Positions 1 through 64,000 of a stretch of DNA of 64,000 nt are shown here, piece by piece. The position numbers and the translations under genes were made by a program. Positions within the stretch are counted from its first letter, which is position 1, and each line of letters begins with the position of its first letter. The stretch comes from Alphaproteobacteria bacterium (GTDB lineage: Bacteria > Pseudomonadota > Alphaproteobacteria > Micavibrionales > Micavibrionaceae), in the NCBI GenBank assembly GCA_002401965.1, contig NVUR01000005.1, positions 1 through 64,000 on the forward strand, in the 5' to 3' direction. Under the pieces are notes generated by a model that saw only the letters and a list, made by a program, of their open reading frames with translations, had not been told where the DNA came from and made no database searches.

Positions 1-96
1 AGAAAGACAGGCGAACGCCTCTCTCATCATAAAATATTCGAAAACAAAAAGATTCATCTAATATGAGGCGTATTATATATTTCAAATGCAATTGCC

Positions 97-193
97 ATGG
101 GTGTTATGTTCAGGCGCAAGCTAAAAGCATCGCGCCGTTGCACTGTTAACGGTTACTAACACCCGGTCACCAAGAGCAATCTTGGTGGCTTTT
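97..193 (+). ncRNA. Predicted structured RNA with 3' hairpin terminator
   Basis: The sequence folds as an 8-bp closing stem (GGGTGTTA at 99-106 with TAACACCC at 157-164). This encloses a GGCGC/GCGCC hairpin (113-117 with 132-136) and a CGTT/AACG hairpin (136-139 with 148-151; the two share base 136, so one pair must open). A perfect 8-bp stem with a GCAA tetraloop (168-187) and the run CTTTTCTT follow at once, as in a rho-independent terminator. No open reading frame accounts for it. It could be a small RNA or the leader or tail of an unseen upstream gene; I do not recognise a known riboswitch. The fold is seen by eye only, and transcription from this strand is inferred from the T-run. Confidence 0.4.
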
Positions 194-198
194 CTTAT

Positions 199-237
199 GA
201 GGCATGGCTTTTTCCCCACACGTAAAAGCTGTGCCTC
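199..237. other. Long inverted repeat downstream of lysA
   Basis: A 14-bp stem (199-212 with 224-237, two G-T wobbles) encloses an 11-nt loop. It lies between the RNA-like segment and the 3' end of lysA on the minus strand. No clean T-run follows on either strand, although lysA transcripts would run into it about 80 nt after the stop. It may act as a terminator or mRNA-end stabiliser for lysA. The rest of 238-317 holds nothing I recognise. Confidence 0.35.
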
Positions 238-317
238 ACCCTTTATTTCTTTGTGTTATTTGTCATCTTAAAGCGAGGACATATAGAGGTTTAAGCATGT
301 GGGATGACGAAGGGGGC

Positions 318-1586
318 TTATAACCAGTCGGGGATTGATTCTCTGCCCATCAGCTCTTCCAGTGTTTGACCTTTGTTAATCACCGCGACATTGTCTCCAT
401 CAACCAGTATTTCAGGGGGGAGGGTGCGGGTATTATAGTTGGATGCCATGGCAAAGCCATATGCGCCTGCGGATTGTATCACCACAAGGTCATCTTTACT
501 GACGGTGGGGATTTCACGATTTTTGGCAAAAACGTCGCCGCTCTCACAAATGGGTCCTACGATGTCATAGGTTTCCATTGGCGCGTTATGCCCCATGACA
601 GGGCGAATGCCGTGATAGGCTTCGTATAATGTCGGGCGAATCAAATCATTCATCGCCGCGTCCAGAACAATAAAATTCTTTGACGGTGTGGTTTTTATAT
701 ATTGGGTCTTGGCGAGGAGAACACCCGCATTTCCAACCATATAACGCCCCGGCTCCATCTGTATTTGCGTATTAAGGGGCAGAATAATGTCACGCACCCA
801 TTGTGCGTAGGCATCAAGGTCAAGGTTTGCTTCATCATGATAGACGACAGGGAAACCGCCACCAATGTCCGTATGGGTCACAGTGTGTCCTTGCGCGCGC
901 AGAATGCCGACCAATTCAGCCAGTTTTTCAAAGCCGGGCTTAAAGACCTCCACTTGTGAGACTTGGGAACCAATGTGGATGGAAAGCCCAACTGGCGTGA
1001 CGTTGCTCATATCCTCGGCGCGTTTATACAGGGTCAGGATATCTTCTGCGGTATTGCCGAATTTATCTTCCTTACGTCCAGTGTTGATTTTACTGTGTCC
1101 ACCACCGCTGAGGTTCGGGTTTAGGCGGAACACAACATTTGCGGTTTTGTTCATCTGCGCGGCGAATTTATTGACGTTTTCCAGCTCTTCTGGGGCTTCG
1201 ATGTTAAATTGTAGGATATTCGCCTCAAGACAGGCTTTTATCTCGCTCTCGTTCTTGCCGAAGCTGGTGGAGATGATTTGATCGCCTGTGAAGCCGGCTT
1301 TAATGCCTTTCAATAGCTCACCTTCTGAAACGATTTCCAATCCACTGCCCAGTGTTTGTAAGAGCTTTAGAATCGCAATATTCGTATTGGCTTTGCAGGC
1401 ATAGCATAATAGGGGCTGGCGATCTGCGGGCAGGGCGCGCTCCATCGCCTCTTTTAAGGCGGTAAACTGTGCTTTGATTACGGACGCACTATAGACGTAG
1501 CAAGGCGTGCCGTATTCTTTGGCAATATCGGGCAAAGCTATATTATCAACGTGTAAAACGCCGTTTTTTTCGATGAAACCAGTCAT
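318..1586 (-). CDS. lysA: Diaminopimelate decarboxylase
   Basis: Catalyses the last step of lysine synthesis, meso-diaminopimelate to L-lysine plus CO2, in the cytosol with PLP. The 422-aa length is normal for LysA. Residues seen: the PLP lysine in YACKAN (K65), HIGSQ and DIGGGFP in the alpha/beta barrel, the phosphate-binding EPGRY, and CESGD carrying the cysteine of the partner-subunit active site near the C-terminus. The start ATG is 22 nt after the stop of lptM, so the two are probably co-transcribed. This lptM-lysA pairing is the usual alphaproteobacterial arrangement. Confidence 0.97.
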   Translation of the reverse strand: MTGFIEKNGVLHVDNIALPDIAKEYGTPCYVYSASVIKAQFTALKEAMERALPADRQPLLCYACKANTNIAILKLLQTLGSGLEIVSEGELLKGIKAGFTGDQIISTSFGKNESEIKACLEANILQFNIEAPEELENVNKFAAQMNKTANVVFRLNPNLSGGGHSKINTGRKEDKFGNTAEDILTLYKRAEDMSNVTPVGLSIHIGSQVSQVEVFKPGFEKLAELVGILRAQGHTVTHTDIGGGFPVVYHDEANLDLDAYAQWVRDIILPLNTQIQMEPGRYMVGNAGVLLAKTQYIKTTPSKNFIVLDAAMNDLIRPTLYEAYHGIRPVMGHNAPMETYDIVGPICESGDVFAKNREIPTVSKDDLVVIQSAGAYGFAMASNYNTRTLPPEILVDGDNVAVINKGQTLEELMGRESIPDWL

Positions 1587-1608
1587 TATAATCTCTTGAT
1601 TTTGTGAA

Positions 1609-1794
1609 TTAGTAACTTTTGCGCTCTAAACCAGGTTGCGGATCTGTGTTGGTGTCCGGATAGGTGCGGGGAAATGTGTCATGCTTAGCCCCTTGAGGAG
1701 GGTCAACATGTGGCGGCTTGACTCCGCACGCGCAGAGTAAGAGGATGTTGGCACATAAAAATATATGTAAGGACTGCTTTTTATTTATCATCAT
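1609..1794 (-). CDS. lptM: LptM-like small outer-membrane lipoprotein
   Basis: A 61-aa lipoprotein: a short basic N-terminus, a hydrophobic stretch, then lipobox LLCAC with the lipidated Cys followed by GVKPPHVDPP. The Cys-Gly-x-Lys-x-Pro plus Pro-Pro pattern matches the LptM (YifL) family, which helps mature the LptD LPS translocon in enterobacteria. LptM-like genes usually sit just upstream of dapF or lysA, as here. The SD GAGGAA precedes the ATG. In many alphaproteobacteria argH lies directly upstream; here it is absent and the neighbour is the divergent tlpA. The name rests on motif and context, not on alignment. Confidence 0.75.
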   Translation of the reverse strand: MMINKKQSLHIFLCANILLLCACGVKPPHVDPPQGAKHDTFPRTYPDTNTDPQPGLERKSY

Positions 1795-1895
1795 GTCGTT
1801 CCTCTGATAAGTTTACTGTAACCTGTGTATATTGGAATGAAAGAAAAATAAACCCTAAACCTTACGAAATAGGGGATACATTTTAAGGAAAATTT

Positions 1896-2498
1896 ATGAG
1901 TGATGTTCCTAAAGGTTTTATTAAACGTTTTTTTTGGTTAGGGGCTTTTGCCCTTGTCGCGGGGATGTCTTATACGGGCAGCAATATTTATAATAAGAAC
2001 CAGCTGGATAGAATGGAGATGAAAGTTCAGTCTAAGTTCAAAACTATTCAGACCTATAAAAATGCAGTCTATTTGCCTTCTATTAAGGTTGCCGCGCCTA
2101 GCGGTGGCATTGTTGACTTAAAGGATAATGATGGAAAATACACGGTTTTAAATGTTTGGGCGACATGGTGTGCACCTTGCGTCAGAGAGCTGGAATCCTT
2201 AAGGCGTTTGAGCAAGTCATTTTCCTATGATAGCAAGTGGCGCATTGTTGCCGTGTCGATTGATTCAAAAAAGAATTTCCCTAAGGTCGCGGCGTATACT
2301 GAGCGTTATCATGTTGAAAAAATTGCAAATTATCTTGATTATAATGCAGATCTACAGAATCATTTTAATATTGAAAAGCTACCAATGACTTTGATTGTTA
2401 ATCCGTCGGGGCGTATTATATATAAAATACACGGTGATGTATTTTGGCATGATAAAGCAATCACTGATTTTATGGAGCTAATCACAAAGGTTTATTAA
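1896..2498 (+). CDS. TlpA-like membrane-anchored thioredoxin
   Basis: A 200-aa thiol-disulfide oxidoreductase of the TlpA/ResA type. It has an N-terminal membrane anchor (about residues 11-29) followed by a periplasmic thioredoxin fold. The redox site is WCAPC (C92, C95), preceded by NVWATWC, and the cis-proline is in KLPMT. Such proteins usually keep cysteines of c-type cytochromes or cell-envelope proteins reduced; the substrate cannot be told here. It is divergent from lptM-lysA, and the 101-bp gap holds both promoters. SD TAAGGA precedes the ATG. Confidence 0.88.
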   Translation: MSDVPKGFIKRFFWLGAFALVAGMSYTGSNIYNKNQLDRMEMKVQSKFKTIQTYKNAVYLPSIKVAAPSGGIVDLKDNDGKYTVLNVWATWCAPCVRELESLRRLSKSFSYDSKWRIVAVSIDSKKNFPKVAAYTERYHVEKIANYLDYNADLQNHFNIEKLPMTLIVNPSGRIIYKIHGDVFWHDKAITDFMELITKVY

Positions 2499-2581
2499 TG
2501 CGCCTGTATTTATGCAATTTATTAATATAATCTGTGCTACTCTGTTTCCTTCGTTTGGTTCTTTCTGGTAGGTGAATAAAT

Positions 2582-3880
2582 ATGCAGCAAAAGCAGCAGG
2601 ATAATCAAAAAATTTCACAAGATCAGCTTAATGCTATGGTTGATTTGCATTCTCGGTTTTTGGGCGGACGAATTGGTGGGCGGCGCGCTATGCTGGATCG
2701 CGTCGATATGCGAGGCTTGTCTTTACAGGGTAAGGATTTGAGACAAGCAAATTTTACGGCATGTCTGATGAACCATATGGATTTATCGCGTGCAAATTTT
2801 CAAGAAGCATCACTTTATGCCTGTGATCTAAGTAATTCTAATTTATTCCACACTGTTTTTGTACGCGCGGATTTACGTGGGGCGCGTATTGAAAATGCGA
2901 ATTTGGAGGGGGCTGATCTTGAAGCTGCGGATTTGCGGCGCGGGGGGATGGCTTCGGCGGGTGATTTTTCGGCAAGTACCAAGGCGGTTAATTTCAAGGG
3001 CGCGAATTTAAGTGGTGCGCGATTGACTGGCTCTATGGCGTCGAATGCGGATTTTTCAGATGCGATGCTGGTTGGTGCTAATTTGGCAAACTCAGACATG
3101 CGAGGAGCGAGTTTAGAGGGGGCTAACCTCTCTAATGTGGATCTTGATGGTGCAAAATTAAATGGTGCAAATATTAAATCCACCATATTCACCGGTGTAG
3201 ATTTAAGCGTGATGATAGATGGCGGTATGGATTTATCGGAGGCTATTACAGATGATAATATCGGCATATCTGTATCGGAGTTGTCCGAGCCATTGCAAAA
3301 ATTGATTGAACATCACCATCAGTGGTTAAAAACCAAGGGTGCGGATGGTGAGCAATTGGATCTGAGTGATGTAGATTTGCGTGCGCTCGGTTCGTTAAAG
3401 CAAGAGCGACTAACCGCGATTAAAGCGGTTGAGACCAAGTTTTTCGGGTTAAACCTTTATCAAGTGCAATTGCAAAGTGCGGTATTAGACAATTCTGATT
3501 TCAGAAGCTGTGATATGGAGGAGGCTGATTTGCGTGGCTCTTCCTTTGTTGGTGGTAATTTCTCCCATGCGAATTTAAAGGGCGCGAATTGTTCTGCTTT
3601 GATGCTAGGCACGGGCGGGACGAGCCGCTTTAACCCATGTAATTTTAAAGATGCGCGTTTTTGTTATGCTGACCTGAGTGGGGCGCAGTTAAAGGATGCG
3701 ATTTTTATAGGCGCGAATTTGTCTTATGCAGACTTTACGGGCGCAGACTTACGTGGTGCAGACTTTACGGGGGCGGTGATGGAGAATGTTATTCTTGAAG
3801 ATACGCAAACCGAGGGTGCAAAATTTGATCGTGACCGCAGCAAACCCGTCTTTAAGATGAAGTCGGATACTGATACTTAA
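2582..3880 (+). CDS. Pentapeptide-repeat protein
   Basis: A 432-aa protein built of tandem A(D/N)LxX pentapeptides in two blocks (about residues 40-215 and 275-420), with a non-repeat spacer around 220-275 (EHHHQWLKTKGADGEQ). Each block should form a right-handed quadrilateral beta-helix. No signal peptide or membrane segment is visible, so it is probably cytosolic. Functions in the family range from DNA-gyrase mimicry to scaffolding, and nothing here decides between them. It lies directly upstream of the EPS locus but is separated from it by a 195-bp gap with its own promoter candidate, so a link to EPS is only positional. Confidence 0.9.
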   Translation: MQQKQQDNQKISQDQLNAMVDLHSRFLGGRIGGRRAMLDRVDMRGLSLQGKDLRQANFTACLMNHMDLSRANFQEASLYACDLSNSNLFHTVFVRADLRGARIENANLEGADLEAADLRRGGMASAGDFSASTKAVNFKGANLSGARLTGSMASNADFSDAMLVGANLANSDMRGASLEGANLSNVDLDGAKLNGANIKSTIFTGVDLSVMIDGGMDLSEAITDDNIGISVSELSEPLQKLIEHHHQWLKTKGADGEQLDLSDVDLRALGSLKQERLTAIKAVETKFFGLNLYQVQLQSAVLDNSDFRSCDMEEADLRGSSFVGGNFSHANLKGANCSALMLGTGGTSRFNPCNFKDARFCYADLSGAQLKDAIFIGANLSYADFTGADLRGADFTGAVMENVILEDTQTEGAKFDRDRSKPVFKMKSDTDT

Positions 3881-3904
3881 ATCCCCAATGATAAACCACA
3901 GTCA

Positions 3905-3930
3905 CTTATGCACGAAAAAAAGTGTATGAG
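3905..3930. promoter_or_regulatory. Imperfect palindrome upstream of sigma-54 site
   Basis: A 9-bp inverted repeat (3905-3913 with 3922-3930, two G-T pairs) flanks an A-rich 8-nt spacer. It ends 8 bp before the -24 GG of the putative sigma-54 promoter at 3938. It may be an activator site or a terminator for the pentapeptide gene; no T-run follows, so the evidence is weak. Confidence 0.2.
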
Positions 3931-3935
3931 GTCGT

Positions 3936-3953
3936 TTGGTCTGCGTTTTGCAA
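3936..3953 (+). promoter_or_regulatory. Putative sigma-54 promoter of the flippase/polymerase unit
   Basis: Reads TTGGTCTGCGTTTTGCAA. GG at 3938-3939 and GC at 3950-3951 are separated by exactly 10 nt, as sigma-54 requires. The -12 half (TTTTGCAA) is a good match and the -24 half (TTGGTC) is partial. The flippase ATG lies about 115 nt downstream of the expected start site. Confidence 0.5.
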
Positions 3954-4075
3954 TATCACCCTTAATATTGATTAAATCATAGGCTTGGGGGCGGTTTTTG
4001 TACAAAATGAGACGCAAAATAAAACATCTTTATTTTTTCACCCCACTAAGTCTTCAGCTAAGGTGGGCATAAGGG

Positions 4076-5557
4076 ATGAAAGTGGGCGTAAACAAAGTGG
4101 GTGATGTGATATTTGCCAAATGGTTAAATTCTATCCCACATTCACTACGTCAAAGCGTGTTGTATGCTCTGGCTTTGTTTTTCTCCAAGGGGATTGGGTT
4201 TCTTATGATCCCTGTCTTCACACATTATCTGGAGCCCGCAGATTATGGCAGGTTGGATGTTCTCCAAACACTGGCTGATCTACTCAGCATTGTACTGATT
4301 ATGGGCTTAAGTGATGCGCTGTTTAAGTTTTATGGCGAAGCGCAGGATGAGCAGGCGAAAAGCAAAGTGGCCGCTAATATCTTTGGCATTGCACTGTTCC
4401 TATGTGTTGTCAGTACGGTTTTATTACAATGCTTTGCACCGATATTAAGCACTTTGTTACCGGGTGAGGTTACTCTATTACAAACCCGCTTTATCTTGCT
4501 GAGCCTCAGCGTATCGTCATGCCTGCTTATACCGCTTTGTTGGTATCGTATGAAGGATGACGCCGTTTCATACTTTCGTGCGGCGACAGGGCGTGTTGTG
4601 ATGCAGGCGGGGTTATCCATTTACTTCCTCTATGCGGGCTTTGGTGTAACGGGGGTTATGGCGGCGGGGGCGGTTGCGTCTTTATTTTGGGCAGTTAAAA
4701 CATCAATAGATTTTTTACGCGACCACGGCGCAGAATTTGACCTCAAATATTGGAAAAAGTTCCTTATATATGGTTCACCGCTTATCTTGACGGGGCTTGC
4801 AGGGTTTGTGTTGGGCAGTTTTGATCGTTGGATTTTGGCGGGGATTGTTGGACCCGCTGTTATGGCGAAATATGCTTTGGCTGCCAAATTTGGTTTATTA
4901 ACAGTTCTGCTGGTGCAGCCGTTTGATTTATGGTGGCAGCCCAAGCGTTTTGAAGTCTTGAATCAAACAGATGGAGCGTGTGTTTGCGCGAAGACAATTT
5001 CCATAGGTTTGGTGATTACCGCATTGTCGATCATATGTATTACGGCAGGCGCGCCGCTTGTGATTACACTTATGACACCTGCAACGTATCATGACTCAAT
5101 TCAGTATGTTCCGTTTCTAAGTGCTTTAGCAGGGCTGCACGGGGCGACTATGCTTGTGAATATCGGGATTTATAATGTTAAGGTGACAAAATGGCCGGCT
5201 ATTATTGATATGAGTGCGGCGGCGATTGCTTTTGCTGGATATATGGTCTTTATCCCTCACTTTGCTGCGTGGGGGGCGATAGGCGCAACGACGATTGCGC
5301 TTTCTCTACGTTTTGTCGCTACATTTATGTTGTCTCAACGCATTGCGCCGTTACCGTATGATTTAAAAGCATTAAGTGGTCTTCTAATGCTCATTATTAT
5401 TACCATCTGGATATTTGCGTATGGCTTTGATTTGGTCACCCATATTGCTGTGGGACTGGTGTGGTTTTGCGTGGTTATTTTGTATAGTATATCTACCGCG
5501 TTGATCCCGTCCCCTATGGAATTTATAAAAGCGCGGGTGATTAAATGCAGGTCATAG
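4076..5557 (+). CDS. Wzx-type polysaccharide flippase
   Basis: A 493-aa integral membrane protein of the MOP/polysaccharide-transporter superfamily. It has a soluble N-terminal stub and about 12-14 hydrophobic helices from residue 25 on. The N-terminal pattern PVFTHYLEPADYGRLDV is typical of Wzx/RfbX proteins. It would flip undecaprenyl-linked oligosaccharide units across the inner membrane. The start was chosen with AGGTGG nine bases upstream; a GTG two codons later is possible. Its 3' end overlaps the next gene by 13 nt, which implies co-translation of flippase and polymerase/ligase. Confidence 0.87.
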   Translation: MKVGVNKVGDVIFAKWLNSIPHSLRQSVLYALALFFSKGIGFLMIPVFTHYLEPADYGRLDVLQTLADLLSIVLIMGLSDALFKFYGEAQDEQAKSKVAANIFGIALFLCVVSTVLLQCFAPILSTLLPGEVTLLQTRFILLSLSVSSCLLIPLCWYRMKDDAVSYFRAATGRVVMQAGLSIYFLYAGFGVTGVMAAGAVASLFWAVKTSIDFLRDHGAEFDLKYWKKFLIYGSPLILTGLAGFVLGSFDRWILAGIVGPAVMAKYALAAKFGLLTVLLVQPFDLWWQPKRFEVLNQTDGACVCAKTISIGLVITALSIICITAGAPLVITLMTPATYHDSIQYVPFLSALAGLHGATMLVNIGIYNVKVTKWPAIIDMSAAAIAFAGYMVFIPHFAAWGAIGATTIALSLRFVATFMLSQRIAPLPYDLKALSGLLMLIIITIWIFAYGFDLVTHIAVGLVWFCVVILYSISTALIPSPMEFIKARVIKCRS

Positions 5558-6957
5558 GGACATCTCATATTTCAACTTATCCGCTACGTTCGCAAATACC
5601 GGTTGCGCTTGGGGCTTGTATCTTGATTGCAATGGTTTGGAAAATAGGGGGGCATCCCCTAATACCTGTTATTTTGGCCGCTCTGCCGATTGCGGGGTTT
5701 ATGGCGTTATCGAATGCGTTTCTTGTGGTGCTTGGTTTTATCATTTTCTCCTTCTTTCGTATTCATGAGGTTTTTCCGTTCTTAATGCCCTTTAAATTAC
5801 CAATGCTTTTGGCACTCGCCAGTTTTATGGCACTGGGCTGGAATATATTTTCCGGTAAAATCCAGCTTTTCTGGACAAGGGAAATGAGCGTCTTTATAGC
5901 GTTCTTTACGATCGTTGTTTTAGGCGCTTTATTTGCAACCAACCGCGCCGTCGCTTTTGAATCGCTCACAGGCACGTATATGAAGATTGCCGTTATTGTG
6001 CTGGCGATTATCTGGATGACGCGCAGTATTCGGGAGTTCAGGCTTGCCAGCTTTCTGATTTGCCTGTCCGGTATTTTGGTCGCTTGTTTTGCGCTTTATA
6101 ATTCAGTGAATGGCATTGGCCTTGTGGAGGGAACACGCGTTACGATTGGGCGGGATATTGGCTCTATGCTGGGTGATCCGAATGATTTGGCGTTGGTACT
6201 TCTCTTTCCTGCGGCCTTTGGTTTATCTTATGTTATGAGTTCAAATATAAAATGGTATGATCGTGCATTGGGTTTGTTTACTATTGCACTTATGTTTGCA
6301 GCGATCCTTGCGACGCAAAGTCGTGGCGGATTACTGGGTATTTTGGCGGTTGTCGGGGTTTTTATTTGGTATAAAATACCGTCGAAAACACTCTTCTTTA
6401 CTGTGGGTATCCTTGGTGTTCTCGTTTTATATTCGGTCGCCGATATTTCGGAGCGTGCCTCTGGTGGGGCGCATGAAATTGGTATTGATGAGTCGGCTAT
6501 GGGACGGATATATGCTTGGAAAGCGGCGTTTTGGATGGCTGTGCATAACCCGCTGACAGGTGTTGGCATCAGTAACTTTGTTTATAATTATTGGGAATAC
6601 TCTGACTTTTGGGACGGAAAAAACCATGCGGTACACAGCACATGGTTTGGTGTACTCGCTGAGACGGGTTTTTTTGGTTTGGGGCTGTTTATTACCCTGA
6701 TCGTGATGAGCATACGTAATATGATGCGCTTGATTGAAAAGCTGAAAGATTTCCCTGAACATCCATATCTCTGTGCTATGGCGATGGCATTATTGGCGGG
6801 ACTGGCAGGATTTTGTGCATCGGGGACGTTTTTGACGATGGGATTTATCTGGCCATTTTATATTATGTTCGGTCTTTCACTCGCACTTTGTAGAATTGTC
6901 TCTCAAATTGAGAATCCTCCAACAACATTATCACCCCAACCCCACTTAAGTCATTGA
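5545..6957 (+). CDS. O-antigen ligase/polymerase-family membrane protein (Wzy-like)
   Basis: A 470-aa polytopic membrane protein of the Wzy_C/O-antigen-ligase family. It has about 10-12 helices and a large periplasmic loop around residues 290-375 containing HAVHSTWFGVLAETG. The TQSRGG motif after a helix (about residue 254) is characteristic of the family. Paired with a Wzx it most likely polymerises the repeat unit on undecaprenyl pyrophosphate, although ligase activity cannot be excluded. The start overlaps the flippase stop. Confidence 0.85.
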   Translation: MQVIGTSHISTYPLRSQIPVALGACILIAMVWKIGGHPLIPVILAALPIAGFMALSNAFLVVLGFIIFSFFRIHEVFPFLMPFKLPMLLALASFMALGWNIFSGKIQLFWTREMSVFIAFFTIVVLGALFATNRAVAFESLTGTYMKIAVIVLAIIWMTRSIREFRLASFLICLSGILVACFALYNSVNGIGLVEGTRVTIGRDIGSMLGDPNDLALVLLFPAAFGLSYVMSSNIKWYDRALGLFTIALMFAAILATQSRGGLLGILAVVGVFIWYKIPSKTLFFTVGILGVLVLYSVADISERASGGAHEIGIDESAMGRIYAWKAAFWMAVHNPLTGVGISNFVYNYWEYSDFWDGKNHAVHSTWFGVLAETGFFGLGLFITLIVMSIRNMMRLIEKLKDFPEHPYLCAMAMALLAGLAGFCASGTFLTMGFIWPFYIMFGLSLALCRIVSQIENPPTTLSPQPHLSH

Positions 6958-6974
6958 TTTAAATGAATATCCAT

Positions 6975-6992
6975 ACGGCATACTTGTTGCAA
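6975..6992 (+). promoter_or_regulatory. Putative sigma-54 promoter of glmS
   Basis: Reads ACGGCATACTTGTTGCAA. GG at 6977-6978 and GC at 6989-6990 are 10 nt apart. Both halves (GGCA and TTGCAA) match the sigma-54 consensus well. It lies about 40 nt before the glmS start and 20 nt after the upstream stop. Confidence 0.6.
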
Positions 6993-7032
6993 TTGTGTTT
7001 AAAACATAATTTTAGCAGGGAGTATTTATATC

Positions 7033-8850
7033 ATGTGTGGAATTGTCGGTGTTATTAATGGATCAAAGGTTGTCGATGACCTCATGGGCGGTCTGGAGCT
7101 GTTGGAATATAGGGGATATGATTCCGCTGGTTTAGCCATTGTAAAAGACAAGCATGTATATGCCCGAAAAACGGAAGGTGCATTAGCCAATTTAAAAAAA
7201 GAGCTAGCCATAAACCCTATTGAAGGGCGCGTTGGTATCGCACATACACGTTGGGCAACACATGGCGAGCCGACAGTTGTTAATGCCCACCCACATTCCA
7301 GCCAGAAAGTGACAGTTGTTCATAACGGTATTATCGAAAATTATGAAATGCTTCGAGAGGATTTAGAATATGAAGGTTATGAGTTTGTCAGTGATACAGA
7401 TAGCGAGGTTGTTCCGCATCTTATTTCTTTATTTATGGATTCTGGGGCACTCAGCCCCGAAGCTGCGGCGATGAGCGCGGTTAAAATGCTGGATGGTGCT
7501 TATGCACTTGGTATTTTATTTGAAGGGGAGGAAGAGTTTTTCTGTGCGGCGCGTAAAGGCAGTCCCTTGGCCATCGGCTATGGTGATGAGGCGATGTATG
7601 TGGCTTCTGATGCGATGGCGCTTGCGCCGATGACAGACCGTGTATCCTATTTGGCGGATGGTGATTTCGCAGTTCTATCGCAAGGTAATGTTGAAATTTA
7701 TGATGTTGATGAGCATCTGGTTCAGCGCGAAGTGCGTAAATCTTCTATCAAAGCGAATGCGGCGGATAAGGGGCATTATGCACATTTTATGCTTAAAGAA
7801 ATTCATGAGCAACCTGATATTCTATTGGATATTGTCGAGACGAATTTAGGGGCGCAAAAAATAGCCAAAGAAAAAACTGTCGACTTTGCAGAGATTTCAT
7901 CCCTACGTATTATTGCCTGCGGGACATCCTTTTACGCGGGACACGTGGCGAAGTATTGGTTTGAACGTTATGCAAACCTTAATGTAGAAATAGATATTGC
8001 ATCGGAATTTCGCTATCGCAATGCACCATTACCTGAAAATGGGGCGGCTTTGTTTATCTCTCAATCTGGGGAAACAGCAGACACGTTCGCGGCCTTAGAG
8101 TATGCAAAATCAAAGGGTCAAAAAATCCTCAGCCTTGTTAATGTACCGGAAAGCACCATTGCACGTGCCTCTGATTATGTTGTTTTAACGGAGGCAGGGT
8201 CAGAAATCGGTGTTGCCTCAACCAAAGCCTTTACTGCACAACTTGCCGCTTTGGCGATGTTAGTGATTGAGGCAGGTAAAGCACGCGGCGTTTTAAGTGC
8301 AGCGGATGAGCGGGAATTAACTGGTGCGCTCAAACTGATGCCTGCTAAAGCGCAAGAAATATTAAAACAAACTGATGTTTATCAAGATATTGCGCAATCA
8401 CTCAAAGAAACGCATTCGGCGCTGTTTATTGGTCGTGGTGCAAGTTATCCGCTTGCTCTTGAAGGTGCGCTCAAACTTAAAGAAATTTCATATATTCATG
8501 CAGAAGGTATCGGCGCAGGTGAGTTAAAGCACGGTCCGATTGCTCTGATTGATAAGGATACACCTGTTATCGCTGTCGCACCGCCCGGCGAACTGGCTGA
8601 GAAAACACTTTCCAATATTAAGGAAGTGCAAGCTAGAGGCGGCCCAATTATATTAATCAGTGATGCAAAAACCATCGCAAAAGCTGATTTCGAGACGCTA
8701 GCATCCGTAGAGGTGCCAGAATGTCATGATTTTATCGCACCATTTCTCTATGTGCTGCCGTTACAGCTTTTATCCTATTACGCTGCGCTGGCCCGTGATT
8801 GTAATATTGATAAGCCGCGCAATCTGGCAAAATCGGTTACGGTGGAGTAG
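7033..8850 (+). CDS. glmS: Glutamine--fructose-6-phosphate aminotransferase
   Basis: Makes glucosamine-6-phosphate from fructose-6-phosphate and glutamine, the entry to UDP-GlcNAc for peptidoglycan, LPS and EPS. The 605-aa length is typical. The start MCGIVGVI exposes the catalytic Cys2 after Met removal. The glutaminase domain (RGYDSAG, HTRWATHG) spans about residues 1-235. Two SIS isomerase domains follow (CGTSFYAG, SQSGETADT, GRGASYPLALEGALKLKE). The C-terminus AKSVTVE is the usual one. Its placement inside the EPS locus behind a sigma-54-like promoter suggests precursor supply is induced together with polymer synthesis. Confidence 0.97.
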   Translation: MCGIVGVINGSKVVDDLMGGLELLEYRGYDSAGLAIVKDKHVYARKTEGALANLKKELAINPIEGRVGIAHTRWATHGEPTVVNAHPHSSQKVTVVHNGIIENYEMLREDLEYEGYEFVSDTDSEVVPHLISLFMDSGALSPEAAAMSAVKMLDGAYALGILFEGEEEFFCAARKGSPLAIGYGDEAMYVASDAMALAPMTDRVSYLADGDFAVLSQGNVEIYDVDEHLVQREVRKSSIKANAADKGHYAHFMLKEIHEQPDILLDIVETNLGAQKIAKEKTVDFAEISSLRIIACGTSFYAGHVAKYWFERYANLNVEIDIASEFRYRNAPLPENGAALFISQSGETADTFAALEYAKSKGQKILSLVNVPESTIARASDYVVLTEAGSEIGVASTKAFTAQLAALAMLVIEAGKARGVLSAADERELTGALKLMPAKAQEILKQTDVYQDIAQSLKETHSALFIGRGASYPLALEGALKLKEISYIHAEGIGAGELKHGPIALIDKDTPVIAVAPPGELAEKTLSNIKEVQARGGPIILISDAKTIAKADFETLASVEVPECHDFIAPFLYVLPLQLLSYYAALARDCNIDKPRNLAKSVTVE

Positions 8851-8855
8851 AGATA

Positions 8856-10031
8856 ATGTTGCACTCTGAAATTATATTGCCTCATACGGATCATATTCAA
8901 AAACGATTAGAAATGATTGTTTTCGGAGAGGATTGGGGCGCACACCCCAGTTCAACCCAACATATTATGAAGCATTTGATGCACGATCATGAGATTGTCT
9001 GGGTTAATTCGTTGGGTCTGCGCCGCCCACATTTTAATGCACGGGACTTTAGTCGCGCACACAAAAAGCTGCGTAATATGCTAAGAAAGGTGGATGATGG
9101 TTCTGTTTGCGAAGAAGCAGATATAAATGTCCCCGATATTGTTCATCCGCGCGCGATTTCATGGCCTGGAAATCCAATAGCAGCGGCATTCAACAAATAT
9201 ATTTTAGGAAAGCAGTTAGACGACGTTATTAATCAACATAAATTTGATATGCCGATATTTTGGACATCATTACCCAGTGCGATTGATGTCATCGATAATT
9301 ACCCCAATCACAAGGTTATATATTATTGTGGTGATGATTTCAGGGCTCTGGCTGGTGTGGATCATAAGCCTGTTTCAAAAATGGAAGAACGCTTAGCCGA
9401 GCGGGCAGATTTAATTATTACGGTCAGTGAAACACTACAGAACCGTTTTCCTGCGGATAAGACAATTTTAATAGAGCATGGCGTAGATTATGAGCTTTTT
9501 TCCAACGAACACCCACGCGCCGATGATTTACCCAACCGCCCATTTATCGCGGGATTTTATGGATCTATCCATGATTGGCTGGATATGGATATCATTGCCG
9601 AAGCGGCGAAAAGTTGCCCTGAATGGGAGTTTGTTTTTATAGGCGATACACATATTGATATAGATTTTCTTACATCGCAAAAGAACATTAAGTTTCTTGG
9701 CGCGCGCCCACATCATGAATTACCGTCCTATGTTCAACATTGGCAGGTTTCACTTTTACCGTTTAAGGATTGCGAGCAAATCCGCGCGTGTAATCCTTTA
9801 AAACTGAGGGAATATCTTTCTGCTGGTCGCCCTGTCGTTACGACGGATTTTCCTGCGCTTCGGGGGTATATGGACAAGGTTTTGGTTATGAAGGATGCAG
9901 GCGACCTAATTCGTATTCTTAAAACGATAGGATCTGCCTCTACAATACCCAGAAAGCCAGATAGAGCAATGCAGTTCGAATGTTGGAATGTTAAAGCGAA
10001 AGTGGTAGAGCGTCATATTTTATCACTCTAA
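8856..10031 (+). CDS. Glycosyltransferase, GT4/GT1-like
   Basis: A 391-aa GT-B type glycosyltransferase. The N-terminal half begins with FGEDWGAHPSSTQHIM. The nucleotide-sugar domain carries GFYGSIHDWLD and NPLKLREYLSAGRPVVTTD, a typical donor-binding segment with the Glu of the EX7E region. It starts 5 nt after glmS, so it belongs to the same transcript. It probably adds a sugar during EPS repeat-unit assembly; donor and acceptor cannot be predicted. Confidence 0.82.
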   Translation: MLHSEIILPHTDHIQKRLEMIVFGEDWGAHPSSTQHIMKHLMHDHEIVWVNSLGLRRPHFNARDFSRAHKKLRNMLRKVDDGSVCEEADINVPDIVHPRAISWPGNPIAAAFNKYILGKQLDDVINQHKFDMPIFWTSLPSAIDVIDNYPNHKVIYYCGDDFRALAGVDHKPVSKMEERLAERADLIITVSETLQNRFPADKTILIEHGVDYELFSNEHPRADDLPNRPFIAGFYGSIHDWLDMDIIAEAAKSCPEWEFVFIGDTHIDIDFLTSQKNIKFLGARPHHELPSYVQHWQVSLLPFKDCEQIRACNPLKLREYLSAGRPVVTTDFPALRGYMDKVLVMKDAGDLIRILKTIGSASTIPRKPDRAMQFECWNVKAKVVERHILSL

Positions 10032-10036
10032 TTTTA

Positions 10037-10054
10037 TTGGCACAATTACTGCAA
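10037..10054 (+). promoter_or_regulatory. Putative sigma-54 promoter, strong match
   Basis: Reads TTGGCACAATTACTGCAA. GG at 10039-10040 and GC at 10051-10052 are 10 nt apart, and TTGGCAC is the full -24 consensus. This is the best of the four sites. It stands in the 73-bp gap before the lipoprotein/Wzz/glycosyltransferase unit. Confidence 0.68.
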
Positions 10055-10104
10055 TTAATTATGGGAATATAAATTAAAACCAATATCAAGGTGTTTTTAT
10101 CAAA

Positions 10105-10704
10105 ATGAGACAGGATCTGAGACAAATAAAACGATATTTACAGATTGCGATATGTTCGATCATGTCGCTGTGTCTCAATGGGTGTGCTGTATATCAGCGT
10201 AGCGCAATCGATTATTTACCAGAAACGGCCAAGTTTTTAATTGAAAATGATATTAACCGTAGTGGTGGAACTGAAAACGATCAGAATACGATAAGCGTTA
10301 CAGCGATGCTGTCTTCTATTTTAGGGGACGAAAAGGATATGCCTGAACAATTGTTTGATGATGTGCAATCGACCTTAATCGCCCCTATACCACAGTATAA
10401 ACCGATTTATGTTGTTCAAAATGAAGTTTTAGACGTTATCGACCTGACAATGGATGACCGTGTGCTAAAAAATATTAAACAGTATATTCAAAACCACAAT
10501 AATACACAAAACTGCGTCGAGATATCTATCGGACCACTTGAACAAGCAGAAAATACGCAAATCGCTTCGCTTAAAGCCATGGCAAAGGCCAGTGCGATTG
10601 GAAAAAAACTCAAAGAGCAATTTAAGGCGGTAAGCATAAAGTTTAATCCACTTTTACCCCGCGGCACGATTAAAATTGTGATTATAGGGAAAAAAGATGC
10701 GTAA
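10105..10704 (+). CDS. Hypothetical EPS-locus lipoprotein
   Basis: A 199-aa protein with an N-terminal signal and lipobox CLNGC (Cys at about residue 27), so probably a periplasmic or outer-membrane lipoprotein. The mature part is mixed alpha/beta in composition, and its C-terminal 80 residues (CVEISIGPLEQAEN...IKIVIIGKK) resemble an OmpA-like or secretin-type small domain only vaguely. I do not recognise the family. Its last 8 nt overlap the Wzz-like gene, and it is the first gene after the strong sigma-54 site, so a role in chain length or export is likely by context. Confidence 0.7.
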   Translation: MRQDLRQIKRYLQIAICSIMSLCLNGCAVYQRSAIDYLPETAKFLIENDINRSGGTENDQNTISVTAMLSSILGDEKDMPEQLFDDVQSTLIAPIPQYKPIYVVQNEVLDVIDLTMDDRVLKNIKQYIQNHNNTQNCVEISIGPLEQAENTQIASLKAMAKASAIGKKLKEQFKAVSIKFNPLLPRGTIKIVIIGKKDA

Positions 10705-12205
10705 TTTAATTCTAAAACGCCTGTTCTACATTGTGAATGCTGCGTGGCGACAGCGTTACGTGATTGTGATTCCTGTTTTGATTATGCCCGTTTTTGGGAT
10801 GATTATTGGTATGACAACGCCACGTAAATATGAAACATCTACAACGATCCTGATACAGGAGCCATCAATGCAAAACCCGTTTTTGAAAGATTTGATGGTT
10901 GATACCAACCTTAAGAAGCGTATGGCGTCGTTAAATGCCCTGGTTCATAGCCGTCATATCCTGACGGAGGTTGCAATAAAACAAGGCTTTATTAGCGAAG
11001 ATGAAACTGATCTTGCAAAAAAAGAAGAGGCTATTGATTATTTATCTAAAGCGTTGAAAGTATCATTGATTGGCAGTGAACTTGTGCGTATTGAATATGA
11101 GGCTGCGAAGGTTGAGGGCATGGTTGATACGCTTAACCTTATCACTCTGCGCTTTGTAGAGCGCGTGATCGCTCCGCAGCGTTATTCCATCTATAAATCC
11201 CGAGATTTCTTGGGCAAAGAGTTGGAAACACGCGAACAAAGTTTGCTCGAAGCAGAAGAAAAACTGGCGGTCTATAAATCTGATTTTGCAAGTGAGCTGC
11301 CTGAATTACATGCGCGCAATGTTCTTCGCTTAACACAGATAAAGGATGCTTTGGCGAAGCGACAAACAGCACTGAAGGGGGCGATGGCGCGTTACAAAAA
11401 TTTGAAGAAACGCGTATCACAGACAAATCCTGTGATAGGTAGAATTGAAGAACAGATCGTCAGTATGATGGGTGAAATGGCTGTTATGCGCGCGCGCTAT
11501 ACGGATCAGCACTCTAAGATCCGTGCTTTTAAACGGAATATAAAATCTCTGGAACATGAGCGCGCCCGTACCTTGGCGGCAGGTGAAAATATAAACATAG
11601 AAGATCTGGATCGTCTTTGGGATCGTGTATCGATGGTTGAGGGCGATAGTGGTGAAATGCCTTTACTCGTAGAGCAGCTGAAGCAGCTTCAGGTTATGGA
11701 AAATGATATTCAAGGGCTTGAGGAAGAGGTACTTTCCTTGCAAAAGGAATTTGAAGAAAACAGCATTAAAGTTCGGAATTTTGGCGTTCATGAAAAAGAA
11801 ATTACCAACTTACAACGCGATATTACAGTTAAACGCAACATTTACGAAGATTTAGCCAGCCGTCATCAATTGGCTGAGGTTACGGGTGCGTTGAGCAAAT
11901 TTGAGGAAAGTGACCGCGTTAAAATGATTGATCCGCCTTTTGTACCAACCAAGCCATCAAACTATCCGCTTATCCTTTATGTGATTGCAGGTGGAATTGC
12001 GGGCGGGGTTTTGGGTTGCGGTTTGGGGGTCGTACTGGATATTACCGACACGCGTATCTACACCGCCGACAAGTTAGAAAACATTCTGGAGGTCGCCGTT
12101 ATTGGCCGCATACCTTTACAAAAAGTACATGGATTTGATTCTTTGACCGGAGCGCTGGATTTTGGCGCATCCAATGAAAATAATTTACAAAAAGCGATAG
12201 CTTAG
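10697..12205 (+). CDS. Wzz/GumC-type chain-length determinant
   Basis: A 502-aa polysaccharide co-polymerase. It has TM1 at about residues 22-42 and a long periplasmic region rich in heptads (coiled coils about 165-260 and 320-400). A proline-rich PPFVPTKPSNYP motif precedes TM2 at about 420-447, the classic Wzz signature. A short cytosolic tail follows with no kinase domain. In the PCP-2 class the tyrosine kinase can be separate; the ATPase at 19414-20121 is the candidate partner. It would set EPS chain length together with the polymerase. Confidence 0.88.
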   Translation: MRNLILKRLFYIVNAAWRQRYVIVIPVLIMPVFGMIIGMTTPRKYETSTTILIQEPSMQNPFLKDLMVDTNLKKRMASLNALVHSRHILTEVAIKQGFISEDETDLAKKEEAIDYLSKALKVSLIGSELVRIEYEAAKVEGMVDTLNLITLRFVERVIAPQRYSIYKSRDFLGKELETREQSLLEAEEKLAVYKSDFASELPELHARNVLRLTQIKDALAKRQTALKGAMARYKNLKKRVSQTNPVIGRIEEQIVSMMGEMAVMRARYTDQHSKIRAFKRNIKSLEHERARTLAAGENINIEDLDRLWDRVSMVEGDSGEMPLLVEQLKQLQVMENDIQGLEEEVLSLQKEFEENSIKVRNFGVHEKEITNLQRDITVKRNIYEDLASRHQLAEVTGALSKFEESDRVKMIDPPFVPTKPSNYPLILYVIAGGIAGGVLGCGLGVVLDITDTRIYTADKLENILEVAVIGRIPLQKVHGFDSLTGALDFGASNENNLQKAIA

Positions 12206-12218
12206 AAAGGAAGCCATA

Positions 12219-13364
12219 ATGAAAATGAAAAATAAGGATATAAATAAACCCGTTTTTCTGGTTGTGCAGCATTTGCGTACCGGCGGTATTGAGGTGCTAG
12301 CTTTGAGCTTGCTGGATAAATTAAGTGGACAACGTGAAATTCACATTGTTGCGCTTGAAGGGGCAAAGGCCAAAGCATTTGAGGATTGGCCTGTTTTACA
12401 TGACTATCAAAGCTGTTTACATTTTGTGAATAAGAAAGAGGGGGTGTCTCTATTCGCATTGCTTAAGCTAACAGCACTTTTCTTGCGCTATAGACCTGTC
12501 GCCGTGCATACACATCATATTGGCCCAATGATTTACGGGGGGATTGCTGCGCGGTTATGCGCCGTACGTAACTTAATACATACAGAGCATGATGGTTGGC
12601 ACTTACAGAAGAATGCTCAATTACAAAGCAGGATGATGAAATGGTTAAAGCCGACTATGATCGCCGTTGCGTGGCATGTAGGTCAGTGCGTTGCTAAACA
12701 ATGTACAACGAAAATGCCGCATATTGTTCATAATGGTATTGATACCAAACATTTCTCACCAAGCCATAAAATGCTGGCACGGTTTTGCCAATATTTACCA
12801 CAAGCCCCACGTATCATCGGTTGTGCCGGACGTTTGGAGGAGGTGAAGGGACAACGATATCTTATCAATGCTTTACAGTATTTACCAGAAGATGTGCATG
12901 TTGCTTTTGCAGGTGATGGTTCGTTGAAGGAAGATTTGAAATCTTATACTAATGACTTGAATTTATCACATCGTGTTCATTTTCTTGGCCATGTTAACCA
13001 TATGCGCGGGTTTTATTGCGCGCTGGATGTGTTTTGCTTGCCCTCCTTGAATGAAGGGTTTCCTCTTTCTCCATTGGAGGCTCAGGCCTGTGGCACGCCA
13101 AGCGTACTTAGTAACGTGGGTGGTTGCGCCGAAGCATTATGCCCAGATACAGGGTTTTTGGCAGAGGCAGGCAATGTAGAAGAATTGGCCGACAAACTTC
13201 TTATGGCTCTGGAAAGAAAACAAGATCAATCACCACGTCAATTTGTCCTTGAACATTTTGATTTAAGTGAAATGGCCGCGCGTTATGATGAACTTTATGT
13301 GTCTTCGGCGCAACAGGATGCACAACCAACCACTATTATCACAGGAGAAATGAGCCATGTTTGA
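12219..13364 (+). CDS. Glycosyltransferase family 4
   Basis: A 381-aa GT-B retaining glycosyltransferase. The N-terminal region has LRTGGIE near residue 20 and HTHHIG, and the C-terminal donor domain has GRLEEVKGQ and NEGFPLSPLEAQACGTPSV, the E-x7-E motif of GT4. It sits 13 nt behind the Wzz-like gene with SD AAAGGA, and its end overlaps the next gene by 8 nt. It is expected to act at the cytosolic face on the lipid-linked repeat unit. Confidence 0.9.
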   Translation: MKMKNKDINKPVFLVVQHLRTGGIEVLALSLLDKLSGQREIHIVALEGAKAKAFEDWPVLHDYQSCLHFVNKKEGVSLFALLKLTALFLRYRPVAVHTHHIGPMIYGGIAARLCAVRNLIHTEHDGWHLQKNAQLQSRMMKWLKPTMIAVAWHVGQCVAKQCTTKMPHIVHNGIDTKHFSPSHKMLARFCQYLPQAPRIIGCAGRLEEVKGQRYLINALQYLPEDVHVAFAGDGSLKEDLKSYTNDLNLSHRVHFLGHVNHMRGFYCALDVFCLPSLNEGFPLSPLEAQACGTPSVLSNVGGCAEALCPDTGFLAEAGNVEELADKLLMALERKQDQSPRQFVLEHFDLSEMAARYDELYVSSAQQDAQPTTIITGEMSHV

Positions 13365-15195
13365 GAGCTTAACAACATTTGAAATAATTATTTTAACAAT
13401 GACGATGCTTAGCGGCTTTCTTGTTGTTTATTCGCACGTCATTTTTCCAATTTTTCTGAAAATACAATGTCGGAAGAATAGCCAAGGAACTGTAGCTCCA
13501 GCATTAATGTCAGACAGAAATCTACCAAGCATTACAATTCTTATTCCGGCGTATAACGAAGAATATTTTATTGCTGATAAAATCATAAATCTGGCGGCAC
13601 TTGAGTATCCATCAGATAAACTTAACGTGATTATTTATTGTGATGGATCTACTGACCATACAGCGTTAATGGCGCAGGCCGCTATGGATATAGAGTCATG
13701 CCACAATTTGAATATGACTCTTATTGAAGAGACGAACAATATTGGAAAAATTGCGGCACTAAATAAAATTATTCCTACAATAAAAACCGACATTGTTGCT
13801 TTAAGCGATGTATCGGCCTTACTTTCAATGGATGCGCTGCTAATTGCAGCCAAGCATTTTGAAGCCTCGCAAATCGGCTTTGTCGGAGGCACTTATGATT
13901 TTGCAGATTATGCCTCTGCGGGGGAAGAAATTTATTGGCGCTATCAGCGCAATGTGAAAAAGGGTGAAGCTGTTCTTGGTGCGCCTATTGGTTGTCATGG
14001 TGCATTTTATATTTTCCGCAAAGAACTCTTCAGAACGTTGCCAGCGGATACGGTGAATGATGATTTCATATTACCGATGGAAATATTAGGGCAGGGATAT
14101 AAAGGTATTTACGAACCTGAAATAGTGGCTCTGGAGCTGGAACAAGTTGAAACTAATCAAGATTTTAAACGTCGTATCCGCATTGCCATGGGAAATGTGC
14201 AGCAGGTTTTCCGCTTGCTGCACATTTTGCACCCAAAGCATAGGGGCGTTGCGATGAGCTTTTTCTCCGGCAAAGTTTTGCGCGCTTTCATGCCTATATT
14301 ATTGATGGTGGCTCTACTTGGTTCATTTATATTGATGCATGTTGACAACATTTATATCGCGGGATTTTTCGGAATGATATTTGTCGCGCAAATTATGGTC
14401 TACATGCTTGCATTGTTGAAGCCTATCTTACCGCAATATAAAATATTTGACGTTATTCATTATTTGGTAAGCGGGCATGTGGCTGGTTTATTTGGCTTGG
14501 TGCGTTATGCAACAGGTCAACATAATGGCAGATGGGAACGTGCTGTGCTTGGCAATACGGATGCTCATTATTCGCCGATGATCGTACGGTTTAGTAAACG
14601 CACTTTTGATATTCTGAGTGCCATTGGAGGTTTGATCGTCCTTGCGCCGCTTTTCCCGATTTTGGCACTGCTTATAAAGCTGGACGGTGCGGGGCCGGTT
14701 ATCTTTAAACAAAAACGTGTTGGTCTTTCAAACTCGAATTTCACTTCTTTTTTCTGGATGTATAAATTCCGTACAATGGTGGTGGATGCGGAGAAAATGA
14801 CAGGCGCAGTATGGGCGAAGAAAGATGACCCGCGCATTACACGCATGGGCAAATTTATGCGTAAAACCCGTCTTGATGAATTGCCACAGCTTTGGAATGT
14901 CTTGATTGGTGATATGTCTTTGATTGGCCCAAGACCAGAACGCCCAGAGCTTTACGGCAAATTGGAAAAAGCAGTGCCATTTTTCGCAGAACGTAATTTT
15001 GGTGTTCGCCCGGGGATCACAGGGCCAGCGCAAATTCACAATGGTTATGACGAGACAATAGAGGATGTACGTAATAAGGCGGCTTACGATCATTCATACG
15101 CTCTGTCTCTCAGCAGTTTCAAAAATTGGATTAGGGGCGATGCTCTGATCTTTTATCAAACCATCGGCGTTGTTGTCGGACGTCGTGGGCAATGA
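13357..15195 (+). CDS. Fused GT2 glycosyltransferase and monotopic phosphoglycosyltransferase
   Basis: A 612-aa two-enzyme protein. Residues about 45-290 form a GT2 family fold (ITILIPAYNEEYFI, YCDGSTDHT near 93-101, NDDFILPME near 230). Two or more membrane helices follow at about 310-365. Residues about 409-612 form a sugar-transferase/PGT domain (KRTFDILSA reentrant helix, GPVIFKQKRVG, YKFRTM, TRLDELPQLWNV, MSLIGPRPERPEL). The PGT part would start repeat-unit synthesis by loading a sugar-phosphate on undecaprenyl phosphate, and the GT2 part would add a sugar. Glycosyltransferase fusions to monotopic PGTs are known in the family. I see no frameshift, so the fusion appears genuine. Confidence 0.9.
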   Translation: MFESLTTFEIIILTMTMLSGFLVVYSHVIFPIFLKIQCRKNSQGTVAPALMSDRNLPSITILIPAYNEEYFIADKIINLAALEYPSDKLNVIIYCDGSTDHTALMAQAAMDIESCHNLNMTLIEETNNIGKIAALNKIIPTIKTDIVALSDVSALLSMDALLIAAKHFEASQIGFVGGTYDFADYASAGEEIYWRYQRNVKKGEAVLGAPIGCHGAFYIFRKELFRTLPADTVNDDFILPMEILGQGYKGIYEPEIVALELEQVETNQDFKRRIRIAMGNVQQVFRLLHILHPKHRGVAMSFFSGKVLRAFMPILLMVALLGSFILMHVDNIYIAGFFGMIFVAQIMVYMLALLKPILPQYKIFDVIHYLVSGHVAGLFGLVRYATGQHNGRWERAVLGNTDAHYSPMIVRFSKRTFDILSAIGGLIVLAPLFPILALLIKLDGAGPVIFKQKRVGLSNSNFTSFFWMYKFRTMVVDAEKMTGAVWAKKDDPRITRMGKFMRKTRLDELPQLWNVLIGDMSLIGPRPERPELYGKLEKAVPFFAERNFGVRPGITGPAQIHNGYDETIEDVRNKAAYDHSYALSLSSFKNWIRGDALIFYQTIGVVVGRRGQ

Positions 15196-15219
15196 GAAAT
15201 CCGTAAGGGAGTAAAGATA

Positions 15220-15375
15220 ATGAAACAAATACTTTTAATCGCTCTAATCGTTTTATTACTTCCCAGTGTGCTGTTTGCATTCTGGATGGCGTTTGCAAAG
15301 CCGGAGATGCTGGACGCCGCAGATGATTATCCGGTTCTTTCTGAAAATAACGACGTAAAAGGAGACTTATCATGA
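15220..15375 (+). CDS. 51-aa membrane/secreted small protein
   Basis: A short frame starting ATG at 15220, preceded by GGGAGTAAAGATA. It encodes a 51-residue protein with one hydrophobic N-terminal segment (residues 4-26) and an acidic tail. Its TGA overlaps the start of the DUF1194 gene (ATGATGA region at 15372), which argues for translational coupling. It also provides the SD AAAGGAGA for that gene. I do not recognise a family. It could be a single-pass inner-membrane helper of the neighbouring VWA protein, or a signal-anchored peptide. Confidence 0.55.
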   Translation: MKQILLIALIVLLLPSVLFAFWMAFAKPEMLDAADDYPVLSENNDVKGDLS

Positions 15376-16250
15376 TGTATCGTAAAAACTTATTTTTGGG
15401 CTCTACCATAGCGTTATGCCTTATAACGGGATCATCGGCTTTTGCGGATGAAGATGTTGACCTTGAATTGCAGCTTTTAATTGACACCTCTGGCAGTATC
15501 AGCAGTTCGGAATATAATTTGCAAATGCAAGGGTATTCCAACGCCTTCCAAAACAGCACCATTCAAGATTCCATTTTGGATACGAGTAATGGAGCATACG
15601 GTAAGATTGCCATTCAAACCGTGATGTGGTCAAGCCAGGCAACACAACAAGCCATGACCAACTGGACATTACTTGACAGTGAAAGCAGTATCAACAGCTA
15701 CGCTGATACGCTTTACAATATGAGCAGGCCATTTACCGGCGCAACCTATAACGCGGAAGCATTAGACTTTGGGTCATCCCTGTTCTCTGATAATGGCTTT
15801 ACTGGAACACGTAATGTGATTGATATGTCCGGTGATGGCTATGGCTATGATTATATGTATGGAGATAATTGGTGGTTTAACGGCGGGGATACCTCTGACG
15901 CACGTGATAATGCACTGCTTGGCGGTATAGATACCATCAATGGTCTCACAATTACCTATGATTACGCTGAAGTTGGTGATTTGAACCTCACCAGTTGGTT
16001 CTCGCAAAATGTCATTGGCGGTACGGATGCCTTCGTTTTACAAGCAGGGGATTTCTCTGATTTCACTGTGGCATTGTCGCAAAAGCTGGAGGCTGAAATT
16101 GATGGCGGTTATATTCCAATCAATGCCATCGGCCCAGGTGAAGTTTATTCCGCGCCTGCGCCTTTGGCTGGGTCAGGCTTGCTTTCTATATTATGCCTAT
16201 GTTTTTACAGGCTTATGGGCTGGAAAAGAGACGATGTATTATTAAGCTGA
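15372..16250 (+). CDS. DUF1194 (VWA-like) secreted protein with C-terminal anchor tail
   Basis: A 292-aa protein with a Sec signal peptide ending near SSAFA. The DUF1194 domain is related to von Willebrand A. Its metal-site motif is LLIDTSGSISSSE (DxSxS), followed by VIDMSGDG and the family C-terminal pattern NVIGGTDAFV. After about residue 245 come APAPLAGSG, one hydrophobic helix (LLSILCLCFYRLMG) and a basic end (WKRDD). That tripartite tail looks like the PEP-CTERM/VPLPA-CTERM sorting signals found on many DUF1194 proteins. No exosortase or archaeosortase-like gene is in the window. A role in surface attachment or EPS association is inference. Confidence 0.82.
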   Translation: MMYRKNLFLGSTIALCLITGSSAFADEDVDLELQLLIDTSGSISSSEYNLQMQGYSNAFQNSTIQDSILDTSNGAYGKIAIQTVMWSSQATQQAMTNWTLLDSESSINSYADTLYNMSRPFTGATYNAEALDFGSSLFSDNGFTGTRNVIDMSGDGYGYDYMYGDNWWFNGGDTSDARDNALLGGIDTINGLTITYDYAEVGDLNLTSWFSQNVIGGTDAFVLQAGDFSDFTVALSQKLEAEIDGGYIPINAIGPGEVYSAPAPLAGSGLLSILCLCFYRLMGWKRDDVLLS

Positions 16251-16304
16251 AGAGTAGATTATACGTTATAAATTTTATTGTATTGACTCTCATTTTAATA
16301 AATA

Positions 16305-16322
16305 CAAAGTGATCTTACTTTG
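16305..16322. promoter_or_regulatory. Palindrome, candidate activator site
   Basis: CAAAGT at 16305-16310 and ACTTTG at 16317-16322 form a perfect 6-bp inverted repeat with a 6-bp spacer. It is centred about 60 bp upstream of the -24 element at 16372, a normal place for a bacterial enhancer-binding protein dimer. Confidence 0.35.
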
Positions 16323-16369
16323 GTGTTTATGTAAGTAACTGTAATTAAATATAAAAATACTGTTTTGCG

Positions 16370-16387
16370 TTGGCATCTCTTTTGCAA
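16370..16387 (+). promoter_or_regulatory. Putative sigma-54 promoter of the STAS/export unit
   Basis: Reads TTGGCATCTCTTTTGCAA. GG at 16372-16373 and GC at 16384-16385 are 10 nt apart, and both halves match well. The expected start site near 16397 leaves a 27-nt leader to the GTG start at 16424. A longer reading of the STAS frame beginning at the TTG at 16370 would start inside this element. Confidence 0.65.
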
Positions 16388-16423
16388 TGTTTCATGTACA
16401 AAGAACATTTAAGGAGAATAATT

Positions 16424-16753
16424 GTGAATGCTAAAACAATAGAAAAACAAGATATTAATTACGGAATTACTGGGTATTTCGATGCTCAGACTGTTTCTGC
16501 GCTGGAAGAAGATTTTCAAACGCTTGTCGAAGATAATAAAGGGCGACTGATCCTTGATCTTAGTGGCGTTGATTTTATCGACTCTTCAGGAATTGGCAGT
16601 ATCGTCTTCTTATATAAACGTCTTAAAGCACAAGAACGCGATTTGGTTTTAAGCGGTGTAAACGGGCAACCTGCGCGGCTTATCCAGTCCTTACGTGTTG
16701 ATAAAACTATTAAAACTAATTTTCTAAAGGAAAGTAATAATAATGACTCATAA
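16424..16753 (+). CDS. STAS-domain anti-sigma-factor-antagonist-like protein
   Basis: A single STAS domain of 109 aa if translation starts at the GTG at 16424 (SD AAGGAGA at 16411). The phosphorylation-site motif IDSSGIGSI and the preceding LILDLSGVDF are intact. Such proteins bind an anti-sigma/HATPase kinase when unphosphorylated and are released when phosphorylated on the Ser. The obvious partner in the window is the HATPase-REC-PP2C protein at 20109-21647. Placement between a sigma-54-type promoter and the export genes suggests the partner-switch output acts on EPS synthesis or secretion. The gene ends 8 nt inside the next one. Confidence 0.85.
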   Translation: MNAKTIEKQDINYGITGYFDAQTVSALEEDFQTLVEDNKGRLILDLSGVDFIDSSGIGSIVFLYKRLKAQERDLVLSGVNGQPARLIQSLRVDKTIKTNFLKESNNNDS

Positions 16754-17126
16754 TTTATTCAAATTATATGGGGTCTCGATTGTAACTCTTTCTTTATGTG
16801 CTGGGTGTTCAAGTTTCTATTGGCCTCAACACGGTCATGGCGGTATTGCAGAAGGTCGTCCGCATATGGTGCATTGGCATTATGAACGCCATCAGCTCGA
16901 TTTAATCAAGATGCAAATTACAGATGTGCGGCAGGATATGCATATCTTACGTCACAATGATGCCGATAAATATCATCCTGCGCTGATGCACGATATCGAG
17001 ATGCAAATGATCTTGGTGGAGCGTGAATTTGAAGGACATTTCTATAAGGATACAGAGAATAACCTTATCAAGGTACAAAACCTGCTGATACGGCTTCAAA
17101 AAAAGATGGAAAAACATCAAATCTAA
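16743..17126 (+). CDS. Hypothetical lipoprotein, His-rich and helical
   Basis: A 127-aa protein with signal and lipobox LCAGC (Cys about 22). The mature part begins with aromatic and His residues (FYWPQHGHGG). It continues as a long predicted helix (residues about 45-125), heptad-like and rich in Met, His and Glu. I do not recognise the family. It overlaps the STAS gene by 11 nt and precedes the SLBB export protein by 25 nt, so it is probably part of the export machinery or its periplasmic support. Confidence 0.7.
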   Translation: MTHNLFKLYGVSIVTLSLCAGCSSFYWPQHGHGGIAEGRPHMVHWHYERHQLDLIKMQITDVRQDMHILRHNDADKYHPALMHDIEMQMILVEREFEGHFYKDTENNLIKVQNLLIRLQKKMEKHQI

Positions 17127-17151
17127 GGGCAGGTACGGTGGGAGAGATATA

Positions 17152-19401
17152 ATGAAAAACATAAAAAACCGAATACAGCGTTTTAAAGAGATTAAATTTT
17201 GTACATTGCTTATTCTTTGTATTCCTTGTCTCTCTCTTATGACAGCGGCATTTGCGGATACCTTTGACTCGGTTAAAATTGTCTTGCTTGAGGAAACTGT
17301 ATATGACGCGCAAATAGATGCTGTACGCCTTGCACAGCCTCCAATAACACTGCGCCCTGGTGATATGCTTGTCATCGATTTTCCTGGTGAGGCGAGTTTC
17401 AATGAGCCATTTCAAATTGATAGTGAAGGGTTTTTGGTATTACCTGAAATCGGGCGTATGCAAATCCATGGACAAACAATAGAAGAAGCATCACAAATTA
17501 TTAGCCTTGGCCTGTCTTCTGTTTATAAGGATATTGATCGTATATCTGTTGTTCTGCAAGAGCGGCGCTTGCTGGTTAATGTATTGGGTTATGTGAAAAA
17601 TCCAGGGCCTGTAAACTTAACAGGCCAAGCAACAGTGCAGATGGCCATTAATCAAGCTGGTGGTTTAGAGCAGGGCGCGCAGCTTGATAAAATTCAGGTG
17701 CGCCGTAAGAATAAACGTAATGAAATGAGTGTCTTTGTTTTTGATTACAAGAGATACCTTGATACTGGTAACTTATCAATTATGCCGCGGTTAAAGCCTT
17801 TGGACACTATTTTTGTGCCTGCATCCCCTTTGACGGGTAATGTGCAGGTTGAATTTGATGCACGGACTCTTACCGCCGCAGGGGACGCGGGAGAGAGCAA
17901 AGAAGCGATCAAGGTTTTTGGTGAGGTTCATCGTCCTGGTATTTTCAAATATAAAGAAGGCTCGTCTCTGGTTGATATGTTGATGCGTGCAGGCGGAGTA
18001 ACGCGTTATGCCGGAGTAGAGCAAATTCGTGTGATTGTCGGTGGCGTGCCACAACCCTTTAATATGCGGGAATATATGGATACAGGTGATCCGGCGTTGA
18101 TGCCTCAAGTTGGTAAAGGCGATACGATTTTTGTACCGCAAATGAGTGACCAAATTAAATTAGGGGCGCGTACGGTTTATGTTATTGGTGAAGTTAAAAT
18201 ACCCGGTGCTTATGAGACAAAAGAGGGCGCAACATTCTTTGATATCCTTGCCAATGCAGGTGGTCCGACACGATTTGCAGAGGTGCGCCAGATGCGTATC
18301 CTTCGTAAAGACGGTAGCGTTGATCCGTTTGATTTTCAGGCTTATACGGAACAAACCGTTGAGGGAATGACGTTGCCCCAGATCAACCCTGGTGATGCGA
18401 TTTTAGTGCCTGAAAAAACCGATATGAATGAGAAATCATGGCTTAAAATTTCACCCGATCATGCGATCATGATTGTTGGAGCAGTACGTAGGCCGGGTCG
18501 GTATGAATGGGCTGATGAGATGAGCCTTCTGGATTTAATGGCGCATGCAGGTGGTCCCGTACCGACCGCCGATACGTCGCGGGTTAAAATCATGCCGCGT
18601 CCAAATGAGAGCAATCAAAAGCCTGTATATTTTGATTTCGGAAAATTCATGAATGAGGGTGGCAGTATAGACGATGTTCCTGCCCTTGATGCGGGATACA
18701 CTATTGAAGTGCCGGAGCTTCCCAGAGATCCGAATGATAACAGATCACAATGGATACGACAGGAAAGTCAACGCTCTATTTATATCATGGGATCAGTCGT
18801 TGCGCCGGGGCGTTATGCTTTTAACGAAAATTTGAACTTCCTTGATATCTTGGCACAAGCGCAAGGTCCGACAACACAGGCAGATTTGGAGCATATCCGT
18901 ATCTCTCATCGTAAAGAAAAAGGAACACGTGTTACGAAAGTGAATCTTGCACTCTATTTTGAAACAGGGGACGATAGCTTACTTCCCCAAGTGAAGCCCG
19001 AAGATGTGATTTATCTGCCGGATCAAAATCGTGCATGGTTGCAAAAACCAAAAGAGCAGACTGTTCGTGTCTTGGGCGCGGTTGGTGCGCCGGGGCGTTA
19101 TGAGTTTAACAATTCGATGACTATCCTTGATCTTCTGGCCGAAGCAGGTGGTCCGCGATCAGATGCATTGGAGGAGAAGATTGTTGTTGTAAACGTTGTT
19201 GATGGCAAGCCAAAAGCGCAGCTTTTTAATCTGATAGATTTCGCGAAAAGCGGTGATTACAACAAATTACCCGTTTTGCGGGTTGGTGACACGGTGTACG
19301 TCCCTGATGAAAGCCAGAGCGCCCGCGCACAATTTAGAAATAATTTATCGGATGTGATTAGTGTTGTGAATTTGGTACGCACACTGACTACGGGATTTTG
19401 A
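17152..19401 (+). CDS. Polysaccharide export protein with six SLBB domains (Wza-like)
   Basis: A 749-aa secreted protein with signal peptide ending AAFA-D near residue 36. A polysaccharide-export (PES/Poly_export) domain covers about 60-140 (LRPGDMLVIDFPG, DSEGFLVLPEIG). Six SLBB units follow, recognised by the repeating V-x-G-x-V-x-x-P-G motif near residues 144, 257, 344, 441, 545 and 640. Wza itself has two to three SLBB units and a lipobox; this protein has no lipobox Cys at the cleavage site. It should form the periplasmic/outer-membrane conduit for the EPS. The C-terminal helix (NNLSDVISVVNLVRTL) could be the membrane-spanning part. Confidence 0.87.
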   Translation: MKNIKNRIQRFKEIKFCTLLILCIPCLSLMTAAFADTFDSVKIVLLEETVYDAQIDAVRLAQPPITLRPGDMLVIDFPGEASFNEPFQIDSEGFLVLPEIGRMQIHGQTIEEASQIISLGLSSVYKDIDRISVVLQERRLLVNVLGYVKNPGPVNLTGQATVQMAINQAGGLEQGAQLDKIQVRRKNKRNEMSVFVFDYKRYLDTGNLSIMPRLKPLDTIFVPASPLTGNVQVEFDARTLTAAGDAGESKEAIKVFGEVHRPGIFKYKEGSSLVDMLMRAGGVTRYAGVEQIRVIVGGVPQPFNMREYMDTGDPALMPQVGKGDTIFVPQMSDQIKLGARTVYVIGEVKIPGAYETKEGATFFDILANAGGPTRFAEVRQMRILRKDGSVDPFDFQAYTEQTVEGMTLPQINPGDAILVPEKTDMNEKSWLKISPDHAIMIVGAVRRPGRYEWADEMSLLDLMAHAGGPVPTADTSRVKIMPRPNESNQKPVYFDFGKFMNEGGSIDDVPALDAGYTIEVPELPRDPNDNRSQWIRQESQRSIYIMGSVVAPGRYAFNENLNFLDILAQAQGPTTQADLEHIRISHRKEKGTRVTKVNLALYFETGDDSLLPQVKPEDVIYLPDQNRAWLQKPKEQTVRVLGAVGAPGRYEFNNSMTILDLLAEAGGPRSDALEEKIVVVNVVDGKPKAQLFNLIDFAKSGDYNKLPVLRVGDTVYVPDESQSARAQFRNNLSDVISVVNLVRTLTTGF

Positions 19402-19413
19402 GGTGAAAGTGAT

Positions 19414-20121
19414 ATGATTCCTATCGCGATACATGAAAAAGCGGTTCAAAATACCTTCTATAAAATCCAAAGAGAGGGTATGAGCAGCATTGCTGTTACC
19501 TCCGCACACAGGCATGAGGGTGTTACGACCTTTGCTTATGCTTTATCGCGTCGCGCGGCAACAGGGGGGATGAGAGTGTTATTGATTGACTTGAATTTTA
19601 TGCATCCAGGGCAAAGTCAATCACTTGCGCTGGAACATCAAAATTGGAGTCCAAGTGGAGATATTAAAGAGGATAAAATTCAAAGCATTTCGAATACCAA
19701 TCTTTCTATATTGAGCGCGCCGCATAATGTGAAAGATACGTGGCCATTTCAAGATCAGAAAAAAATACATCAAATGCTGGATCGTTTAAATACGGAATAT
19801 GATCTTGTGATTGCTGATATGCCGAGTATTCTTGAGCCTGAACATGAAATTCAAGTTGAAATTTTATGTGCTGCTTTTGATTCGACGTTGATTATGGCTT
19901 TGTCTGGAAAAACGATTGAGACGGAGATTACCCGGATGAAAAAAATATTGGATATTGCCGAGGTCAATATTTTAGGGGTTGTGATGAATGACCAATTTAC
20001 ACCAACGCTTGTTGAGGAACTTAAGAGGCAGCTTGATAAATTCACACTACGATTTCCGCGTATTATCGCGTTTTTGAAATGTAAAATCGAACAGAACGCG
20101 TTTTTAAATCAATCTCTTTGA
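19414..20121 (+). CDS. CpsD/CapB-like ATPase (BY-kinase homologue) with degenerate P-loop
   Basis: A 235-aa MinD/BY-kinase superfamily protein. The fold markers are present: SIAVTSAHRHEGVTTFAYAL at the P-loop position, RVLLIDLNFMHP at Walker A', and YDLVIADMPS at Walker B. The Walker A Lys (GKS/T) is replaced (HEGVTT), Walker A' has Leu after Asp, and there is no C-terminal tyrosine cluster. It is therefore probably not an ordinary tyrosine autokinase and may be a non-catalytic partner of the Wzz protein at 10697. It starts 12 nt after the export gene. Its 3' end overlaps the convergent phosphatase gene by 13 nt. Confidence 0.8.
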   Translation: MIPIAIHEKAVQNTFYKIQREGMSSIAVTSAHRHEGVTTFAYALSRRAATGGMRVLLIDLNFMHPGQSQSLALEHQNWSPSGDIKEDKIQSISNTNLSILSAPHNVKDTWPFQDQKKIHQMLDRLNTEYDLVIADMPSILEPEHEIQVEILCAAFDSTLIMALSGKTIETEITRMKKILDIAEVNILGVVMNDQFTPTLVEELKRQLDKFTLRFPRIIAFLKCKIEQNAFLNQSL

Positions 20122-21647
20122 AGTAAGATAAACAGCGTATCATCATTTGGTGCAGAATTGGTTTGCTTTGAGAAGTAATTCCAAATTTCGGTGGCGGCGT
20201 TATTAAGTTCTGTGCTGTGCTGTGCTTTTATGTGTTTTTTCATGTTACGTTCATGTACCTCCATAGCATCGGTATTTATACCGACCTCCATCAGACCATC
20301 CGTATAGAGCATCAGGCGTTCACCAGCCTTTAGGTTTAAAGTGGTACTGCTGTAACTTGCTTGTGGATCAAGACCAGGGATTGCACCATCTATTTGAATT
20401 TCGCTTAATCCTGCTTCGTTTTGTAATAATGGAAGAGGGTGACCGGCGGACGCTATTTTTAGTGCGCTACCTTTGAATATTGTCAGAATTTGTGCGGTTA
20501 AAATTGTTTTTTCACCAATTTTGTCTGTTTGCAGAAAACGGGACAGGGCCGTTAATATTATGCCCGGGTCTTGAACGTCGCTTTGTGCGGATAAAAAACC
20601 GTTTAGATACCCTATGAAGCTATGGCTAAAGAATTTTGCTTGCGCGCCATGTCCCATAATATCCATTACAACGATGTGATCGCAATTATCGCCTTTAAGG
20701 TGCAGAACGATATCGCCGCCACCAGCCTCCGCCGCTTGCCATTTCAAAGCCATGTTGTAATCGCCGATTTTATCCGGTAACGCGGGGGAGAGTATCGACG
20801 TGATATCTTTATCTAACCGCTCTCCTATAATGCGTTGATCTTGTGATGCTTTGCTGAGTGTTCGTTTAATTATCTTAAGAAGGTTTTCTTTTCGCACTGG
20901 TTTTGTCAGAAAATCATTTACGGGTAAATTTTCAGCGGTTTTTGCGGTAAGATTTTCTGGCGTTCCTGTCATGAAAATAAACGGAATTAAGGCTAAATCC
21001 TTACTTTTTTGTAAGGTCAAACAAAAATCAACACCATTGCCATCCTGCATGATGACATCACATAGAATAAGATTAGGGGGGGATTCTGTTTTATTCAGCC
21101 ATTCCATCGCAGATTGGCCTGATACAGCCTGCTGAACGCTATAGCTTGTCGAGATATACAGTGTCAGCAGGTCAAGCTGCGCCGAATCATCATCAATAAT
21201 TAGTACAGATGGTTTTTGTTGCAGAAATGGGGAGGGGGCGGACAGGCTGTAATGATTCCATTCTTCCATACGCGTGTATGTGAAATCGGTGAAATCACGT
21301 CCAGCCAAGAATAATCCTATGCCGCTTGTTTCTAAAACACCATGTTTCATCGTTGCGCTTTGTTCTTTCGATGCCTGATGTTTTGTTTCAAAGTTTTTAA
21401 AGGCAAAGCCATCATCTATAAGTTGGAAAAGCAACTTATTTCCGTGTATATCCATTAACACTTTGAACGCAGTTGGCGCTCTATTCGTATGTTTCAGTGC
21501 ATTCGTGAAGATTTCAGACGCACATAGCAAGAAAGGGTCTTGTTCGCTTTCACAATATCCTAAACGGAGAAGACAGACCTTTAAATCAACATGAATGTCT
21601 CTGATGGACTTTGCGGATGCTTCGTATGTTTTTTCTAAGAGGCGCAT
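20109..21647 (-). CDS. HATPase - receiver - PP2C/SpoIIE phosphatase regulator
   Basis: A 512-aa protein with three domains. Residues about 1-135 are an RsbW/SpoIIAB-like ATPase (N-box EIFTNALKHT, DDGFAF, SGIGLFLAG). About 146-265 is a CheY-like receiver (VLIIDDDSA, ILCDVIMQDG with acceptor Asp, KP near 255). About 295-510 is a SpoIIE-type PP2C phosphatase (GGGDIVLHL, MDIMGHG, LYTDGLME, NDDTLF, metal-binding Asp kept). The same polypeptide carries the kinase and the phosphatase that could act on a STAS protein, gated by receiver phosphorylation. The likely substrate is the STAS protein at 16424. No stand-alone sensor kinase is visible in the window. Confidence 0.9.
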   Translation of the reverse strand: MRLLEKTYEASAKSIRDIHVDLKVCLLRLGYCESEQDPFLLCASEIFTNALKHTNRAPTAFKVLMDIHGNKLLFQLIDDGFAFKNFETKHQASKEQSATMKHGVLETSGIGLFLAGRDFTDFTYTRMEEWNHYSLSAPSPFLQQKPSVLIIDDDSAQLDLLTLYISTSYSVQQAVSGQSAMEWLNKTESPPNLILCDVIMQDGNGVDFCLTLQKSKDLALIPFIFMTGTPENLTAKTAENLPVNDFLTKPVRKENLLKIIKRTLSKASQDQRIIGERLDKDITSILSPALPDKIGDYNMALKWQAAEAGGGDIVLHLKGDNCDHIVVMDIMGHGAQAKFFSHSFIGYLNGFLSAQSDVQDPGIILTALSRFLQTDKIGEKTILTAQILTIFKGSALKIASAGHPLPLLQNEAGLSEIQIDGAIPGLDPQASYSSTTLNLKAGERLMLYTDGLMEVGINTDAMEVHERNMKKHIKAQHSTELNNAATEIWNYFSKQTNSAPNDDTLFILLQRD

Positions 21648-21740
21648 AATTTAAAGATTCTCAATTTGCGAAAGGATTTATTAAAGATATGATTATAATA
21701 TAGTATTTGTAACAACAAGTAATTGAAGAAAATTATTTTT

Positions 21741-23180
21741 ATGTCCCAGATTTTAATTGTAGAAGATGACAAAAACATGGCCGCTTTGTTTGAGGAATTC
21801 CTCAAAAAAGAACCCTATAAAATCACGATAGTGCCAAATGGTCAGAGTGCTTTGGATGCTCTGGGTAATTCCTCTTTCAGTGCGGTTTTGCTTGATCTTA
21901 AATTACCAGATATGGAGGGTTTTCAAGTCCTTAAGTATATTAACGATAAGGCTATGGGATGCGCGGTTGTTGTTGTGACAGGGCAAGGTTCAATGGGTAA
22001 TGCAATTGAGGCCATGAAATTGGGTGCGCGTGATTTTCTAGTAAAACCGACAGATAAAAACCGTTTGGTGACGACACTTAGGAATGCGCTGGAAAATCAA
22101 GAGCTACAGCACGTTGTGGAAACGTATCAAAAGAAAATTGATCTTCGTGATTATTGTGGCTTTATCGGATCATCACTTCCAATGCAAGAGGTTTACCGTA
22201 TTATTGAGGCGGCGTCCTCCAGTAAGGCCAGCGTATTTATCACGGGGGAAAGTGGTACTGGTAAAGAGGTCTGCGCCGAAGCGATACACACACAAAGTCA
22301 GCGTAAGAACAAAACTTTTTGCGCGATTAACTGTGCGGCTATTCCACGGGATTTAATGGAATCCGAAATTTTTGGTCATGTGAAGGGCGCATTTACAGGC
22401 GCGAACGTCGATCGTGATGGTGCGGCTTCACGCGCGCATGGCGGTACATTGTTTCTGGATGAGATCGGAGAGATGGATTTTGATTTGCAAACTAAGCTCT
22501 TGCGTTTTGTGCAAACTGGAACGTTTATGAAAGTAGGGGGCAGCAAAGAAATTAGTGTTGATGTACGTATTATTTGCGCCACCAATCGCAATCCGATGGA
22601 GGAAGTACAAGCAGGACGTTTCCGAGAAGATCTTTATTATCGTCTTCATGTATTACCAATTCATATGCCGCCATTGCGTGATCGTGACAGTGATATCATT
22701 CAAATTGCCGCATTTTTTCTTAAAACCCATGTCGCAGAAGAAAATAAGAAATTTGAAGAATTTGATGAAGATGTGCGAGCAATCTTTATGGCCTATGATT
22801 GGCCAGGTAATGTGCGTCAACTACAGAATGTTGTCCGCAATATCGTGGTTCTAAATGACGGCGAGGTTGTTTCCGCTAATCTTTTGCCTGCGCCGCTCAA
22901 TGATATTACGCCTGATTATGTACCTGCCAAAATAAAGATGCCAACACAGTCTGTGTTACAAACCGCTATTCAGAGCGCACCGCAGATAAATACAGCCTCC
23001 ATACTTGGTGAAACACCTGCGACATTAGTGCGTATGGATGCGTTGGAGCGTTTAGCCATTGAAAATGCTATTCATGTTTGCAAGGGCAGTATTCCTGAGG
23101 TTGCACATTATTTAGGGCTTAGTGCGGCAACGATTTATCGAAAAAAAGCGGTATGGGATAAGGACAACGCTGTTCATTAA
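21741..23180 (+). CDS. NtrC-family sigma-54-dependent response regulator
   Basis: A 479-aa enhancer-binding protein. The receiver covers about 1-120 (ILIVEDDKN, LLDLKLPDMEG, phosphoacceptor Asp). The AAA+ domain covers about 145-385 (GESGTGKE Walker A, the sigma-54 contact loop GAFTGA, GGTLFLDEIGEM Walker B, arginine-finger region REDLYYRL). A Fis-type helix-turn-helix lies at the end (EVAHYLGLSAATIYRKK). The ATG at 21741 was preferred over an in-frame TTG at 21723 because MSQILIVEDD is a normal receiver start. It is divergent from the phosphatase gene and is the natural activator for the four sigma-54-type promoters at 3938-16385. Confidence 0.93.
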   Translation: MSQILIVEDDKNMAALFEEFLKKEPYKITIVPNGQSALDALGNSSFSAVLLDLKLPDMEGFQVLKYINDKAMGCAVVVVTGQGSMGNAIEAMKLGARDFLVKPTDKNRLVTTLRNALENQELQHVVETYQKKIDLRDYCGFIGSSLPMQEVYRIIEAASSSKASVFITGESGTGKEVCAEAIHTQSQRKNKTFCAINCAAIPRDLMESEIFGHVKGAFTGANVDRDGAASRAHGGTLFLDEIGEMDFDLQTKLLRFVQTGTFMKVGGSKEISVDVRIICATNRNPMEEVQAGRFREDLYYRLHVLPIHMPPLRDRDSDIIQIAAFFLKTHVAEENKKFEEFDEDVRAIFMAYDWPGNVRQLQNVVRNIVVLNDGEVVSANLLPAPLNDITPDYVPAKIKMPTQSVLQTAIQSAPQINTASILGETPATLVRMDALERLAIENAIHVCKGSIPEVAHYLGLSAATIYRKKAVWDKDNAVH

Positions 23181-23191
23181 AATAGATCATT

Positions 23192-23560
23192 TTATTTTAT
23201 GCCTTCCCGTAAAATCTCCAAACTTCGCATACTTAAAATCTGAAGTTGTTCTATTTTTTCGTCAAAAAATTCATTCTTAAAAGGTTTGGCATATTCTATC
23301 GCACGGCAAACAACCTCAAGCTTAACTGCACCATACGTCGCAGCAGATGTCCCCAAAGTGTGTGCTTCAAGCTCTACCTCTGAAAAGCGATTCTTGCCAT
23401 AGGCTTCTATAATTCGATGTGTACGTGCGTCACAATCGTCAATAAAGCGATGAAGAAAATCATTGACCGCTGTCGCACCAATTGCGTCGACCAGTGCGTG
23501 CAATATGCTTTCATCAATAAGATCCTGATCTAAATCAGTATTAAACTTAAATTCACTCAT
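23192..23560 (-). CDS. Hpt-domain phosphotransfer protein
   Basis: A 122-aa histidine phosphotransfer protein. It is all-helical with the signature EAHTLGTSAATYGA; His67 is the phospho-acceptor. The canonical Lys-Gly after HTL is changed to Gly-Thr. The ATG overlaps the last codons of the receiver gene upstream (ATGAGTGA), so the two are translationally coupled and probably partners. The frame extends to a TTG 18 nt upstream, which I did not use. The sensor that feeds it is not in the window. Confidence 0.82.
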   Translation of the reverse strand: MSEFKFNTDLDQDLIDESILHALVDAIGATAVNDFLHRFIDDCDARTHRIIEAYGKNRFSEVELEAHTLGTSAATYGAVKLEVVCRAIEYAKPFKNEFFDEKIEQLQILSMRSLEILREGIK

Positions 23561-23945
23561 CAGCAAAATACCCCACAATACGGTTATTAAGGTTATTAAA
23601 GTTAATTGGTTTGGTTAAGTATCCATCCACACCAGCAGAGCAGGCCGTTTCAAAATCTCCGCCAGTGCGCTTAGAAGTGAGCATGAACACGGGAACATCT
23701 TTTATTTTTCTGTTTTTACGTAAACGAAGCAAGAATTGTAGTCCTGAAAGTTCCGGCATTGCCCAATCTAAAATAATCATATCAGGCTTGTTTTTTATCG
23801 CCTGCTTTAGTGCTTTCGTAGAGCTTTCGAAATAGCGTGTCTTAAAGCCACTTTTTTCATCCAGATAACGGCATATCATACCACCGATTAATGGATCATC
23901 GTCAACTATCATAATGTAATATTTTTTAACCATTATATCGCTCAT
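23553..23945 (-). CDS. Single-domain response regulator (CheY-like)
   Basis: About 130 aa forming one receiver domain and no output domain: IMIVDDDPL acidic pocket, MIILDWAMPELSG with acceptor Asp, MLTSKR, and LTKPINF with the conserved Lys-Pro. The start is taken at MSDIMVKK (23945); MVKK at 23933 or an upstream ATG at 24002 are alternatives, and none has a strong SD. It is coupled to the Hpt gene. It likely acts as a phosphate carrier or protein-binding switch. Confidence 0.85.
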   Translation of the reverse strand: MSDIMVKKYYIMIVDDDPLIGGMICRYLDEKSGFKTRYFESSTKALKQAIKNKPDMIILDWAMPELSGLQFLLRLRKNRKIKDVPVFMLTSKRTGGDFETACSAGVDGYLTKPINFNNLNNRIVGYFADE

Positions 23946-24066
23946 CTCATTATATAGGATGAATTTGCAATTGCTGTGCCAAATAATATATTTATAATCC
24001 ATTGTAAAACAATGATACTTTAAAAGTACTGTAAGGTGTTTTCTTAATTTGAGAATGATATTGATA

Positions 24067-24119
24067 AAAGGTTATAGATCGCTCTGGAAATCTCTGAATA
24101 TTGAGCATACATAACCTTT
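24067..24119 (-). terminator. Nested inverted repeat after 24118 gene
   Basis: AAAGGTTAT and ATAACCTTT (24067-24075 with 24111-24119) pair, with an inner GCTC/GAGC pair. On the minus strand the outer stem is followed by TTATC. It overlaps the stop end of the gene at 24118, so it is a possible but weak terminator. Confidence 0.3.
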
Positions 24120-24660
24120 ATATGTTTTTTCCAAAATCTATTGTGTCTCTGTGCTTATCAAAATAGCGCATACACGCACCGTTTAGTTCATCAACCAGAG
24201 CGTCACCTTGTTTTCCACCATCACCTTTGATCTTACCAGCAACAACAATTTTAATTGTCGAGTGATAGGCTTTTGCAATTTCGATAGTCTCTTTGTCTAG
24301 GCGTTCGACCACTTCCATGAATTGTACGAACCTATCGGCGATGCGTGTGATGAGTTGGTAATGAAACATTGCGCCATTTGCTTTTAATTGAACGCAGGGT
24401 AATAATATTGCGGTAATCAAATCTTCCAGAGAATCATCTTCGTCAGGGTTTTCGGCTTTTTCAATGCTCTCCATCATGCGGGATAGATAGATATCAGCCA
24501 AAGGCGCAAAATCAGCGGTGTGTGTTTCCAACAGTTTTTGTGCGCGCCTTAAAATTTGCTCACTCAGGCCGCCCGAACCAACTTTTCCCTTTATAAGATT
24601 GGGGGGCGTAATGAATGTTGCATCACGCTTTGGTGCTTGATTGTAATGTTTAATGTCCAT
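24118..24660 (-). CDS. Conserved-looking hypothetical protein of a two-component cluster
   Basis: A 180-aa protein, soluble and mostly helical by composition, with no signal peptide. It begins with a flexible segment containing FITPPNLIKGKVGSGGL. It then has LSEQILRRAQKLLETHTADFAPLA-type helices and a C-terminal region with a Gly/Lys-rich loop (AGKIKGDGGKQGD). I do not recognise a named family. It lies 29 nt downstream of the receiver gene at 24690 and upstream of another receiver/Hpt pair, so it probably belongs to a phosphorelay or chemotaxis-like module. Confidence 0.75.
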   Translation of the reverse strand: MDIKHYNQAPKRDATFITPPNLIKGKVGSGGLSEQILRRAQKLLETHTADFAPLADIYLSRMMESIEKAENPDEDDSLEDLITAILLPCVQLKANGAMFHYQLITRIADRFVQFMEVVERLDKETIEIAKAYHSTIKIVVAGKIKGDGGKQGDALVDELNGACMRYFDKHRDTIDFGKNI

Positions 24661-24689
24661 ATTTCTACGTTGTTACCTACTGTTTAGGG

Positions 24690-25262
24690 TTATAGAAAAT
24701 CAATATCCGTTAAGGGAGCATCATTATTCCCTGTTTCGGTGGTTGTTTTATCTTTTGTCTCGTCAGTATCTTTGGAATCTTCTTTTCTACGCATTAGACC
24801 ATCAAGGTTTTTTGCGGTTTTGCGTCTGCGATCAGGGCCAAAAAATTCTTCACAGCGAACAAATTGTCTTGGTCTTTCAATGATTTGATGTAACCTCCTA
24901 TATAGGTCGCGTGTATTAAAGGGCTTAACTAAAAATTCGGTTATCCCTGCATCACGAGCATTAAAAACGCGCTTTTTCTCGCTAAAGCCAGTCATCAGGA
25001 TGATAGGGACGTACTGGTTCGGGCTTTTCTTCTCGTTTCTTATTTTATGGCTGAGCGCAATACCATCACAAGGCGTCATCATCCAATCTGTGATAACAAG
25101 GTCAGGGTTGTGCTGGCAAAATTTCACAAAGCCTTCTTCTCCGTCCAAGGCTGTGATGATTGTGCCAATGCCGAAAGATTGCAAAATGCCCTTTAGCAGC
25201 TCTAGCATCGGGGCATTATCTTCAACAAGAAGAACTTTGGTTGTTTGAAAACTGTAAGTCAT
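24690..25262 (-). CDS. Response regulator with unstructured basic/acidic C-terminal tail
   Basis: A 190-aa protein. The receiver domain covers about 8-130 (VLLVEDNAPM, LVITDWMMTPCDG acceptor Asp, ILMTGFSEKKRV, LVKPFNTRDLYRRL). A conserved-type extension follows (RQFVRCEEFFGPDRRRK) and then a low-complexity, charged tail (about 150-190). No DNA-binding domain is seen. The FFGPDRRR extension recurs in stand-alone receivers of alphaproteobacteria, as far as I recall. It is the first gene of a three- to four-gene minus-strand unit. Confidence 0.85.
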   Translation of the reverse strand: MTYSFQTTKVLLVEDNAPMLELLKGILQSFGIGTIITALDGEEGFVKFCQHNPDLVITDWMMTPCDGIALSHKIRNEKKSPNQYVPIILMTGFSEKKRVFNARDAGITEFLVKPFNTRDLYRRLHQIIERPRQFVRCEEFFGPDRRRKTAKNLDGLMRRKEDSKDTDETKDKTTTETGNNDAPLTDIDFL

Positions 25263-25437
25263 GTCGTTAAGCTATATGTACTTTTGTAAGTTATGTTGGT
25301 TCATTTATAATCCATAATCCGATTATTTATATAAACTTTTTAAAACAAATAAGGAATTGTTCCTTTTATTTAAAATATTCAAGATATATAATCCATGATA
25401 TATATTAATTCAACTAGGTTAAAAGAGTAATAAGATA

Positions 25438-26193
25438 ATGGCAGGTCATTCAAAGTGGGCGAATATTCAACATCGCAAAGGCGCACAAGATAAAAAACGT
25501 GCAAAAATTTTCTCTAAACTAGGGCGTGAGCTTACTGTAGCGACCAAAATGGGTGGCGGTGATCCGGATATGAATCCGCGTTTACGCTTGGCTATTTCGA
25601 CGGCGCGGGGAAATTCGATGCCAAAAGATGGTATCGAGCGTGCTATACAAAAGGGTATAGGCGCAACAGATGGGGAAAACTACGATGAGATGCGTTATGA
25701 AGGTTTTGGTGTTGGTGGTGTTGCCGTCATCGTTGAGGCCTTAACCGATAATAAGAATCGCACTGCCGCAGAGGTACGCGCGATATTCACTAAATCTGGT
25801 GGAAATTTGGGGGCGACAGGGTGTGTTGGTTTTATGTTCGACCATATTGCAGAAATTATTTATCCCGTGGCGAAAGCCAGTGCCGATGAGATGTTCGAGG
25901 CGGCGTTGGAAGCAGGTGCATCTAATGTGGAGAGCGATGATGATGTCCATGAAATTCATTGCGATGCCGATGATTTTGCGACAGTACGTGATGCGCTGGA
26001 AAAGCAATATGGTGAGCCGGAGCGTCAGGGATTGATCTGGAAACCTAACCTAAGCACAGAGGTTAATGAGGCTCATGCCGCGTCTATCTTAAAATTGATT
26101 GATCTTTTAGAAGAAGATGATGATGTTCAAAAAGTAACAACCAATTTTGAGGTTAGCGATGAAATCATGGAAAAACTCATGGCGGCAAGTTAA
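25438..26193 (+). CDS. yebC: YebC/PmpR-family translation/transcription regulator
   Basis: A 251-aa TACO1/YebC family protein. It starts with the family signature [20 protein letters not shown]. The internal markers [19 protein letters not shown] and [13 protein letters not shown] are intact. Members relieve ribosome stalling at difficult motifs or bind DNA as regulators. yebC just upstream of ruvC is a common proteobacterial order. The 175-bp gap before it separates it from the divergent receiver gene and should hold its promoter. Confidence 0.95.
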
Positions 26194-26254
26194 TTTTTAA
26201 AAAGATGCTATATAAGGGGTTCACTGTTTGTTCTTTATGTGGTAGCGTTTCTTT

Positions 26255-26752
26255 ATGAGAGTTTTAGGCATCGACCCTGGTTTGCAAAAAACTGGATGGG
26301 GTATCATCAATATAAATGGAAACGCTTTGCAGTTCGTTGCAAGCGGTCTTATTCGCACCAACCCCAAAGAGGCAATGGCGCGCCGTTTGGCGGCTTTGCA
26401 TCATGGTTTAATTGCTGTGATTGATGAGTGGTCACCCGTAGAGGCGGCGATTGAAGAAACCTTCGTTAACAAAAATCCAGCGAGTGCCTTGAAATTAGGG
26501 CAGGCTCGGGGGGTATTGCTGTGTGTTCCTGCGCTTAAGGGGCTTGATGTTGGTGAATATTCTGCCAATAAAGTTAAGAAATCTGTGGTTGGTTCGGGGC
26601 ATGCGGCGAAACAGCAGGTTGGTATGATGATAAAGACATTACTGCCTGCTTGTGGAACGATTTCAGAAGATGAGGCAGACGCTCTTGCCGTTGCGATTAC
26701 GCACGCGCATTATGAAGCATTAGGTAAAACATTATTACGTGCAAACACGTGA
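26255..26752 (+). CDS. ruvC: Holliday junction resolvase RuvC
   Basis: A 165-aa endonuclease that cuts Holliday junctions in recombination repair. The acidic catalytic residues are visible: RVLGIDPGLQKTGWG (first Asp), AAIEETFVN (Glu) and EDEADALAVAITHA (Asp pair near the C-terminus). The length is typical. It is followed closely by ruvA and ruvB in one operon. Confidence 0.97.
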   Translation: MRVLGIDPGLQKTGWGIININGNALQFVASGLIRTNPKEAMARRLAALHHGLIAVIDEWSPVEAAIEETFVNKNPASALKLGQARGVLLCVPALKGLDVGEYSANKVKKSVVGSGHAAKQQVGMMIKTLLPACGTISEDEADALAVAITHAHYEALGKTLLRANT

Positions 26753-26776
26753 CACACGCATGATAGGTATAGAGAC

Positions 26777-27421
26777 ATGATTGGAAAGCTATCTGGTATT
26801 ATCGATTATTTTGATACGAACTCATTGATTCTTGATGTTGGTGGGGTTGGTTATGTTGTTTTGGCCAGCAGCCGAACTTTATCGTCCATCGGGCAAGTGG
26901 GGGATGCGGCGTCTTTGTTGATAACAACCAATGTGCGTGAAGATGCAATTACGCTTTACGGCTTTGCTGATGCGCTGGAAAAGCAATGGTTTGCGTTGCT
27001 GACTTCTGTTCAGGGGGTTGGCGCAAAAGCAGGCATGGCAATTTTGGCGGCGTGTCCTGCGGATCAATTAGGCTTTGCGATTGCGGCGCAGGATAAAGCG
27101 GCCTTAACGCGGGCGTCTGGCGTGGGGCCAAAACTCGCAACCCGTATTTTGACGGAATTGAAAGATAAAGCAGGGAAAATTGATATATCTGGTGGAGCGC
27201 AAATGGCAACGACTTCGAAATCATCTAAAGCGGGTGATGTTCAGGTAAGTGAAAACTTTGGTGTTGACCAAGATGCGGTCTCCGCTTTAACTAATTTAGG
27301 ATATAGCAGTTCAGATGCCTATAAGGCAGTGATGGCAGCGCAAGAAAAGACCAATGATAATGAAACAGATACTGGTTTACAGTCCATAATTCGACTGGCG
27401 TTACAGGAGCTTAGTGCATGA
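26777..27421 (+). CDS. ruvA: Holliday junction branch migration protein RuvA
   Basis: A 214-aa DNA-binding subunit of the RuvAB motor. It has an N-terminal OB-fold ([21 protein letters not shown]) and helix-hairpin-helix motifs ([26 protein letters not shown]). A flexible linker with Thr, Ser and Lys follows, then a C-terminal UBA-like domain that contacts RuvB ([18 protein letters not shown]). The last codon overlaps the start of ruvB by 4 nt. Confidence 0.97.
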
Positions 27422-28482
27422 GTGATCCTCAAGCCGTGATGGAAAAAAATCCGGAATTAGAACAGGAACAGCAAGATGATGAACCAGTTGCAGAAGGGGC
27501 GTTACGTCCGCTATCTCTGGATGAGTTTGTAGGGCAAAAAGACCTGCGTGAAAATTTGCGAATATTTGTGCAGGCGTCGCGCGCACGCGGTGAGGCAATG
27601 GATCATGTGTTGTTTTATGGACCTCCGGGTTTAGGTAAGACGACATTGGCACAAATTGTCGCGAAGGAGCTTGGCGTCGGGTTTCGTTCAACCTCGGGTC
27701 CTGTGATTGCAAAATCGGGGGATTTGGCGGCGATCTTAACAAACCTACAGCCGAATGATGTTTTGTTTATTGATGAAATTCACCGTCTTAATCCTGCGGT
27801 TGAGGAAATACTTTATCCCGCGATGGAGGACAGAAAACTGGATTTGATTATCGGGGAAGGGCCAGCAGCGCGATCCGTTCAGATAGAGCTTGCGCCTTTT
27901 ACGCTTGTCGGTGCAACAACACGCAGTGGCTTGTTGAGTAACCCTTTGCGTGATCGCTTTGGTATTCCTCTGCGTTTGGAATTTTATAGTGCGGAGGAGC
28001 TATCCTCCATTGTGGCGCGGTCTGCACGGTTGCTTGATATGGGATTATCGGATGATGGCGCGTTTGAAATTGCCCGCCGTTCACGCGGAACACCTCGTAT
28101 TGCAGGACGTTTAACGCGGCGTGTTCGTGATTTTCTTCATGCTTCTGGTCAGGGTAAGGCAGATCGTACACTTGTGGATCGCGCGCTTGGGCGTCTTGAT
28201 GTTGATGCGGCAGGGCTTGATTCTATGGATCGCAAATATATGAGCTGTATTGTTGAAAATTATGGCGGCGGACCAGTGGGTGTTGATACGTTGGCCGCAG
28301 TCTTGTCGGAGCAACGTGATATGATCGAAGATGTGATAGAGCCTTATTTGATGCAGCAAGGTTTGGTGCAACGAACGCCGCGTGGGCGGATTATATCTTT
28401 AAGGGGTTTTGAATATCTGGGGATAAAGCCGCAAAAACCACTGAGGGAACAAATCAGCCTTCTGGATAAAATGGAGGATTAA
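27418..28482 (+). CDS. ruvB: Holliday junction branch migration ATPase RuvB
   Basis: A 354-aa AAA+ motor. Walker A is [12 protein letters not shown], Walker B is [11 protein letters not shown], sensor 1 is [18 protein letters not shown], and the C-terminal winged helix is [16 protein letters not shown]. Its length matches the family. It is coupled by a 4-nt overlap to ruvA, and the SD for ybgC lies inside its last codons. Confidence 0.98.
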
Positions 28483-28485
28483 ACG

Positions 28486-28899
28486 GTGAAGCATTCTATT
28501 GATATCCGTATATATTATGAAAATACGGACGCAGGTGGCATTGTTTATCATGCCAATTATCTCAATTTTGCAGAGCGGGGACGTACAGAATTTTTACGTT
28601 ATACAGGTTTTGAGAATAGTAAAATTCACAAAAACCACGGAGTGATATTCGTGGTGCGTCATATTGAAATAGACTATCTGAAACCCGCTCTGTTGGATGA
28701 TGTCTTGCAACTGGAAACAACGATTATTGAACTTAAGAACAGCAGTTTTATTATGCATCAGTGCGCTGTTAGGGATGGTAGAGTTATTACCGATATGCAT
28801 GTGGTTTTGGTTTGTGTTGATACAAAATCATATAAGCCCGTGCGTTTACCGGAAAATGTAAAAGAGGCTTTTCAGGCTTATCTAGAAAACGTAGAGTAG
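28486..28899 (+). CDS. ybgC: Tol-Pal-associated acyl-CoA thioesterase YbgC
   Basis: A 137-aa hotdog-fold thioesterase. The active-site segment YYENTDAGGIVYHANYLNF has the catalytic Asp and the YHANY motif. It starts with GTG three bases after ruvB, with ATGGAGGA as SD. YbgC hydrolyses acyl-CoA and is almost always next to tolQ, as here (66 nt gap). Confidence 0.95.
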   Translation: MKHSIDIRIYYENTDAGGIVYHANYLNFAERGRTEFLRYTGFENSKIHKNHGVIFVVRHIEIDYLKPALLDDVLQLETTIIELKNSSFIMHQCAVRDGRVITDMHVVLVCVDTKSYKPVRLPENVKEAFQAYLENVE

Positions 28900-28964
28900 C
28901 ATATAAAGTTTTTCAAAGGATTCATAAATAGAGTTCGTCTTAATATATAGTAGGATTAAAAAGC

Positions 28965-29717
28965 ATGGCATCAGGTATTATTTCAGAGAGTCTAGGAAAT
29001 GCAGTTATTGCACATGATATGAGCGCGTGGAGCTTGTTCATGAGCGCAGATATCATCGTGAAATTTGTTATTTTGGTGCTGTTATTTGCTTCGATTTGGA
29101 GCTGGTCAATCATTTTACAAAAACGCGGCGCGCTATCGCGCTTGAATAGACGGGCAAATAGATTTGAAGATTCCTTTTGGTCGGGGGAGCCTTTGGATAA
29201 AATTTATGCGCGCGTTAAGAAAAGCAAAGAAGACCCGATGCTGCGTACTTTTTCTGCTGGTATGGATGAGTGGAAAGCCGGTATTGTTGGCGGTGTGCCG
29301 TCAAATCAAGGGATGCAAGCCAGTCTTCGTCAACGTGTGGAGCGTTCGATGTCGGTTGCGATTGGTCGGGAGATGAATCACCTTGAAAGTGGTATGACGT
29401 TTTTGGCCTCTGTTGCCTCTAGTGCGCCGTTTATCGGCTTATTTGGTACGGTTTGGGGAATTATGAATAGTTTTACCGCAATTGCCGCCAGTAATAATAC
29501 CAGCCTTGCTGTTGTTGCACCGGGTATTGCGGAGGCTTTGTTTGCAACGGCGATTGGCTTGGTTGCGGCTATACCTGCTGCGATTGCTTATAATGTGTTA
29601 TCTGCGCGCCTTAACCGTTATGCAGATCGGTTGGAGGCGTTTACGGATGAATTTTCGGCGATTCTGTCCCGCCATCTTGATTCGCAAGAAACAGCCATTA
29701 AGGGAACGAAGTCATGA
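28965..29717 (+). CDS. tolQ: Tol-Pal system inner-membrane motor protein TolQ
   Basis: A 250-aa ExbB/TolQ-type proton-channel subunit. It has three membrane helices (about 28-48, 140-165, 178-205) with the family pattern GLFGTVWGIMNSFTAIA and PGIAEALFATAIGLVAAIPA. With TolR it converts the proton motive force to movement of TolA, pulling on the outer membrane during division. It overlaps tolR by 4 nt. Confidence 0.96.
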   Translation: MASGIISESLGNAVIAHDMSAWSLFMSADIIVKFVILVLLFASIWSWSIILQKRGALSRLNRRANRFEDSFWSGEPLDKIYARVKKSKEDPMLRTFSAGMDEWKAGIVGGVPSNQGMQASLRQRVERSMSVAIGREMNHLESGMTFLASVASSAPFIGLFGTVWGIMNSFTAIAASNNTSLAVVAPGIAEALFATAIGLVAAIPAAIAYNVLSARLNRYADRLEAFTDEFSAILSRHLDSQETAIKGTKS

Positions 29718-30157
29718 GCGCGACACTCTCACATAAAACACGTTCACGTGGGCGCAGAACAGGTGGCAGTTATCGTCCGATTGCGGAAATAAACGTGACA
29801 CCGATGGTTGATGTTATGCTGGTGTTGCTGATTATCTTTATGGTGGCGGCGCCAATGTTAACGGCGGGTGTTGACGTGAATTTGCCTGCCAGTAAAGCCA
29901 AGGCATTACAAACCGAAGATCAAAAACCGATTGAGATTACAGTTGATAAAGATGGAAAAATCTATCTCGCCGATACTGAAATAAAAAAAATGGCATTGAT
30001 TTCGATTTTAAAGCCAATGATGGAGGGGGATGAGGAACGCCGTATTTATGTGCGTGGTGATCGCGATATTGAATACGGTAAAATCATGGAAGTTTTGGGT
30101 CATCTTAATAATGCGGGGTTTCGTAAAGTTGCTCTGATCTCCAGACCCAAAAACTAG
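29714..30157 (+). CDS. tolR: Tol-Pal system protein TolR
   Basis: A 147-aa ExbD/TolR-type subunit. A single N-terminal helix carries the essential Asp (INVTPMVDVMLVLLIIF, Asp28 or Asp36 region), and the periplasmic domain ends with the usual YGKIMEVLGHLNNAGF motif. It is coupled to tolQ by overlap and is 14 nt before tolA. Confidence 0.96.
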   Translation: MSATLSHKTRSRGRRTGGSYRPIAEINVTPMVDVMLVLLIIFMVAAPMLTAGVDVNLPASKAKALQTEDQKPIEITVDKDGKIYLADTEIKKMALISILKPMMEGDEERRIYVRGDRDIEYGKIMEVLGHLNNAGFRKVALISRPKN

Positions 30158-30171
30158 TAAATGGTTATTTC

Positions 30172-31065
30172 ATGAACGCGGTAGTTGATAACAGACAGAA
30201 TGATTTTATCTCCGGTAATATGGGGAAACCTGCGCTGATTTCTGTCGTGTTTCATGTCGTTGTGTTTGTTTTAGCAACAATGGGGTTGCCGTACTTTGTA
30301 GAAAAGCCTGAGCCTATGGAAATGGCCATCACCGTTGAACTGGTTGATCTTGCGGAAATTTCACAGACTAATTTATTAGATACCCCGCAGGAAAATGAGA
30401 CCAACGAAGCACCAGCGGAACGTAAGCCTGTTTACAATAATACCGAAAGCGTGCCTGATTTATTATCTCCGCGTGAGCCTGAGGTTGAAGATATTCTTGA
30501 GCCTCCGAAAGAAAACCTAAAGCCAGATCCAACCCTGATAAAGAAACCGCCAAAGCCCAAAAATAAGCCTAGAAAGCCAAAGCCACCGCCGCCTAAACAG
30601 GTGGATAAAAAGCCAGAACAGGAAGATCAGAAGGACTTCACCAGTCTTTTGAAGAGTTTAACGCCGAATGAGCCTGACCAAGACCCTGCACCTAAACCCG
30701 TAGAAGCGCAGAGTAACCAAGGGCAAATATCACAAGTGGCTGACTTTTCAAAGCAAATGACGCGCAGTGAATTGGATGATCTTAACCGCGGGGTGCAACC
30801 CTGTTGGAATGTCAATGCGGGCGGAAAAAATGCAGAAGATTTACTGGTTGCTTTACGTGTGTTTGTAAATCCTGATTTACGTGTACGAGAGGTTCAAATT
30901 ATCGAACAGTTGCGTTATAATGCCAACACTCATTTCAGGGCGGCGGCGGAGGCGGCACGGCGGGCGTTATTAAATCCACGTTGTTCGACATTACGTTTAC
31001 CACCTGAAAAATACGAACAATGGAAAGTCTTTATATACAAATTTGACCCTAGCCAGATGTTATAG
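30172..31065 (+). CDS. tolA: Tol-Pal system spanning protein TolA
   Basis: A 297-aa protein. The N-terminal membrane helix ([17 protein letters not shown], about residues 22-44) has the Ser-His type TolA/TonB helix. The middle is Pro/Lys/Glu-rich (about 75-180) instead of the long Ala-rich helix of E. coli. The C-terminal domain ([11 protein letters not shown]...) has a Cys pair (PCWN, PRCST) as in TolA III. It connects TolQR in the inner membrane with TolB/Pal at the outer membrane. Confidence 0.9.
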
Positions 31066-31090
31066 AACACCAACAGCGAGGAAACAGAAC

Positions 31091-32413
31091 ATGTTTCGTA
31101 CTTTATTATCTCTTCTAACTTTTATTGGGTTGCTTATTTCGCCTGCTGCTTTTGCACAGGAAATGGAAGCAACAATCACCCAAGGCACGTTTAAACCGCG
31201 CCCGATTGCGGTCAGTTCTTTTCACGCGGATAATGCCGATTTTGAAAAACTAGCCCGCGATATTCCTGCGATTGTCAGAGAAAATCTGGAGCGCTCCGGC
31301 TTGTTCCGTCCTATTAATTCGAATGCGTTTGTGCAAACACCAGACTCTATTTTTCGGGAGGGTGTACGTTTTCCTGAATGGCGTGCAACAGGCACAGAAA
31401 CTATGGTTTCGGGCAGTGTTATTAAAGATGATAAGGGACGTACACGCGTTGAAATTCGCTTGTGGGATGTCTTGTCGGAACAACAACTTATCGGTATGGC
31501 TTATACAACAACGTCGCAAAATTGGCGCCGTATCGCACATATTATGTCAGATGAAATCTATAAACGTTTAACAGGTGAAGATGGTTATTTCGACACTCGT
31601 ATTGTGTATATTTCTGAAAATGGTCCCGCACATAAACGTGTAAAGCGTTTGGCGATTATGGATCAGGATGGTGCAAATCATAAGTATCTGACCGATGGTA
31701 GCTATCTTGTGTTAACGCCGCGTTTCTCACCAAAAACACAGCGTATTACCTATATGTCTTATCAAGGCGGTAAGCCGCGTGTCTACCTTTACGATATTAA
31801 TACAGGTCGCCATGAAGTGTTAGGCGCGTTCCCCGGAATGACCTTTGCGCCGCGTTTCTCACCCGATGGGCAGAGTGTTGTGATGAGTATTGCTAAAAAC
31901 GGAAACACAGATATTTTTGTTATGGACTTAAATACGCGCGCTGTTCAACGTATGACAAGTAATAGAGCAATAGAGACTTCGCCGTCTTATGCTCCCGATA
32001 GTCGTCAAATTGTGTTTGAATCTGACCGTGGTGGTTCGCAACAGCTCTATATTATGAATGTAGATGGATCGGGTGTGAACCGTATTACCTTTGGTAAGGG
32101 ACGTTATGCGAACCCTGTTTGGTCGCCGCGCGGTGATTTGATTGCTTTTACGCGCATGTATCAGGGTAAATTCTATATTGGTGTTATTCGCCCCGATGGT
32201 TCGGGAGAGCGTTTGATTACCAATGCGTATCACGTGGAGGGGCCAAGTTGGTCTCCTAATGGTCGCGTTTTAACATATTTCAAGGAAACCCCTGCGGGAG
32301 ATCATCGCTCTGCGCGTCTTTATACTATTGATATTACGGGATATAATGAGCGTTGGTTGAAAACGCCAAAAGATGGTTCTGATCCTGCTTGGTCACCGTT
32401 AAATCCTTTATAG
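31091..32413 (+). CDS. tolB: Tol-Pal system beta-propeller protein TolB
   Basis: A 440-aa periplasmic protein with signal peptide [15 protein letters not shown]...AFA-QE. An N-terminal TolB domain ([19 protein letters not shown]) precedes a six-bladed propeller of repeats such as [28 protein letters not shown] and [14 protein letters not shown]. The ATG at 31091 was chosen (GAGGAAACAGAAC upstream); reading further upstream enters tolA. Pal normally follows, but the next 1.5 kb holds no pal, only degraded frames. tolB may therefore work with a Pal encoded elsewhere. Confidence 0.96.
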
Positions 32414-32533
32414 GCGCAACGCATTTGGCGATATAATATTTTACAGGAATATCTTTGTAACCTCGTTTTTCAATCTAAAGTGGATTTTTGAATATGTTAC
32501 AGATAGGGAGCTGGTTTTGACAAAAGAGCTGTA

Positions 32534-32552
32534 TTATCTTATCTGAAGATAA
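32534..32552. other. AT-rich hairpin after tolB
   Basis: TTATCTT (32534-32540) and AAGATAA (32546-32552) form a perfect 7-bp stem with a 5-nt loop. A second small hairpin (CGGCT/AGCCG) is at 32600-32613. Neither has a good T-run. They lie in the 228-bp stretch between tolB and the first broken frame. Confidence 0.25.
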
Positions 32553-32641
32553 TAATAAGTGGAATTTATTTATGGAAATTAAGACGGATTTCTCAGGGGC
32601 GGCTAAAAAGCCGTTTGAATTAACAGAGGAATGAGTGTGCA

Positions 32642-33496
32642 ATGATTGATGGGGCTTTATCTCGTTATTTGCACATGGATGAATCGGATCGGGCCACTTT
32701 AATTGATGATATTGAATTAACTGGCGGGTTTCGTCAGTTTGGTTATGGATCTTTGATCGGTGATCCATCCTTTGAAAATGATAAGGAATATGGCGGCGTT
32801 GCTAACAGAGGATGGAACAGGTGGGCTTCCCGGCGTTATTCAGGAAATAAATGCTAGCAGTGATGGTGACGGCTTTGCAGACAGAGTTCTAAAAATATCA
32901 AAGATTTTGCCTTGCGCGAAACTTCTTTAAATCCGATTTATGAATATAAAGTGATTGATGTTGATACGAAGCGGCATGGAACAGTAAAGGGATTGGTTTG
33001 TGCTGCTGATCCTAAAAACCCACTTTATCTAGGGCGCGATGACGAGACTTTAAGTATAGAAGAAAAAGCCGCGATTATTGCGACATCAAAGGGTGTTCCG
33101 GGGGCAAGTCCGCGCAATACCGGAATGGCGTATTGGCGCGATCATGTTAAATGTTGTGAGCTTGGTGGGTTTGAGCCAGATGAGAACATTCAGAAACTTG
33201 TTGGTTTGGCCGAAGTTTACCGCGCACAATTAGAGCATGATGATCCAGAATTATTTGCTGAGCTTGTGACCAATGAAGCGCAAAATGCTCCTGCTGGTGC
33301 GAAGGAAGGCATAACATATGCCGATCCCGTTTATCAGGTTGCGACGATTTCTGCTTCTGAAGATCCAAGGCGTGTGGTAGATTTGCGTAATGGTGCAGTT
33401 AACAGTGCTGATTTGCTTACAGATCCGCTCAGTCCTGTAGAGATACACCAAATTAATGTTCTTAAGGTCGAATTAGAAACGCCAACAATGCATTGA
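32642..33496 (+). pseudogene. Broken ChaC-like gamma-glutamylcyclotransferase
   Basis: Three pieces in two frames read like one ChaC-family gene. The first (32642-32857) has the substrate-binding motif FGYGSLIGDPSFE. The middle (about 32793-32900) is open only in the next frame. The last (32903-33496) returns to the first frame with ALRETSLNPIYEYKV, where the Glu fits the catalytic position, then DPKNPLYLGRDD and a Gly-Val-Pro-Gly-Ala-Ser-Pro-Arg-Asn block like the family's GxSGxNxxY. A stop (TAG at 32855) and two opposite frameshifts separate the pieces. ChaC enzymes degrade glutathione to 5-oxoproline. The C-terminal 80 residues are unlike ChaC. Assembly error is the alternative. Confidence 0.55.
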
Positions 33497-33530
33497 TTAG
33501 GCATATTTTTTATATAAGAGGTATTTATTA

Positions 33531-33884
33531 TGATTGGACTGGATGTTTTGCCTGAGGCGATGTTGGTTGCATTACAATGCATGCTTGGTAAGCAAGATAA
33601 AATTGTTGCTGTTCCTCTTGCGCCCAGTGAAGATCCAGATGTCCAACGCCATAAAGTATGTTGATGACGGGGATGGTGTTTTGACCTTTGTTGATAGTAT
33701 GGCTTCCCCCGCTGGCTATCTAATGCTTTCTATTATGGAAAAAGCGAATGTTGATGTGATTGGCGGGGTGAATTTGCCGATGCTGTGCAAAGTTATAGAG
33801 CAAAGAAATCAATATCCTGTTGAAGATCTGGCTAAACTTGCAAGGGATGAGGGGCGTAAGGCCGTTATATGGCGCAGTCCTTAG
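33531..33884 (+). pseudogene. Broken PTS EIIA-Man-like component
   Basis: An ATG at 33531 opens a frame reading MIGLDVLPEAMLVALQCMLG and stops at a TGA near 33660. From about 33648 the next frame continues with VDDGDGVLTFVDSMASPAGY, ANVDVIGGVNLPMLCKVIEQR and EGRKAV, matching the second half of mannose-type EIIA proteins (GDGVLxxxDxxGGTP, GVNLPML). The region after MIGL, which should hold the phosphorylated His (VTHG), is missing about five residues. Both a frameshift and the loss of the active-site His point to a dead gene. In other alphaproteobacteria this protein belongs to the PTS-Ntr/HPr set. Confidence 0.65.
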
Positions 33885-33951
33885 TTTAAATTGAGCTATA
33901 TAGCGTTATTCACTTGATTCATGCTGCGTTATTTATCATAAAATAGAGACT

Positions 33952-34488
33952 ATGCGACTCATAAATTTAAAAAATCTGGTTTTTATGTCTGTTCTTGCCC
34001 TTGGTGTTATTTCCGTGGGTGGGTTATCTTACGCTGCACAGAATCAAATTTTTAGTAATAGCGGCTTAAAGATTCCCCGTTTCGTGTCTTTAGCCAAAAA
34101 TAAAACCAATGTCAGGGCAGGGCCGGGGCAAAAATATCCCGTAAAATGGGTTATCAATAGAAAATCTTTGCCCGTTGAAGTTATCCTTGAATTCGATCAT
34201 TGGCGGAAGATAAAAGACCAAGAAGGGGCGGAAGGCTGGGTTTTTCACTCGCTTTTATCAGGAAAAAGAATGGCTATTATTCTGGGTGATAATGCTGTCT
34301 CTGCGTATGAAAAACCTTTTAGTCAAGAACCAAAAAAACCACGTATTTCCATGCACTTAGAGCCAATGAGTGTCGTCGAAATAGCGTCCTGTGAGGGGGC
34401 GTGGTGTGCCATTACAACATCAGGATTATCGGGATGGATAAAAAGAAAATCACTTTGGGGTGTTTACGAAACGGAAAATATTGATTAG
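33952..34488 (+). CDS. Secreted protein with bacterial SH3 domains
   Basis: A 178-aa protein with signal peptide (LSYA-A, about residue 28) and two SH3-type segments. The first is about 45-95 with KTNVRAGPGQKYPVKWV and GWVF. The second is about 105-170, ending GLSGWIKRKSLWGVY. Periplasmic SH3b proteins of this type bind peptidoglycan or partner proteins. Alphaproteobacteria often have such a gene near fabA/fabI or a 2-hydroxyacid dehydrogenase. Confidence 0.82.
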   Translation: MRLINLKNLVFMSVLALGVISVGGLSYAAQNQIFSNSGLKIPRFVSLAKNKTNVRAGPGQKYPVKWVINRKSLPVEVILEFDHWRKIKDQEGAEGWVFHSLLSGKRMAIILGDNAVSAYEKPFSQEPKKPRISMHLEPMSVVEIASCEGAWCAITTSGLSGWIKRKSLWGVYETENID

Positions 34489-34570
34489 AATCATATTCGT
34501 AGCGTTCGTTACGTATTTAAAATTCCTTCCATAAACTTATCAACAATTCTGTCTGTAGGTTCGATTCAAA

Positions 34571-35548
34571 ATGTTTGCACTGACTAATAAGCCGGAAATG
34601 GGCGCCCGTTTCTACTCTGCTCTGATTCAACTTGCTGCGGATCATGAACGCGGTATTGACAGTATGAAAGTGATTCAGCATATGGCTGGAGTCCTTGTTG
34701 AAACCTATTATATTTTCGAGGATTCCGATCAGGCGATGCAGGCCAGTTTTCAAAAGTTGTCTGGTTTACTGAATTGTCATCCTGCGCCAGGGATGCTTGC
34801 GCCTTATGCGTTGCCACCTGCACATATTATTGATTTCGAAACAGAGCGCGGGCGACTTGCGGCGCGTGTGTTCTTTGAGGAATGGCTCGATTGTAATTTC
34901 GAACTACACGATCTTATCCTGAATGTGTTTCAGCATATCATTATTGGCTGGGAAAATATGGGCGTTCCGCGTGAGGAAACTCTACGCTTGCTGATTGAAT
35001 GTGTGAAGAAATGCATGGCATTTGAAATTGCGGCGCAAGAACTATGTGACGTTTCTATTGAATATCAAGTTGGTCGTAAGGACTGGAGTGTCGGGGATTG
35101 TATTGCCGCGCTCAGTGGTGTTGCGGGGCGTCGCTTGGCGATATCGTTAAGCTCTTCCGAGGTTTGTGATTATTTCAGAGGGTCGGACTTACCAGATAAT
35201 CTTGATCGTATTGTTTATAATATGACGCAAGAGGCTGTGCGCTTGGGCGTTCCTGCGGGCAGTGACTGGCGTTTTGGCTTGGCGGCGAATGATACGCCGA
35301 TTAATGCACCTGTTGATCTTATTAGAGAGTTAGAGCCACGATGTTTGCGATTCTTCCGTGCGATTGGCTTAAACGGATCATATGATCAGGCTGTGTCGTG
35401 TGCGAAGGCGGCAGGGCGTATGATTGCTGTGGCCTCAGGTGGTGATTTACCTGAAATCGAACCGGCAATTGCCAAGCCTTTGGCGATGTCTGCGATCACG
35501 GAAAGCTATAAGTTCGTTTGTCTTGATTTCGATATGGTGTCTTTTTAA
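34571..35548 (+). CDS. Hypothetical protein, unknown family
   Basis: A 325-aa protein with no signal peptide and no clear membrane span. Composition suggests an all-helical soluble protein (LIQLAADHERGIDSMKVIQHMAGVL; FELHDLILNVFQHIIIGWENMG; CVKKCMAFEIAAQELCDVSIEY). Several cysteines are scattered and no metal or nucleotide motif is obvious. I do not recognise it. It occupies the position where many alphaproteobacteria have the Fur-family regulator Irr before fabA, but it shows no Fur features. A 92-bp gap precedes fabA. Confidence 0.7.
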   Translation: MFALTNKPEMGARFYSALIQLAADHERGIDSMKVIQHMAGVLVETYYIFEDSDQAMQASFQKLSGLLNCHPAPGMLAPYALPPAHIIDFETERGRLAARVFFEEWLDCNFELHDLILNVFQHIIIGWENMGVPREETLRLLIECVKKCMAFEIAAQELCDVSIEYQVGRKDWSVGDCIAALSGVAGRRLAISLSSSEVCDYFRGSDLPDNLDRIVYNMTQEAVRLGVPAGSDWRFGLAANDTPINAPVDLIRELEPRCLRFFRAIGLNGSYDQAVSCAKAAGRMIAVASGGDLPEIEPAIAKPLAMSAITESYKFVCLDFDMVSF

Positions 35549-35640
35549 GTTATTTTCATACGAAAGATACCAGATCAATGCTTGCCCCCTTTGCCAGAAC
35601 CTCGTATAAATCTCTTTGAAATAAAAAGTAGCGAGAGACC

Positions 35641-36162
35641 ATGACTTTTGTACAAAAATCCAGTTATTCATATGAAGAAATAATCACCTGCGCGAACGGT
35701 GATATGTTTGGTGCAGGTAATGCACAGCTTCCATTGCCACCAATGTTGATGCTAGACCGTATTACAAATGTTTCCCTTGATGGCGGAGCGAACGGTAAAG
35801 GTGTTATCGAAGCGGAATTTGATATTCATCCTGACCTTTGGTTCTATAAGTGCCACTTTATAGGCGATCCTGTTATGCCCGGTTGTTTAGGGTTGGACGG
35901 TCTATGGCAGCTTTTAGGGTTTTACCTCGGCTGGACAGAATCAAAAGGCGCAGGCCGCGCTCTTGGTGTTGGTGAGATTAAACTTGCCGCTATGGTTACG
36001 CCTGATGTTAAATTGCTTAAATACGTTGTCGATATAAAACGCGTTATGAAGGGTAAGCTGGTTCTTGGTATTGCCGATGGCACAATCTATGCCGATGGTG
36101 AGAAGGCTTACAGTGTAAAGGGTCTTAAAGTTGGATTGTTCGATAATTCAGCCGCAGAATAA
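35641..36162 (+). CDS. fabA: 3-hydroxyacyl-ACP dehydratase/isomerase FabA
   Basis: A 173-aa hotdog-fold enzyme. It dehydrates 3-hydroxyacyl-ACP and isomerises trans-2- to cis-3-decenoyl-ACP, the branch point to unsaturated fatty acids. The active-site His is in [13 protein letters not shown], with the Asp in [13 protein letters not shown]. The length is typical. It is 11 nt before fabB with SD AAAGGAG, the usual fabAB pair. Confidence 0.97.
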
Positions 36163-36173
36163 AGGAGTATAAT

Positions 36174-37400
36174 ATGCGCCGTGTTGTTATTACTGGAATT
36201 GGTATTGTTTCTTGTATTGGGGCAAATGCAGATGATGTTCTAACCTCTTTAAAAGCAGGTAAGTCGGGCATTACAGCCGCTGAAGGCTACGCCGAGCTTG
36301 GTTTTAGATCTCAGGTGCATGGAAAGCCTGACGTTGATCTTAAGGCATCCATTGATAAGCGTATGTGGCGTTTTATGGGCGATGCAGCGGGTTATGTTCA
36401 CCTTTCTATGGAACAAGCCATCGCGGATTCAGGTTTAGCTGAAATTGATGTTAGTAACGAGCGTACAGGTATTATTGTTGGCTCTGGCGGGCCATCAACG
36501 CGGGCGCAGGTTCTGGCGGCGGATGTTACACGTGAAAAGGGTGCAAAGCGCGTGGGGCCATTTGCTGTGCCAAAGGCGATGTGTTCAACAACCTCTGCGA
36601 CGGCATCTACGAATTTCAAGATTAAAGGCGTGAATTATACGATTTCATCGGCTTGTTCAACATCCGCGCATTGTATTGGTAATGCGACAGAGCTTATCCA
36701 GTGGGGTAAGCAGGACGTAATGTTTGCCGGTGGCGGTGAAGAGCTGGACTGGACTTTGTCTGTGCTGTTTGATGCGATGGGCGCGATGAGTTCGAATTAC
36801 AATGATACGCCGGAAAAAGCGGCACGTGCTTATGATGCTGATCGCGATGGATTCGTGATTAGTGGCGGCGGTGGTATTGTCGTTCTAGAAGAGTTAGAGC
36901 ATGCATTGGCACGCGGCGCAAAAATCTATGGCGAAGTCACAGGTTATGGCGCGACATCCGATGGATATAACATGGTTGCACCAAGCGGCGAGGGCGGTAA
37001 ACGCGCGATGCTGAAAGCTTTGGAAACAGTCACAACGCCCGTTACCTATATCAACACACACGGTACATCAACGCCTGTTGGCGATATTGGCGAGCTGGAC
37101 GCGATCCGTGAGGTATTCGGTGCATTGGATCAAGATATGCCGCATATAAGTGCTACAAAGTCTATGACGGGGCATTCTTTGGGTGCGACTGGTGTTCAGG
37201 AAACAATCTACAGCCTCTTGATGATGCAAAATGACTTTGTTGCGCCAAGTATCAATATCGAAACACTGGATGAAGGTGCAAAAAATTTACCGATTGCACG
37301 CGAACGTATTGATAATGTGACGCATGAAACCATTCTCTCCAACAGCTTTGGTTTTGGCGGTACAAATTGTAGTTTAGCGATCAGTCGCTATAAGGCTTAA
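36174..37400 (+). CDS. fabB: Beta-ketoacyl-ACP synthase I FabB
   Basis: A 408-aa condensing enzyme that elongates unsaturated acyl-ACP. The catalytic triad is present: Cys in [13 protein letters not shown], His in [11 protein letters not shown], and His in [12 protein letters not shown]. The C-terminal [13 protein letters not shown] is typical. It is co-transcribed with fabA. Confidence 0.97.
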
Positions 37401-37404
37401 GAGG

Positions 37405-37740
37405 ATGAGCATTCCTTTTGATGATTTTATGAAAGTTGATATTCGTATTGGTACGATTATTGATGCTCAAGATTTTCCCGAGGCTCGAAAGCCGGCTTTT
37501 AAGCTGTTTATAGATTTTGGTGAAGAAATAGGGCAGAAGAAATCTTCGGCGCAAATTACCAAAAACTATTCTCGTGAAGAGTTGATTGGTAAACAAGTGA
37601 TGGCGGTTGTGAATTTTGAGCCCCGCCAAATAGGGCCATTTATGTCAGAGGTTTTAACGCTTGGCGTTCCTGATGACGATGGTGAAGTGATGTTAATGCA
37701 GCCAAGTGCCAATGTGCCAAATGGCGGACGTTTATATTAA
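37405..37740 (+). CDS. csaA: CsaA-like tRNA-binding/chaperone protein
   Basis: A 111-aa OB-fold protein of the EMAP-II/CsaA type. It begins FDDFMKVDIRIGTIIDAQDFPEARKP and ends VMLMQPSANVPNGGRLY, both family hallmarks. CsaA is a dimer that binds tRNA and has export-chaperone-like activity in Bacillus. It is inserted between fabB (4 nt gap) and fabI in one transcript. Confidence 0.93.
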   Translation: MSIPFDDFMKVDIRIGTIIDAQDFPEARKPAFKLFIDFGEEIGQKKSSAQITKNYSREELIGKQVMAVVNFEPRQIGPFMSEVLTLGVPDDDGEVMLMQPSANVPNGGRLY

Positions 37741-37765
37741 TAAGATAGTGAAGGATAAGCATAGA

Positions 37766-38584
37766 ATGAATGATCTGATGAATGGTAAAAGAGGCCTTGT
37801 AATGGGCGTTGCCAATGACCACTCAATCGCGTGGGGCATGGCCAGTGCATTGCATAAGGCGGGCGCGGAATTGGCCTTTACCTATCAGGGAGATGCGTTT
37901 GGTAAGCGTGTAAAGCCCTTGGCCGCCAGCGTCGGTTCGGAGATCGTGATTGATTGTGATGCATCGAATGAAGATGATCTGGATAACGTATTTAATATTC
38001 TGGAAGAAAAATGGGGTAAAATTGACTTCATTATTCATGCAATTGCGTTTTCTAATAAAGATGAGCTTCAGGGGCGTTATGTTGACACAAGTCTGGACAA
38101 TTTTTTAATGACAATGCATATCTCGTGTTTCTCTTTTACATCTGTTATGCGCCGTGCGAAAGAGTTGATGACGGATGGTGGTTCTGCTGTGACACTGACC
38201 TATTATGGGTCTCAGAAAGTTATGCCGAATTACAATGTTATGGGTGTTGCAAAAGCTGCGCTGGAGGCTTCTGTACGCTATCTTGCTGCTGATTTAGGCC
38301 CTAGTGAAGATGGAAAATCCGGTATTCGTGTGAATGCAATTTCTGCAGGGCCGATGCGCACCCTTGCCGGTGCAGTAATTGGCGGTGCCCGCAAAACATA
38401 CAAATACAGTAAATTGACCGCGCCGTTGCGTCGCCCTGTTGAACTTGATGAGCTTGGCGGTACTGCGCTTTATCTGCTGTCTGATCTTTCAACGGCTGTT
38501 ACGGGCGAAACGCATTACGTTGATTGTGGCTATAATGCTGTTGGCATGATTCCACATGATAAGATTGAGGAAATGGCAGGGTAA
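37766..38584 (+). CDS. fabI: Enoyl-ACP reductase FabI
   Basis: A 272-aa SDR-type NADH reductase that completes each round of fatty acid elongation. The dinucleotide site is GKRGLVMGVANDHSIAWG. The catalytic Tyr-x6-Lys is in YNVMGVAKAALEAS, and the N-terminal Tyr of the family is in TYYGSQKVMPNYN. The ATG at 37766 was chosen with GAAGGAT upstream; a longer frame would overlap csaA. FabI is the target of triclosan-type inhibitors. Confidence 0.96.
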   Translation: MNDLMNGKRGLVMGVANDHSIAWGMASALHKAGAELAFTYQGDAFGKRVKPLAASVGSEIVIDCDASNEDDLDNVFNILEEKWGKIDFIIHAIAFSNKDELQGRYVDTSLDNFLMTMHISCFSFTSVMRRAKELMTDGGSAVTLTYYGSQKVMPNYNVMGVAKAALEASVRYLAADLGPSEDGKSGIRVNAISAGPMRTLAGAVIGGARKTYKYSKLTAPLRRPVELDELGGTALYLLSDLSTAVTGETHYVDCGYNAVGMIPHDKIEEMAG

Positions 38585-38589
38585 TTAAT

Positions 38590-39039
38590 GTGCATGATGC
38601 AAACGAATATGAAGAGAAAGAGTTTGCACAGATTATAATAAGGTTTGTGATTTCTGTAGCTGTTGCCCCGTTTATCGGCGTGTACATTTTATTTTTTTCT
38701 ATGAGTTTAGATATATTTCCTCGGAATATATCCTTGGCATTTCTATTTTCTGGTTTTGCAATGTTACTAGCTTACCCTTTTATGTTCTTGGTTGGGATTC
38801 CAACGATTATTATTACCGAATTAATTAGTAAAAAGAAAACACGTAAAATTTATATATTTCTCATTTATATTTCAATGGGCTTTTTATCACCTATTGCCTA
38901 TGGGCTTTATTCTACACAAAAACCTTTATCAACAACAAACGTTCTGTCTATCATTGAGGGGGCTGGTTTTTTTGGATTATTTGGTTTGTCTGTCGCCTGC
39001 ATAAGTTATTTTTTTATGCATGCTTATAGAAAGTATTAA
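38590..39039 (+). CDS. Hypothetical four-helix membrane protein
   Basis: A 149-aa protein starting with GTG 5 nt after fabI. It has four hydrophobic segments (about residues 15-38, 47-75, 83-102, 120-142) and a short charged N-terminus (EYEEKEFAQ). I recognise no family. The AT-rich codon use and the poor start signal make it less certain than its neighbours. It ends convergently with the GDPD gene, overlapping by 4 nt. Confidence 0.6.
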   Translation: MHDANEYEEKEFAQIIIRFVISVAVAPFIGVYILFFSMSLDIFPRNISLAFLFSGFAMLLAYPFMFLVGIPTIIITELISKKKTRKIYIFLIYISMGFLSPIAYGLYSTQKPLSTTNVLSIIEGAGFFGLFGLSVACISYFFMHAYRKY

Positions 39040-39785
39040 TGCACTACAAAGATGCCTTCTTTTAACACATCGGGCGTATCACTGAAAAAACCATCAACGC
39101 CCCAGCTTTGCAGGAGGCGGGCTTGATCGGGTTCGTTTACGGTGTAGGCGAGGATTGGCTTTTCTAAGTCCATAATATCCTCGATTTGTTCGCGTGTCAC
39201 TGTCGCCGCATTAACGTTGATTGTCGAGACTTCGAGGTATTTTGCAAGATCTTCCCAGTTCTCTGGCCATTCTTCGGGGAGTAATAGACCGCGATGCCAA
39301 TCTTCGGCGATATCCGCTGCGGTTTCCAAGCTGACATGTTGGAATGAGGATATAAGCAAGCGATCATGATCGTCCCAAATGGATGATAGTAAATCCAGTG
39401 CGACTTCTGCGGTTTCTTTTTCGCGTCCGGGGCAGGGCTTGATCTCTAAATTTAGACCAAGGTTGCGCTCCAATAAGACATCAATCGTTTCTTCGAGGGT
39501 AGGGATTTGAATGCCAGCAAAGCTTTCGCCATACCAACTGCCGCATTCCAGCTCTCTGATTTCTTCTAATGTTTTATCCGCGACGTTGCCGCTGCCGTTT
39601 GTTGTGCGGTCTAATGTGTCATCATGGAAAATGATCGGGATCTCATCTTTTGTGATTTTCACGTCCAGCTCCACCCAGTCTATGCCCATATCTGCGGCGG
39701 TGTGAATCCCTGCTAACGTATTTTCAGGCGCATAACCAGCGCATCCACGATGAGCAATTATTTTAGGGAGTTTTAGGGGGAGCAT
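39036..39785 (-). CDS. Glycerophosphodiester phosphodiesterase
   Basis: A 249-aa TIM-barrel enzyme that hydrolyses deacylated phospholipids to glycerol-3-phosphate and an alcohol. The metal and catalytic residues are visible in IAHRGCAGYAPENTLAG (His, Arg, Glu), ELDVKITKDEIPIIFHDDTLDRTT, LNLEIKP and the C-terminal SWGVDGFFSDTP. There is no signal peptide, so it resembles the cytosolic UgpQ type. It stands alone on this strand. Confidence 0.93.
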   Translation of the reverse strand: MLPLKLPKIIAHRGCAGYAPENTLAGIHTAADMGIDWVELDVKITKDEIPIIFHDDTLDRTTNGSGNVADKTLEEIRELECGSWYGESFAGIQIPTLEETIDVLLERNLGLNLEIKPCPGREKETAEVALDLLSSIWDDHDRLLISSFQHVSLETAADIAEDWHRGLLLPEEWPENWEDLAKYLEVSTINVNAATVTREQIEDIMDLEKPILAYTVNEPDQARLLQSWGVDGFFSDTPDVLKEGIFVVH

Positions 39786-39862
39786 ATCTAATCTCTACTT
39801 TATTATTAAGACCAAGGGAAAATATAGGTGTTCTTTGCATTTGTCCATATGGTCGTTTGTGT

Positions 39863-40519
39863 TTATATGGCGTATATTATGTTAACGCGCCCTGATTTAG
39901 GCTGTTCTTCGGTTGGATGACGCCCGTGTAGTACGGCCTTTGTTGTGCCGTTAACGCAAAGGGGGTGGGCTTCTCCCCTGTGGGCAGTGATAACAGGGGA
40001 GTGGAGTGATACATTTTTGATGCTATCTGTATCAAAGAGAAGACCTTTGCCATCAATATACATATTAATAACCATGGTATTTTGGTCGACATGCTTCTTA
40101 TGGCCAACTTTGTTTTTTTCGCCTGCTTGCAGAGTCATTGTTGGCATATGGCCATTTTTTATATCCATAAGGGTGTGCATGGTCTGTGTGTGTAGGTTAA
40201 AATTATGGCCGTTTGCGTGGCTTAATTCGAATGTATCTTTGAGGGCTAGATATTCTTTTTGTGACTCTTTTGTCAAAATATATGGCGTGGATTCCAAGTC
40301 ATCTGTCTCTAATATTGTTTCGATTCTGTCTGCACGTAATATATCCTGGTTGATATAAACTTCATCTGATTGATTGCGTAGGCCTTCAATCATCTCATGT
40401 AACTTATCTGTCATTTGAAGTGGGATATAGGAGACGAGGACATCCGGGTTTTTATCCAGCATCGTATAAAGATCGTCAAAATCCTGAGCCTCATAAAATT
40501 GATTACGCATTTTTGTCAT
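39863..40519 (-). CDS. Hypothetical protein, possibly DUF1826-like
   Basis: A 218-aa soluble protein. The C-terminal half has HKKHVDQNTMVINMYIDGKG, then TAHRGEAHPLCVNGT and VLHGRHPTEEQPKSGRVNIIYAI. The order H-x-D, later Gly-Glu and His-Arg-x-Pro near the end recalls DUF1826 proteins, but similarity is by eye and weak. No metal site is proven. It precedes the pnp terminator region and is otherwise isolated. Confidence 0.6.
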   Translation of the reverse strand: MTKMRNQFYEAQDFDDLYTMLDKNPDVLVSYIPLQMTDKLHEMIEGLRNQSDEVYINQDILRADRIETILETDDLESTPYILTKESQKEYLALKDTFELSHANGHNFNLHTQTMHTLMDIKNGHMPTMTLQAGEKNKVGHKKHVDQNTMVINMYIDGKGLLFDTDSIKNVSLHSPVITAHRGEAHPLCVNGTTKAVLHGRHPTEEQPKSGRVNIIYAI

Positions 40520-40580
40520 TTGTCTTTTGGCTAACTTAGCTTATTTTTTCATAATAACACTTGTCGTATTATGAAACAAG

Positions 40581-40609
40581 AAAAGCCGAACATAATTTGC
40601 TCGGCTTTT
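40581..40609. terminator. Terminator downstream of pnp
   Basis: AAAAGCCGA (40581-40589) and TCGGCTTTT (40601-40609) form a 9-bp stem with an 11-nt loop. T-runs follow on both strands (TTTTC on the minus strand, TTTTT on the plus strand). It stands 27 nt past the pnp stop on the minus strand and could also stop transcription from the other side. Confidence 0.75.
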
Positions 40610-40635
40610 TGATGTTTTCGGTGTGGCTGAGGGGG

Positions 40636-42774
40636 TTAACCAGCAGCTTGTGCGTCGGCATCATCATCTTGGAATATTTCACCAGTTTCCTGATCAACAC
40701 GCTTCATGGAAAGTTTAACTTTACCGCGGTTATCAACACCAGTTAGAAGCACTTTAACTTCATCACCTTCGTTGATGATATCCGTTGTTTTGGCAACACG
40801 GTGATCGGCTAGCTCGGAGATGTGAACAAGACCGTCTTTCGCGCCCATGAAGTTCACGAATGCACCGAAATCAACACATTTCACAACTTTACCAGTGTAA
40901 ACAACACCAACTTCCGGCTCATCAGTGATCGCTTTAATCATCGCAATCGCTTTTTCGATTGATTCAGAGTTTGTAGCAGCAATCTTGATTGTACCATCAT
41001 CATCGATGTCGATTTTAGTTTCGGTTACTTCGATCATTTCACGGATCACCTTACCGCCTGTACCAATCACTTCGCGGATTTTGTCCGTTGGGATTTGGAT
41101 AGAAACGATTTGCGGTGCATTTGCATTCAGTTCACCACGACCTTCTGTAAGGGCTTTCGCCATCTCATCAAGGATATGTAGACGACCTTCTTTTGCTTGT
41201 TCCAATGCAACTTTCATGATTTCTTGTGTGATAGATGTAATTTTTATATCCATCTGAAGGGCAGTGATACCATTCTCAGTACCGGCAACTTTGAAGTCCA
41301 TATCACCAAGGTGATCTTCATCACCAAGGATGTCAGATAGAACGGCAAAGTCATCGCCTTCTTTAATCAAGCCCATCGCGATACCCGCAACAGCTTGCTT
41401 AAGTGGTACACCGGCATCCATAAGCGCCAAAGACGTACCACAAACAGTTGCCATAGAAGATGAACCGTTACTCTCTGTAATTTCAGAAACAGAGCGCATT
41501 GTGTACGGGAATTCTTCTGTGGATGGCAAGAGTGGGTGCAATGAACGCCATGCCAATTTACCATGTCCGATCTCACGACGACCCGGAGGGCCCATACGAC
41601 CAGCTTCACCAACAGAATATGGAGGGAAGTTATAGTGTAGAAGGAAGCGTTCTTTATATTCACCGTCAAGTGCATCAATGATTTGCTCATCTTGACCAGT
41701 ACCTAGTGTTACAACAACAAGAGCTTGTGTCTCGCCGCGTGTAAACAAACATGAACCATGTGTACGTGAAAGAAGACCAACTTCGGCAACGATTGGGCGA
41801 ACAGTTTTTGTGTCACGCTCATCAATACGCTTACCTGTTTTAAGGATAGAACCACGAACAACGTCTGCTTCCAATGATTTGAACTTGGAAGAGATGACCG
41901 CTTTATCAATACCGCTTGTCTCATCTGTGAAGGCTTCGATTGCGGCTGTGCGCGCTGCGCCTACGGCATCTTGACGTTCCATTTTATCAGTAAGAGCATA
42001 TGCTTTTTCAACATCTTTCGCAAACTTCTTCTTAAGAGCATCCGCCATCTTTTGGATATGTGCAGGTGTTTCAGGAATGTCCCACATGTCTTTGGCACAC
42101 ATTTCAGCCAAATCAATGATACCATCGATTACGCTTTGATATGCTTTGTGACCGGCATCAACCGCGCCAAGCATGATTTCTTCAGAAAGCTCTGATGCTT
42201 CTGATTCAACCATCAAAACGCCTTCTTTTGTTCCCGCAACAACAAGATCAAGATCCATATCTTTAATTTCGTACATTGGTGGGTTGATGATGTATTCACC
42301 GTCTTTATAGCTAACGCGTGTTCCGCCGATTGGGCCCATGAACGGGATACCTGAAATTGTAAGAGCAGCAGATGCGCCGATCATTGCAATCATGTCAGGA
42401 TCATTTTCAAGGTCATGAGAAACAACCGTACACACAACCTGTACTTCATTCAGGAAGCCTTTAGGGAAGAGCGGACGAATTGGACGGTCAATCAAGCGTG
42501 ATGTTAGTGTTTCTTTTTCGCTTGGACGTGCTTCACGTTTGAAAAAGCCACCCGGGATTTTACCCGCAGAGTATGTTTTTTCTTGGTAGAACACAGATAG
42601 CGGGAAGAAGTCTTGCCCGTCTTTAATATTTTTTGAACCTGTAACGGCACAAAGAACAGATGTGTCACCTATTGTTGCTAATACTGCGCCATCAGCTTGA
42701 CGTGCGATTTTACCTGTTTCCAGCGTTAGCGTTTTACCAGCAAAATCAATTTCTTTTTTATATACGTTAAACAT
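40636..42774 (-). CDS. pnp: Polyribonucleotide nucleotidyltransferase (PNPase)
   Basis: A 712-aa phosphorolytic 3'-5' exoribonuclease. Two RNase PH-like domains (about 1-215 and 310-550) carry the phosphate-site signatures [20 protein letters not shown] and [17 protein letters not shown] domain ([11 protein letters not shown]) and an S1 domain ([18 protein letters not shown]) end the protein. The ATG at 42774 has SD AGAGGAAAC. In most relatives pnp directly follows rpsO; here about 2.1 kb with gpmA and two other genes intervenes. Confidence 0.97.
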
Positions 42775-43005
42775 TCTATATGTTTCCTCTTTAGTATAAG
42801 TTTCAATCACTTTCACACATGTAAAAGCGACATATTTTTTGTTTCGAAGCTGTTTGAAAGGTCTTCGGTGGACTGTTAAAAGCAGACGTTATTTCTGCCC
42901 TTAATTGTCAACCGGAAGCCACAACAAATTACAGCTTTGCAAACGCGTATAGACATGCCACTATCTGCCACGAAAGTCAATCAATTCATTCTATTAGGAG
43001 TTTTT

Positions 43006-43629
43006 ATGTCGCATTATCTCGTTCTTCTTCGCCATGGTCAAAGCGAGTGGAATCTCGCGAATAAATTTACCGGTTTTCATGATGTTGATTTAACCGCGCA
43101 GGGCGAGGCCGAGGCCAAAACTGCAGGTGTGATGTTAAAAGAGGCGGGCATTACATTTGACCAAGTCTTCAGCTCCACCCAAATTCGTGCCAATCGCACC
43201 GCAGAGATTATGCTAAATGAAGCAGGGCAGAGTGAATTGTTCGATACGATGGTACGCCATCCCCACCTGCGGGAGCGTGATTACGGTGATTTAACAGGGT
43301 TAGACAAAGATGAAACGCGCGAAAAATATGGCGCAGACCAAGTTCATATATGGCGCAGATCCTATGATGTTTCTCCTCCGGGCGGTGAATGCTTGCAAGA
43401 TGTGGTTGAAAACCGTGTGCGCCCATATTTCATCGAGAACATAAAACCGCTACTGGATGCGGGTAAGAACGTTTTAATGGCGGCGCATGGTAATAGCTTG
43501 CGAGCAACGTTGATTACCTTGGGGGTTGAGACCCCTGACACAATTAATGATGCCGAATTTCCAACAGGTAAGCCTTTGATTTTTGAAATGGAAAATGGCG
43601 AGATTAAAAAACGTTATTTTCTGGATTAA
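43006..43629 (+). CDS. gpmA: 2,3-bisphosphoglycerate-dependent phosphoglycerate mutase
   Basis: A 207-aa enzyme converting 3-phosphoglycerate to 2-phosphoglycerate. The phospho-His motif is LVLLRHGQSEWN, followed by FTGFHDVDLTAQG, SSTQIRANRTAEI, LRERDYGDLTGLDK and the second His in AAHGNSLRA. The ATG at 43006 follows TAGGAG by a good distance. It is short compared with the ~250-aa enterobacterial GpmA but of a length common in alphaproteobacteria. Confidence 0.94.
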   Translation: MSHYLVLLRHGQSEWNLANKFTGFHDVDLTAQGEAEAKTAGVMLKEAGITFDQVFSSTQIRANRTAEIMLNEAGQSELFDTMVRHPHLRERDYGDLTGLDKDETREKYGADQVHIWRRSYDVSPPGGECLQDVVENRVRPYFIENIKPLLDAGKNVLMAAHGNSLRATLITLGVETPDTINDAEFPTGKPLIFEMENGEIKKRYFLD

Positions 43630-43645
43630 ATAACGCTATAATGCC

Positions 43646-44296
43646 TTATGAATTTTCTAATTTCGCGTTGTTAACGTCTTCAATTGTTGGTGTTTCTACT
43701 CTGATTAGTGTGTTTTGAATATGAAATTGAGTATCCTCATGGGGGACTATTTCTTTGGTTTTTATTGGCTTAAAGTCATTCTGTTTTGTTCTTTTTTCCA
43801 AAATCCTAATAAGGCGTGGCCAGTGATCTAAGTCTTGAGAAATAGAGCCGTGGACTTTAACATCCCCATCTTTTGTGCCAAGGGATTTTGCGTTATTCTC
43901 AATAAATAGTGGTTCTTTTAAAAATGTTATTTGATAGCTATCGTTATGCGGTAAGGCCATTAGGTTTTTTAAGTTCTTTTGTCTGATATCATAAGAGCCA
44001 TATTGATTATAGGCTGTTTTTTTATCGGTAACATCAATTGGCAGAGCCTCAATACCAACAATTTTATCGGGGTTTTTTGCATCACAAAGCAGTGTTGTGA
44101 CGAGGAGGGCTGTTCCATCGAAGGCTTTTGAATGACCTTTAAGGTTGCTGGTTTCATGACATGTGATAATATCCCCAGGTACAATATTTTCGATATCCTC
44201 AAGGGTGTGTTCTGTCGCAGAATTCGGGGCGGCTTTATTAAAACTCGTGTCAACCATTATACATAACTCATCATATTGTTTTTCTAAAACTATCAT
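43646..44296 (-). CDS. Hypothetical protein
   Basis: A 216-aa soluble-looking protein, rich in Asn, Lys and Asp. Segments such as IVPGDIITCHETSNLKGH and GTKDGDVKVHGSISQDLDHWP are present, but there is no recognised domain, signal peptide or helix. It is convergent with gpmA. The start may instead be MVDTS at 44257, because a terminator (44306-44336) stands only 10 nt before the upstream ATG. AT-rich codon use sets it apart from its neighbours. Confidence 0.6.
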   Translation of the reverse strand: MIVLEKQYDELCIMVDTSFNKAAPNSATEHTLEDIENIVPGDIITCHETSNLKGHSKAFDGTALLVTTLLCDAKNPDKIVGIEALPIDVTDKKTAYNQYGSYDIRQKNLKNLMALPHNDSYQITFLKEPLFIENNAKSLGTKDGDVKVHGSISQDLDHWPRLIRILEKRTKQNDFKPIKTKEIVPHEDTQFHIQNTLIRVETPTIEDVNNAKLENS

Positions 44297-44305
44297 AGGG
44301 CATAG

Positions 44306-44336
44306 AAAAAAGCCACCTTATTATAGGGTGGCTTTT
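44306..44336 (-). terminator. Terminator after the lipoprotein gene
   Basis: A 10-bp stem (AAAAGCCACC/GGTGGCTTTT; 44308-44317 with 44327-44336) and a 9-nt loop, followed on the minus strand by a run of T (complement of 44306-44311). It is a classic rho-independent terminator about 22 nt after the stop at 44359. Confidence 0.8.
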
Positions 44337-44358
44337 GAAATTTTATATTGTGTAATGC

Positions 44359-44892
44359 CTATTTCATAACACTTCTAAATTCATCACTCCTAATGAACTT
44401 GCTGTAGAAATCCTCAACAGCGTATGGAAGGTTATCAGCGGCATTATTACACGCGCCCATTGCAGAGTAGCTGGTCTTGTATGGGAAGCTGGTCGAGATA
44501 GATGTAAGGGGTTGGTTATTGACAAAGAATTGTCCTGTTATATCCCAACTTGCCGGTGTTATTGATTTTACAACAACACTATCCAATACAACACTAATCT
44601 TGTTACTTTCAGGCTTGTATAGACCTGATTGTTGCAATTCATCGATTAGCGCGCTTTTAAAATAGTCTTCATAACTGCCACCGGGCACTTGAATTGGACC
44701 AGCCATACGACACTGTATACTCAAACTTTGCTCAGATGATAAAGATACACTTGATACATCTAGTTTTTTGTTTGTTTTTAAAGTCTCGATATAGTACTTC
44801 GTTTGATTACTGGTGACATAGCGCGTTGCTGTGAAACTTTCACAAGATGTGAGCAAAAAAACTGTACATAAAATGGCTGGTATTCTTTCCAT
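44359..44892 (-). CDS. Hypothetical lipoprotein
   Basis: A 177-aa protein with lipobox LLTSC (Cys about 16) following a hydrophobic stretch. The mature domain contains SIQCRMAGPIQVPGG, YFKSALIDELQQSGLY and VVLDSVVVKSI. These fragments recall small periplasmic lipoproteins of transport or envelope systems, but I cannot name it. It starts 30 nt after rpsO with SD AAAGGG and ends at a strong terminator, so it is probably the last gene of the rpsO transcript. Confidence 0.75.
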   Translation of the reverse strand: MERIPAILCTVFLLTSCESFTATRYVTSNQTKYYIETLKTNKKLDVSSVSLSSEQSLSIQCRMAGPIQVPGGSYEDYFKSALIDELQQSGLYKPESNKISVVLDSVVVKSITPASWDITGQFFVNNQPLTSISTSFPYKTSYSAMGACNNAADNLPYAVEDFYSKFIRSDEFRSVMK

Positions 44893-44922
44893 AATAACCC
44901 TTTAATGTTTGTCTTCTCTTGT

Positions 44923-45192
44923 CTAACGACGAATACCAAGAGCTTTAATAAGGTCTTTATATCCTTGCTCATTCTTGGATTTAAGGTAATCAAGAAGTTT
45001 ACGACGTTTAGCAACCATTGCTAAAAGACCACGACGACTGTGGAAGTCTTTTTTGTGCACTTGCATATGCTCTGAAAGCTCAGAAATACGTGTGGTTAGA
45101 ATAGCAACCTGAACTTCCGGTGAACCGGTATCTTCTTTGTCTCTTGCATATTCTTTAATAATTTTTGCCTTTTGGGCTGTTTCCATTGACAT
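44923..45192 (-). CDS. rpsO: Ribosomal protein S15
   Basis: An 89-aa small-subunit protein that binds the central domain of 16S rRNA. Recognised by [41 protein letters not shown] and the C-terminal ALGIRR. SD AAAAGGAAAA precedes the ATG. Upstream, at 45233-45270, is one copy of the repeated RNA element also found before rimP. Confidence 0.98.
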
Positions 45193-45232
45193 GGCATTTT
45201 CCTTTTCAAATATCTTTTTAGTTTTAAATTTT

Positions 45233-45270
45233 CCGCCCTAACGGACGCCTCGCACTTGCTCGGTACAATT
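45233..45270 (-). repeat. Leader element copy A (upstream of rpsO)
   Basis: Read on the minus strand this 38-nt element begins AATTGTACCGAG and ends TAGGGCGG. A second copy at 51282-51319 has the same length with 9 substitutions. Two short hairpins are conserved: a GTA/TGC (or GTA/TAC) stem and a CGTCC/GGGCG (or CGTTC/GGACG) stem with a GNTA loop. The changes keep base pairing (U-G to U-A, C-G to U-G). It ends 40 nt before rpsO. Confidence 0.6.
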
Positions 45271-45292
45271 CCCATTAAAATATTAATGAAAA

Positions 45293-46234
45293 TCACTTAG
45301 TTAAGTTAAATACACGGACGGGTTTTACGTCGGCTCTTGTTTGTTCAATCAGTGCAACGGGTGCACCATCATGTGTGGCAAGAGCGATAGTGCTTTCTTT
45401 ACTGCCTAGACCAACTTTCGTAAGACGTTCGAAATCTGGTCTGGAAACAAAGCTAAGCGCCTGTCCATTGCGAATTCTTGCTGTTTCTTCCTCTTTCAAA
45501 TCAAGAGCCGGGATATCGTCCAGCACAATTTGTAGGGGCAACAAGTACTCACTTCGGGCAGATAAGTAGTCCATATCACTTAAAATGTCTAGTGAAATCG
45601 CATCTTTTGCAGTGAAATTCCCTACTTTTTCGCGGCGCAACGCCGAGATGAAGCCTTTTGTACCCAAATCATTGCCTATATCACGGGCAAGAGAGCGCAC
45701 ATACGTGCCTTTCCCGCAGATCATTGTGAAGTCGGCATCATCCTTACGCGCCTCTAATAATTCTAATTCTTCGATGTAAACCGTACGCGGCTTTAGCTCC
45801 GGTATATTCCCATCACGGGCAATGTCATAAGCGCGCTCACCGTTGATTTTAATGGCAGAGAAGTTGGGGGGAGTTTGCTGTATCTCACCTGTATATTGGC
45901 CGAGTAGGGCGGTGATGTCTTCGGCTATCGGGCGATGATCGGATGTGGCAATCACTTTGCCTTCCATGTCATCGGTATCACGTTGCTCGCCCCATTGAAT
46001 GGTGAAATGATAGGTTTTGATATCATCTTGCGCGAAAGAAATTGTCTTGGTTGCTTCACCTACTGCGATGGGTAGAACGCCTGTGGCTAAAGGATCTAGT
46101 GTTCCCGCATGTCCGATTTTCTGCGAGTTAAGGATACGCCGCACTTTACCGATTGCTTGTGTTGAGGTCATGCCATAGGGCTTATCAAGATTGATCCAGC
46201 CCGAAATGTGATCGCCTTTTTTCTTACGTGCCAC
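45293..46234 (-). CDS. truB: tRNA pseudouridine-55 synthase TruB
   Basis: A 313-aa enzyme that makes Psi55 in the T-loop of tRNA. The catalytic Asp is in KIGHAGTLDPLATGVLPIA, the RNA-contact loop is TPPNFSAIKINGERAYDIAR, and CGKGTYVRSLARDIG is another family marker. The C-terminal PUA-like part is short. It follows rbfA in the operon by 5 nt. Confidence 0.97.
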   Translation of the reverse strand: MARKKKGDHISGWINLDKPYGMTSTQAIGKVRRILNSQKIGHAGTLDPLATGVLPIAVGEATKTISFAQDDIKTYHFTIQWGEQRDTDDMEGKVIATSDHRPIAEDITALLGQYTGEIQQTPPNFSAIKINGERAYDIARDGNIPELKPRTVYIEELELLEARKDDADFTMICGKGTYVRSLARDIGNDLGTKGFISALRREKVGNFTAKDAISLDILSDMDYLSARSEYLLPLQIVLDDIPALDLKEEETARIRNGQALSFVSRPDFERLTKVGLGSKESTIALATHDGAPVALIEQTRADVKPVRVFNLTK

Positions 46235-46239
46235 AGTAG

Positions 46240-46647
46240 TTATTCCTCAGGAGAGTCTTCATCGTCAGATTTGCGGACATCACGTAATAGATTTTCGATG
46301 TGTTGTGCCTCATCAAAAGATGTATCGGTTACGAATTTAACTTTAGGTGTGAATTTTAGATTAGATGAGCGTCCGATTTCTTTTTGAAATACGTGCGCTT
46401 GCTCATTAAGAGCAGGGAGGAGTTCGTCCATGCTGTCCCCGTTAATCGACATGACATAGGCACGTGCATGTTTTAGATCAGGGGAAGGGCGCACTTCCGA
46501 TACGATAATCATATTAGATTTATTCAGCAGCATTTCATTACTGAAATGTCCACGTTGCAATGTCTCAGACAAAAGATGCCTGAGTTGCTCACCGACGCGA
46601 AGCATCCGTTGTGACGGTTCATTACTGTTTGTTTTACGATTTTTCAT
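46240..46647 (-). CDS. rbfA: Ribosome-binding factor A
   Basis: A 135-aa 30S maturation factor with a KH-like fold. Markers: RMLRVGEQLRHLLSETL at the start, EVRPSPDLKHARAYVMSIN and FTPKVKFVTDTSFDEA, HIENLLR at the end. The acidic tail (DDEDSPEE) is usual. It lies between infB (6 nt gap) and truB. Confidence 0.96.
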   Translation of the reverse strand: MKNRKTNSNEPSQRMLRVGEQLRHLLSETLQRGHFSNEMLLNKSNMIIVSEVRPSPDLKHARAYVMSINGDSMDELLPALNEQAHVFQKEIGRSSNLKFTPKVKFVTDTSFDEAQHIENLLRDVRKSDDEDSPEE

Positions 46648-46653
46648 AGCAGA

Positions 46654-49110
46654 TTACTGAACAACGCGTTCTTCTTCGATGATTTCATAACATTCGATGA
46701 TATCGCCTTCTTTAAGATCATCATATTTTTCAAATGCCATACCACATTCTTGGCCTTCTTTAACATCCTTCACTTCATCCTTGAAGCGTTTCAATGTTTT
46801 CAGCATGCCTTCATGGATAACCACATCATCACGCAACAAGCGAACTTTAGAGCCACGCTTAACACTGCCTGAAGAAACATCACAACCGGCAATTTTACCG
46901 ACTTTAGTAATGTTAAAGACCTGCTTGATAAGGGCTTGGCCAATATACTCTTCACGAACACTTGGCGGCAACATACCCGTTAGAAGGGCTTTCGCATCAT
47001 CAATGACGTTATAGATAATGTTGTAATAACGAATATCCACTTTTTCATGATCGGCAAGTACGCGTGCTTTCATATTTGCACGGACGTTAAACCCGATAAT
47101 CAGCGCACCTGACGCATTCGCAAGAATAACATCTGATTCTGTAATACCACCAACACCAGTGTGCAGAACTTGAATTTCGATACCTTCGTTTTCTTCTTCC
47201 ATTTTGGTTAAAGAACCCGTGATTGCCTCAATAGAACCAAAAACATCAGCGCGGATAAGAACCGGCAGCTTAGTCACTTCACCAGCCTCACGTTTCGCGA
47301 GAATTTGTTCCATCGTTGTACGACCAGTGATGGCTTTCGATGCGGCTATTTCTTTGTTTTTATGCTGACGATATTCAGCAATTTCGCGTGCTTTTGATTC
47401 TTCTGATGTCACGTTGAAGATATCACCCGCCGCAGGTATAGAGTTTGCACCCAGTATTTCGACAGGTTGCCCTGGAATGGCTTCTTTAACATTATTGCCT
47501 TTATCATCGATAATCGCACGCACACGTCCAAAGACAGCACCTGCAACAAACACATGTCCGATACGTAGAGTACCTTTTTGGATCAACACCGTTGCAACTG
47601 ATCCGCGGCCTTTTTCCATTTTTGATTCAACAACAAAACCTTGCGCATGTCTGTTTGGATTAGCTTTCAATTCAAGGATTTCGGATTGCAGAAGAATGGC
47701 TTCTTCCAATTTATCAAGGTTCGTTTTATTCTTTGCGGATATTTCAACACATTGAACATCGCCGCCCATTTCCTCAATCACTACTTCATGCTGCAGTAAG
47801 TCTTGCTTGGCTTTCATAGGGTTGGCATCAGGAAGGTCGATTTTGTTAATCGCAATGATAATCGGAACGCCTGCGGCTTTCGCATGGTTAATGGATTCAA
47901 TTGTTTGTGGCATAATTGAATCACTCGCTGAAATAACAATAACAACAATGTCAGTTACGTCTGCACCACGTGCACGCATTTCAGTAAATGCCGCATGTCC
48001 GGGCGTATCAAGGAATGTAATTTTTTCACCAGATGATAGTTCAACCTGATATGCACCGATATGCTGGGTAATACCACCAGTTTCACCAGCCACAACATCC
48101 GTTGAACGTAGCGCATCCAGCAAAGATGTTTTACCGTGGTCAACATGCCCCATGATCGTAACAACAGGAGGGCGCGGAAGAAGATCTTCTTCTTTATCCT
48201 CAATATCATCCAGACCAATTTCAACATCTGCGTCAGTAACGCGTCTTACTTTATGGCCAAACTCTTCGATAAGAAGTTCGGCAGTATCAGCGTCAATTGT
48301 TTGTGTACCTGTCGCCATAACGCCCATTTTCATAAGCGCTTTAACAACATCCTTACCAGCCTCAGCCATACGGTTGGATAGTTCTTGAACTGTTATTGTC
48401 TCAGGTAAAATAACTTCACGCACTGATTTTTCTTGTGGTGCTTGGAATGGCTGTGCGGCGAGACGCGCTTTTTCACGCATTCGTTTTTGTGCAGCAAGGC
48501 TGGGTCCGCGATCGCGATCGTAATCTTTGTTGATCGCTTGTGAAACCGTAATGCGACCGCCACGACGATCACCTGTGGTACGTGGGGGTGGTTTCGCCGC
48601 GTTTTTCTTTATTTTGTCGCGGTAACTCTCGACAGGTTTACTGTCTTCGTTAGAGAATGTCTTGACGCGCTTTTGATCTTCCTTGGCGGCGGGGGCTGGT
48701 CTTTCGGGGATTGTTCTGTTTTCTGCTTCGCTTTCAAGGCGCGTTTTTTCTTCTGCGGCCTCGATTTTTGCTCTTGTTGCTTCTTCTTCAGCTTCTTTTG
48801 CTTTTTTATCTTCCAGCGTCATGACACGGCGTTTAGGGAGTTCTTTTTTCTTTGATGTACCAGCGAGTGCGGCCTCCAAAGCACGGGCGCGGGCATTTTT
48901 TTCACCGGATGTTAGGCGGGTATCTTCTTTAGGTGTATTTCTTGTTGATACGACCCTTTTGCGACGAACTTCTACGGCGACTTTACTGGCCGGAGCTTTT
49001 GAACCGGATGATGAACCACCACCCGAGCCTAAGCTGAGTGTTTTTCCCGACAAGCTGAGTGTTTTACCTGCTGGTTTTGTGTTTTCTTCTTTTACTTTTT
49101 TCTCAGTCAT
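46654..49110 (-). CDS. infB: Translation initiation factor IF-2
   Basis: An 818-aa GTPase that brings initiator tRNA to the 30S subunit. The N-terminal 220 residues are charged and repetitive (including SLSGKTLSLGS and LSGKTLSLG). The IF2-N motif is PETITVQELSNRMAEAGKDV. The G domain starts about 320 with GHVDHGKT (G1), DTPGHAAF (G3), NKID (G4) and SAK (G5). Domains II-IV follow with the C-terminal ECYEIIEEERVVQ. It is shorter than the enterobacterial IF-2 but normal for the class. It follows nusA without an ylxR gene in between. Confidence 0.97.
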   Translation of the reverse strand: MTEKKVKEENTKPAGKTLSLSGKTLSLGSGGGSSSGSKAPASKVAVEVRRKRVVSTRNTPKEDTRLTSGEKNARARALEAALAGTSKKKELPKRRVMTLEDKKAKEAEEEATRAKIEAAEEKTRLESEAENRTIPERPAPAAKEDQKRVKTFSNEDSKPVESYRDKIKKNAAKPPPRTTGDRRGGRITVSQAINKDYDRDRGPSLAAQKRMREKARLAAQPFQAPQEKSVREVILPETITVQELSNRMAEAGKDVVKALMKMGVMATGTQTIDADTAELLIEEFGHKVRRVTDADVEIGLDDIEDKEEDLLPRPPVVTIMGHVDHGKTSLLDALRSTDVVAGETGGITQHIGAYQVELSSGEKITFLDTPGHAAFTEMRARGADVTDIVVIVISASDSIMPQTIESINHAKAAGVPIIIAINKIDLPDANPMKAKQDLLQHEVVIEEMGGDVQCVEISAKNKTNLDKLEEAILLQSEILELKANPNRHAQGFVVESKMEKGRGSVATVLIQKGTLRIGHVFVAGAVFGRVRAIIDDKGNNVKEAIPGQPVEILGANSIPAAGDIFNVTSEESKAREIAEYRQHKNKEIAASKAITGRTTMEQILAKREAGEVTKLPVLIRADVFGSIEAITGSLTKMEEENEGIEIQVLHTGVGGITESDVILANASGALIIGFNVRANMKARVLADHEKVDIRYYNIIYNVIDDAKALLTGMLPPSVREEYIGQALIKQVFNITKVGKIAGCDVSSGSVKRGSKVRLLRDDVVIHEGMLKTLKRFKDEVKDVKEGQECGMAFEKYDDLKEGDIIECYEIIEEERVVQ

Positions 49111-49167
49111 TAGGTTCGCCTAAAATTGTAAAGGATATAGATATACTATGCATAATATAGTGTAAAT

Positions 49168-50754
49168 CTATGCATCGCTCTCCGTAGTGGTTTCTTTGGT
49201 TTCGGCTGGTTTTGCTTCTTCAGCTTTTTCTGCCGCTTCAACAGCTTTCGCAGCAGCAGCATCTTCTTCTGCAAACCAATGTTCACGGGCTTTCATGATA
49301 ACCGCGTTTGCTTCTTTCTCATTCATTTGGTTTTCACCAAGAAGCTCTACAAGTTCATCACCGGCAAGATCAGCAAGATCATCAAGCGTTTTAATGCCTT
49401 GTTCGCCAATTTTAAGAATTTGATCTGCGCGTAAGCCTTCTGCAGTCATTAAGTCATCCGCAAGTCCAAGTTCGGTTTGCTTACCCTTAAGTTCTTCAGA
49501 TTTTTTATTAAGCCAATTAATCGCACGTTGTTGAAGTTCGTTCGAAATTTCATCTTCAAAGCCTTGAATTTCGTTCAATTCGTCAATAGGCGTTTCTGCG
49601 ATTTCTTCAACAGCAGTAAAGCCCTCAACAACAAGAAGTTGCGCAATTGTGTCATCAACATCCAGTGACTCAATAAACAGAGCAGAGCGCGTTGCGAATT
49701 CTTCTGTACGACGTTCTGATTCTTGTTCATCGGTCATAATGTCGATGTCCCAACCTGTCAGGATTGAGGCAAGACGCACATTCTGTCCACGGCGACCAAT
49801 AGCCAAGCTAAGCTGATCTTCGGGAACGACAACGTCCATATGCTTTTTATCTTCATCCAGAACCACTTTTGAAACGGCGGCAGGTTGCAGTGCATTCACA
49901 ACGAAAGTTCCAAGATCATCTGTCCATGGAATAATATCGATTTTTTCACCGCCAAGCTCGTTTACCACGGCTTGAACACGGCTTCCGCGCATACCAACAC
50001 ACGCACCGACGGGATCAATTGAATGTTCTCTGGATTGAACAGCGATTTTCGCGCGGCTACCCGGATCACGAGCAACGCCCTTGATTTCAATGATACCGTC
50101 ATAAATCTCAGGTACTTCTTGTGCGAAAAGTTTCGCCATAAATTCAGGGTGACTACGAGATAGGAAAATCTGCGGTCCACGCATTTCTTCACGTACTTCA
50201 TAGATGATCGCGCGTACACGGTCATTCACGTTTAATGGTTCACGCGGAATACATTCATCGCGGCGGATAATACCTTCTGCGCGGCCTTGAATATCAATTG
50301 TCGCATTACCGTATTCAACACGTTTTACGATACCACTGATGATTTCACCAACGCGGTCTTTATATTCTTCATATTGACGTGCGCGCTCGGCTTCACGTAC
50401 TTTTTGCATGATTACTTGTTTGGCTGTTTGGGCAGCAATACGACCAAAGTCCAATGGAGGGAGTTCATCGATTAGAAACTCGCCTTCTTCTGCATCTGGC
50501 TTAATGCGCGTTGCTTGGTCGATAGTAAGCTGAGCAATTTCGTTTTCGATTTCAAAATCATTCGCAACAACTTCACGATAGCGTTTCAGTTCAATTTCGC
50601 CATTACCGCGGTCAATTTGCGCGCGGATGTCTTGTTCATGTCCGTATTTAGAACGACCAGCTTTCTGGATCGCTTCTTCCATTGCTTCTAAAACAATTTC
50701 ACGATCAATATTCTTTTCACGGGCCACCATGTCTGCGACTTGCAACAATTCCAT
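49168..50754 (-). CDS. nusA: Transcription termination/antitermination factor NusA
   Basis: A 528-aa protein. It has an N-terminal RNA-polymerase-binding domain (MELLQVADMVAREKNIDREIV), an S1 domain (VGEIISGIVKRVEYGNATIDI), two KH domains (PGSRAKIAVQSREHSIDPVGACVG and SLAIGRRGQNVRLAS) and two helix-hairpin-helix-like acidic repeats at the C-terminus. It is second in the rimP-nusA-infB operon, 10 nt after rimP. Confidence 0.97.
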   Translation of the reverse strand: MELLQVADMVAREKNIDREIVLEAMEEAIQKAGRSKYGHEQDIRAQIDRGNGEIELKRYREVVANDFEIENEIAQLTIDQATRIKPDAEEGEFLIDELPPLDFGRIAAQTAKQVIMQKVREAERARQYEEYKDRVGEIISGIVKRVEYGNATIDIQGRAEGIIRRDECIPREPLNVNDRVRAIIYEVREEMRGPQIFLSRSHPEFMAKLFAQEVPEIYDGIIEIKGVARDPGSRAKIAVQSREHSIDPVGACVGMRGSRVQAVVNELGGEKIDIIPWTDDLGTFVVNALQPAAVSKVVLDEDKKHMDVVVPEDQLSLAIGRRGQNVRLASILTGWDIDIMTDEQESERRTEEFATRSALFIESLDVDDTIAQLLVVEGFTAVEEIAETPIDELNEIQGFEDEISNELQQRAINWLNKKSEELKGKQTELGLADDLMTAEGLRADQILKIGEQGIKTLDDLADLAGDELVELLGENQMNEKEANAVIMKAREHWFAEEDAAAAKAVEAAEKAEEAKPAETKETTTESDA

Positions 50755-50764
50755 GTTCTATCTC

Positions 50765-51262
50765 CTAAAGATTTGCTGTAGCTTTAATTAGTTCATCAGT
50801 CAAAATAAGTTTTGCTTGCGCCAGTGAGGAATAGGGGATTTTTATATCACCCGTATCCGTTGTCACAAGGATATTATTATCTTCAATTCCATTTAATACA
50901 CCGCGATAACGTTTTTGTCCGTTTTCTGAAGGTGTAAGTGTCTCAATTTTAATCTCAAAGCTTTTATAGCGATCAAATTCATCCTCGCGGATCAACATAC
51001 GATCAATTCCGGGGGAGCTGACCTCTAATCTATAAGCGCCATTAATTGGGTCTTCAACATCCATTACTGCGGAAATTGCGCGGCTGATTTTTGCGGCGTC
51101 ATCAACCAACAGGTTACTTGTCTTAAGGTCTTCTGCCATAATTTGCACAAGAGACGAGCCATCCTCACCAGAGATTTTAATGCGATGAAAGGCAAGCCCA
51201 AGATCTTCGATCACAGGTGTTACTATCTTCGCAATTTTTTCTTCAAGCGGCGTATTACGCAT
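50765..51262 (-). CDS. rimP: Ribosome maturation factor RimP
   Basis: A 165-aa 30S assembly factor. The N-terminal domain (IVTPVIEDLGLAFHRIKISG) and the family motif DVEDPINGAYRLEVSSPGIDRML are intact, followed by an SH3-like C-terminal domain. It is the first gene of the nusA-infB operon. The repeated leader element (51282-51319) ends 19 nt upstream of its ATG, with SD AAAGGG between. Confidence 0.96.
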   Translation of the reverse strand: MRNTPLEEKIAKIVTPVIEDLGLAFHRIKISGEDGSSLVQIMAEDLKTSNLLVDDAAKISRAISAVMDVEDPINGAYRLEVSSPGIDRMLIREDEFDRYKSFEIKIETLTPSENGQKRYRGVLNGIEDNNILVTTDTGDIKIPYSSLAQAKLILTDELIKATANL

Positions 51263-51281
51263 TTAAAACCCTTTAAGTTTC

Positions 51282-51319
51282 CCGTCCTATCGAACGCCTC
51301 GTAGTCACTCGGTACAATT
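51282..51319 (-). repeat. Leader element copy B (upstream of rimP)
   Basis: Second copy of the 38-nt element described at 45233-45270, on the same strand, starting AATTGTACCGAG and ending TAGGACGG. The similarity continues upstream with a shared GTGATTTT stretch. The hairpins are kept by compensating changes. It lies between the trmB terminator and the rimP start, a position suited to control of transcription or translation initiation. Confidence 0.6.
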
Positions 51320-51373
51320 TTCATTGATTCTAAAATCACTAAAAATCACCTTCTATGTATCCGATTAAGTAAT

Positions 51374-51401
51374 AAAAAAGGCGGCCTCTTTGTGAGCCAC
51401 C
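51374..51401 (-). terminator. Terminator after trmB
   Basis: On the minus strand GGTGGCTC, ACAAA loop and GAGGCCGCC pair (one bulged G, one G-T), followed by TTTTTT. This separates the metK-trmB transcript from the rimP operon. Confidence 0.75.
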
Positions 51402-51461
51402 GTCTTTAAGATCGGATATTTGCGTGATTTATACGCCTAACTTGCAGGAAATGCAAGGGGT

Positions 51462-52193
51462 TTATTCCTTTCTTTCAAAAAACATATAAACCATTTTCTT
51501 TGCGCCTTTTGCTCCTTTTTCCTCATAACGGGTGGTTATCCAATCCTTAGGCGGGGTATAAAAATCATCCTTTGAGTTTGCTGTCCATTTAAAGGCAGGG
51601 TGGTTTGATGCTTGGGTACACATCCATTCGGCAAGGTTTTCAACATCTGTTGTTAGAACCAAAGGTGCACCAGGCTTTAAGATATCTGCAAAAACATCTA
51701 AATTTACCTGATTAATAATGCGGCGTTTATGATGGCGTTTTTTATGCCATGGATCAGGGTTTAAAACGTAAATACCATCAAGGCTGTTTGGTTTTATTGA
51801 GCGCGCGATAATCATGCCGTCATCCATTAGGGCACGGACGTTATCATGTGCCTCATCTTCTTGAAGGTTCATAAGGAAGGCAGACATGCCGCCAATGAAA
51901 GGCTCTGCGCCTAGATAACCCGTATCAGGATTATTACGGAGCAGGGTAGCCATATGCTCGCCATAGCCAAAACCGATCTCCAGCCAATACTTCGAATAGG
52001 GACGGCCAAAGAGTTCTTCGGGGGAAATGTTTTGTTCCAGCAGAAGTTTTTCTTCCGGTAGCTCTATTTTAGGTAATAGATCATCAAGGATACCTATGCG
52101 CAGCGGAGATGTTGACCTACCTTGTCTGCGACCAAAAAAACTCCGCTCATAGTTGGCGGAGTTTTGTCTTGGAATATGGTGCTTACGGCTCAA
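51462..52193 (-). CDS. trmB: tRNA (guanine-N7-)-methyltransferase
   Basis: A 243-aa SAM-dependent enzyme that makes m7G46 in tRNA. The SAM site is KYWLEIGFGYGEHMATLL, and the signature NPDPWHKKRHHKRRI with FADILKPGAPLVLTTD is the TrmB family motif. It lies 5 nt after metK, so enzyme and cofactor synthase are co-transcribed. Confidence 0.95.
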   Translation of the reverse strand: MSRKHHIPRQNSANYERSFFGRRQGRSTSPLRIGILDDLLPKIELPEEKLLLEQNISPEELFGRPYSKYWLEIGFGYGEHMATLLRNNPDTGYLGAEPFIGGMSAFLMNLQEDEAHDNVRALMDDGMIIARSIKPNSLDGIYVLNPDPWHKKRHHKRRIINQVNLDVFADILKPGAPLVLTTDVENLAEWMCTQASNHPAFKWTANSKDDFYTPPKDWITTRYEEKGAKGAKKMVYMFFERKE

Positions 52194-52198
52194 TGGAG

Positions 52199-53383
52199 TT
52201 ACCCAAGGATACGTTGTAATTCACCAACAAGGTCAGTTTTCTCCCATGAGAAACCACCATCATCTGTCGGTGTACGGCCAAAGTGACCATATGCGGCTGT
52301 GCGCTCATAAATTGCTTTGTTGAGTTTTAGGTGCTCACGAATACCGCGTGGACGTAGATCAACAAGACTTTGCAGAGCATCAACAATCACTGTTTCCGGT
52401 GCTGTTCCTGTACCATGTGTGTTCAGGTAAACGGAGATTGGCTTTGAAACGCCAATCGCGTAGGAAAGCTGTATCGTACAGCCTGTTGCATAACCAGCAG
52501 CAACAACGTTTTTAGCCAAGTAACGCGCAGCATAAGCCGCAGAACGGTCAACCTTTGTGCAGTCCTTACCAGAGAACGCGCCACCACCATGTGGGGCTGC
52601 GCCGCCATATGTATCAACAATGATTTTACGACCTGTCACGCCACAGTCACCAACAGGACCACCGATCACAAAGCGACCCGTTGGGTTTACGTAGAGTTCT
52701 TCTTCAGGAACGCTCCACCCTTCAGGGAGGATTTCTTCAATATATGGGCGAACCATATCTTTGACATCTTCCATGCTGAGGCCTTCTGCATGTTGTGTTG
52801 AAACAACAACAGACTTAACACCAACAGGCTTATCATCTCTATACTCAAGTGTAACTTGTGATTTTGCATCGGGCCCTAGCTTGTTAAGAATTCCTGCGTG
52901 ACGATCTTCTGCAAGGCGTCTTAGAATGAGGTGTGAGTAATGTAGAGGAGCAGGCATAAGTGCCTCGGTTTCCTTACAGGCATAGCCAAACATAATCCCT
53001 TGGTCGCCCGCGCCTTCGTCTTTATCAACGCCTGCACCTTCATCAACGCCTTGGGCGATATCAACAGATTGGGCATGTAATTTCACATCAACATCAACGG
53101 TTTTCCAATTAAAGCCTTCTTGCTCATACCCGATATCTTTGATCGCATCACGGGCGGCTTGTTCGATTTTTTCTTTGGTGACGCTTTCAGGCCCACGTGT
53201 TTCACCAGCAATGACAACACAATCTGTTGTAACAAGTGTTTCACAAGCAACGCGGGATTGATTATCTGCTTTCATATACAAGTCAACAACAGCATCAGAT
53301 ATACGGTCACAAATTTTATCCGGATGTCCTTCTGATACGGATTCGCTGGTGAAAATATAGTCGGTTAATGTCTTTTGTTGCAT
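52199..53383 (-). CDS. metK: S-adenosylmethionine synthetase
   Basis: A 394-aa enzyme making SAM from methionine and ATP. Markers: [55 protein letters not shown], and [19 protein letters not shown] near the C-terminus. The ATG at 53383 has SD AGGA six bases upstream and was preferred to the ATG seven codons earlier. It lies downstream of the xre gene and its terminator (53457-53481), so the promoter should be in the roughly 70-bp gap. Confidence 0.97.
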
Positions 53384-53456
53384 GGCTTGTCCTGAATATG
53401 GCATGGTTTTAGCTCGTTCTCATTAAATTATTTTTATCAATGAACAATCCTAAAGC

Positions 53457-53481
53457 AAAAAAAAGGCTTTATTCAAGCCTT
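53457..53481 (-). terminator. Terminator after the xre gene
   Basis: AAGGCTT (53463-53469) and AAGCCTT (53475-53481) form a 7-bp stem with loop TATTC. On the minus strand it is followed by a run of T (complement of the A-tract 53457-53464). Confidence 0.82.
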
Positions 53482-53500
53482 AATGTTAAAATTTATAAAT

Positions 53501-53965
53501 TTACTTGATGTTTTTTGCCATGGATTTAATAAATTTCAGAATATCTTTTCTTATTTTCAAGTCTTCTATCGAATAATATGTACGGAGAAGGTCGAGGGTT
53601 TCCTTCTTTGAAAAAATATCTTCTGGCATATTACTTGTTTTCTTAGCAGGTATAGAGTCGCCAAAAGATTCTTGAGAGTTATCAGACATACCAAGTGTTG
53701 CATTCTTTGAAGAAGTGGCTTGTTCTAATCCTTCGTAGAAATAATCGATAGAAACATCTAATATTTTACTAAAGCTAAATAGGCGACTTGCGCTTACTCT
53801 GTTTGTGCCACGTTCATATTTCTGAACCTGTTGAAAAGTGACGCCAATAAATTCGGCTAGTTTTTCTTGGCTTAGCCCCAGCAAAGTGCGTCTGCTGCGT
53901 AATTGCTTCCCAACATGTTTATCTACGGCGTCAGGAATTCCTTTTGTTTTTCTTGTATCTGTCAT
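53501..53965 (-). CDS. XRE-family helix-turn-helix regulator
   Basis: A 154-aa protein. The Cro/CI-type HTH covers about residues 18-75 ([32 protein letters not shown]...SASRLFSF), and a helical C-terminal segment follows ([27 protein letters not shown]). An XRE gene between lnt and metK is a recurrent alphaproteobacterial arrangement. The target is unknown. The 154-bp gap upstream of it holds its promoter. Confidence 0.88.
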
Positions 53966-54119
53966 TAATCTACAATCTACGTGTAATTTGTTTCTATATA
54001 AAGCAGTTTTCTAACAAATTTTCAATAACCTGTTAGGAATGGGTCATTACCTACAGCAAGAATACACAAGTATGCAACAGGTCTTAAGTATATAATTTCT
54101 AATTTTTTTAATACAGGGT

Positions 54120-55664
54120 TTATCTTTTGGTTAATTTTCTATGTAAAACGTTGCTATTGGCTAACTTTGTTAGAATTAAAAATAAGAGCAATGATGAAAT
54201 AAATATTTTCTCCGTATAAATATTTTGCAAATGGTTGGTCGTTTTGCGTGGCAGGCTGTGTAAAAAAGTATTTTGCTGTAATATTATTTCGGGTGTTAAA
54301 TTTTTTCCCAGCGGGGTTATGAAGGCACTTATACCGGTATTGGCACTTCTTAAAACTGGAATGCCTGTTTCGATTGCTCTGAATTTTGATTGCACCAGAT
54401 GTTGATAAGGGCCGGGGCTGTCGCCATACCAGCCATCATTTGTAAGGTTTATAATCATGTCTGGATGTGGCGTGGTATTTTCAATGGCTCTGTTTGGAAA
54501 AATTATCTCATAACAGATAAGGGGGCTGAATTTTATACCTTCGGGCATTGTCAGTGTTGTTTGTCCTGCTCCTTGCTTAAACCCCGTAAAACCGACGATT
54601 GGTGCAATATCAAATATATTCTCAAACGGCATATACTCACCAAAAGGAACAAGGTGAGATTTATTGTATGTGTGAATGATTTCTGCGTTGTTATTAAATG
54701 TAACGACACTGTTGAAATATGCGTCTTGCTCACGATCATAGCGAAGCGCGCCCGTGATGAGGTAGGCTTCACTAGGGTACTCACGCAGCATATTACGGAT
54801 ATAGGTCATCGCCCACTGTGTATCCATAATATCCTGAGAGATCGCTGTTTCTGGCCATATGATATAGTGTGCTAATGCTTTAGGCGCAGTTTCTGAGGGC
54901 TGATACTTGGAGAGTTCTATCTGGTTCACAAAGTTTTTTCCTCTGTTTTCAGGCTTCCATTTGTCGCTTTGGGCGATGTTGGGCTGGATAATGATTATTT
55001 CATAGTCATCATTATATTGAACAGGGTTGTTATGAATTCGGTTTGCTCCATACATGTAAGACAGGGCAATACTGCTTATGAGTATAATTGTTATGAGGGC
55101 TTTGGTTGGTTTAGTGTGTTGGGACGTTAACAAAAAGGCGGGGGCGGTTGCCCAAAATATTGTGACCAAGGTTAAGAGGTAGATACTTGAGAGCGATGCA
55201 AGTTGTGCGATTGGGAGAATATCAATCCATGTGTAGCCATAAAGATTCCATGGGAAGCCCGTTAGCAAATGTCCGCGTGCATATTCAGAGATAAACAAGA
55301 GTGCCGTGAAGCCAATATATGAGGGAATGTTATTCGCGTCTTTATAGAATGCCTTATATATGTAACAGCCGATCGCGGTGAAAACGGACAGCAAAGCAGG
55401 CAGCCCCGAAACCGCCAATGGCCATGCCCAAACATAGGGGTTATCCTCAATAAGTAAGGCGTTGCCCACCCATGCCAAGCTGAAACCAAAATAGCCCAGC
55501 GAGAACATAAACCCAGTCATAGCGGCTTTGAATGGTGTTTTTGCTTTGCATAGGCATGTATATAAGCTGCCGAGACCGACAAATAAGGCTGGCCAAAAAT
55601 TGATGGGTGCCATCGCCAGTGCAGATAATGCACCGACAAAAAATATAAGAATAAGCGTCTTCAT
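54120..55664 (-). CDS. lnt: Apolipoprotein N-acyltransferase
   Basis: A 514-aa inner-membrane enzyme that adds the third acyl chain to lipoproteins. Six or more helices precede a nitrilase-fold periplasmic domain with the triad visible: Glu in IIWPETAIS, Lys in YNKSHLVPFGEYMPF and Cys in ICYEIIFP. The ATG at 55664 (MKTLILIFF) was chosen because the family N-terminus starts there; a TTG 36 nt upstream is also open. It sits upstream of the xre gene. Confidence 0.94.
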   Translation of the reverse strand: MKTLILIFFVGALSALAMAPINFWPALFVGLGSLYTCLCKAKTPFKAAMTGFMFSLGYFGFSLAWVGNALLIEDNPYVWAWPLAVSGLPALLSVFTAIGCYIYKAFYKDANNIPSYIGFTALLFISEYARGHLLTGFPWNLYGYTWIDILPIAQLASLSSIYLLTLVTIFWATAPAFLLTSQHTKPTKALITIILISSIALSYMYGANRIHNNPVQYNDDYEIIIIQPNIAQSDKWKPENRGKNFVNQIELSKYQPSETAPKALAHYIIWPETAISQDIMDTQWAMTYIRNMLREYPSEAYLITGALRYDREQDAYFNSVVTFNNNAEIIHTYNKSHLVPFGEYMPFENIFDIAPIVGFTGFKQGAGQTTLTMPEGIKFSPLICYEIIFPNRAIENTTPHPDMIINLTNDGWYGDSPGPYQHLVQSKFRAIETGIPVLRSANTGISAFITPLGKNLTPEIILQQNTFLHSLPRKTTNHLQNIYTEKIFISSLLLFLILTKLANSNVLHRKLTKR

Positions 55665-55722
55665 GAGGCTTGTTTTATATCTTGTATCTGGATGATGCAA
55701 CGCTATTGCGAAAATTAAAGGT

Positions 55723-56667
55723 TTACGGCTTATCTTGATTGGGAATGTTGCGGATGTGTAGGCGTTTTACACGGCGGGGGTCGGCCTCGATGATTTCGAA
55801 TGTCATACCACTTTTATGCGTTATAACCTCACCTCTGGCGGGAACGCGCTCAGCCAGAGAAAAGATTAGCCCACCCAAGGTGTCGTTTTCATCATGTTCT
55901 TCCTTGCTGAGGATCTTGCCGAAAATGTCTTCGAATTCATCCAAATCAACACGTGCGTCGGCGGTTACAGTTCCGTCTGTGTCGATAATTATTTCTGCGT
56001 GGTCGTCGGGGTCATGCTCGTCATCGATTTCACCAACGATGGATTCGATGAGATCCCCAATGGTAACAAGCCCGTCAATGCCGCCGAATTCATCAATAAC
56101 AAGAACCATATGTTTGCGTGTAATCCGCATCTGTAACAGCAAATCCAGCATTTTCATTGAAGGAGAAACAATCGGCACATCACGTACAAGTTCTTGGATA
56201 TTCAGTGTATTTCCTAGTGCAAGCGTCGCCATGATATCCTTAACGTGGATTGATCCGATAACGTTATCCAATGTGTCTTTATAGACGGGAAGGCGGCTGT
56301 ATTGTCTTGTCGAGAGCAGGGTAAAAAGCTCTACTTGCGTTGTGTCTTGGTTAACGGCGATAATATCTGCGCGTGGCACCATAATATCTGAAACGCACAT
56401 ATCGCGTAATTCAAGAATATTAGAGATTAGAGTTTTTTCATGCACGGACATTGATGTTTCTTGAACATCTGATGATTCATCATCGATATATTCTTCGATC
56501 GTTTCGCGCAATGTTGGGTCTTTTTCAGGCTTAATCATGTTTTTCACAAATGATATCAGACCAGTGGCAGGGGTGCGTTCCTCTGCACGTTTAATCGCAT
56601 CGCCATGGTTAGATGGTGATGCGGGATTCTCCGAGGGTTCATCGCTTTCTTTTATAACTTTCAACAT
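55723..56667 (-). CDS. CorC/HlyC-family CBS-domain protein
   Basis: A 314-aa cytosolic protein. Tandem CBS domains lie at about 85-225 (MVPRADIIAVNQDTT, SRLPVYKDTLDNVIGSIHVKDIM, LVIDEFGGIDGLVTIGDLIESIVGE) and a C-terminal CorC_HlyC domain (about 230-310, RVPARGEVITHKSGMTFEIIEADPRRVKRLHI). The N-terminal 60 residues are disordered. CorC is linked to magnesium/cobalt efflux. It follows ybeY, the usual order. Confidence 0.93.
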   Translation of the reverse strand: MLKVIKESDEPSENPASPSNHGDAIKRAEERTPATGLISFVKNMIKPEKDPTLRETIEEYIDDESSDVQETSMSVHEKTLISNILELRDMCVSDIMVPRADIIAVNQDTTQVELFTLLSTRQYSRLPVYKDTLDNVIGSIHVKDIMATLALGNTLNIQELVRDVPIVSPSMKMLDLLLQMRITRKHMVLVIDEFGGIDGLVTIGDLIESIVGEIDDEHDPDDHAEIIIDTDGTVTADARVDLDEFEDIFGKILSKEEHDENDTLGGLIFSLAERVPARGEVITHKSGMTFEIIEADPRRVKRLHIRNIPNQDKP

Positions 56668-56695
56668 AATCTACGGTTTCTATCCTGACATAAAA

Positions 56696-57187
56696 TTATT
56701 GGGTTTCATATGGGTTTTTTATATCCATAGTGTTTAAAATTGCAGCTTCCAGAGTTTCCATGATCTGCGCTTCGCCATCAGTTTGATGATCGTAATGCAA
56801 GAGGTGTAAGCCGCCATGAACCAGCATGTGAGTGTAATGATCTGTGATGGTTTTGTTTTGTTCTTCTGATTCTTTGGCAATAGTCTCATAAGCAATAATG
56901 ATGTCGCCCAGATTTATCAAGGGTAGGGATTGTTCGTTTATATCATCTATCTCGGTTTGTGGGAAAGACAGGACATTTGTGGGTTTATCTTTGTGGCGAT
57001 AGGTTTTGTTAAGCTGTTGTACAAAGTCATCATCGGCCAAAACGATACTGACCTCCACTGATCTATCGGAATATTCTGATTGTTCCAGTACCTTGGTGAT
57101 TGCGGTACACGTCAATACCTCAATTTCAGGGATTGCCACGCACCAACGTTCATCTTGTACAGATATATCAATTTCGTAAGGGGGCAT
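56696..57187 (-). CDS. ybeY: Endoribonuclease YbeY
   Basis: A 163-aa zinc-dependent RNase for 16S rRNA 3'-end processing and ribosome quality control. The zinc motif HMLVHGGLHLLHYDH gives the three His. NKTYRHKDKPTNVLSFP is the other conserved segment. It is 3 nt from phoH. Confidence 0.95.
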   Translation of the reverse strand: MPPYEIDISVQDERWCVAIPEIEVLTCTAITKVLEQSEYSDRSVEVSIVLADDDFVQQLNKTYRHKDKPTNVLSFPQTEIDDINEQSLPLINLGDIIIAYETIAKESEEQNKTITDHYTHMLVHGGLHLLHYDHQTDGEAQIMETLEAAILNTMDIKNPYETQ

Positions 57188-57190
57188 GGC

Positions 57191-58159
57191 TTATTTATTC
57201 TGGCTTTCATACGCTTTTATAATTTTACGCACGAGATTATGGCGAATGACATCTTCACCCGCGAAGGTCACAAAGCCAATGTCTTTTACATCGCTGAGGA
57301 TATCCATGGCTTCGCTTAACCCTGATTTTACATGTGGGGGCAGGTCGGTTTGTGTTGAATCACCTGTTATGACCATGTGCGATGCTTCGCCCATTCGTGT
57401 TAAAAACATTTTCATCTGCGCGCATGTTGTGTTTTGTGCCTCATCCAGAATAACGAAGGAATGCGCCAGTGTTCGTCCACGCATAAAGGCGAGCGGCGCG
57501 ATTTCAATTTCGTTGGCTTCCATTTTCTTGGTCAGGAAATCCCATGGTAACATGTCTTGCAGTGCGTCATAGATAGGGCGCATATAGGGATCGACTTTTT
57601 CCTTCATATCACCTGGAAGAAAACCAAGGTTCTCACCTGCCTCAACGGCGGGGCGCGTAAAGATAAGGCGTTCCACTTTCCCGCGTAAATACATATCAAT
57701 CCCCGCAGCCACGGCGAGGTATGTTTTACCTGTACCCGCAGGACCAAGACCGAATACCATGTCATGTTTATTGATGAGCTTTAAATATTTCTCTTGATTG
57801 GGGGAGCGCGGTATGATGGTTTTGTTCTTGGTTTTAATCACGAGAGAGCTTTTGCCATCACTTTTTTTATTCTTGCCCGACTTTCTGCCACCTGTCGCGG
57901 CAAAGCGTAATTCTGCATCAATATCCGCATGGGTGATATTGGTTAGCTCTTCTTTTTCCAAACGTTTATCCAGTGATTGTAAAGCGACTTTGGCTTTGTT
58001 GGTGGCATCTTTTGACCCACTCATTCGAAGGAGGTTACCGCGGTCAGAAATATGAATATCCAGCTTTTTCTCAAGATAAGAAAGGTGTTCGTTATACTCA
58101 CCAAACAAAAGTGGTATTCTGCCGTTATCAGGAAATTCTAATATGATTTCTTTGGTCAA
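57191..58159 (-). CDS. phoH: PhoH-family ATPase
   Basis: A 322-aa AAA-type ATPase with Walker A GLGPAGTGKTYLAV, Walker B SFVILDEAQNTT and the downstream motif RMGEASHMVITGDSTQTDLP. An N-terminal region of about 110 residues includes KH-like features. It is commonly encoded with ybeY and miaB and is associated with RNA metabolism. Confidence 0.95.
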   Translation of the reverse strand: MTKEIILEFPDNGRIPLLFGEYNEHLSYLEKKLDIHISDRGNLLRMSGSKDATNKAKVALQSLDKRLEKEELTNITHADIDAELRFAATGGRKSGKNKKSDGKSSLVIKTKNKTIIPRSPNQEKYLKLINKHDMVFGLGPAGTGKTYLAVAAGIDMYLRGKVERLIFTRPAVEAGENLGFLPGDMKEKVDPYMRPIYDALQDMLPWDFLTKKMEANEIEIAPLAFMRGRTLAHSFVILDEAQNTTCAQMKMFLTRMGEASHMVITGDSTQTDLPPHVKSGLSEAMDILSDVKDIGFVTFAGEDVIRHNLVRKIIKAYESQNK

Positions 58160-58247
58160 TCTATGTCTTTACCTCAATAATGATCGATACATCCATCATA
58201 GCACGAAACCGTAAATATTTATATAAATTTAGGTGTATTTGATGACA

Positions 58248-59609
58248 TTAAGCTGTTTCATCATCAAGTATCTCAATATTACCTGTAAGAGAGTTATCAA
58301 AGGCTTCGGTGATGTTTACGTTTACAATGCTGCCGATCAGGCGGTCATTACCATTTACGTATACAGATTGGGAATAGGGGCTGCGACCCGTTATTTGTCC
58401 GTCTTTCTTACCTTTACGGTCAAACAGGATAGGCATGGTTTTGCCTTCGCAGGTCTTGTTGAAGGCGGCTTGTTGCTCATTTATCAGGGCTTGAAAGCGT
58501 TGGAGGCGCTCTGAGGCAACATCATCAGGGACAAGGGCGGCCTGAATGCTTGCGGCGGGTGTTCCAGGGCGTGCGCTGTATTTAAAGGAGTAACAAGATA
58601 CATAACCTGTATCACGGGCAAGCTGCATACTGTCTTCGAAATCTTGCTCTGTCTCACCGGGGAAACCAATAATATAATCGGAGCTGAACGCGATATCGGT
58701 GCGGCTTTTACGTAGTTTTGCAATAACATCACGATAAACATCCGCTTTATGCTTGCGATTCATGGCTTCTAAAATTCTGTCTGAGCCACTTTGGACGGGT
58801 AGATGCAAGAAAGGCATCAGTTTTTGTACTTCTCCATGCACGGCTATTAGCTCATCATCCATATCACGTGGGTGAGATGTGCTGTAGCGGATGCGCTCTA
58901 GTCCATTAATTTCAGATATTTTACGGATAAGGTTAGCGAGGTTAGATGTGCCACCATCGGCTGTTTTACCGTGATAGGCATTCACATTCTGCCCAAGCAG
59001 CATAATTTCCAATGCACCTTGATCTACTTGTCTGCGTGCCTCATTAATAACCTCTTGCTCGCTACGTGAATATTCTCCACCGCGTGTATAGGGCACAACA
59101 CAGAAGGTGCAGAATTTATCGCAGCCTTCTTGAATAGACAAAAATGCCGAAGCGCCTTCAATTGTGTGTACATCGGGAAGGTGGTCAAACTTTGATATGG
59201 TTGGGAATTCGGTGTTAATAACGCGCTCATCACCTGAGGCTTTCAGGATCATTTCAGGTAGTTCATGATAGGTTTGAGGGCCAAAGACCATATCCACAAA
59301 CGGCGCACGTTCTAGTATGAAGTCACCTTCGGCTTGCGCAACACAGCCCGCAACGGCGATCAGCATTTTACCGCCTTTGGCTTCTTTATTCTCTTTATGT
59401 ACGCGCAGGCGACCAAGCTCCGAAAAGACTTTGTCCGTTGCTTTTTCACGAATATGGCAGGTGTTTAAGATCATCATGTCCGCATCAACCGGAGTATCCA
59501 CAGTTTTATACCCCAATGAAGAGAGTATATCGCCCATACGGTTGCTGTCATAGACGTTCATCTGACAGCCCCAAGTTTTAATAAATAGTTTCTTGTGTGT
59601 TTGCGTCAT
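58248..59609 (-). CDS. miaB: tRNA-2-methylthio-N6-dimethylallyladenosine synthase MiaB
   Basis: A 453-aa radical-SAM methylthiotransferase. The N-terminal UPF0004 domain has the first cluster Cys in IKTWGCQMNVYD, ILNTCHIREKA and AVAGCVAQAEGD. The radical-SAM cluster is GCDKFCTFCVVPYTRG. A C-terminal TRAM domain (MPILFDRKGKKDGQITGRS) ends the protein. It is first in the minus-strand block miaB-phoH-ybeY-corC-lnt. Confidence 0.96.
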   Translation of the reverse strand: MTQTHKKLFIKTWGCQMNVYDSNRMGDILSSLGYKTVDTPVDADMMILNTCHIREKATDKVFSELGRLRVHKENKEAKGGKMLIAVAGCVAQAEGDFILERAPFVDMVFGPQTYHELPEMILKASGDERVINTEFPTISKFDHLPDVHTIEGASAFLSIQEGCDKFCTFCVVPYTRGGEYSRSEQEVINEARRQVDQGALEIMLLGQNVNAYHGKTADGGTSNLANLIRKISEINGLERIRYSTSHPRDMDDELIAVHGEVQKLMPFLHLPVQSGSDRILEAMNRKHKADVYRDVIAKLRKSRTDIAFSSDYIIGFPGETEQDFEDSMQLARDTGYVSCYSFKYSARPGTPAASIQAALVPDDVASERLQRFQALINEQQAAFNKTCEGKTMPILFDRKGKKDGQITGRSPYSQSVYVNGNDRLIGSIVNVNITEAFDNSLTGNIEILDDETA

Positions 59610-59696
59610 GATATATTACACTTATCTTTTAAAGCCTGTATTTAGTATCTGTGTCATAAACCATAGAAACACATTGAAAATCAAGAGTTATACCTC

Positions 59697-60644
59697 ATGA
59701 AAAGAACCGTCCTCGCACTTCAGCCTTTGCTTACACATGAAATGGATGTGTTAGAGCAAGGATTTAACGTTCTACGCCTATGGGAAAGCCAAAAACCAGA
59801 GAGCGTTATAAGAGATCACAGTCATGAAATTGTGGGCATATTATCCACCTATAACGGCAGCGGTGTCAGCAAACGTTTGATGGAGGCTTTGCCGAACCTT
59901 GAAATTATTGCGCAGTTTGGCGTTGGCTACGATAATATTGATCTGGTTGCGGCGCAAGAGCGCGACATCGTTGTTACGAATACACCTGATGTTTTAACCG
60001 ATGATACCGCCGATGTTGCTTTATTTCTCATGTTGAATGTTGCAAGGCGTGCGGTTGAGGCGGATATGTTTGTACGTGTTGGGCGTTGGCATTCAGGGGC
60101 AATGCCGCTGAGTACTTCTATTTCAGGCAAGACCGTTGGTATTGTCGGGCTGGGGAGTATTGGTCAGGCGATTGCGCAACGCGCGGCGGCGTTTAATACG
60201 AAGGTTATCTATCATTCCCGCACGAAGAAGGATGCAGTTTATACCTATTATAAAGACTTGAAGGAAATGGCTGTGGCGGCCGATTTTTTAATATTAGCGT
60301 GCGCGGGTGGTGATGAAACCAAACATCTGATTAATTATGAAATTTTGGATGCACTTGGCGCGGAAGGGTTCTTGATTAATATCGCACGCGGTAGTGTGGT
60401 TAAAGAAGACGATCTGTTAATTGCGTTGCGTAACAAATCAATTGCAGGTGCAGGGCTGGATGTCTACGCGGATGAACCCAATGTGCCTGAGGAGATGATT
60501 AAGATGGATAATGTTGTATTATCTCCACATGTTGGATCTGCAACGGTTGAAACCAGATCAAAAATGGGGCAGCTTGTTATCGATAATTTGACAGCTCATT
60601 TTGATGGGCAGCCATTACTAACGCCAATTAAAATGGCGAGCTAA
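59697..60644 (+). CDS. D-2-hydroxyacid dehydrogenase
   Basis: A 315-aa NAD(P)-dependent dehydrogenase. The nucleotide site is GKTVGIVGLGSIGQAIAQRA. The catalytic Arg is in INIARGSVVKEDDL, the Glu in DVYADEPNVPEEM and the His in LSPHVGSATVETR. The catalytic domain at both ends matches the glyoxylate/hydroxypyruvate reductase branch; the exact substrate is uncertain. It is divergent from miaB. Confidence 0.92.
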   Translation: MKRTVLALQPLLTHEMDVLEQGFNVLRLWESQKPESVIRDHSHEIVGILSTYNGSGVSKRLMEALPNLEIIAQFGVGYDNIDLVAAQERDIVVTNTPDVLTDDTADVALFLMLNVARRAVEADMFVRVGRWHSGAMPLSTSISGKTVGIVGLGSIGQAIAQRAAAFNTKVIYHSRTKKDAVYTYYKDLKEMAVAADFLILACAGGDETKHLINYEILDALGAEGFLINIARGSVVKEDDLLIALRNKSIAGAGLDVYADEPNVPEEMIKMDNVVLSPHVGSATVETRSKMGQLVIDNLTAHFDGQPLLTPIKMAS

Positions 60645-60663
60645 ATAAGGATAAAGACGAAGC

Positions 60664-61143
60664 ATGAAACTAATATTATCTGTATTGTTATTGAGCATGT
60701 CATTATCGGGTGCTGTTTTTGCCGCTGGATGTTATAGCCCGCGCGAAGCCGAAGCAGAGCAGGGTATACGCATCCACAGTGAGCTGATGGTTATTGGCCT
60801 GAATTGCGCGCATATGGCTGATGCCAATGGTAATAATTTGTATTTGGAGCATAAGAAATTCACGGCAAAGCATGAAGATTTATTCGCGACATACGAAACC
60901 ATATTGATGGAGTATATGCAAAAAAACGGCAGCAGAAATGCAGAAAAATCTTTGCATAAGCTGCGTACTGAGTTTGCAAATAAGATATCTAATGATGTCG
61001 CAGTAATGCGCCCTGATATCTTTTGTAAAACGTTTTCTATTCGGATAGAAAAAGCCACAAAGATGGATCGTACAACCCTTCGTAAATGGGCGGCTACACC
61101 TTATAAAGAATACCCTGTGTCACAGCCTCTTTGTGAAGGGTAA
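60664..61143 (+). CDS. Small secreted protein with four cysteines
   Basis: A 159-aa protein with a signal peptide (cleavage AVFA-AGC near residue 21). Four Cys in the mature part (GCYSPRE, GLNCAHM, FCKTFS, PLCEG) suggest two disulfides. It is predicted helical and soluble in the periplasm. No family is recognised. It is 19 nt after the dehydrogenase gene, so possibly co-transcribed. Confidence 0.7.
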   Translation: MKLILSVLLLSMSLSGAVFAAGCYSPREAEAEQGIRIHSELMVIGLNCAHMADANGNNLYLEHKKFTAKHEDLFATYETILMEYMQKNGSRNAEKSLHKLRTEFANKISNDVAVMRPDIFCKTFSIRIEKATKMDRTTLRKWAATPYKEYPVSQPLCEG

Positions 61144-61261
61144 TATTTCGTAATTTAGGATTTATATGGATAAGTCTCTGTTATTTATAGTGTTATCTTT
61201 TAACCATGGTGTGAACGCATTACTCTGTTAGTGGGCTTATACACAATGAGGCAGATATTCC

Positions 61262-62698
61262 ATGAGCATAGACACCCAAATAGACGCGTTTTTTGAACCA
61301 ATATCAAAAGCAACATCCAGTGTTATTTTCTATTCTGTAGAGGCGAACGGTGTGGATGTTCCGCTGATATTGATCTGGTTCGCTTTGGCGGGCTTGTTTT
61401 TTACCATTTATTTGGGCTTTATTAATGTGCGTTATTTTACTTACGCCATCAGGCTTCTCTTTGGTAAGGGCATGAGGGTCACCGATGATGGAGAAATTAG
61501 CCAGTTTCAGGCCTTAATGACATCTCTATCTGGTACAGTTGGGCTTGGAAATATTGCCAGTGTAGGTGTTGCTATCTCCGTTGGGGGGCCAGGGGCGGCA
61601 TTTTGGATGACTGTTATGGGATTCCTTGGTATGTCTACAAAGTTTTCAGAAGTTATGCTGGGCGTTAAATATCGTGTGCATCCAAACCCTGAAAACCCAA
61701 AGCAAACGGCTGGTGGGCCGATGTATTATATTAAGGCCTTTTTTGATCGTAATAATCTTTCCAGCATAGGGACACTCATCGCGACTCTCTTTTGTGTATT
61801 TTGTATTTTAGGCGCAATCGGCGGCGGGAATATGTTCCAAGCCAATCAAGTCACACAACAGCTTGTAAACTTAACGGGGGGCGAGGTCAGCCCTTTTGCT
61901 GATTATGGATGGGCTATTGGGCTTGTTATGGCGTTTTGCGTGGGCATTGTTATTATTGGTGGTCTTAAATCTATCGCGAATGTTTCTTCTAAACTCGTTC
62001 CGGCGATGGCGGCGATTTATGTTTGTACCGGTCTATTGATTATCCTAATCAATCTAGAATCCTTGCCAAACGCAATATCCATTATTATTTCCAACGCATT
62101 CTCTTTTGAAGCAGGGCTGGGGGCGTTCTTGGGTGGCTTATTAAACGGTATTAAGCGCGCAGCATTTTCCAATGAGTCTGGTATGGGATCAGCCGCGATT
62201 GTTCAATCCACGACCAATACTGATGGTGCTGTTGGCACAGGGCTTGTTTCTATGTTGGGGCCGTTTATTGACACCATCATTATTTGTAATATTACGGCGC
62301 TAGTTATCGTCATTACCGGTGCGTACGAGCAATCCGTTGGTATGGAAGCGGTGGAGCTTACCTCCCGCGCGTTTGCTCTTGGGATTCCTTATGCACAATA
62401 TATTCTGACTCTCTGCGTTGTGCTTTTCGCATATTCAACAATGATTGCTTGGTATTATAACGCGGCAATTTGTGTGAAATATATCTTTGGCGAAAAACAA
62501 ATAGTAGAGCTTGTTTTCAAGATATTTTATTGCGCGAGTATTGTTGTTGGCTCCGCGGCGCAGCTTTCTAATCTTATTAATTTTACAGATGCTGTGTTCC
62601 TTGCAATGGCTATACCGAACATCTTGGCACTGTACTTGTTTGCCCCTGAAATCAAAAGAGATGTAAAAAAGTACGTACAAGCACTTAAAAAATCATAA
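61262..62698 (+). CDS. Alanine/glycine:cation symporter (AGCS family)
   Basis: A 478-aa sodium-coupled amino acid importer with about 11 helices. The family signature SLSGTVGLGNIASVGVAISVGGPGAAFW is complete, followed by GGPMYYIKAF, RAAFSNESGMGSAAI and the C-terminal helix FLAMAIPNILALYLFAPEI. It would bring in D/L-alanine or glycine. A 118-bp gap separates it from the upstream gene. Confidence 0.94.
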   Translation: MSIDTQIDAFFEPISKATSSVIFYSVEANGVDVPLILIWFALAGLFFTIYLGFINVRYFTYAIRLLFGKGMRVTDDGEISQFQALMTSLSGTVGLGNIASVGVAISVGGPGAAFWMTVMGFLGMSTKFSEVMLGVKYRVHPNPENPKQTAGGPMYYIKAFFDRNNLSSIGTLIATLFCVFCILGAIGGGNMFQANQVTQQLVNLTGGEVSPFADYGWAIGLVMAFCVGIVIIGGLKSIANVSSKLVPAMAAIYVCTGLLIILINLESLPNAISIIISNAFSFEAGLGAFLGGLLNGIKRAAFSNESGMGSAAIVQSTTNTDGAVGTGLVSMLGPFIDTIIICNITALVIVITGAYEQSVGMEAVELTSRAFALGIPYAQYILTLCVVLFAYSTMIAWYYNAAICVKYIFGEKQIVELVFKIFYCASIVVGSAAQLSNLINFTDAVFLAMAIPNILALYLFAPEIKRDVKKYVQALKKS

Positions 62699-62801
62699 TA
62701 ATTTACCTTTTGTAAAACTCTATTGATTACACTGCCCCTTACGAGCATAATGTGCAGGCGATAGAAGTGTACGTGTGCAATAATATATCAAGAGGTGTAA
62801 A

Positions 62802-63749
62802 GTGAGCGGACCAAGTAAGATTATTAATACAAAATTTTGTGAGGGTATCTCGGATATTTCGGATAGTTATTCCGCATTTATAATAGATCAGTGGGGTGTC
62901 TTGCATGATGGTATTAAAGTGTATGATGGCATTATTGACTGTCTGAAGCAATTAAAAGACCGCCAAAAACACGTCATTATCCTATCCAATTCGGGAAAAC
63001 GCGCAGAGGCGAATGAAAAACGCCTTACCGAGCTTGGTATCCCATCAACATTATACAATCAAATTATCACGTCTGGCGAAGTCACATGGCAGGGGCTGCA
63101 TAGTCAGAGTGAAGGGTACTTTGAAAATATTGGTAAGAAGTGCGTTGTGATTAGCCGTGGTGGTGATCGCTCTATTGTTGATTCGCTGGATGTGACGGTG
63201 GTTGATGAACCTAAAGACGCTGATTTTTTAATCATCAGTGGTACAGACGCGCCAGAGAAAACTCTGGAGGATTATGAACCGCTTCTAAAAGAAGCCGCAC
63301 GCTATAACTTAAAGGCCATTTGCGCCAATCCAGATAGCTTAGGCATTATGGGTAACCGCAGTATTATGGGACCGGGAACTTTGGCGGCGCGCTATAACGA
63401 TTTTGGCGGGATTATTGAATTTATCGGCAAACCGCATCAATATATCTTTCAATATTGTATTAAAATCTTGCAGGAGAATAATATTTATCCGGGGCAAACT
63501 GTTATGATTGGTGACACAATGGCGCATGATATTTTGGGTGGATCATTGGTGAATATCGATACATGTCTTGTGAAACGCGGGCTGCATAATTCTGTCTTTA
63601 ATGGCTGTGAAGAGCCAGCCGAGGTTGATCGCGCGTTGGATATCCTTATTCGCCAGTATAATAACGTACGGCCTAAATATCTGGTGGATAATCTTATTTG
63701 GGGTAACGCGTTGCCTGATCGTAAACACAAAAGACGCGTTGTGAAATAG
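62802..63749 (+). CDS. HAD-superfamily hydrolase, TIGR01459-type
   Basis: A 315-aa class-IIA HAD phosphatase-like protein. Motif I is FIIDQWGVLHDG, motif II is IILSNSGKRAEAN, the Lys is in FIGKPHQYIFQYC, and motif III is TVMIGDTMAHDILGG. The second Asp of motif I (DxD) is Trp here (DQWGV), as in this subfamily. Substrate unknown. The family is mostly alphaproteobacterial. Confidence 0.9.
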   Translation: MSGPSKIINTKFCEGISDISDSYSAFIIDQWGVLHDGIKVYDGIIDCLKQLKDRQKHVIILSNSGKRAEANEKRLTELGIPSTLYNQIITSGEVTWQGLHSQSEGYFENIGKKCVVISRGGDRSIVDSLDVTVVDEPKDADFLIISGTDAPEKTLEDYEPLLKEAARYNLKAICANPDSLGIMGNRSIMGPGTLAARYNDFGGIIEFIGKPHQYIFQYCIKILQENNIYPGQTVMIGDTMAHDILGGSLVNIDTCLVKRGLHNSVFNGCEEPAEVDRALDILIRQYNNVRPKYLVDNLIWGNALPDRKHKRRVVK

Positions 63750-63759
63750 GGCGGCGCGT

Positions 63760-64000
63760 TTAGTCTATTTTATTTATCATTTCCAGATAGGCTTCACTGA
63801 CATCTGCTTTTAGAAGAACACTCATCGCGGCCTTGATCTCGGGGATTGCTTTTTCTGTTGCTTCTTCGCCAAGTGCGATTAATTCCTTACATTTTTCAAA
63901 TTCCAGCAATCCGATATGACCAATGGGCGGTTTGATATGGACATCAGGTGGTTCGCCCGCAAGCCTTGAGCGTGTTAAGCGATCTTGCAAAATGCCGAGC
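63760..64000 (-). CDS. 3' end of a patatin-like phospholipase (partial)
   Basis: The reading frame ends at 63760 and continues off the window. The visible part (about 80 residues) has RSRLAGEPPDVHIKPPIGHIGLLEFEKCKELIALGEEATE. The Pro-Pro-Asp-Val and Gly-x-Ile-Gly-Leu-Leu-x-Phe pattern is the C-terminal end of patatin-like phospholipases. The catalytic Ser-Asp part is outside, so function rests on this tail. Confidence 0.65.
   Translation of the reverse strand, partial: LGILQDRLTRSRLAGEPPDVHIKPPIGHIGLLEFEKCKELIALGEEATEKAIPEIKAAMSVLLKADVSEAYLEMINKID

Follow-up and report, generated by a model that had tools for sequence, protein, structure and literature searches.

A probable SypA/SypE-type partner switch in a syp-like polysaccharide locus of an alphaproteobacterium

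Genes and promoters of the locus

The stretch of DNA analysed here (the window) comprises 64,000 nucleotides from an alphaproteobacterium of the Micavibrionaceae, whose genome assembly is 86% complete. On its forward strand, comparison with syp-like loci identified a Wzx gene (4076-5557) and a Wzy/ligase-type gene (5545-6957), which together occupy 4076-6957, followed by a glycosyltransferase gene that is conserved in such loci (8856-10031). A possible sigma-54 promoter with one mismatch, weak on its own (10037-10053, forward strand), lies ahead of the PCP operon. This operon encodes, on the same strand, a small protein matched by position only to the Plesiomonas gene at the same place (10105-10704), a SypO-like PCP (chain-length protein) with Wzz and GNVR domains and no AAA/BYK family, and thus without a kinase domain (10697-12205), a SypP-like glycosyltransferase with 42% identity to the Plesiomonas gene at the same place (12219-13364), and a SypQ-SypR fusion in which Pfam recognises GT2 and polyprenyl sugar transferase parts (13357-15195).

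The next operon opens with a 109-residue SypA-like STAS protein (16424-16753, forward strand), which starts at a GTG at 16424 with AAGGAG just ahead. Its -24/-12 sigma-54 promoter, TTGGCATCTCTTTTGCA at 16370-16386 on the forward strand, is a perfect match to TTGGCAY-N5-TTGCW; two perfect matches are found in the window against 0.11 expected, and the genome encodes RpoN. The small protein at the SypB position (16743-17126, forward strand) belongs to no Pfam family, carries a signal that looks lipoprotein-like by eye, and is 29% identical to the Plesiomonas gene at the same place and 24% identical to an OmpA-type gene in L166, an Aliivibrio-like locus. It is followed by a SypC-like export protein of the Wza type with SLBB repeats (17152-19401, forward strand; Poly_export and SLBB families), 51-62% identical to those of seven compared syp-like loci, and by a SypD-like protein (19414-20121, forward strand). 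The gene for a 512-residue SypE-like protein (20109-21647) is on the reverse strand and shares 13 bp at its 3' end with the SypD gene. The STAS and SypE-like genes thus flank the export genes, as had been read from the sequence alone.

Beyond SypE lies a SypG-like sigma-54-dependent response regulator (21744-23180, forward strand), identified by Pfam and 50% identical to an Aliivibrio-like SypG. No SypF hybrid kinase gene adjoins the locus, which instead carries two small reverse-strand genes. The first encodes a free Hpt protein (23192-23578; Pfam Hpt) that resembles ORFs at the SypF position: a 755-residue ORF at that position in locus L174 is 31% identical to it over 121 residues, and a 150-residue ORF in L166 is 30% identical. 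The second encodes a free receiver protein (23553-23945; Response_reg), whose likely start is within a longer ORF, behind its promoter. The second perfect sigma-54 site (23966-23982, reverse strand) is ahead of this REC-Hpt pair, and the right border of the locus falls between this site and 24118.

These genes place the locus in the same family as the scv loci and the V. vulnificus rbd locus. What marks members of this family was found in the window, namely the STAS serine and YKR helix, relatives of SypC-D and SypO-P-Q-R (Q and R fused), and a SypG-type regulator with a sigma-54 site ahead of sypA. As in the V. fischeri syp locus, there is a HATPase-REC-PP2C protein, a one-domain STAS protein that shares its serine and YKR helix with SypA, a SypG-type regulator, and the gene set A-B-C-D, O-P-Q-R, Wzx and Wzy. 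In contrast to that locus, SypE is inverted, SypQ and SypR are fused, a small B protein stands in place of the OmpA protein and free Hpt and REC proteins in place of SypF, a DUF1194 gene lies between PGT and STAS, the STAS protein lacks R27, and the host is alphaproteobacterial. SypE is present, unlike in V. parahaemolyticus and V. vulnificus, which have none according to the available text of PMC4517449. The available text of PMC8941931 reports syp-like (scv) loci from 28 genera, among them two of the Alphaproteobacteria (Elstera and Terasakiella), and describes their spread to that class, an scvN-scvO fusion and horizontal transfer. We found no SypA-type STAS in 94 other relatives, and the locus was most likely gained by this alphaproteobacterium from outside.

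The STAS protein, the SypE-like protein and the sigma-factor question

The STAS protein scores 67.6 bits against the Pfam STAS family (cut-off 22.6) and aligns its phospho-acceptor serine 54, within FIDSSGIG, to SypA S56. The sequence-only reading had described a free STAS protein with an intact serine site in a sigma-54-driven export unit, and the DSSG serine, the perfect upstream site and the export operon bear this out. In the alignment, Y64-K65-R66 of the YKRL motif (residues 64-67) are the counterparts of SypA Y66-K67-R68; in V. fischeri, SypA cannot do without K67 and R68 (available text of PMC4517449). R27, required there for control by SypE according to the same text, corresponds to a serine in the window protein; this arginine is also absent from the Plesiomonas and Nisaea proteins, so we did not treat it as defining SypA.

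The SypE-like protein combines a HATPase domain (residues 13-129), a receiver (148-261) and a PP2C domain (324-511), an assignment based on Pfam, invariant residues, a structural model and a tree. SpoIIE scored 93.1 bits and Response_reg 68.0 bits, and HATPase_c_2 reached 26.7 bits in the single scan (cut-off 27.4) and 30.1 bits in the genome search. All three families were matched at E <=0.001 by each of 33 aligned EPS-linked proteins, including that of the window, in which E45, N49, D78 and G111 of the HATPase, D153, D197 and K249 of the receiver, and D312, D329, D450 and D502 of the PP2C domain are invariant. The earlier claim that kinase, receiver and phosphatase are joined in one chain is therefore confirmed, with the catalytic residues present. 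Rv1364c is the sole RsbW/SpoIIAB chain among the 50 fold matches listed for the model; haemoglobin chains, which matched the N-terminal domain at E 5e-4, were rejected as chance hits, and RsbW appeared at E 0.016. A quick tree built from 48 of the 70 rows groups the window protein, on a long branch, with EPS-linked SypE (SH-aLRT 99). The viral contigs scanned with this protein gave no match.

STAS, RsbW-like and PP2C domains are also the components of SpoIIAA/SpoIIAB and RsbV/RsbW/RsbU, but here kinase and phosphatase are fused with a receiver and no sigma partner is seen. The SypE-like protein gives the only HATPase_c_2 match on the contig, in agreement with the initial view that the window has no separate anti-sigma gene. 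Four other matches were found in the genome, three histidine kinases and one REC-HATPase_c_2 protein on contig C49, the latter being another RsbW-like protein. A full rsb-type operon elsewhere, which that reading had named as evidence against itself, was not found in the 86% complete assembly, where this lone REC-HATPase_c_2 protein exists. In Rsb/SpoIIA systems the STAS gene is accompanied by a separate RsbW kinase and a cognate sigma factor; the genome searches showed no such separate kinase gene, and no sigma gene was seen among the 35 ORFs listed in the window's right half, 10 of which were checked by Pfam and 25 by their first residues.

Comparison loci and the protein at the SypD position

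Two sets of loci were compared. Those from named genomes (at least 80) were found by FIDSSGI-like or VFLYKR-like peptides and cannot gauge the conservation of those motifs; an even draw of 398 genomes of the phylum, with 13 SypA-type loci, is the fairer set for this purpose. A BYK gene (SypD) lies downstream of STAS in 69 of the 69 named loci with at least 4.5 kb of sequence, among the matches listed, and in 13/13 SypA-type loci of the even draw, where the Walker lysine is absent from all 13 BYK proteins. In G141 the order is STAS, small gene and BYK, with no Wza in between. Two of the 13 even-draw STAS proteins lack the phospho-serine (DPSG in G426, DASG in G479) and retain [YF]KR as well as the BYK gene, as if locked on. 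Four weak even-draw STAS matches (50-53 bits; from G161, G302 and G277, plus the second match in G160) have DSSGLG, lack YKR and lie beside HATPase/SypE-like ORFs, and no BYK gene was found near them within the 8 kb read. On the Plesiomonas plasmid the order is small protein, PCP, GT, GT2, PGT, STAS, small protein, SLBB, BYK and SypE, the same gene set as in syp loci. SypA of the Aliivibrio-like loci L166, L168 and L172 agrees with V. fischeri SypA at 22 of the 23 residues that the papers quote, and adjoins SypB-C-D-E-G.

Among the matches listed, SypE is on the strand opposite to STAS in 8 of the 44 named loci with SypE, and is absent from the examined flanks in 23 of the 65 with at least 9 kb downstream; all 23 retain the STAS serine. 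Within the window's own order, 12 loci were read, a set to which one further genome, G089 with its 4.2 kb contig, does not belong, and in 11 of them the SypE-like and STAS genes are adjacent. Membership of the window pair among these two-gene units was rejected: the STAS helix lacks YKR in the five aligned, no Wza or BYK match lies beside any of the 12 loci, and they fall on the opposite side of the SypE tree from the window. One of them, L033, has a glycosyltransferase match about 9 kb away. Another of the 12, L022 of genome G028, is an exception and is placed on the EPS side; the STAS protein of that genome is on another contig and reads YKH, with one glycosyltransferase match beside it and no other EPS gene recognised.

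The SypD-like protein has a BY-kinase fold (model pLDDT 89; best PDB matches CapA1B1 and Wzc), and alignments, model and tree predict a pseudokinase: its Walker-A lysine is lost (HEGVTT), it has no tyrosine-rich tail, and the PCP has no kinase domain. This lysine is missing from 82 of the 88 SypD-position proteins, including that of the window, and retained in the other six, all from Colwellia loci, whereas it is kept in 49/50 canonical kinase controls, which are biased to intact kinases because they were found with a model of such kinases. Two or fewer terminal tyrosines also occur in 11 of these 50. The Walker-B Asp is kept in 86/88 and the Walker-A' Asp/Glu in 87/88, suggesting that nucleotide binding may persist. 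In the kinase tree, which omits the one lysine-less control (L225) and 34 SypD rows that are near-copies or odd ORFs, the remaining 54 of the 88 SypD-position proteins form one clade. A stand-alone BYK fold without catalytic lysine or Tyr tail, beside a kinase-less PCP, is also known from EcpK/EpsV of Myxococcus and HfsB/HfsA of Caulobacter (PMC12004946); unlike EcpK, which has lost all Walker motifs, the window protein keeps the Walker B and A' acids. The main text of PMC12004946 does not contain the word "STAS", nor does the available main text of PMC8941931, which also lacks "tyrosine". Our literature search, to which most subscription journals were closed, found no statement of SypD as a pseudokinase or as the SypA target.

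The proposed switch and its target

Taken together, the STAS and SypE-like proteins very probably form a SypA/SypE-type partner switch in a syp-like locus. By analogy with V. fischeri, the free Hpt protein (23192-23578) would be the last step of a phosphorelay that charges the receivers of SypG and SypE. SypG-P and sigma-54 would transcribe the STAS-export operon and the REC-Hpt pair, the sites being in the sequence and their use inferred. The HATPase domain of unphosphorylated SypE would phosphorylate Ser54 and thereby inactivate STAS, while SypE-P would strip this phosphate through its PP2C domain, and unphosphorylated STAS would permit polysaccharide production post-transcriptionally. We count against the switch the serine at R27, the inverted SypE, the missing SypF neighbour, the other REC-HATPase_c_2 protein and the SypE-less loci that keep the STAS serine. 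As first suggested, a partner switch acting on EPS rather than on a sigma factor agrees with the findings as a whole. Its kind, however, is not unusual, contrary to what had been thought: the available text of PMC4517449 and PMC10120452 describes V. fischeri SypE with the same domain order, SypA with the same site (S56) and a SypG-driven polysaccharide locus, and no known sigma target of SypA.

Regarding the target, we tentatively suggest that STAS, when unphosphorylated, binds through its helix with YKRL to a complex of the PCP and the predicted SypD pseudokinase, licensing polymerisation and export. Since SypD has lost the catalytic lysine and tyrosine tail, serine control through STAS might, as a possible part of this proposal, replace tyrosine autophosphorylation control of the PCP in syp-type loci. 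The proposal draws on the BYK gene that follows STAS, the G141 gene order, the lysine loss and single clade of the SypD-position proteins, and the serine-less STAS variants; against it we count the Colwellia loci with the lysine, the kept Walker acids, the bias of the controls and the controls with few terminal tyrosines. That the same four steps end on the PCP alone, a sugar transferase, Wzy or an outside factor, and not on SypD, is on balance likely. In a mirror-tree test SypD did not stand out: the partial correlation was -0.02 (50 loci) and 0.24 (37 loci) for STAS-SypD, and 0.35 and 0.07 for STAS-PCP, so that PCP is favoured in one of the two sets; for BYK, the highest partial value was with PCP in both, and the sugar-transferase column looks unreliable. 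GT2/PGT lies directly 5' of STAS in 39 of the 80 named loci, among the matches listed, some of which are cut short upstream, but it is situated elsewhere in many loci, whereas a BYK gene followed STAS in every locus of either set with enough sequence.

It is very unlikely that STAS and SypE are not partners and that SypE acts instead on another STAS protein, one that the 86% complete assembly lacks. A second STAS is found beside SypE in Nisaea (L037/L073, L070) and in L104, and the two genes adjoin in nearly all loci of the window's own order; however, SypE with a single STAS is the common form of the locus, and only one STAS was found in this genome, with none beside SypE in the window. Such a pairing of SypE with another STAS may occur in Nisaea and in a Rhodospirillaceae bin, where a second STAS gene adjoins SypE. 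An Rsb-type switch, in which STAS would antagonise an anti-sigma factor encoded elsewhere and act on transcription, is very unlikely: STAS matches SpoIIAA/RsbV chains and, slightly below cut-off, the anti-sigma antagonist family, and C49 encodes the lone RsbW-like protein, but the STAS gene is in an export operon and has the SypA-type YKRL, the genome yielded no other STAS or SpoIIE-type PP2C, and no anti-sigma role was found in V. fischeri (available text of PMC4517449).

In conclusion, the SypA/SypE-type reading extends this switch, by which the squid-symbiotic V. fischeri starts and stops making polysaccharide, to one more alphaproteobacterial lineage, whose layout differs in its inverted SypE and its free Hpt and REC proteins. 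A SypA/SypE pair acting on polysaccharide was already known, and what may be new is the point on the SypA target. The window locus is a natural variant to compare with V. fischeri, and natural variants without the STAS serine, together with the residues named here, are available for study. The comparison bears on the squid-Vibrio question of what SypA acts on, for which SypD with the PCP is a candidate, its candidacy resting on the lysine loss in the BYK clade found alongside SypA-type STAS. If this proposal is true, partner switching would directly control a membrane assembly machine, and the target of SypA would be named.

The probable switch proteins and their place in a syp-like locus

The free STAS gene (16424-16753, + strand), with a GTG start and AAGGAG seven bases upstream, is separated from the gene of the 512-residue SypE-like protein (20109-21647, - strand) by three genes, whose products are a small protein (16743-17126), an SLBB-repeat export protein of the Wza type (17152-19401) and, at the SypD position, a BY-kinase-like (BYK) protein (19414-20121). 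The SypE-like protein carries HATPase_c_2, receiver and SpoIIE-type PP2C domains, the first matched weakly in a single Pfam scan (26.7 bits vs a cut-off of 27.4), and all three families were matched by 33 of 33 aligned SypE-like proteins, the window's included. E45, N49, D78 and G111 of the HATPase (N-box, G1, G2), D153, D197 and K249 of the receiver, and D312, D329, D450 and D502 of the PP2C domain are invariant in all 33. These domains and catalytic residues confirm what the sequence-only reading had described, a STAS protein and a HATPase-REC-PP2C protein flanking export genes. The AlphaFold model of the SypE-like protein (mean pLDDT 86.6, pTM 0.57) has Pseudomonas RssB (REC-PP2C) as its best structural match and Rv1364c (RsbU plus RsbW domains) as its seventh. 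A stand-alone RsbW or SpoIIAB chain is absent from the 50 matches listed, and a sequence search with the N-terminal part reaches RsbW at no better than E 0.016.

According to the passages on this switch in two V. fischeri papers (PMC4517449, PMC8256260), SypE is a response regulator having serine kinase and serine phosphatase functions, which when unphosphorylated phosphorylates, and so inactivates, SypA at S56, and when signalled removes the phosphate. It is SypA without the phosphate that promotes Syp polysaccharide, by a mechanism that these papers call unknown; the passages report no evidence of an anti-anti-sigma role. K67 and R68 are named as essential SypA residues (passages of PMC4517449), and passages of PMC8941931 describe syp-like (scv) loci from 28 genera, including two of the Alphaproteobacteria, as well as horizontal transfer and, in some, an scvN-scvO fusion.

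By sequence, the window's gene set matches the syp type of polysaccharide locus. A Plesiomonas plasmid carries, in a single direction, small protein, PCP, GT, GT2, PGT, STAS, small protein, SLBB, BYK and SypE genes, and the nine from the PCP on that could be matched show 29-56% identity to the window (BLAST). Three EPS-linked STAS proteins served as queries in a scan of one genome per species (84,980 species), which gave at least 174 confirmed relatives; the best 80 of these were kept as named loci and include Photobacterium, Vibrio, Endozoicomonas, Pseudoalteromonas, Colwellia, Nisaea, Elstera, Rhodospirillaceae and Hyphomicrobiales. Within the presumed Vibrionaceae family, 202 genomes out of 296 match at E 1e-15 or better. 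Three of the 12 loci fetched from it (L166, L168, L172), close stand-ins for V. fischeri of presumed species, encode a STAS of 105 residues that fits 22 of the 23 SypA residues quoted in passages of PMC4517449 and PMC10120452; the mismatch is position 84, Gln vs Asn in the text of one paper. Identity between the window and L166 is 53% for Wza, 50% for SypG, 47% for Wzy, 36% for STAS, 30% for SypE and 27% for BYK, and the window's free Hpt shares 31% identity across 121 residues with a 755-residue SypF-position ORF in L174. In L166 the SypF position (about 7386-9690) is occupied by one ORF of 609 aa and one of 150 aa, where related loci have a single ORF of about 755 aa; this points to a broken or a split gene. 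Y64-K65-R66 of the window's STAS sits at the place of the SypA K67/R68 helix. R27 of V. fischeri SypA is not conserved in the window, which counts against the match.

The locus is best classed as a syp-like locus of an alphaproteobacterium, with SypE inverted. A partner switch acting on EPS and not on a sigma factor, as earlier proposed, was right in kind; since scv loci are already described in 28 genera and SypA/SypE are known, the locus belongs to a known kind and the label "unusual" falls away. A full rsb operon elsewhere, which would have offered the STAS protein other partners, was not found in the genome (2.09 Mb, 54 contigs, 86% complete), where STAS and SpoIIE-type PP2C each have one match, the window's own, and HATPase_c_2 matches lie at five places: the SypE-like protein, three histidine kinases (L018, L019, L020) and a 321-residue REC-HATPase_c_2 protein on contig C49 (L016 925-1890) adjoining a hybrid histidine kinase. 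This last protein has RsbW-like motifs by eye, and besides the window's no partner STAS or PP2C for it was found in the 86%-complete genome.

Origin and promoters of the locus

In a set of 95 genomes of relatives, several incomplete, the window's STAS is the only SypA-type one at E 1e-12 or better; the four other matches at this threshold (G028, G072, G081, G068) have YKH or LLK in place of SypA YKR. Ten same-genus genomes have a yebC match, and in all four whose site was compared (one with a YebC of 95% identity) yebC, receiver gene 24690 and gene 24118 are conserved, followed beyond gene 24118 by genes that do not resemble those in the first 34 kb of the window, which places the right border of the locus between 23983 and 24117. 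GC content is 0.40-0.46 throughout the window, with no outlier. Acquisition from outside is the simplest reading, the mapping covering the right border of the locus.

The order has pairs of its own. SypE-like matches at E 1e-20 or better occur in 13 other genomes of the set; in 11 of the 12 examined a STAS gene directly adjoins, and in none is a Wza or BYK match found alongside within the stretches covered. In a quick SypE tree (48 of 70 rows, 22 near-copies dropped), 11 of these 12 form one group, with the window and EPS-linked rows opposite (SH-aLRT 99); the length of the window's branch makes its closest sister uncertain. In G028, a genome of the window's family, two overlapping ORFs (L022 2279-3815), one for a HATPase protein and one for a REC-PP2C protein, take the place of a single SypE-like gene.

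Perfect sigma-54 sites stand before the STAS gene (TTGGCATCTCTTTTGCA, 16370-16386) and, on the - strand, before receiver (23553-23945, -) and Hpt (23192-23578, -) genes (TTGGCACAGCAATTGCA, 23966-23982). Two in the window compare with 0.11 expected, and two also occurred in one of 100 shuffled windows. A one-mismatch site (10037-10053) precedes the PCP operon; in a looser scan (up to 2 mismatches) the 32 sites found vs 32.45 expected are explained by chance. The genome encodes RpoN, and the locus a SypG-like sigma-54 response regulator (21744-23180). Two one-mismatch sigma-54-like sites (62232-62248 and 62624-62640, +) lie beyond the locus, near the window's right end. A DUF1194 gene (15372-16250, +; 171.6 bits) separates the fused sugar transferase gene from STAS, and its single-protein profile had no match in the DNA covered of the other 82 syp-like loci; by eye, its product ends in PAPLAGSG, a hydrophobic helix and a basic end, which we take to resemble exosortase-type sorting signals.

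A predicted pseudokinase in the company of STAS

All 69 named loci with at least 4.5 kb downstream (among the best 80 of at least 174) have a same-strand BYK-family gene downstream of STAS, and in 67 of these Wza starts within 2.5 kb of STAS. The seven without a BYK match have only 0.5 to 3.4 kb of downstream DNA. SypE is present in 42 of the 65 with at least 9 kb. Because the named loci had been found with STAS-motif peptides, an evenly drawn set of 398 genomes from the phylum was also checked. Counting the window's, it gave 13 SypA-type STAS matches (at least 76 bits). Each is accompanied by a BYK gene of SypD type, recognised in nine by a profile score of at least 140 bits (the next profile match scoring 95 bits) and in four by reading the locus, and none of these genes has the Walker lysine. 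The draw also has four weaker STAS matches, at 50-53 bits; these belong to a different type, which adjoins HATPase-like ORFs and lacks BYK. [YF]KR is kept in all 13 SypA-type proteins and the phospho-serine in 11. It is lost in G426 (L274, DPSG) and G479 (L275, DASG), which keep the pseudokinase gene and where SypE was not found within 6 kb downstream of STAS; by sequence, both are candidates for a natural locked-on STAS. In G141 (L259 4494-5927), the STAS gene is followed by that of a small exported-looking protein and then by the pseudokinase gene, with no Wza between.

At the STAS site, DSCG replaces DSSG in 26 of the 80 named loci (best 80 of at least 174), mostly Photobacterium (e.g. L045, L048, L050), with the first serine retained. 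EPS loci of Nisaea (L037/L073, L070) and a Rhodospirillaceae bin (L104) have a pair of STAS genes, the first at the head of the export genes and the other adjacent to SypE; the pairing could therefore differ there, a possible three-part switch.

Loss of the kinase site was scored in 88 SypD-position proteins, 76 from 83 loci and 12 from Vibrionaceae-like genomes, with many near-copies and one Nisaea contig counted twice (L037, L073). The Walker-A lysine is kept in 6 of 88 vs 49 of 50 control BY kinases, a contrast partly built in, since a model of canonical kinases was used to find the controls. The six keepers are all Colwellia (L109, L112, L113, L115, L116, L117), with SypE in the covered flank of L112 alone. 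At most two tyrosines occur in the last 25 residues of 87 of 88 vs 11 of 50 controls. In a quick BYK tree, built from 54 of the 88 SypD-position proteins and 49 controls (the lysine-less one left out), a branch (100) sets the SypD-position proteins apart, and the lysine state changes twice. The window's protein has HEGVTT at the Walker-A site, and its model (pLDDT 89) matches CapA1B1 and Wzc. The Walker-B Asp is kept in 86 of 88 and the Walker-A' Asp or Glu in 87 of 88, suggesting that nucleotide binding may remain.

The polymerization complex as a proposed target

EcpK and HfsB are BY pseudokinases that partner a PCP (passages of PMC12004946), so the pseudokinase class itself is not new; a literature search found no published description of the constant company of a BY pseudokinase and a STAS switch. 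The partial mirror-tree correlation of BYK with the PCP (10697-12205, + in the window) is its highest in both sets (0.38 with 50 loci, 0.54 with 37), in line with a PCP partner. The partial correlations in these two sets (-0.02 and 0.24 for STAS-BYK) do not support SypD by itself as the STAS target; STAS-PCP values are 0.35 and 0.07. That SypA acts on the PCP/SypD-pseudokinase complex is a tentative idea, which we hold to be somewhat doubtful, and the lasting value of the analysis lies in having put it forward as a testable proposal.
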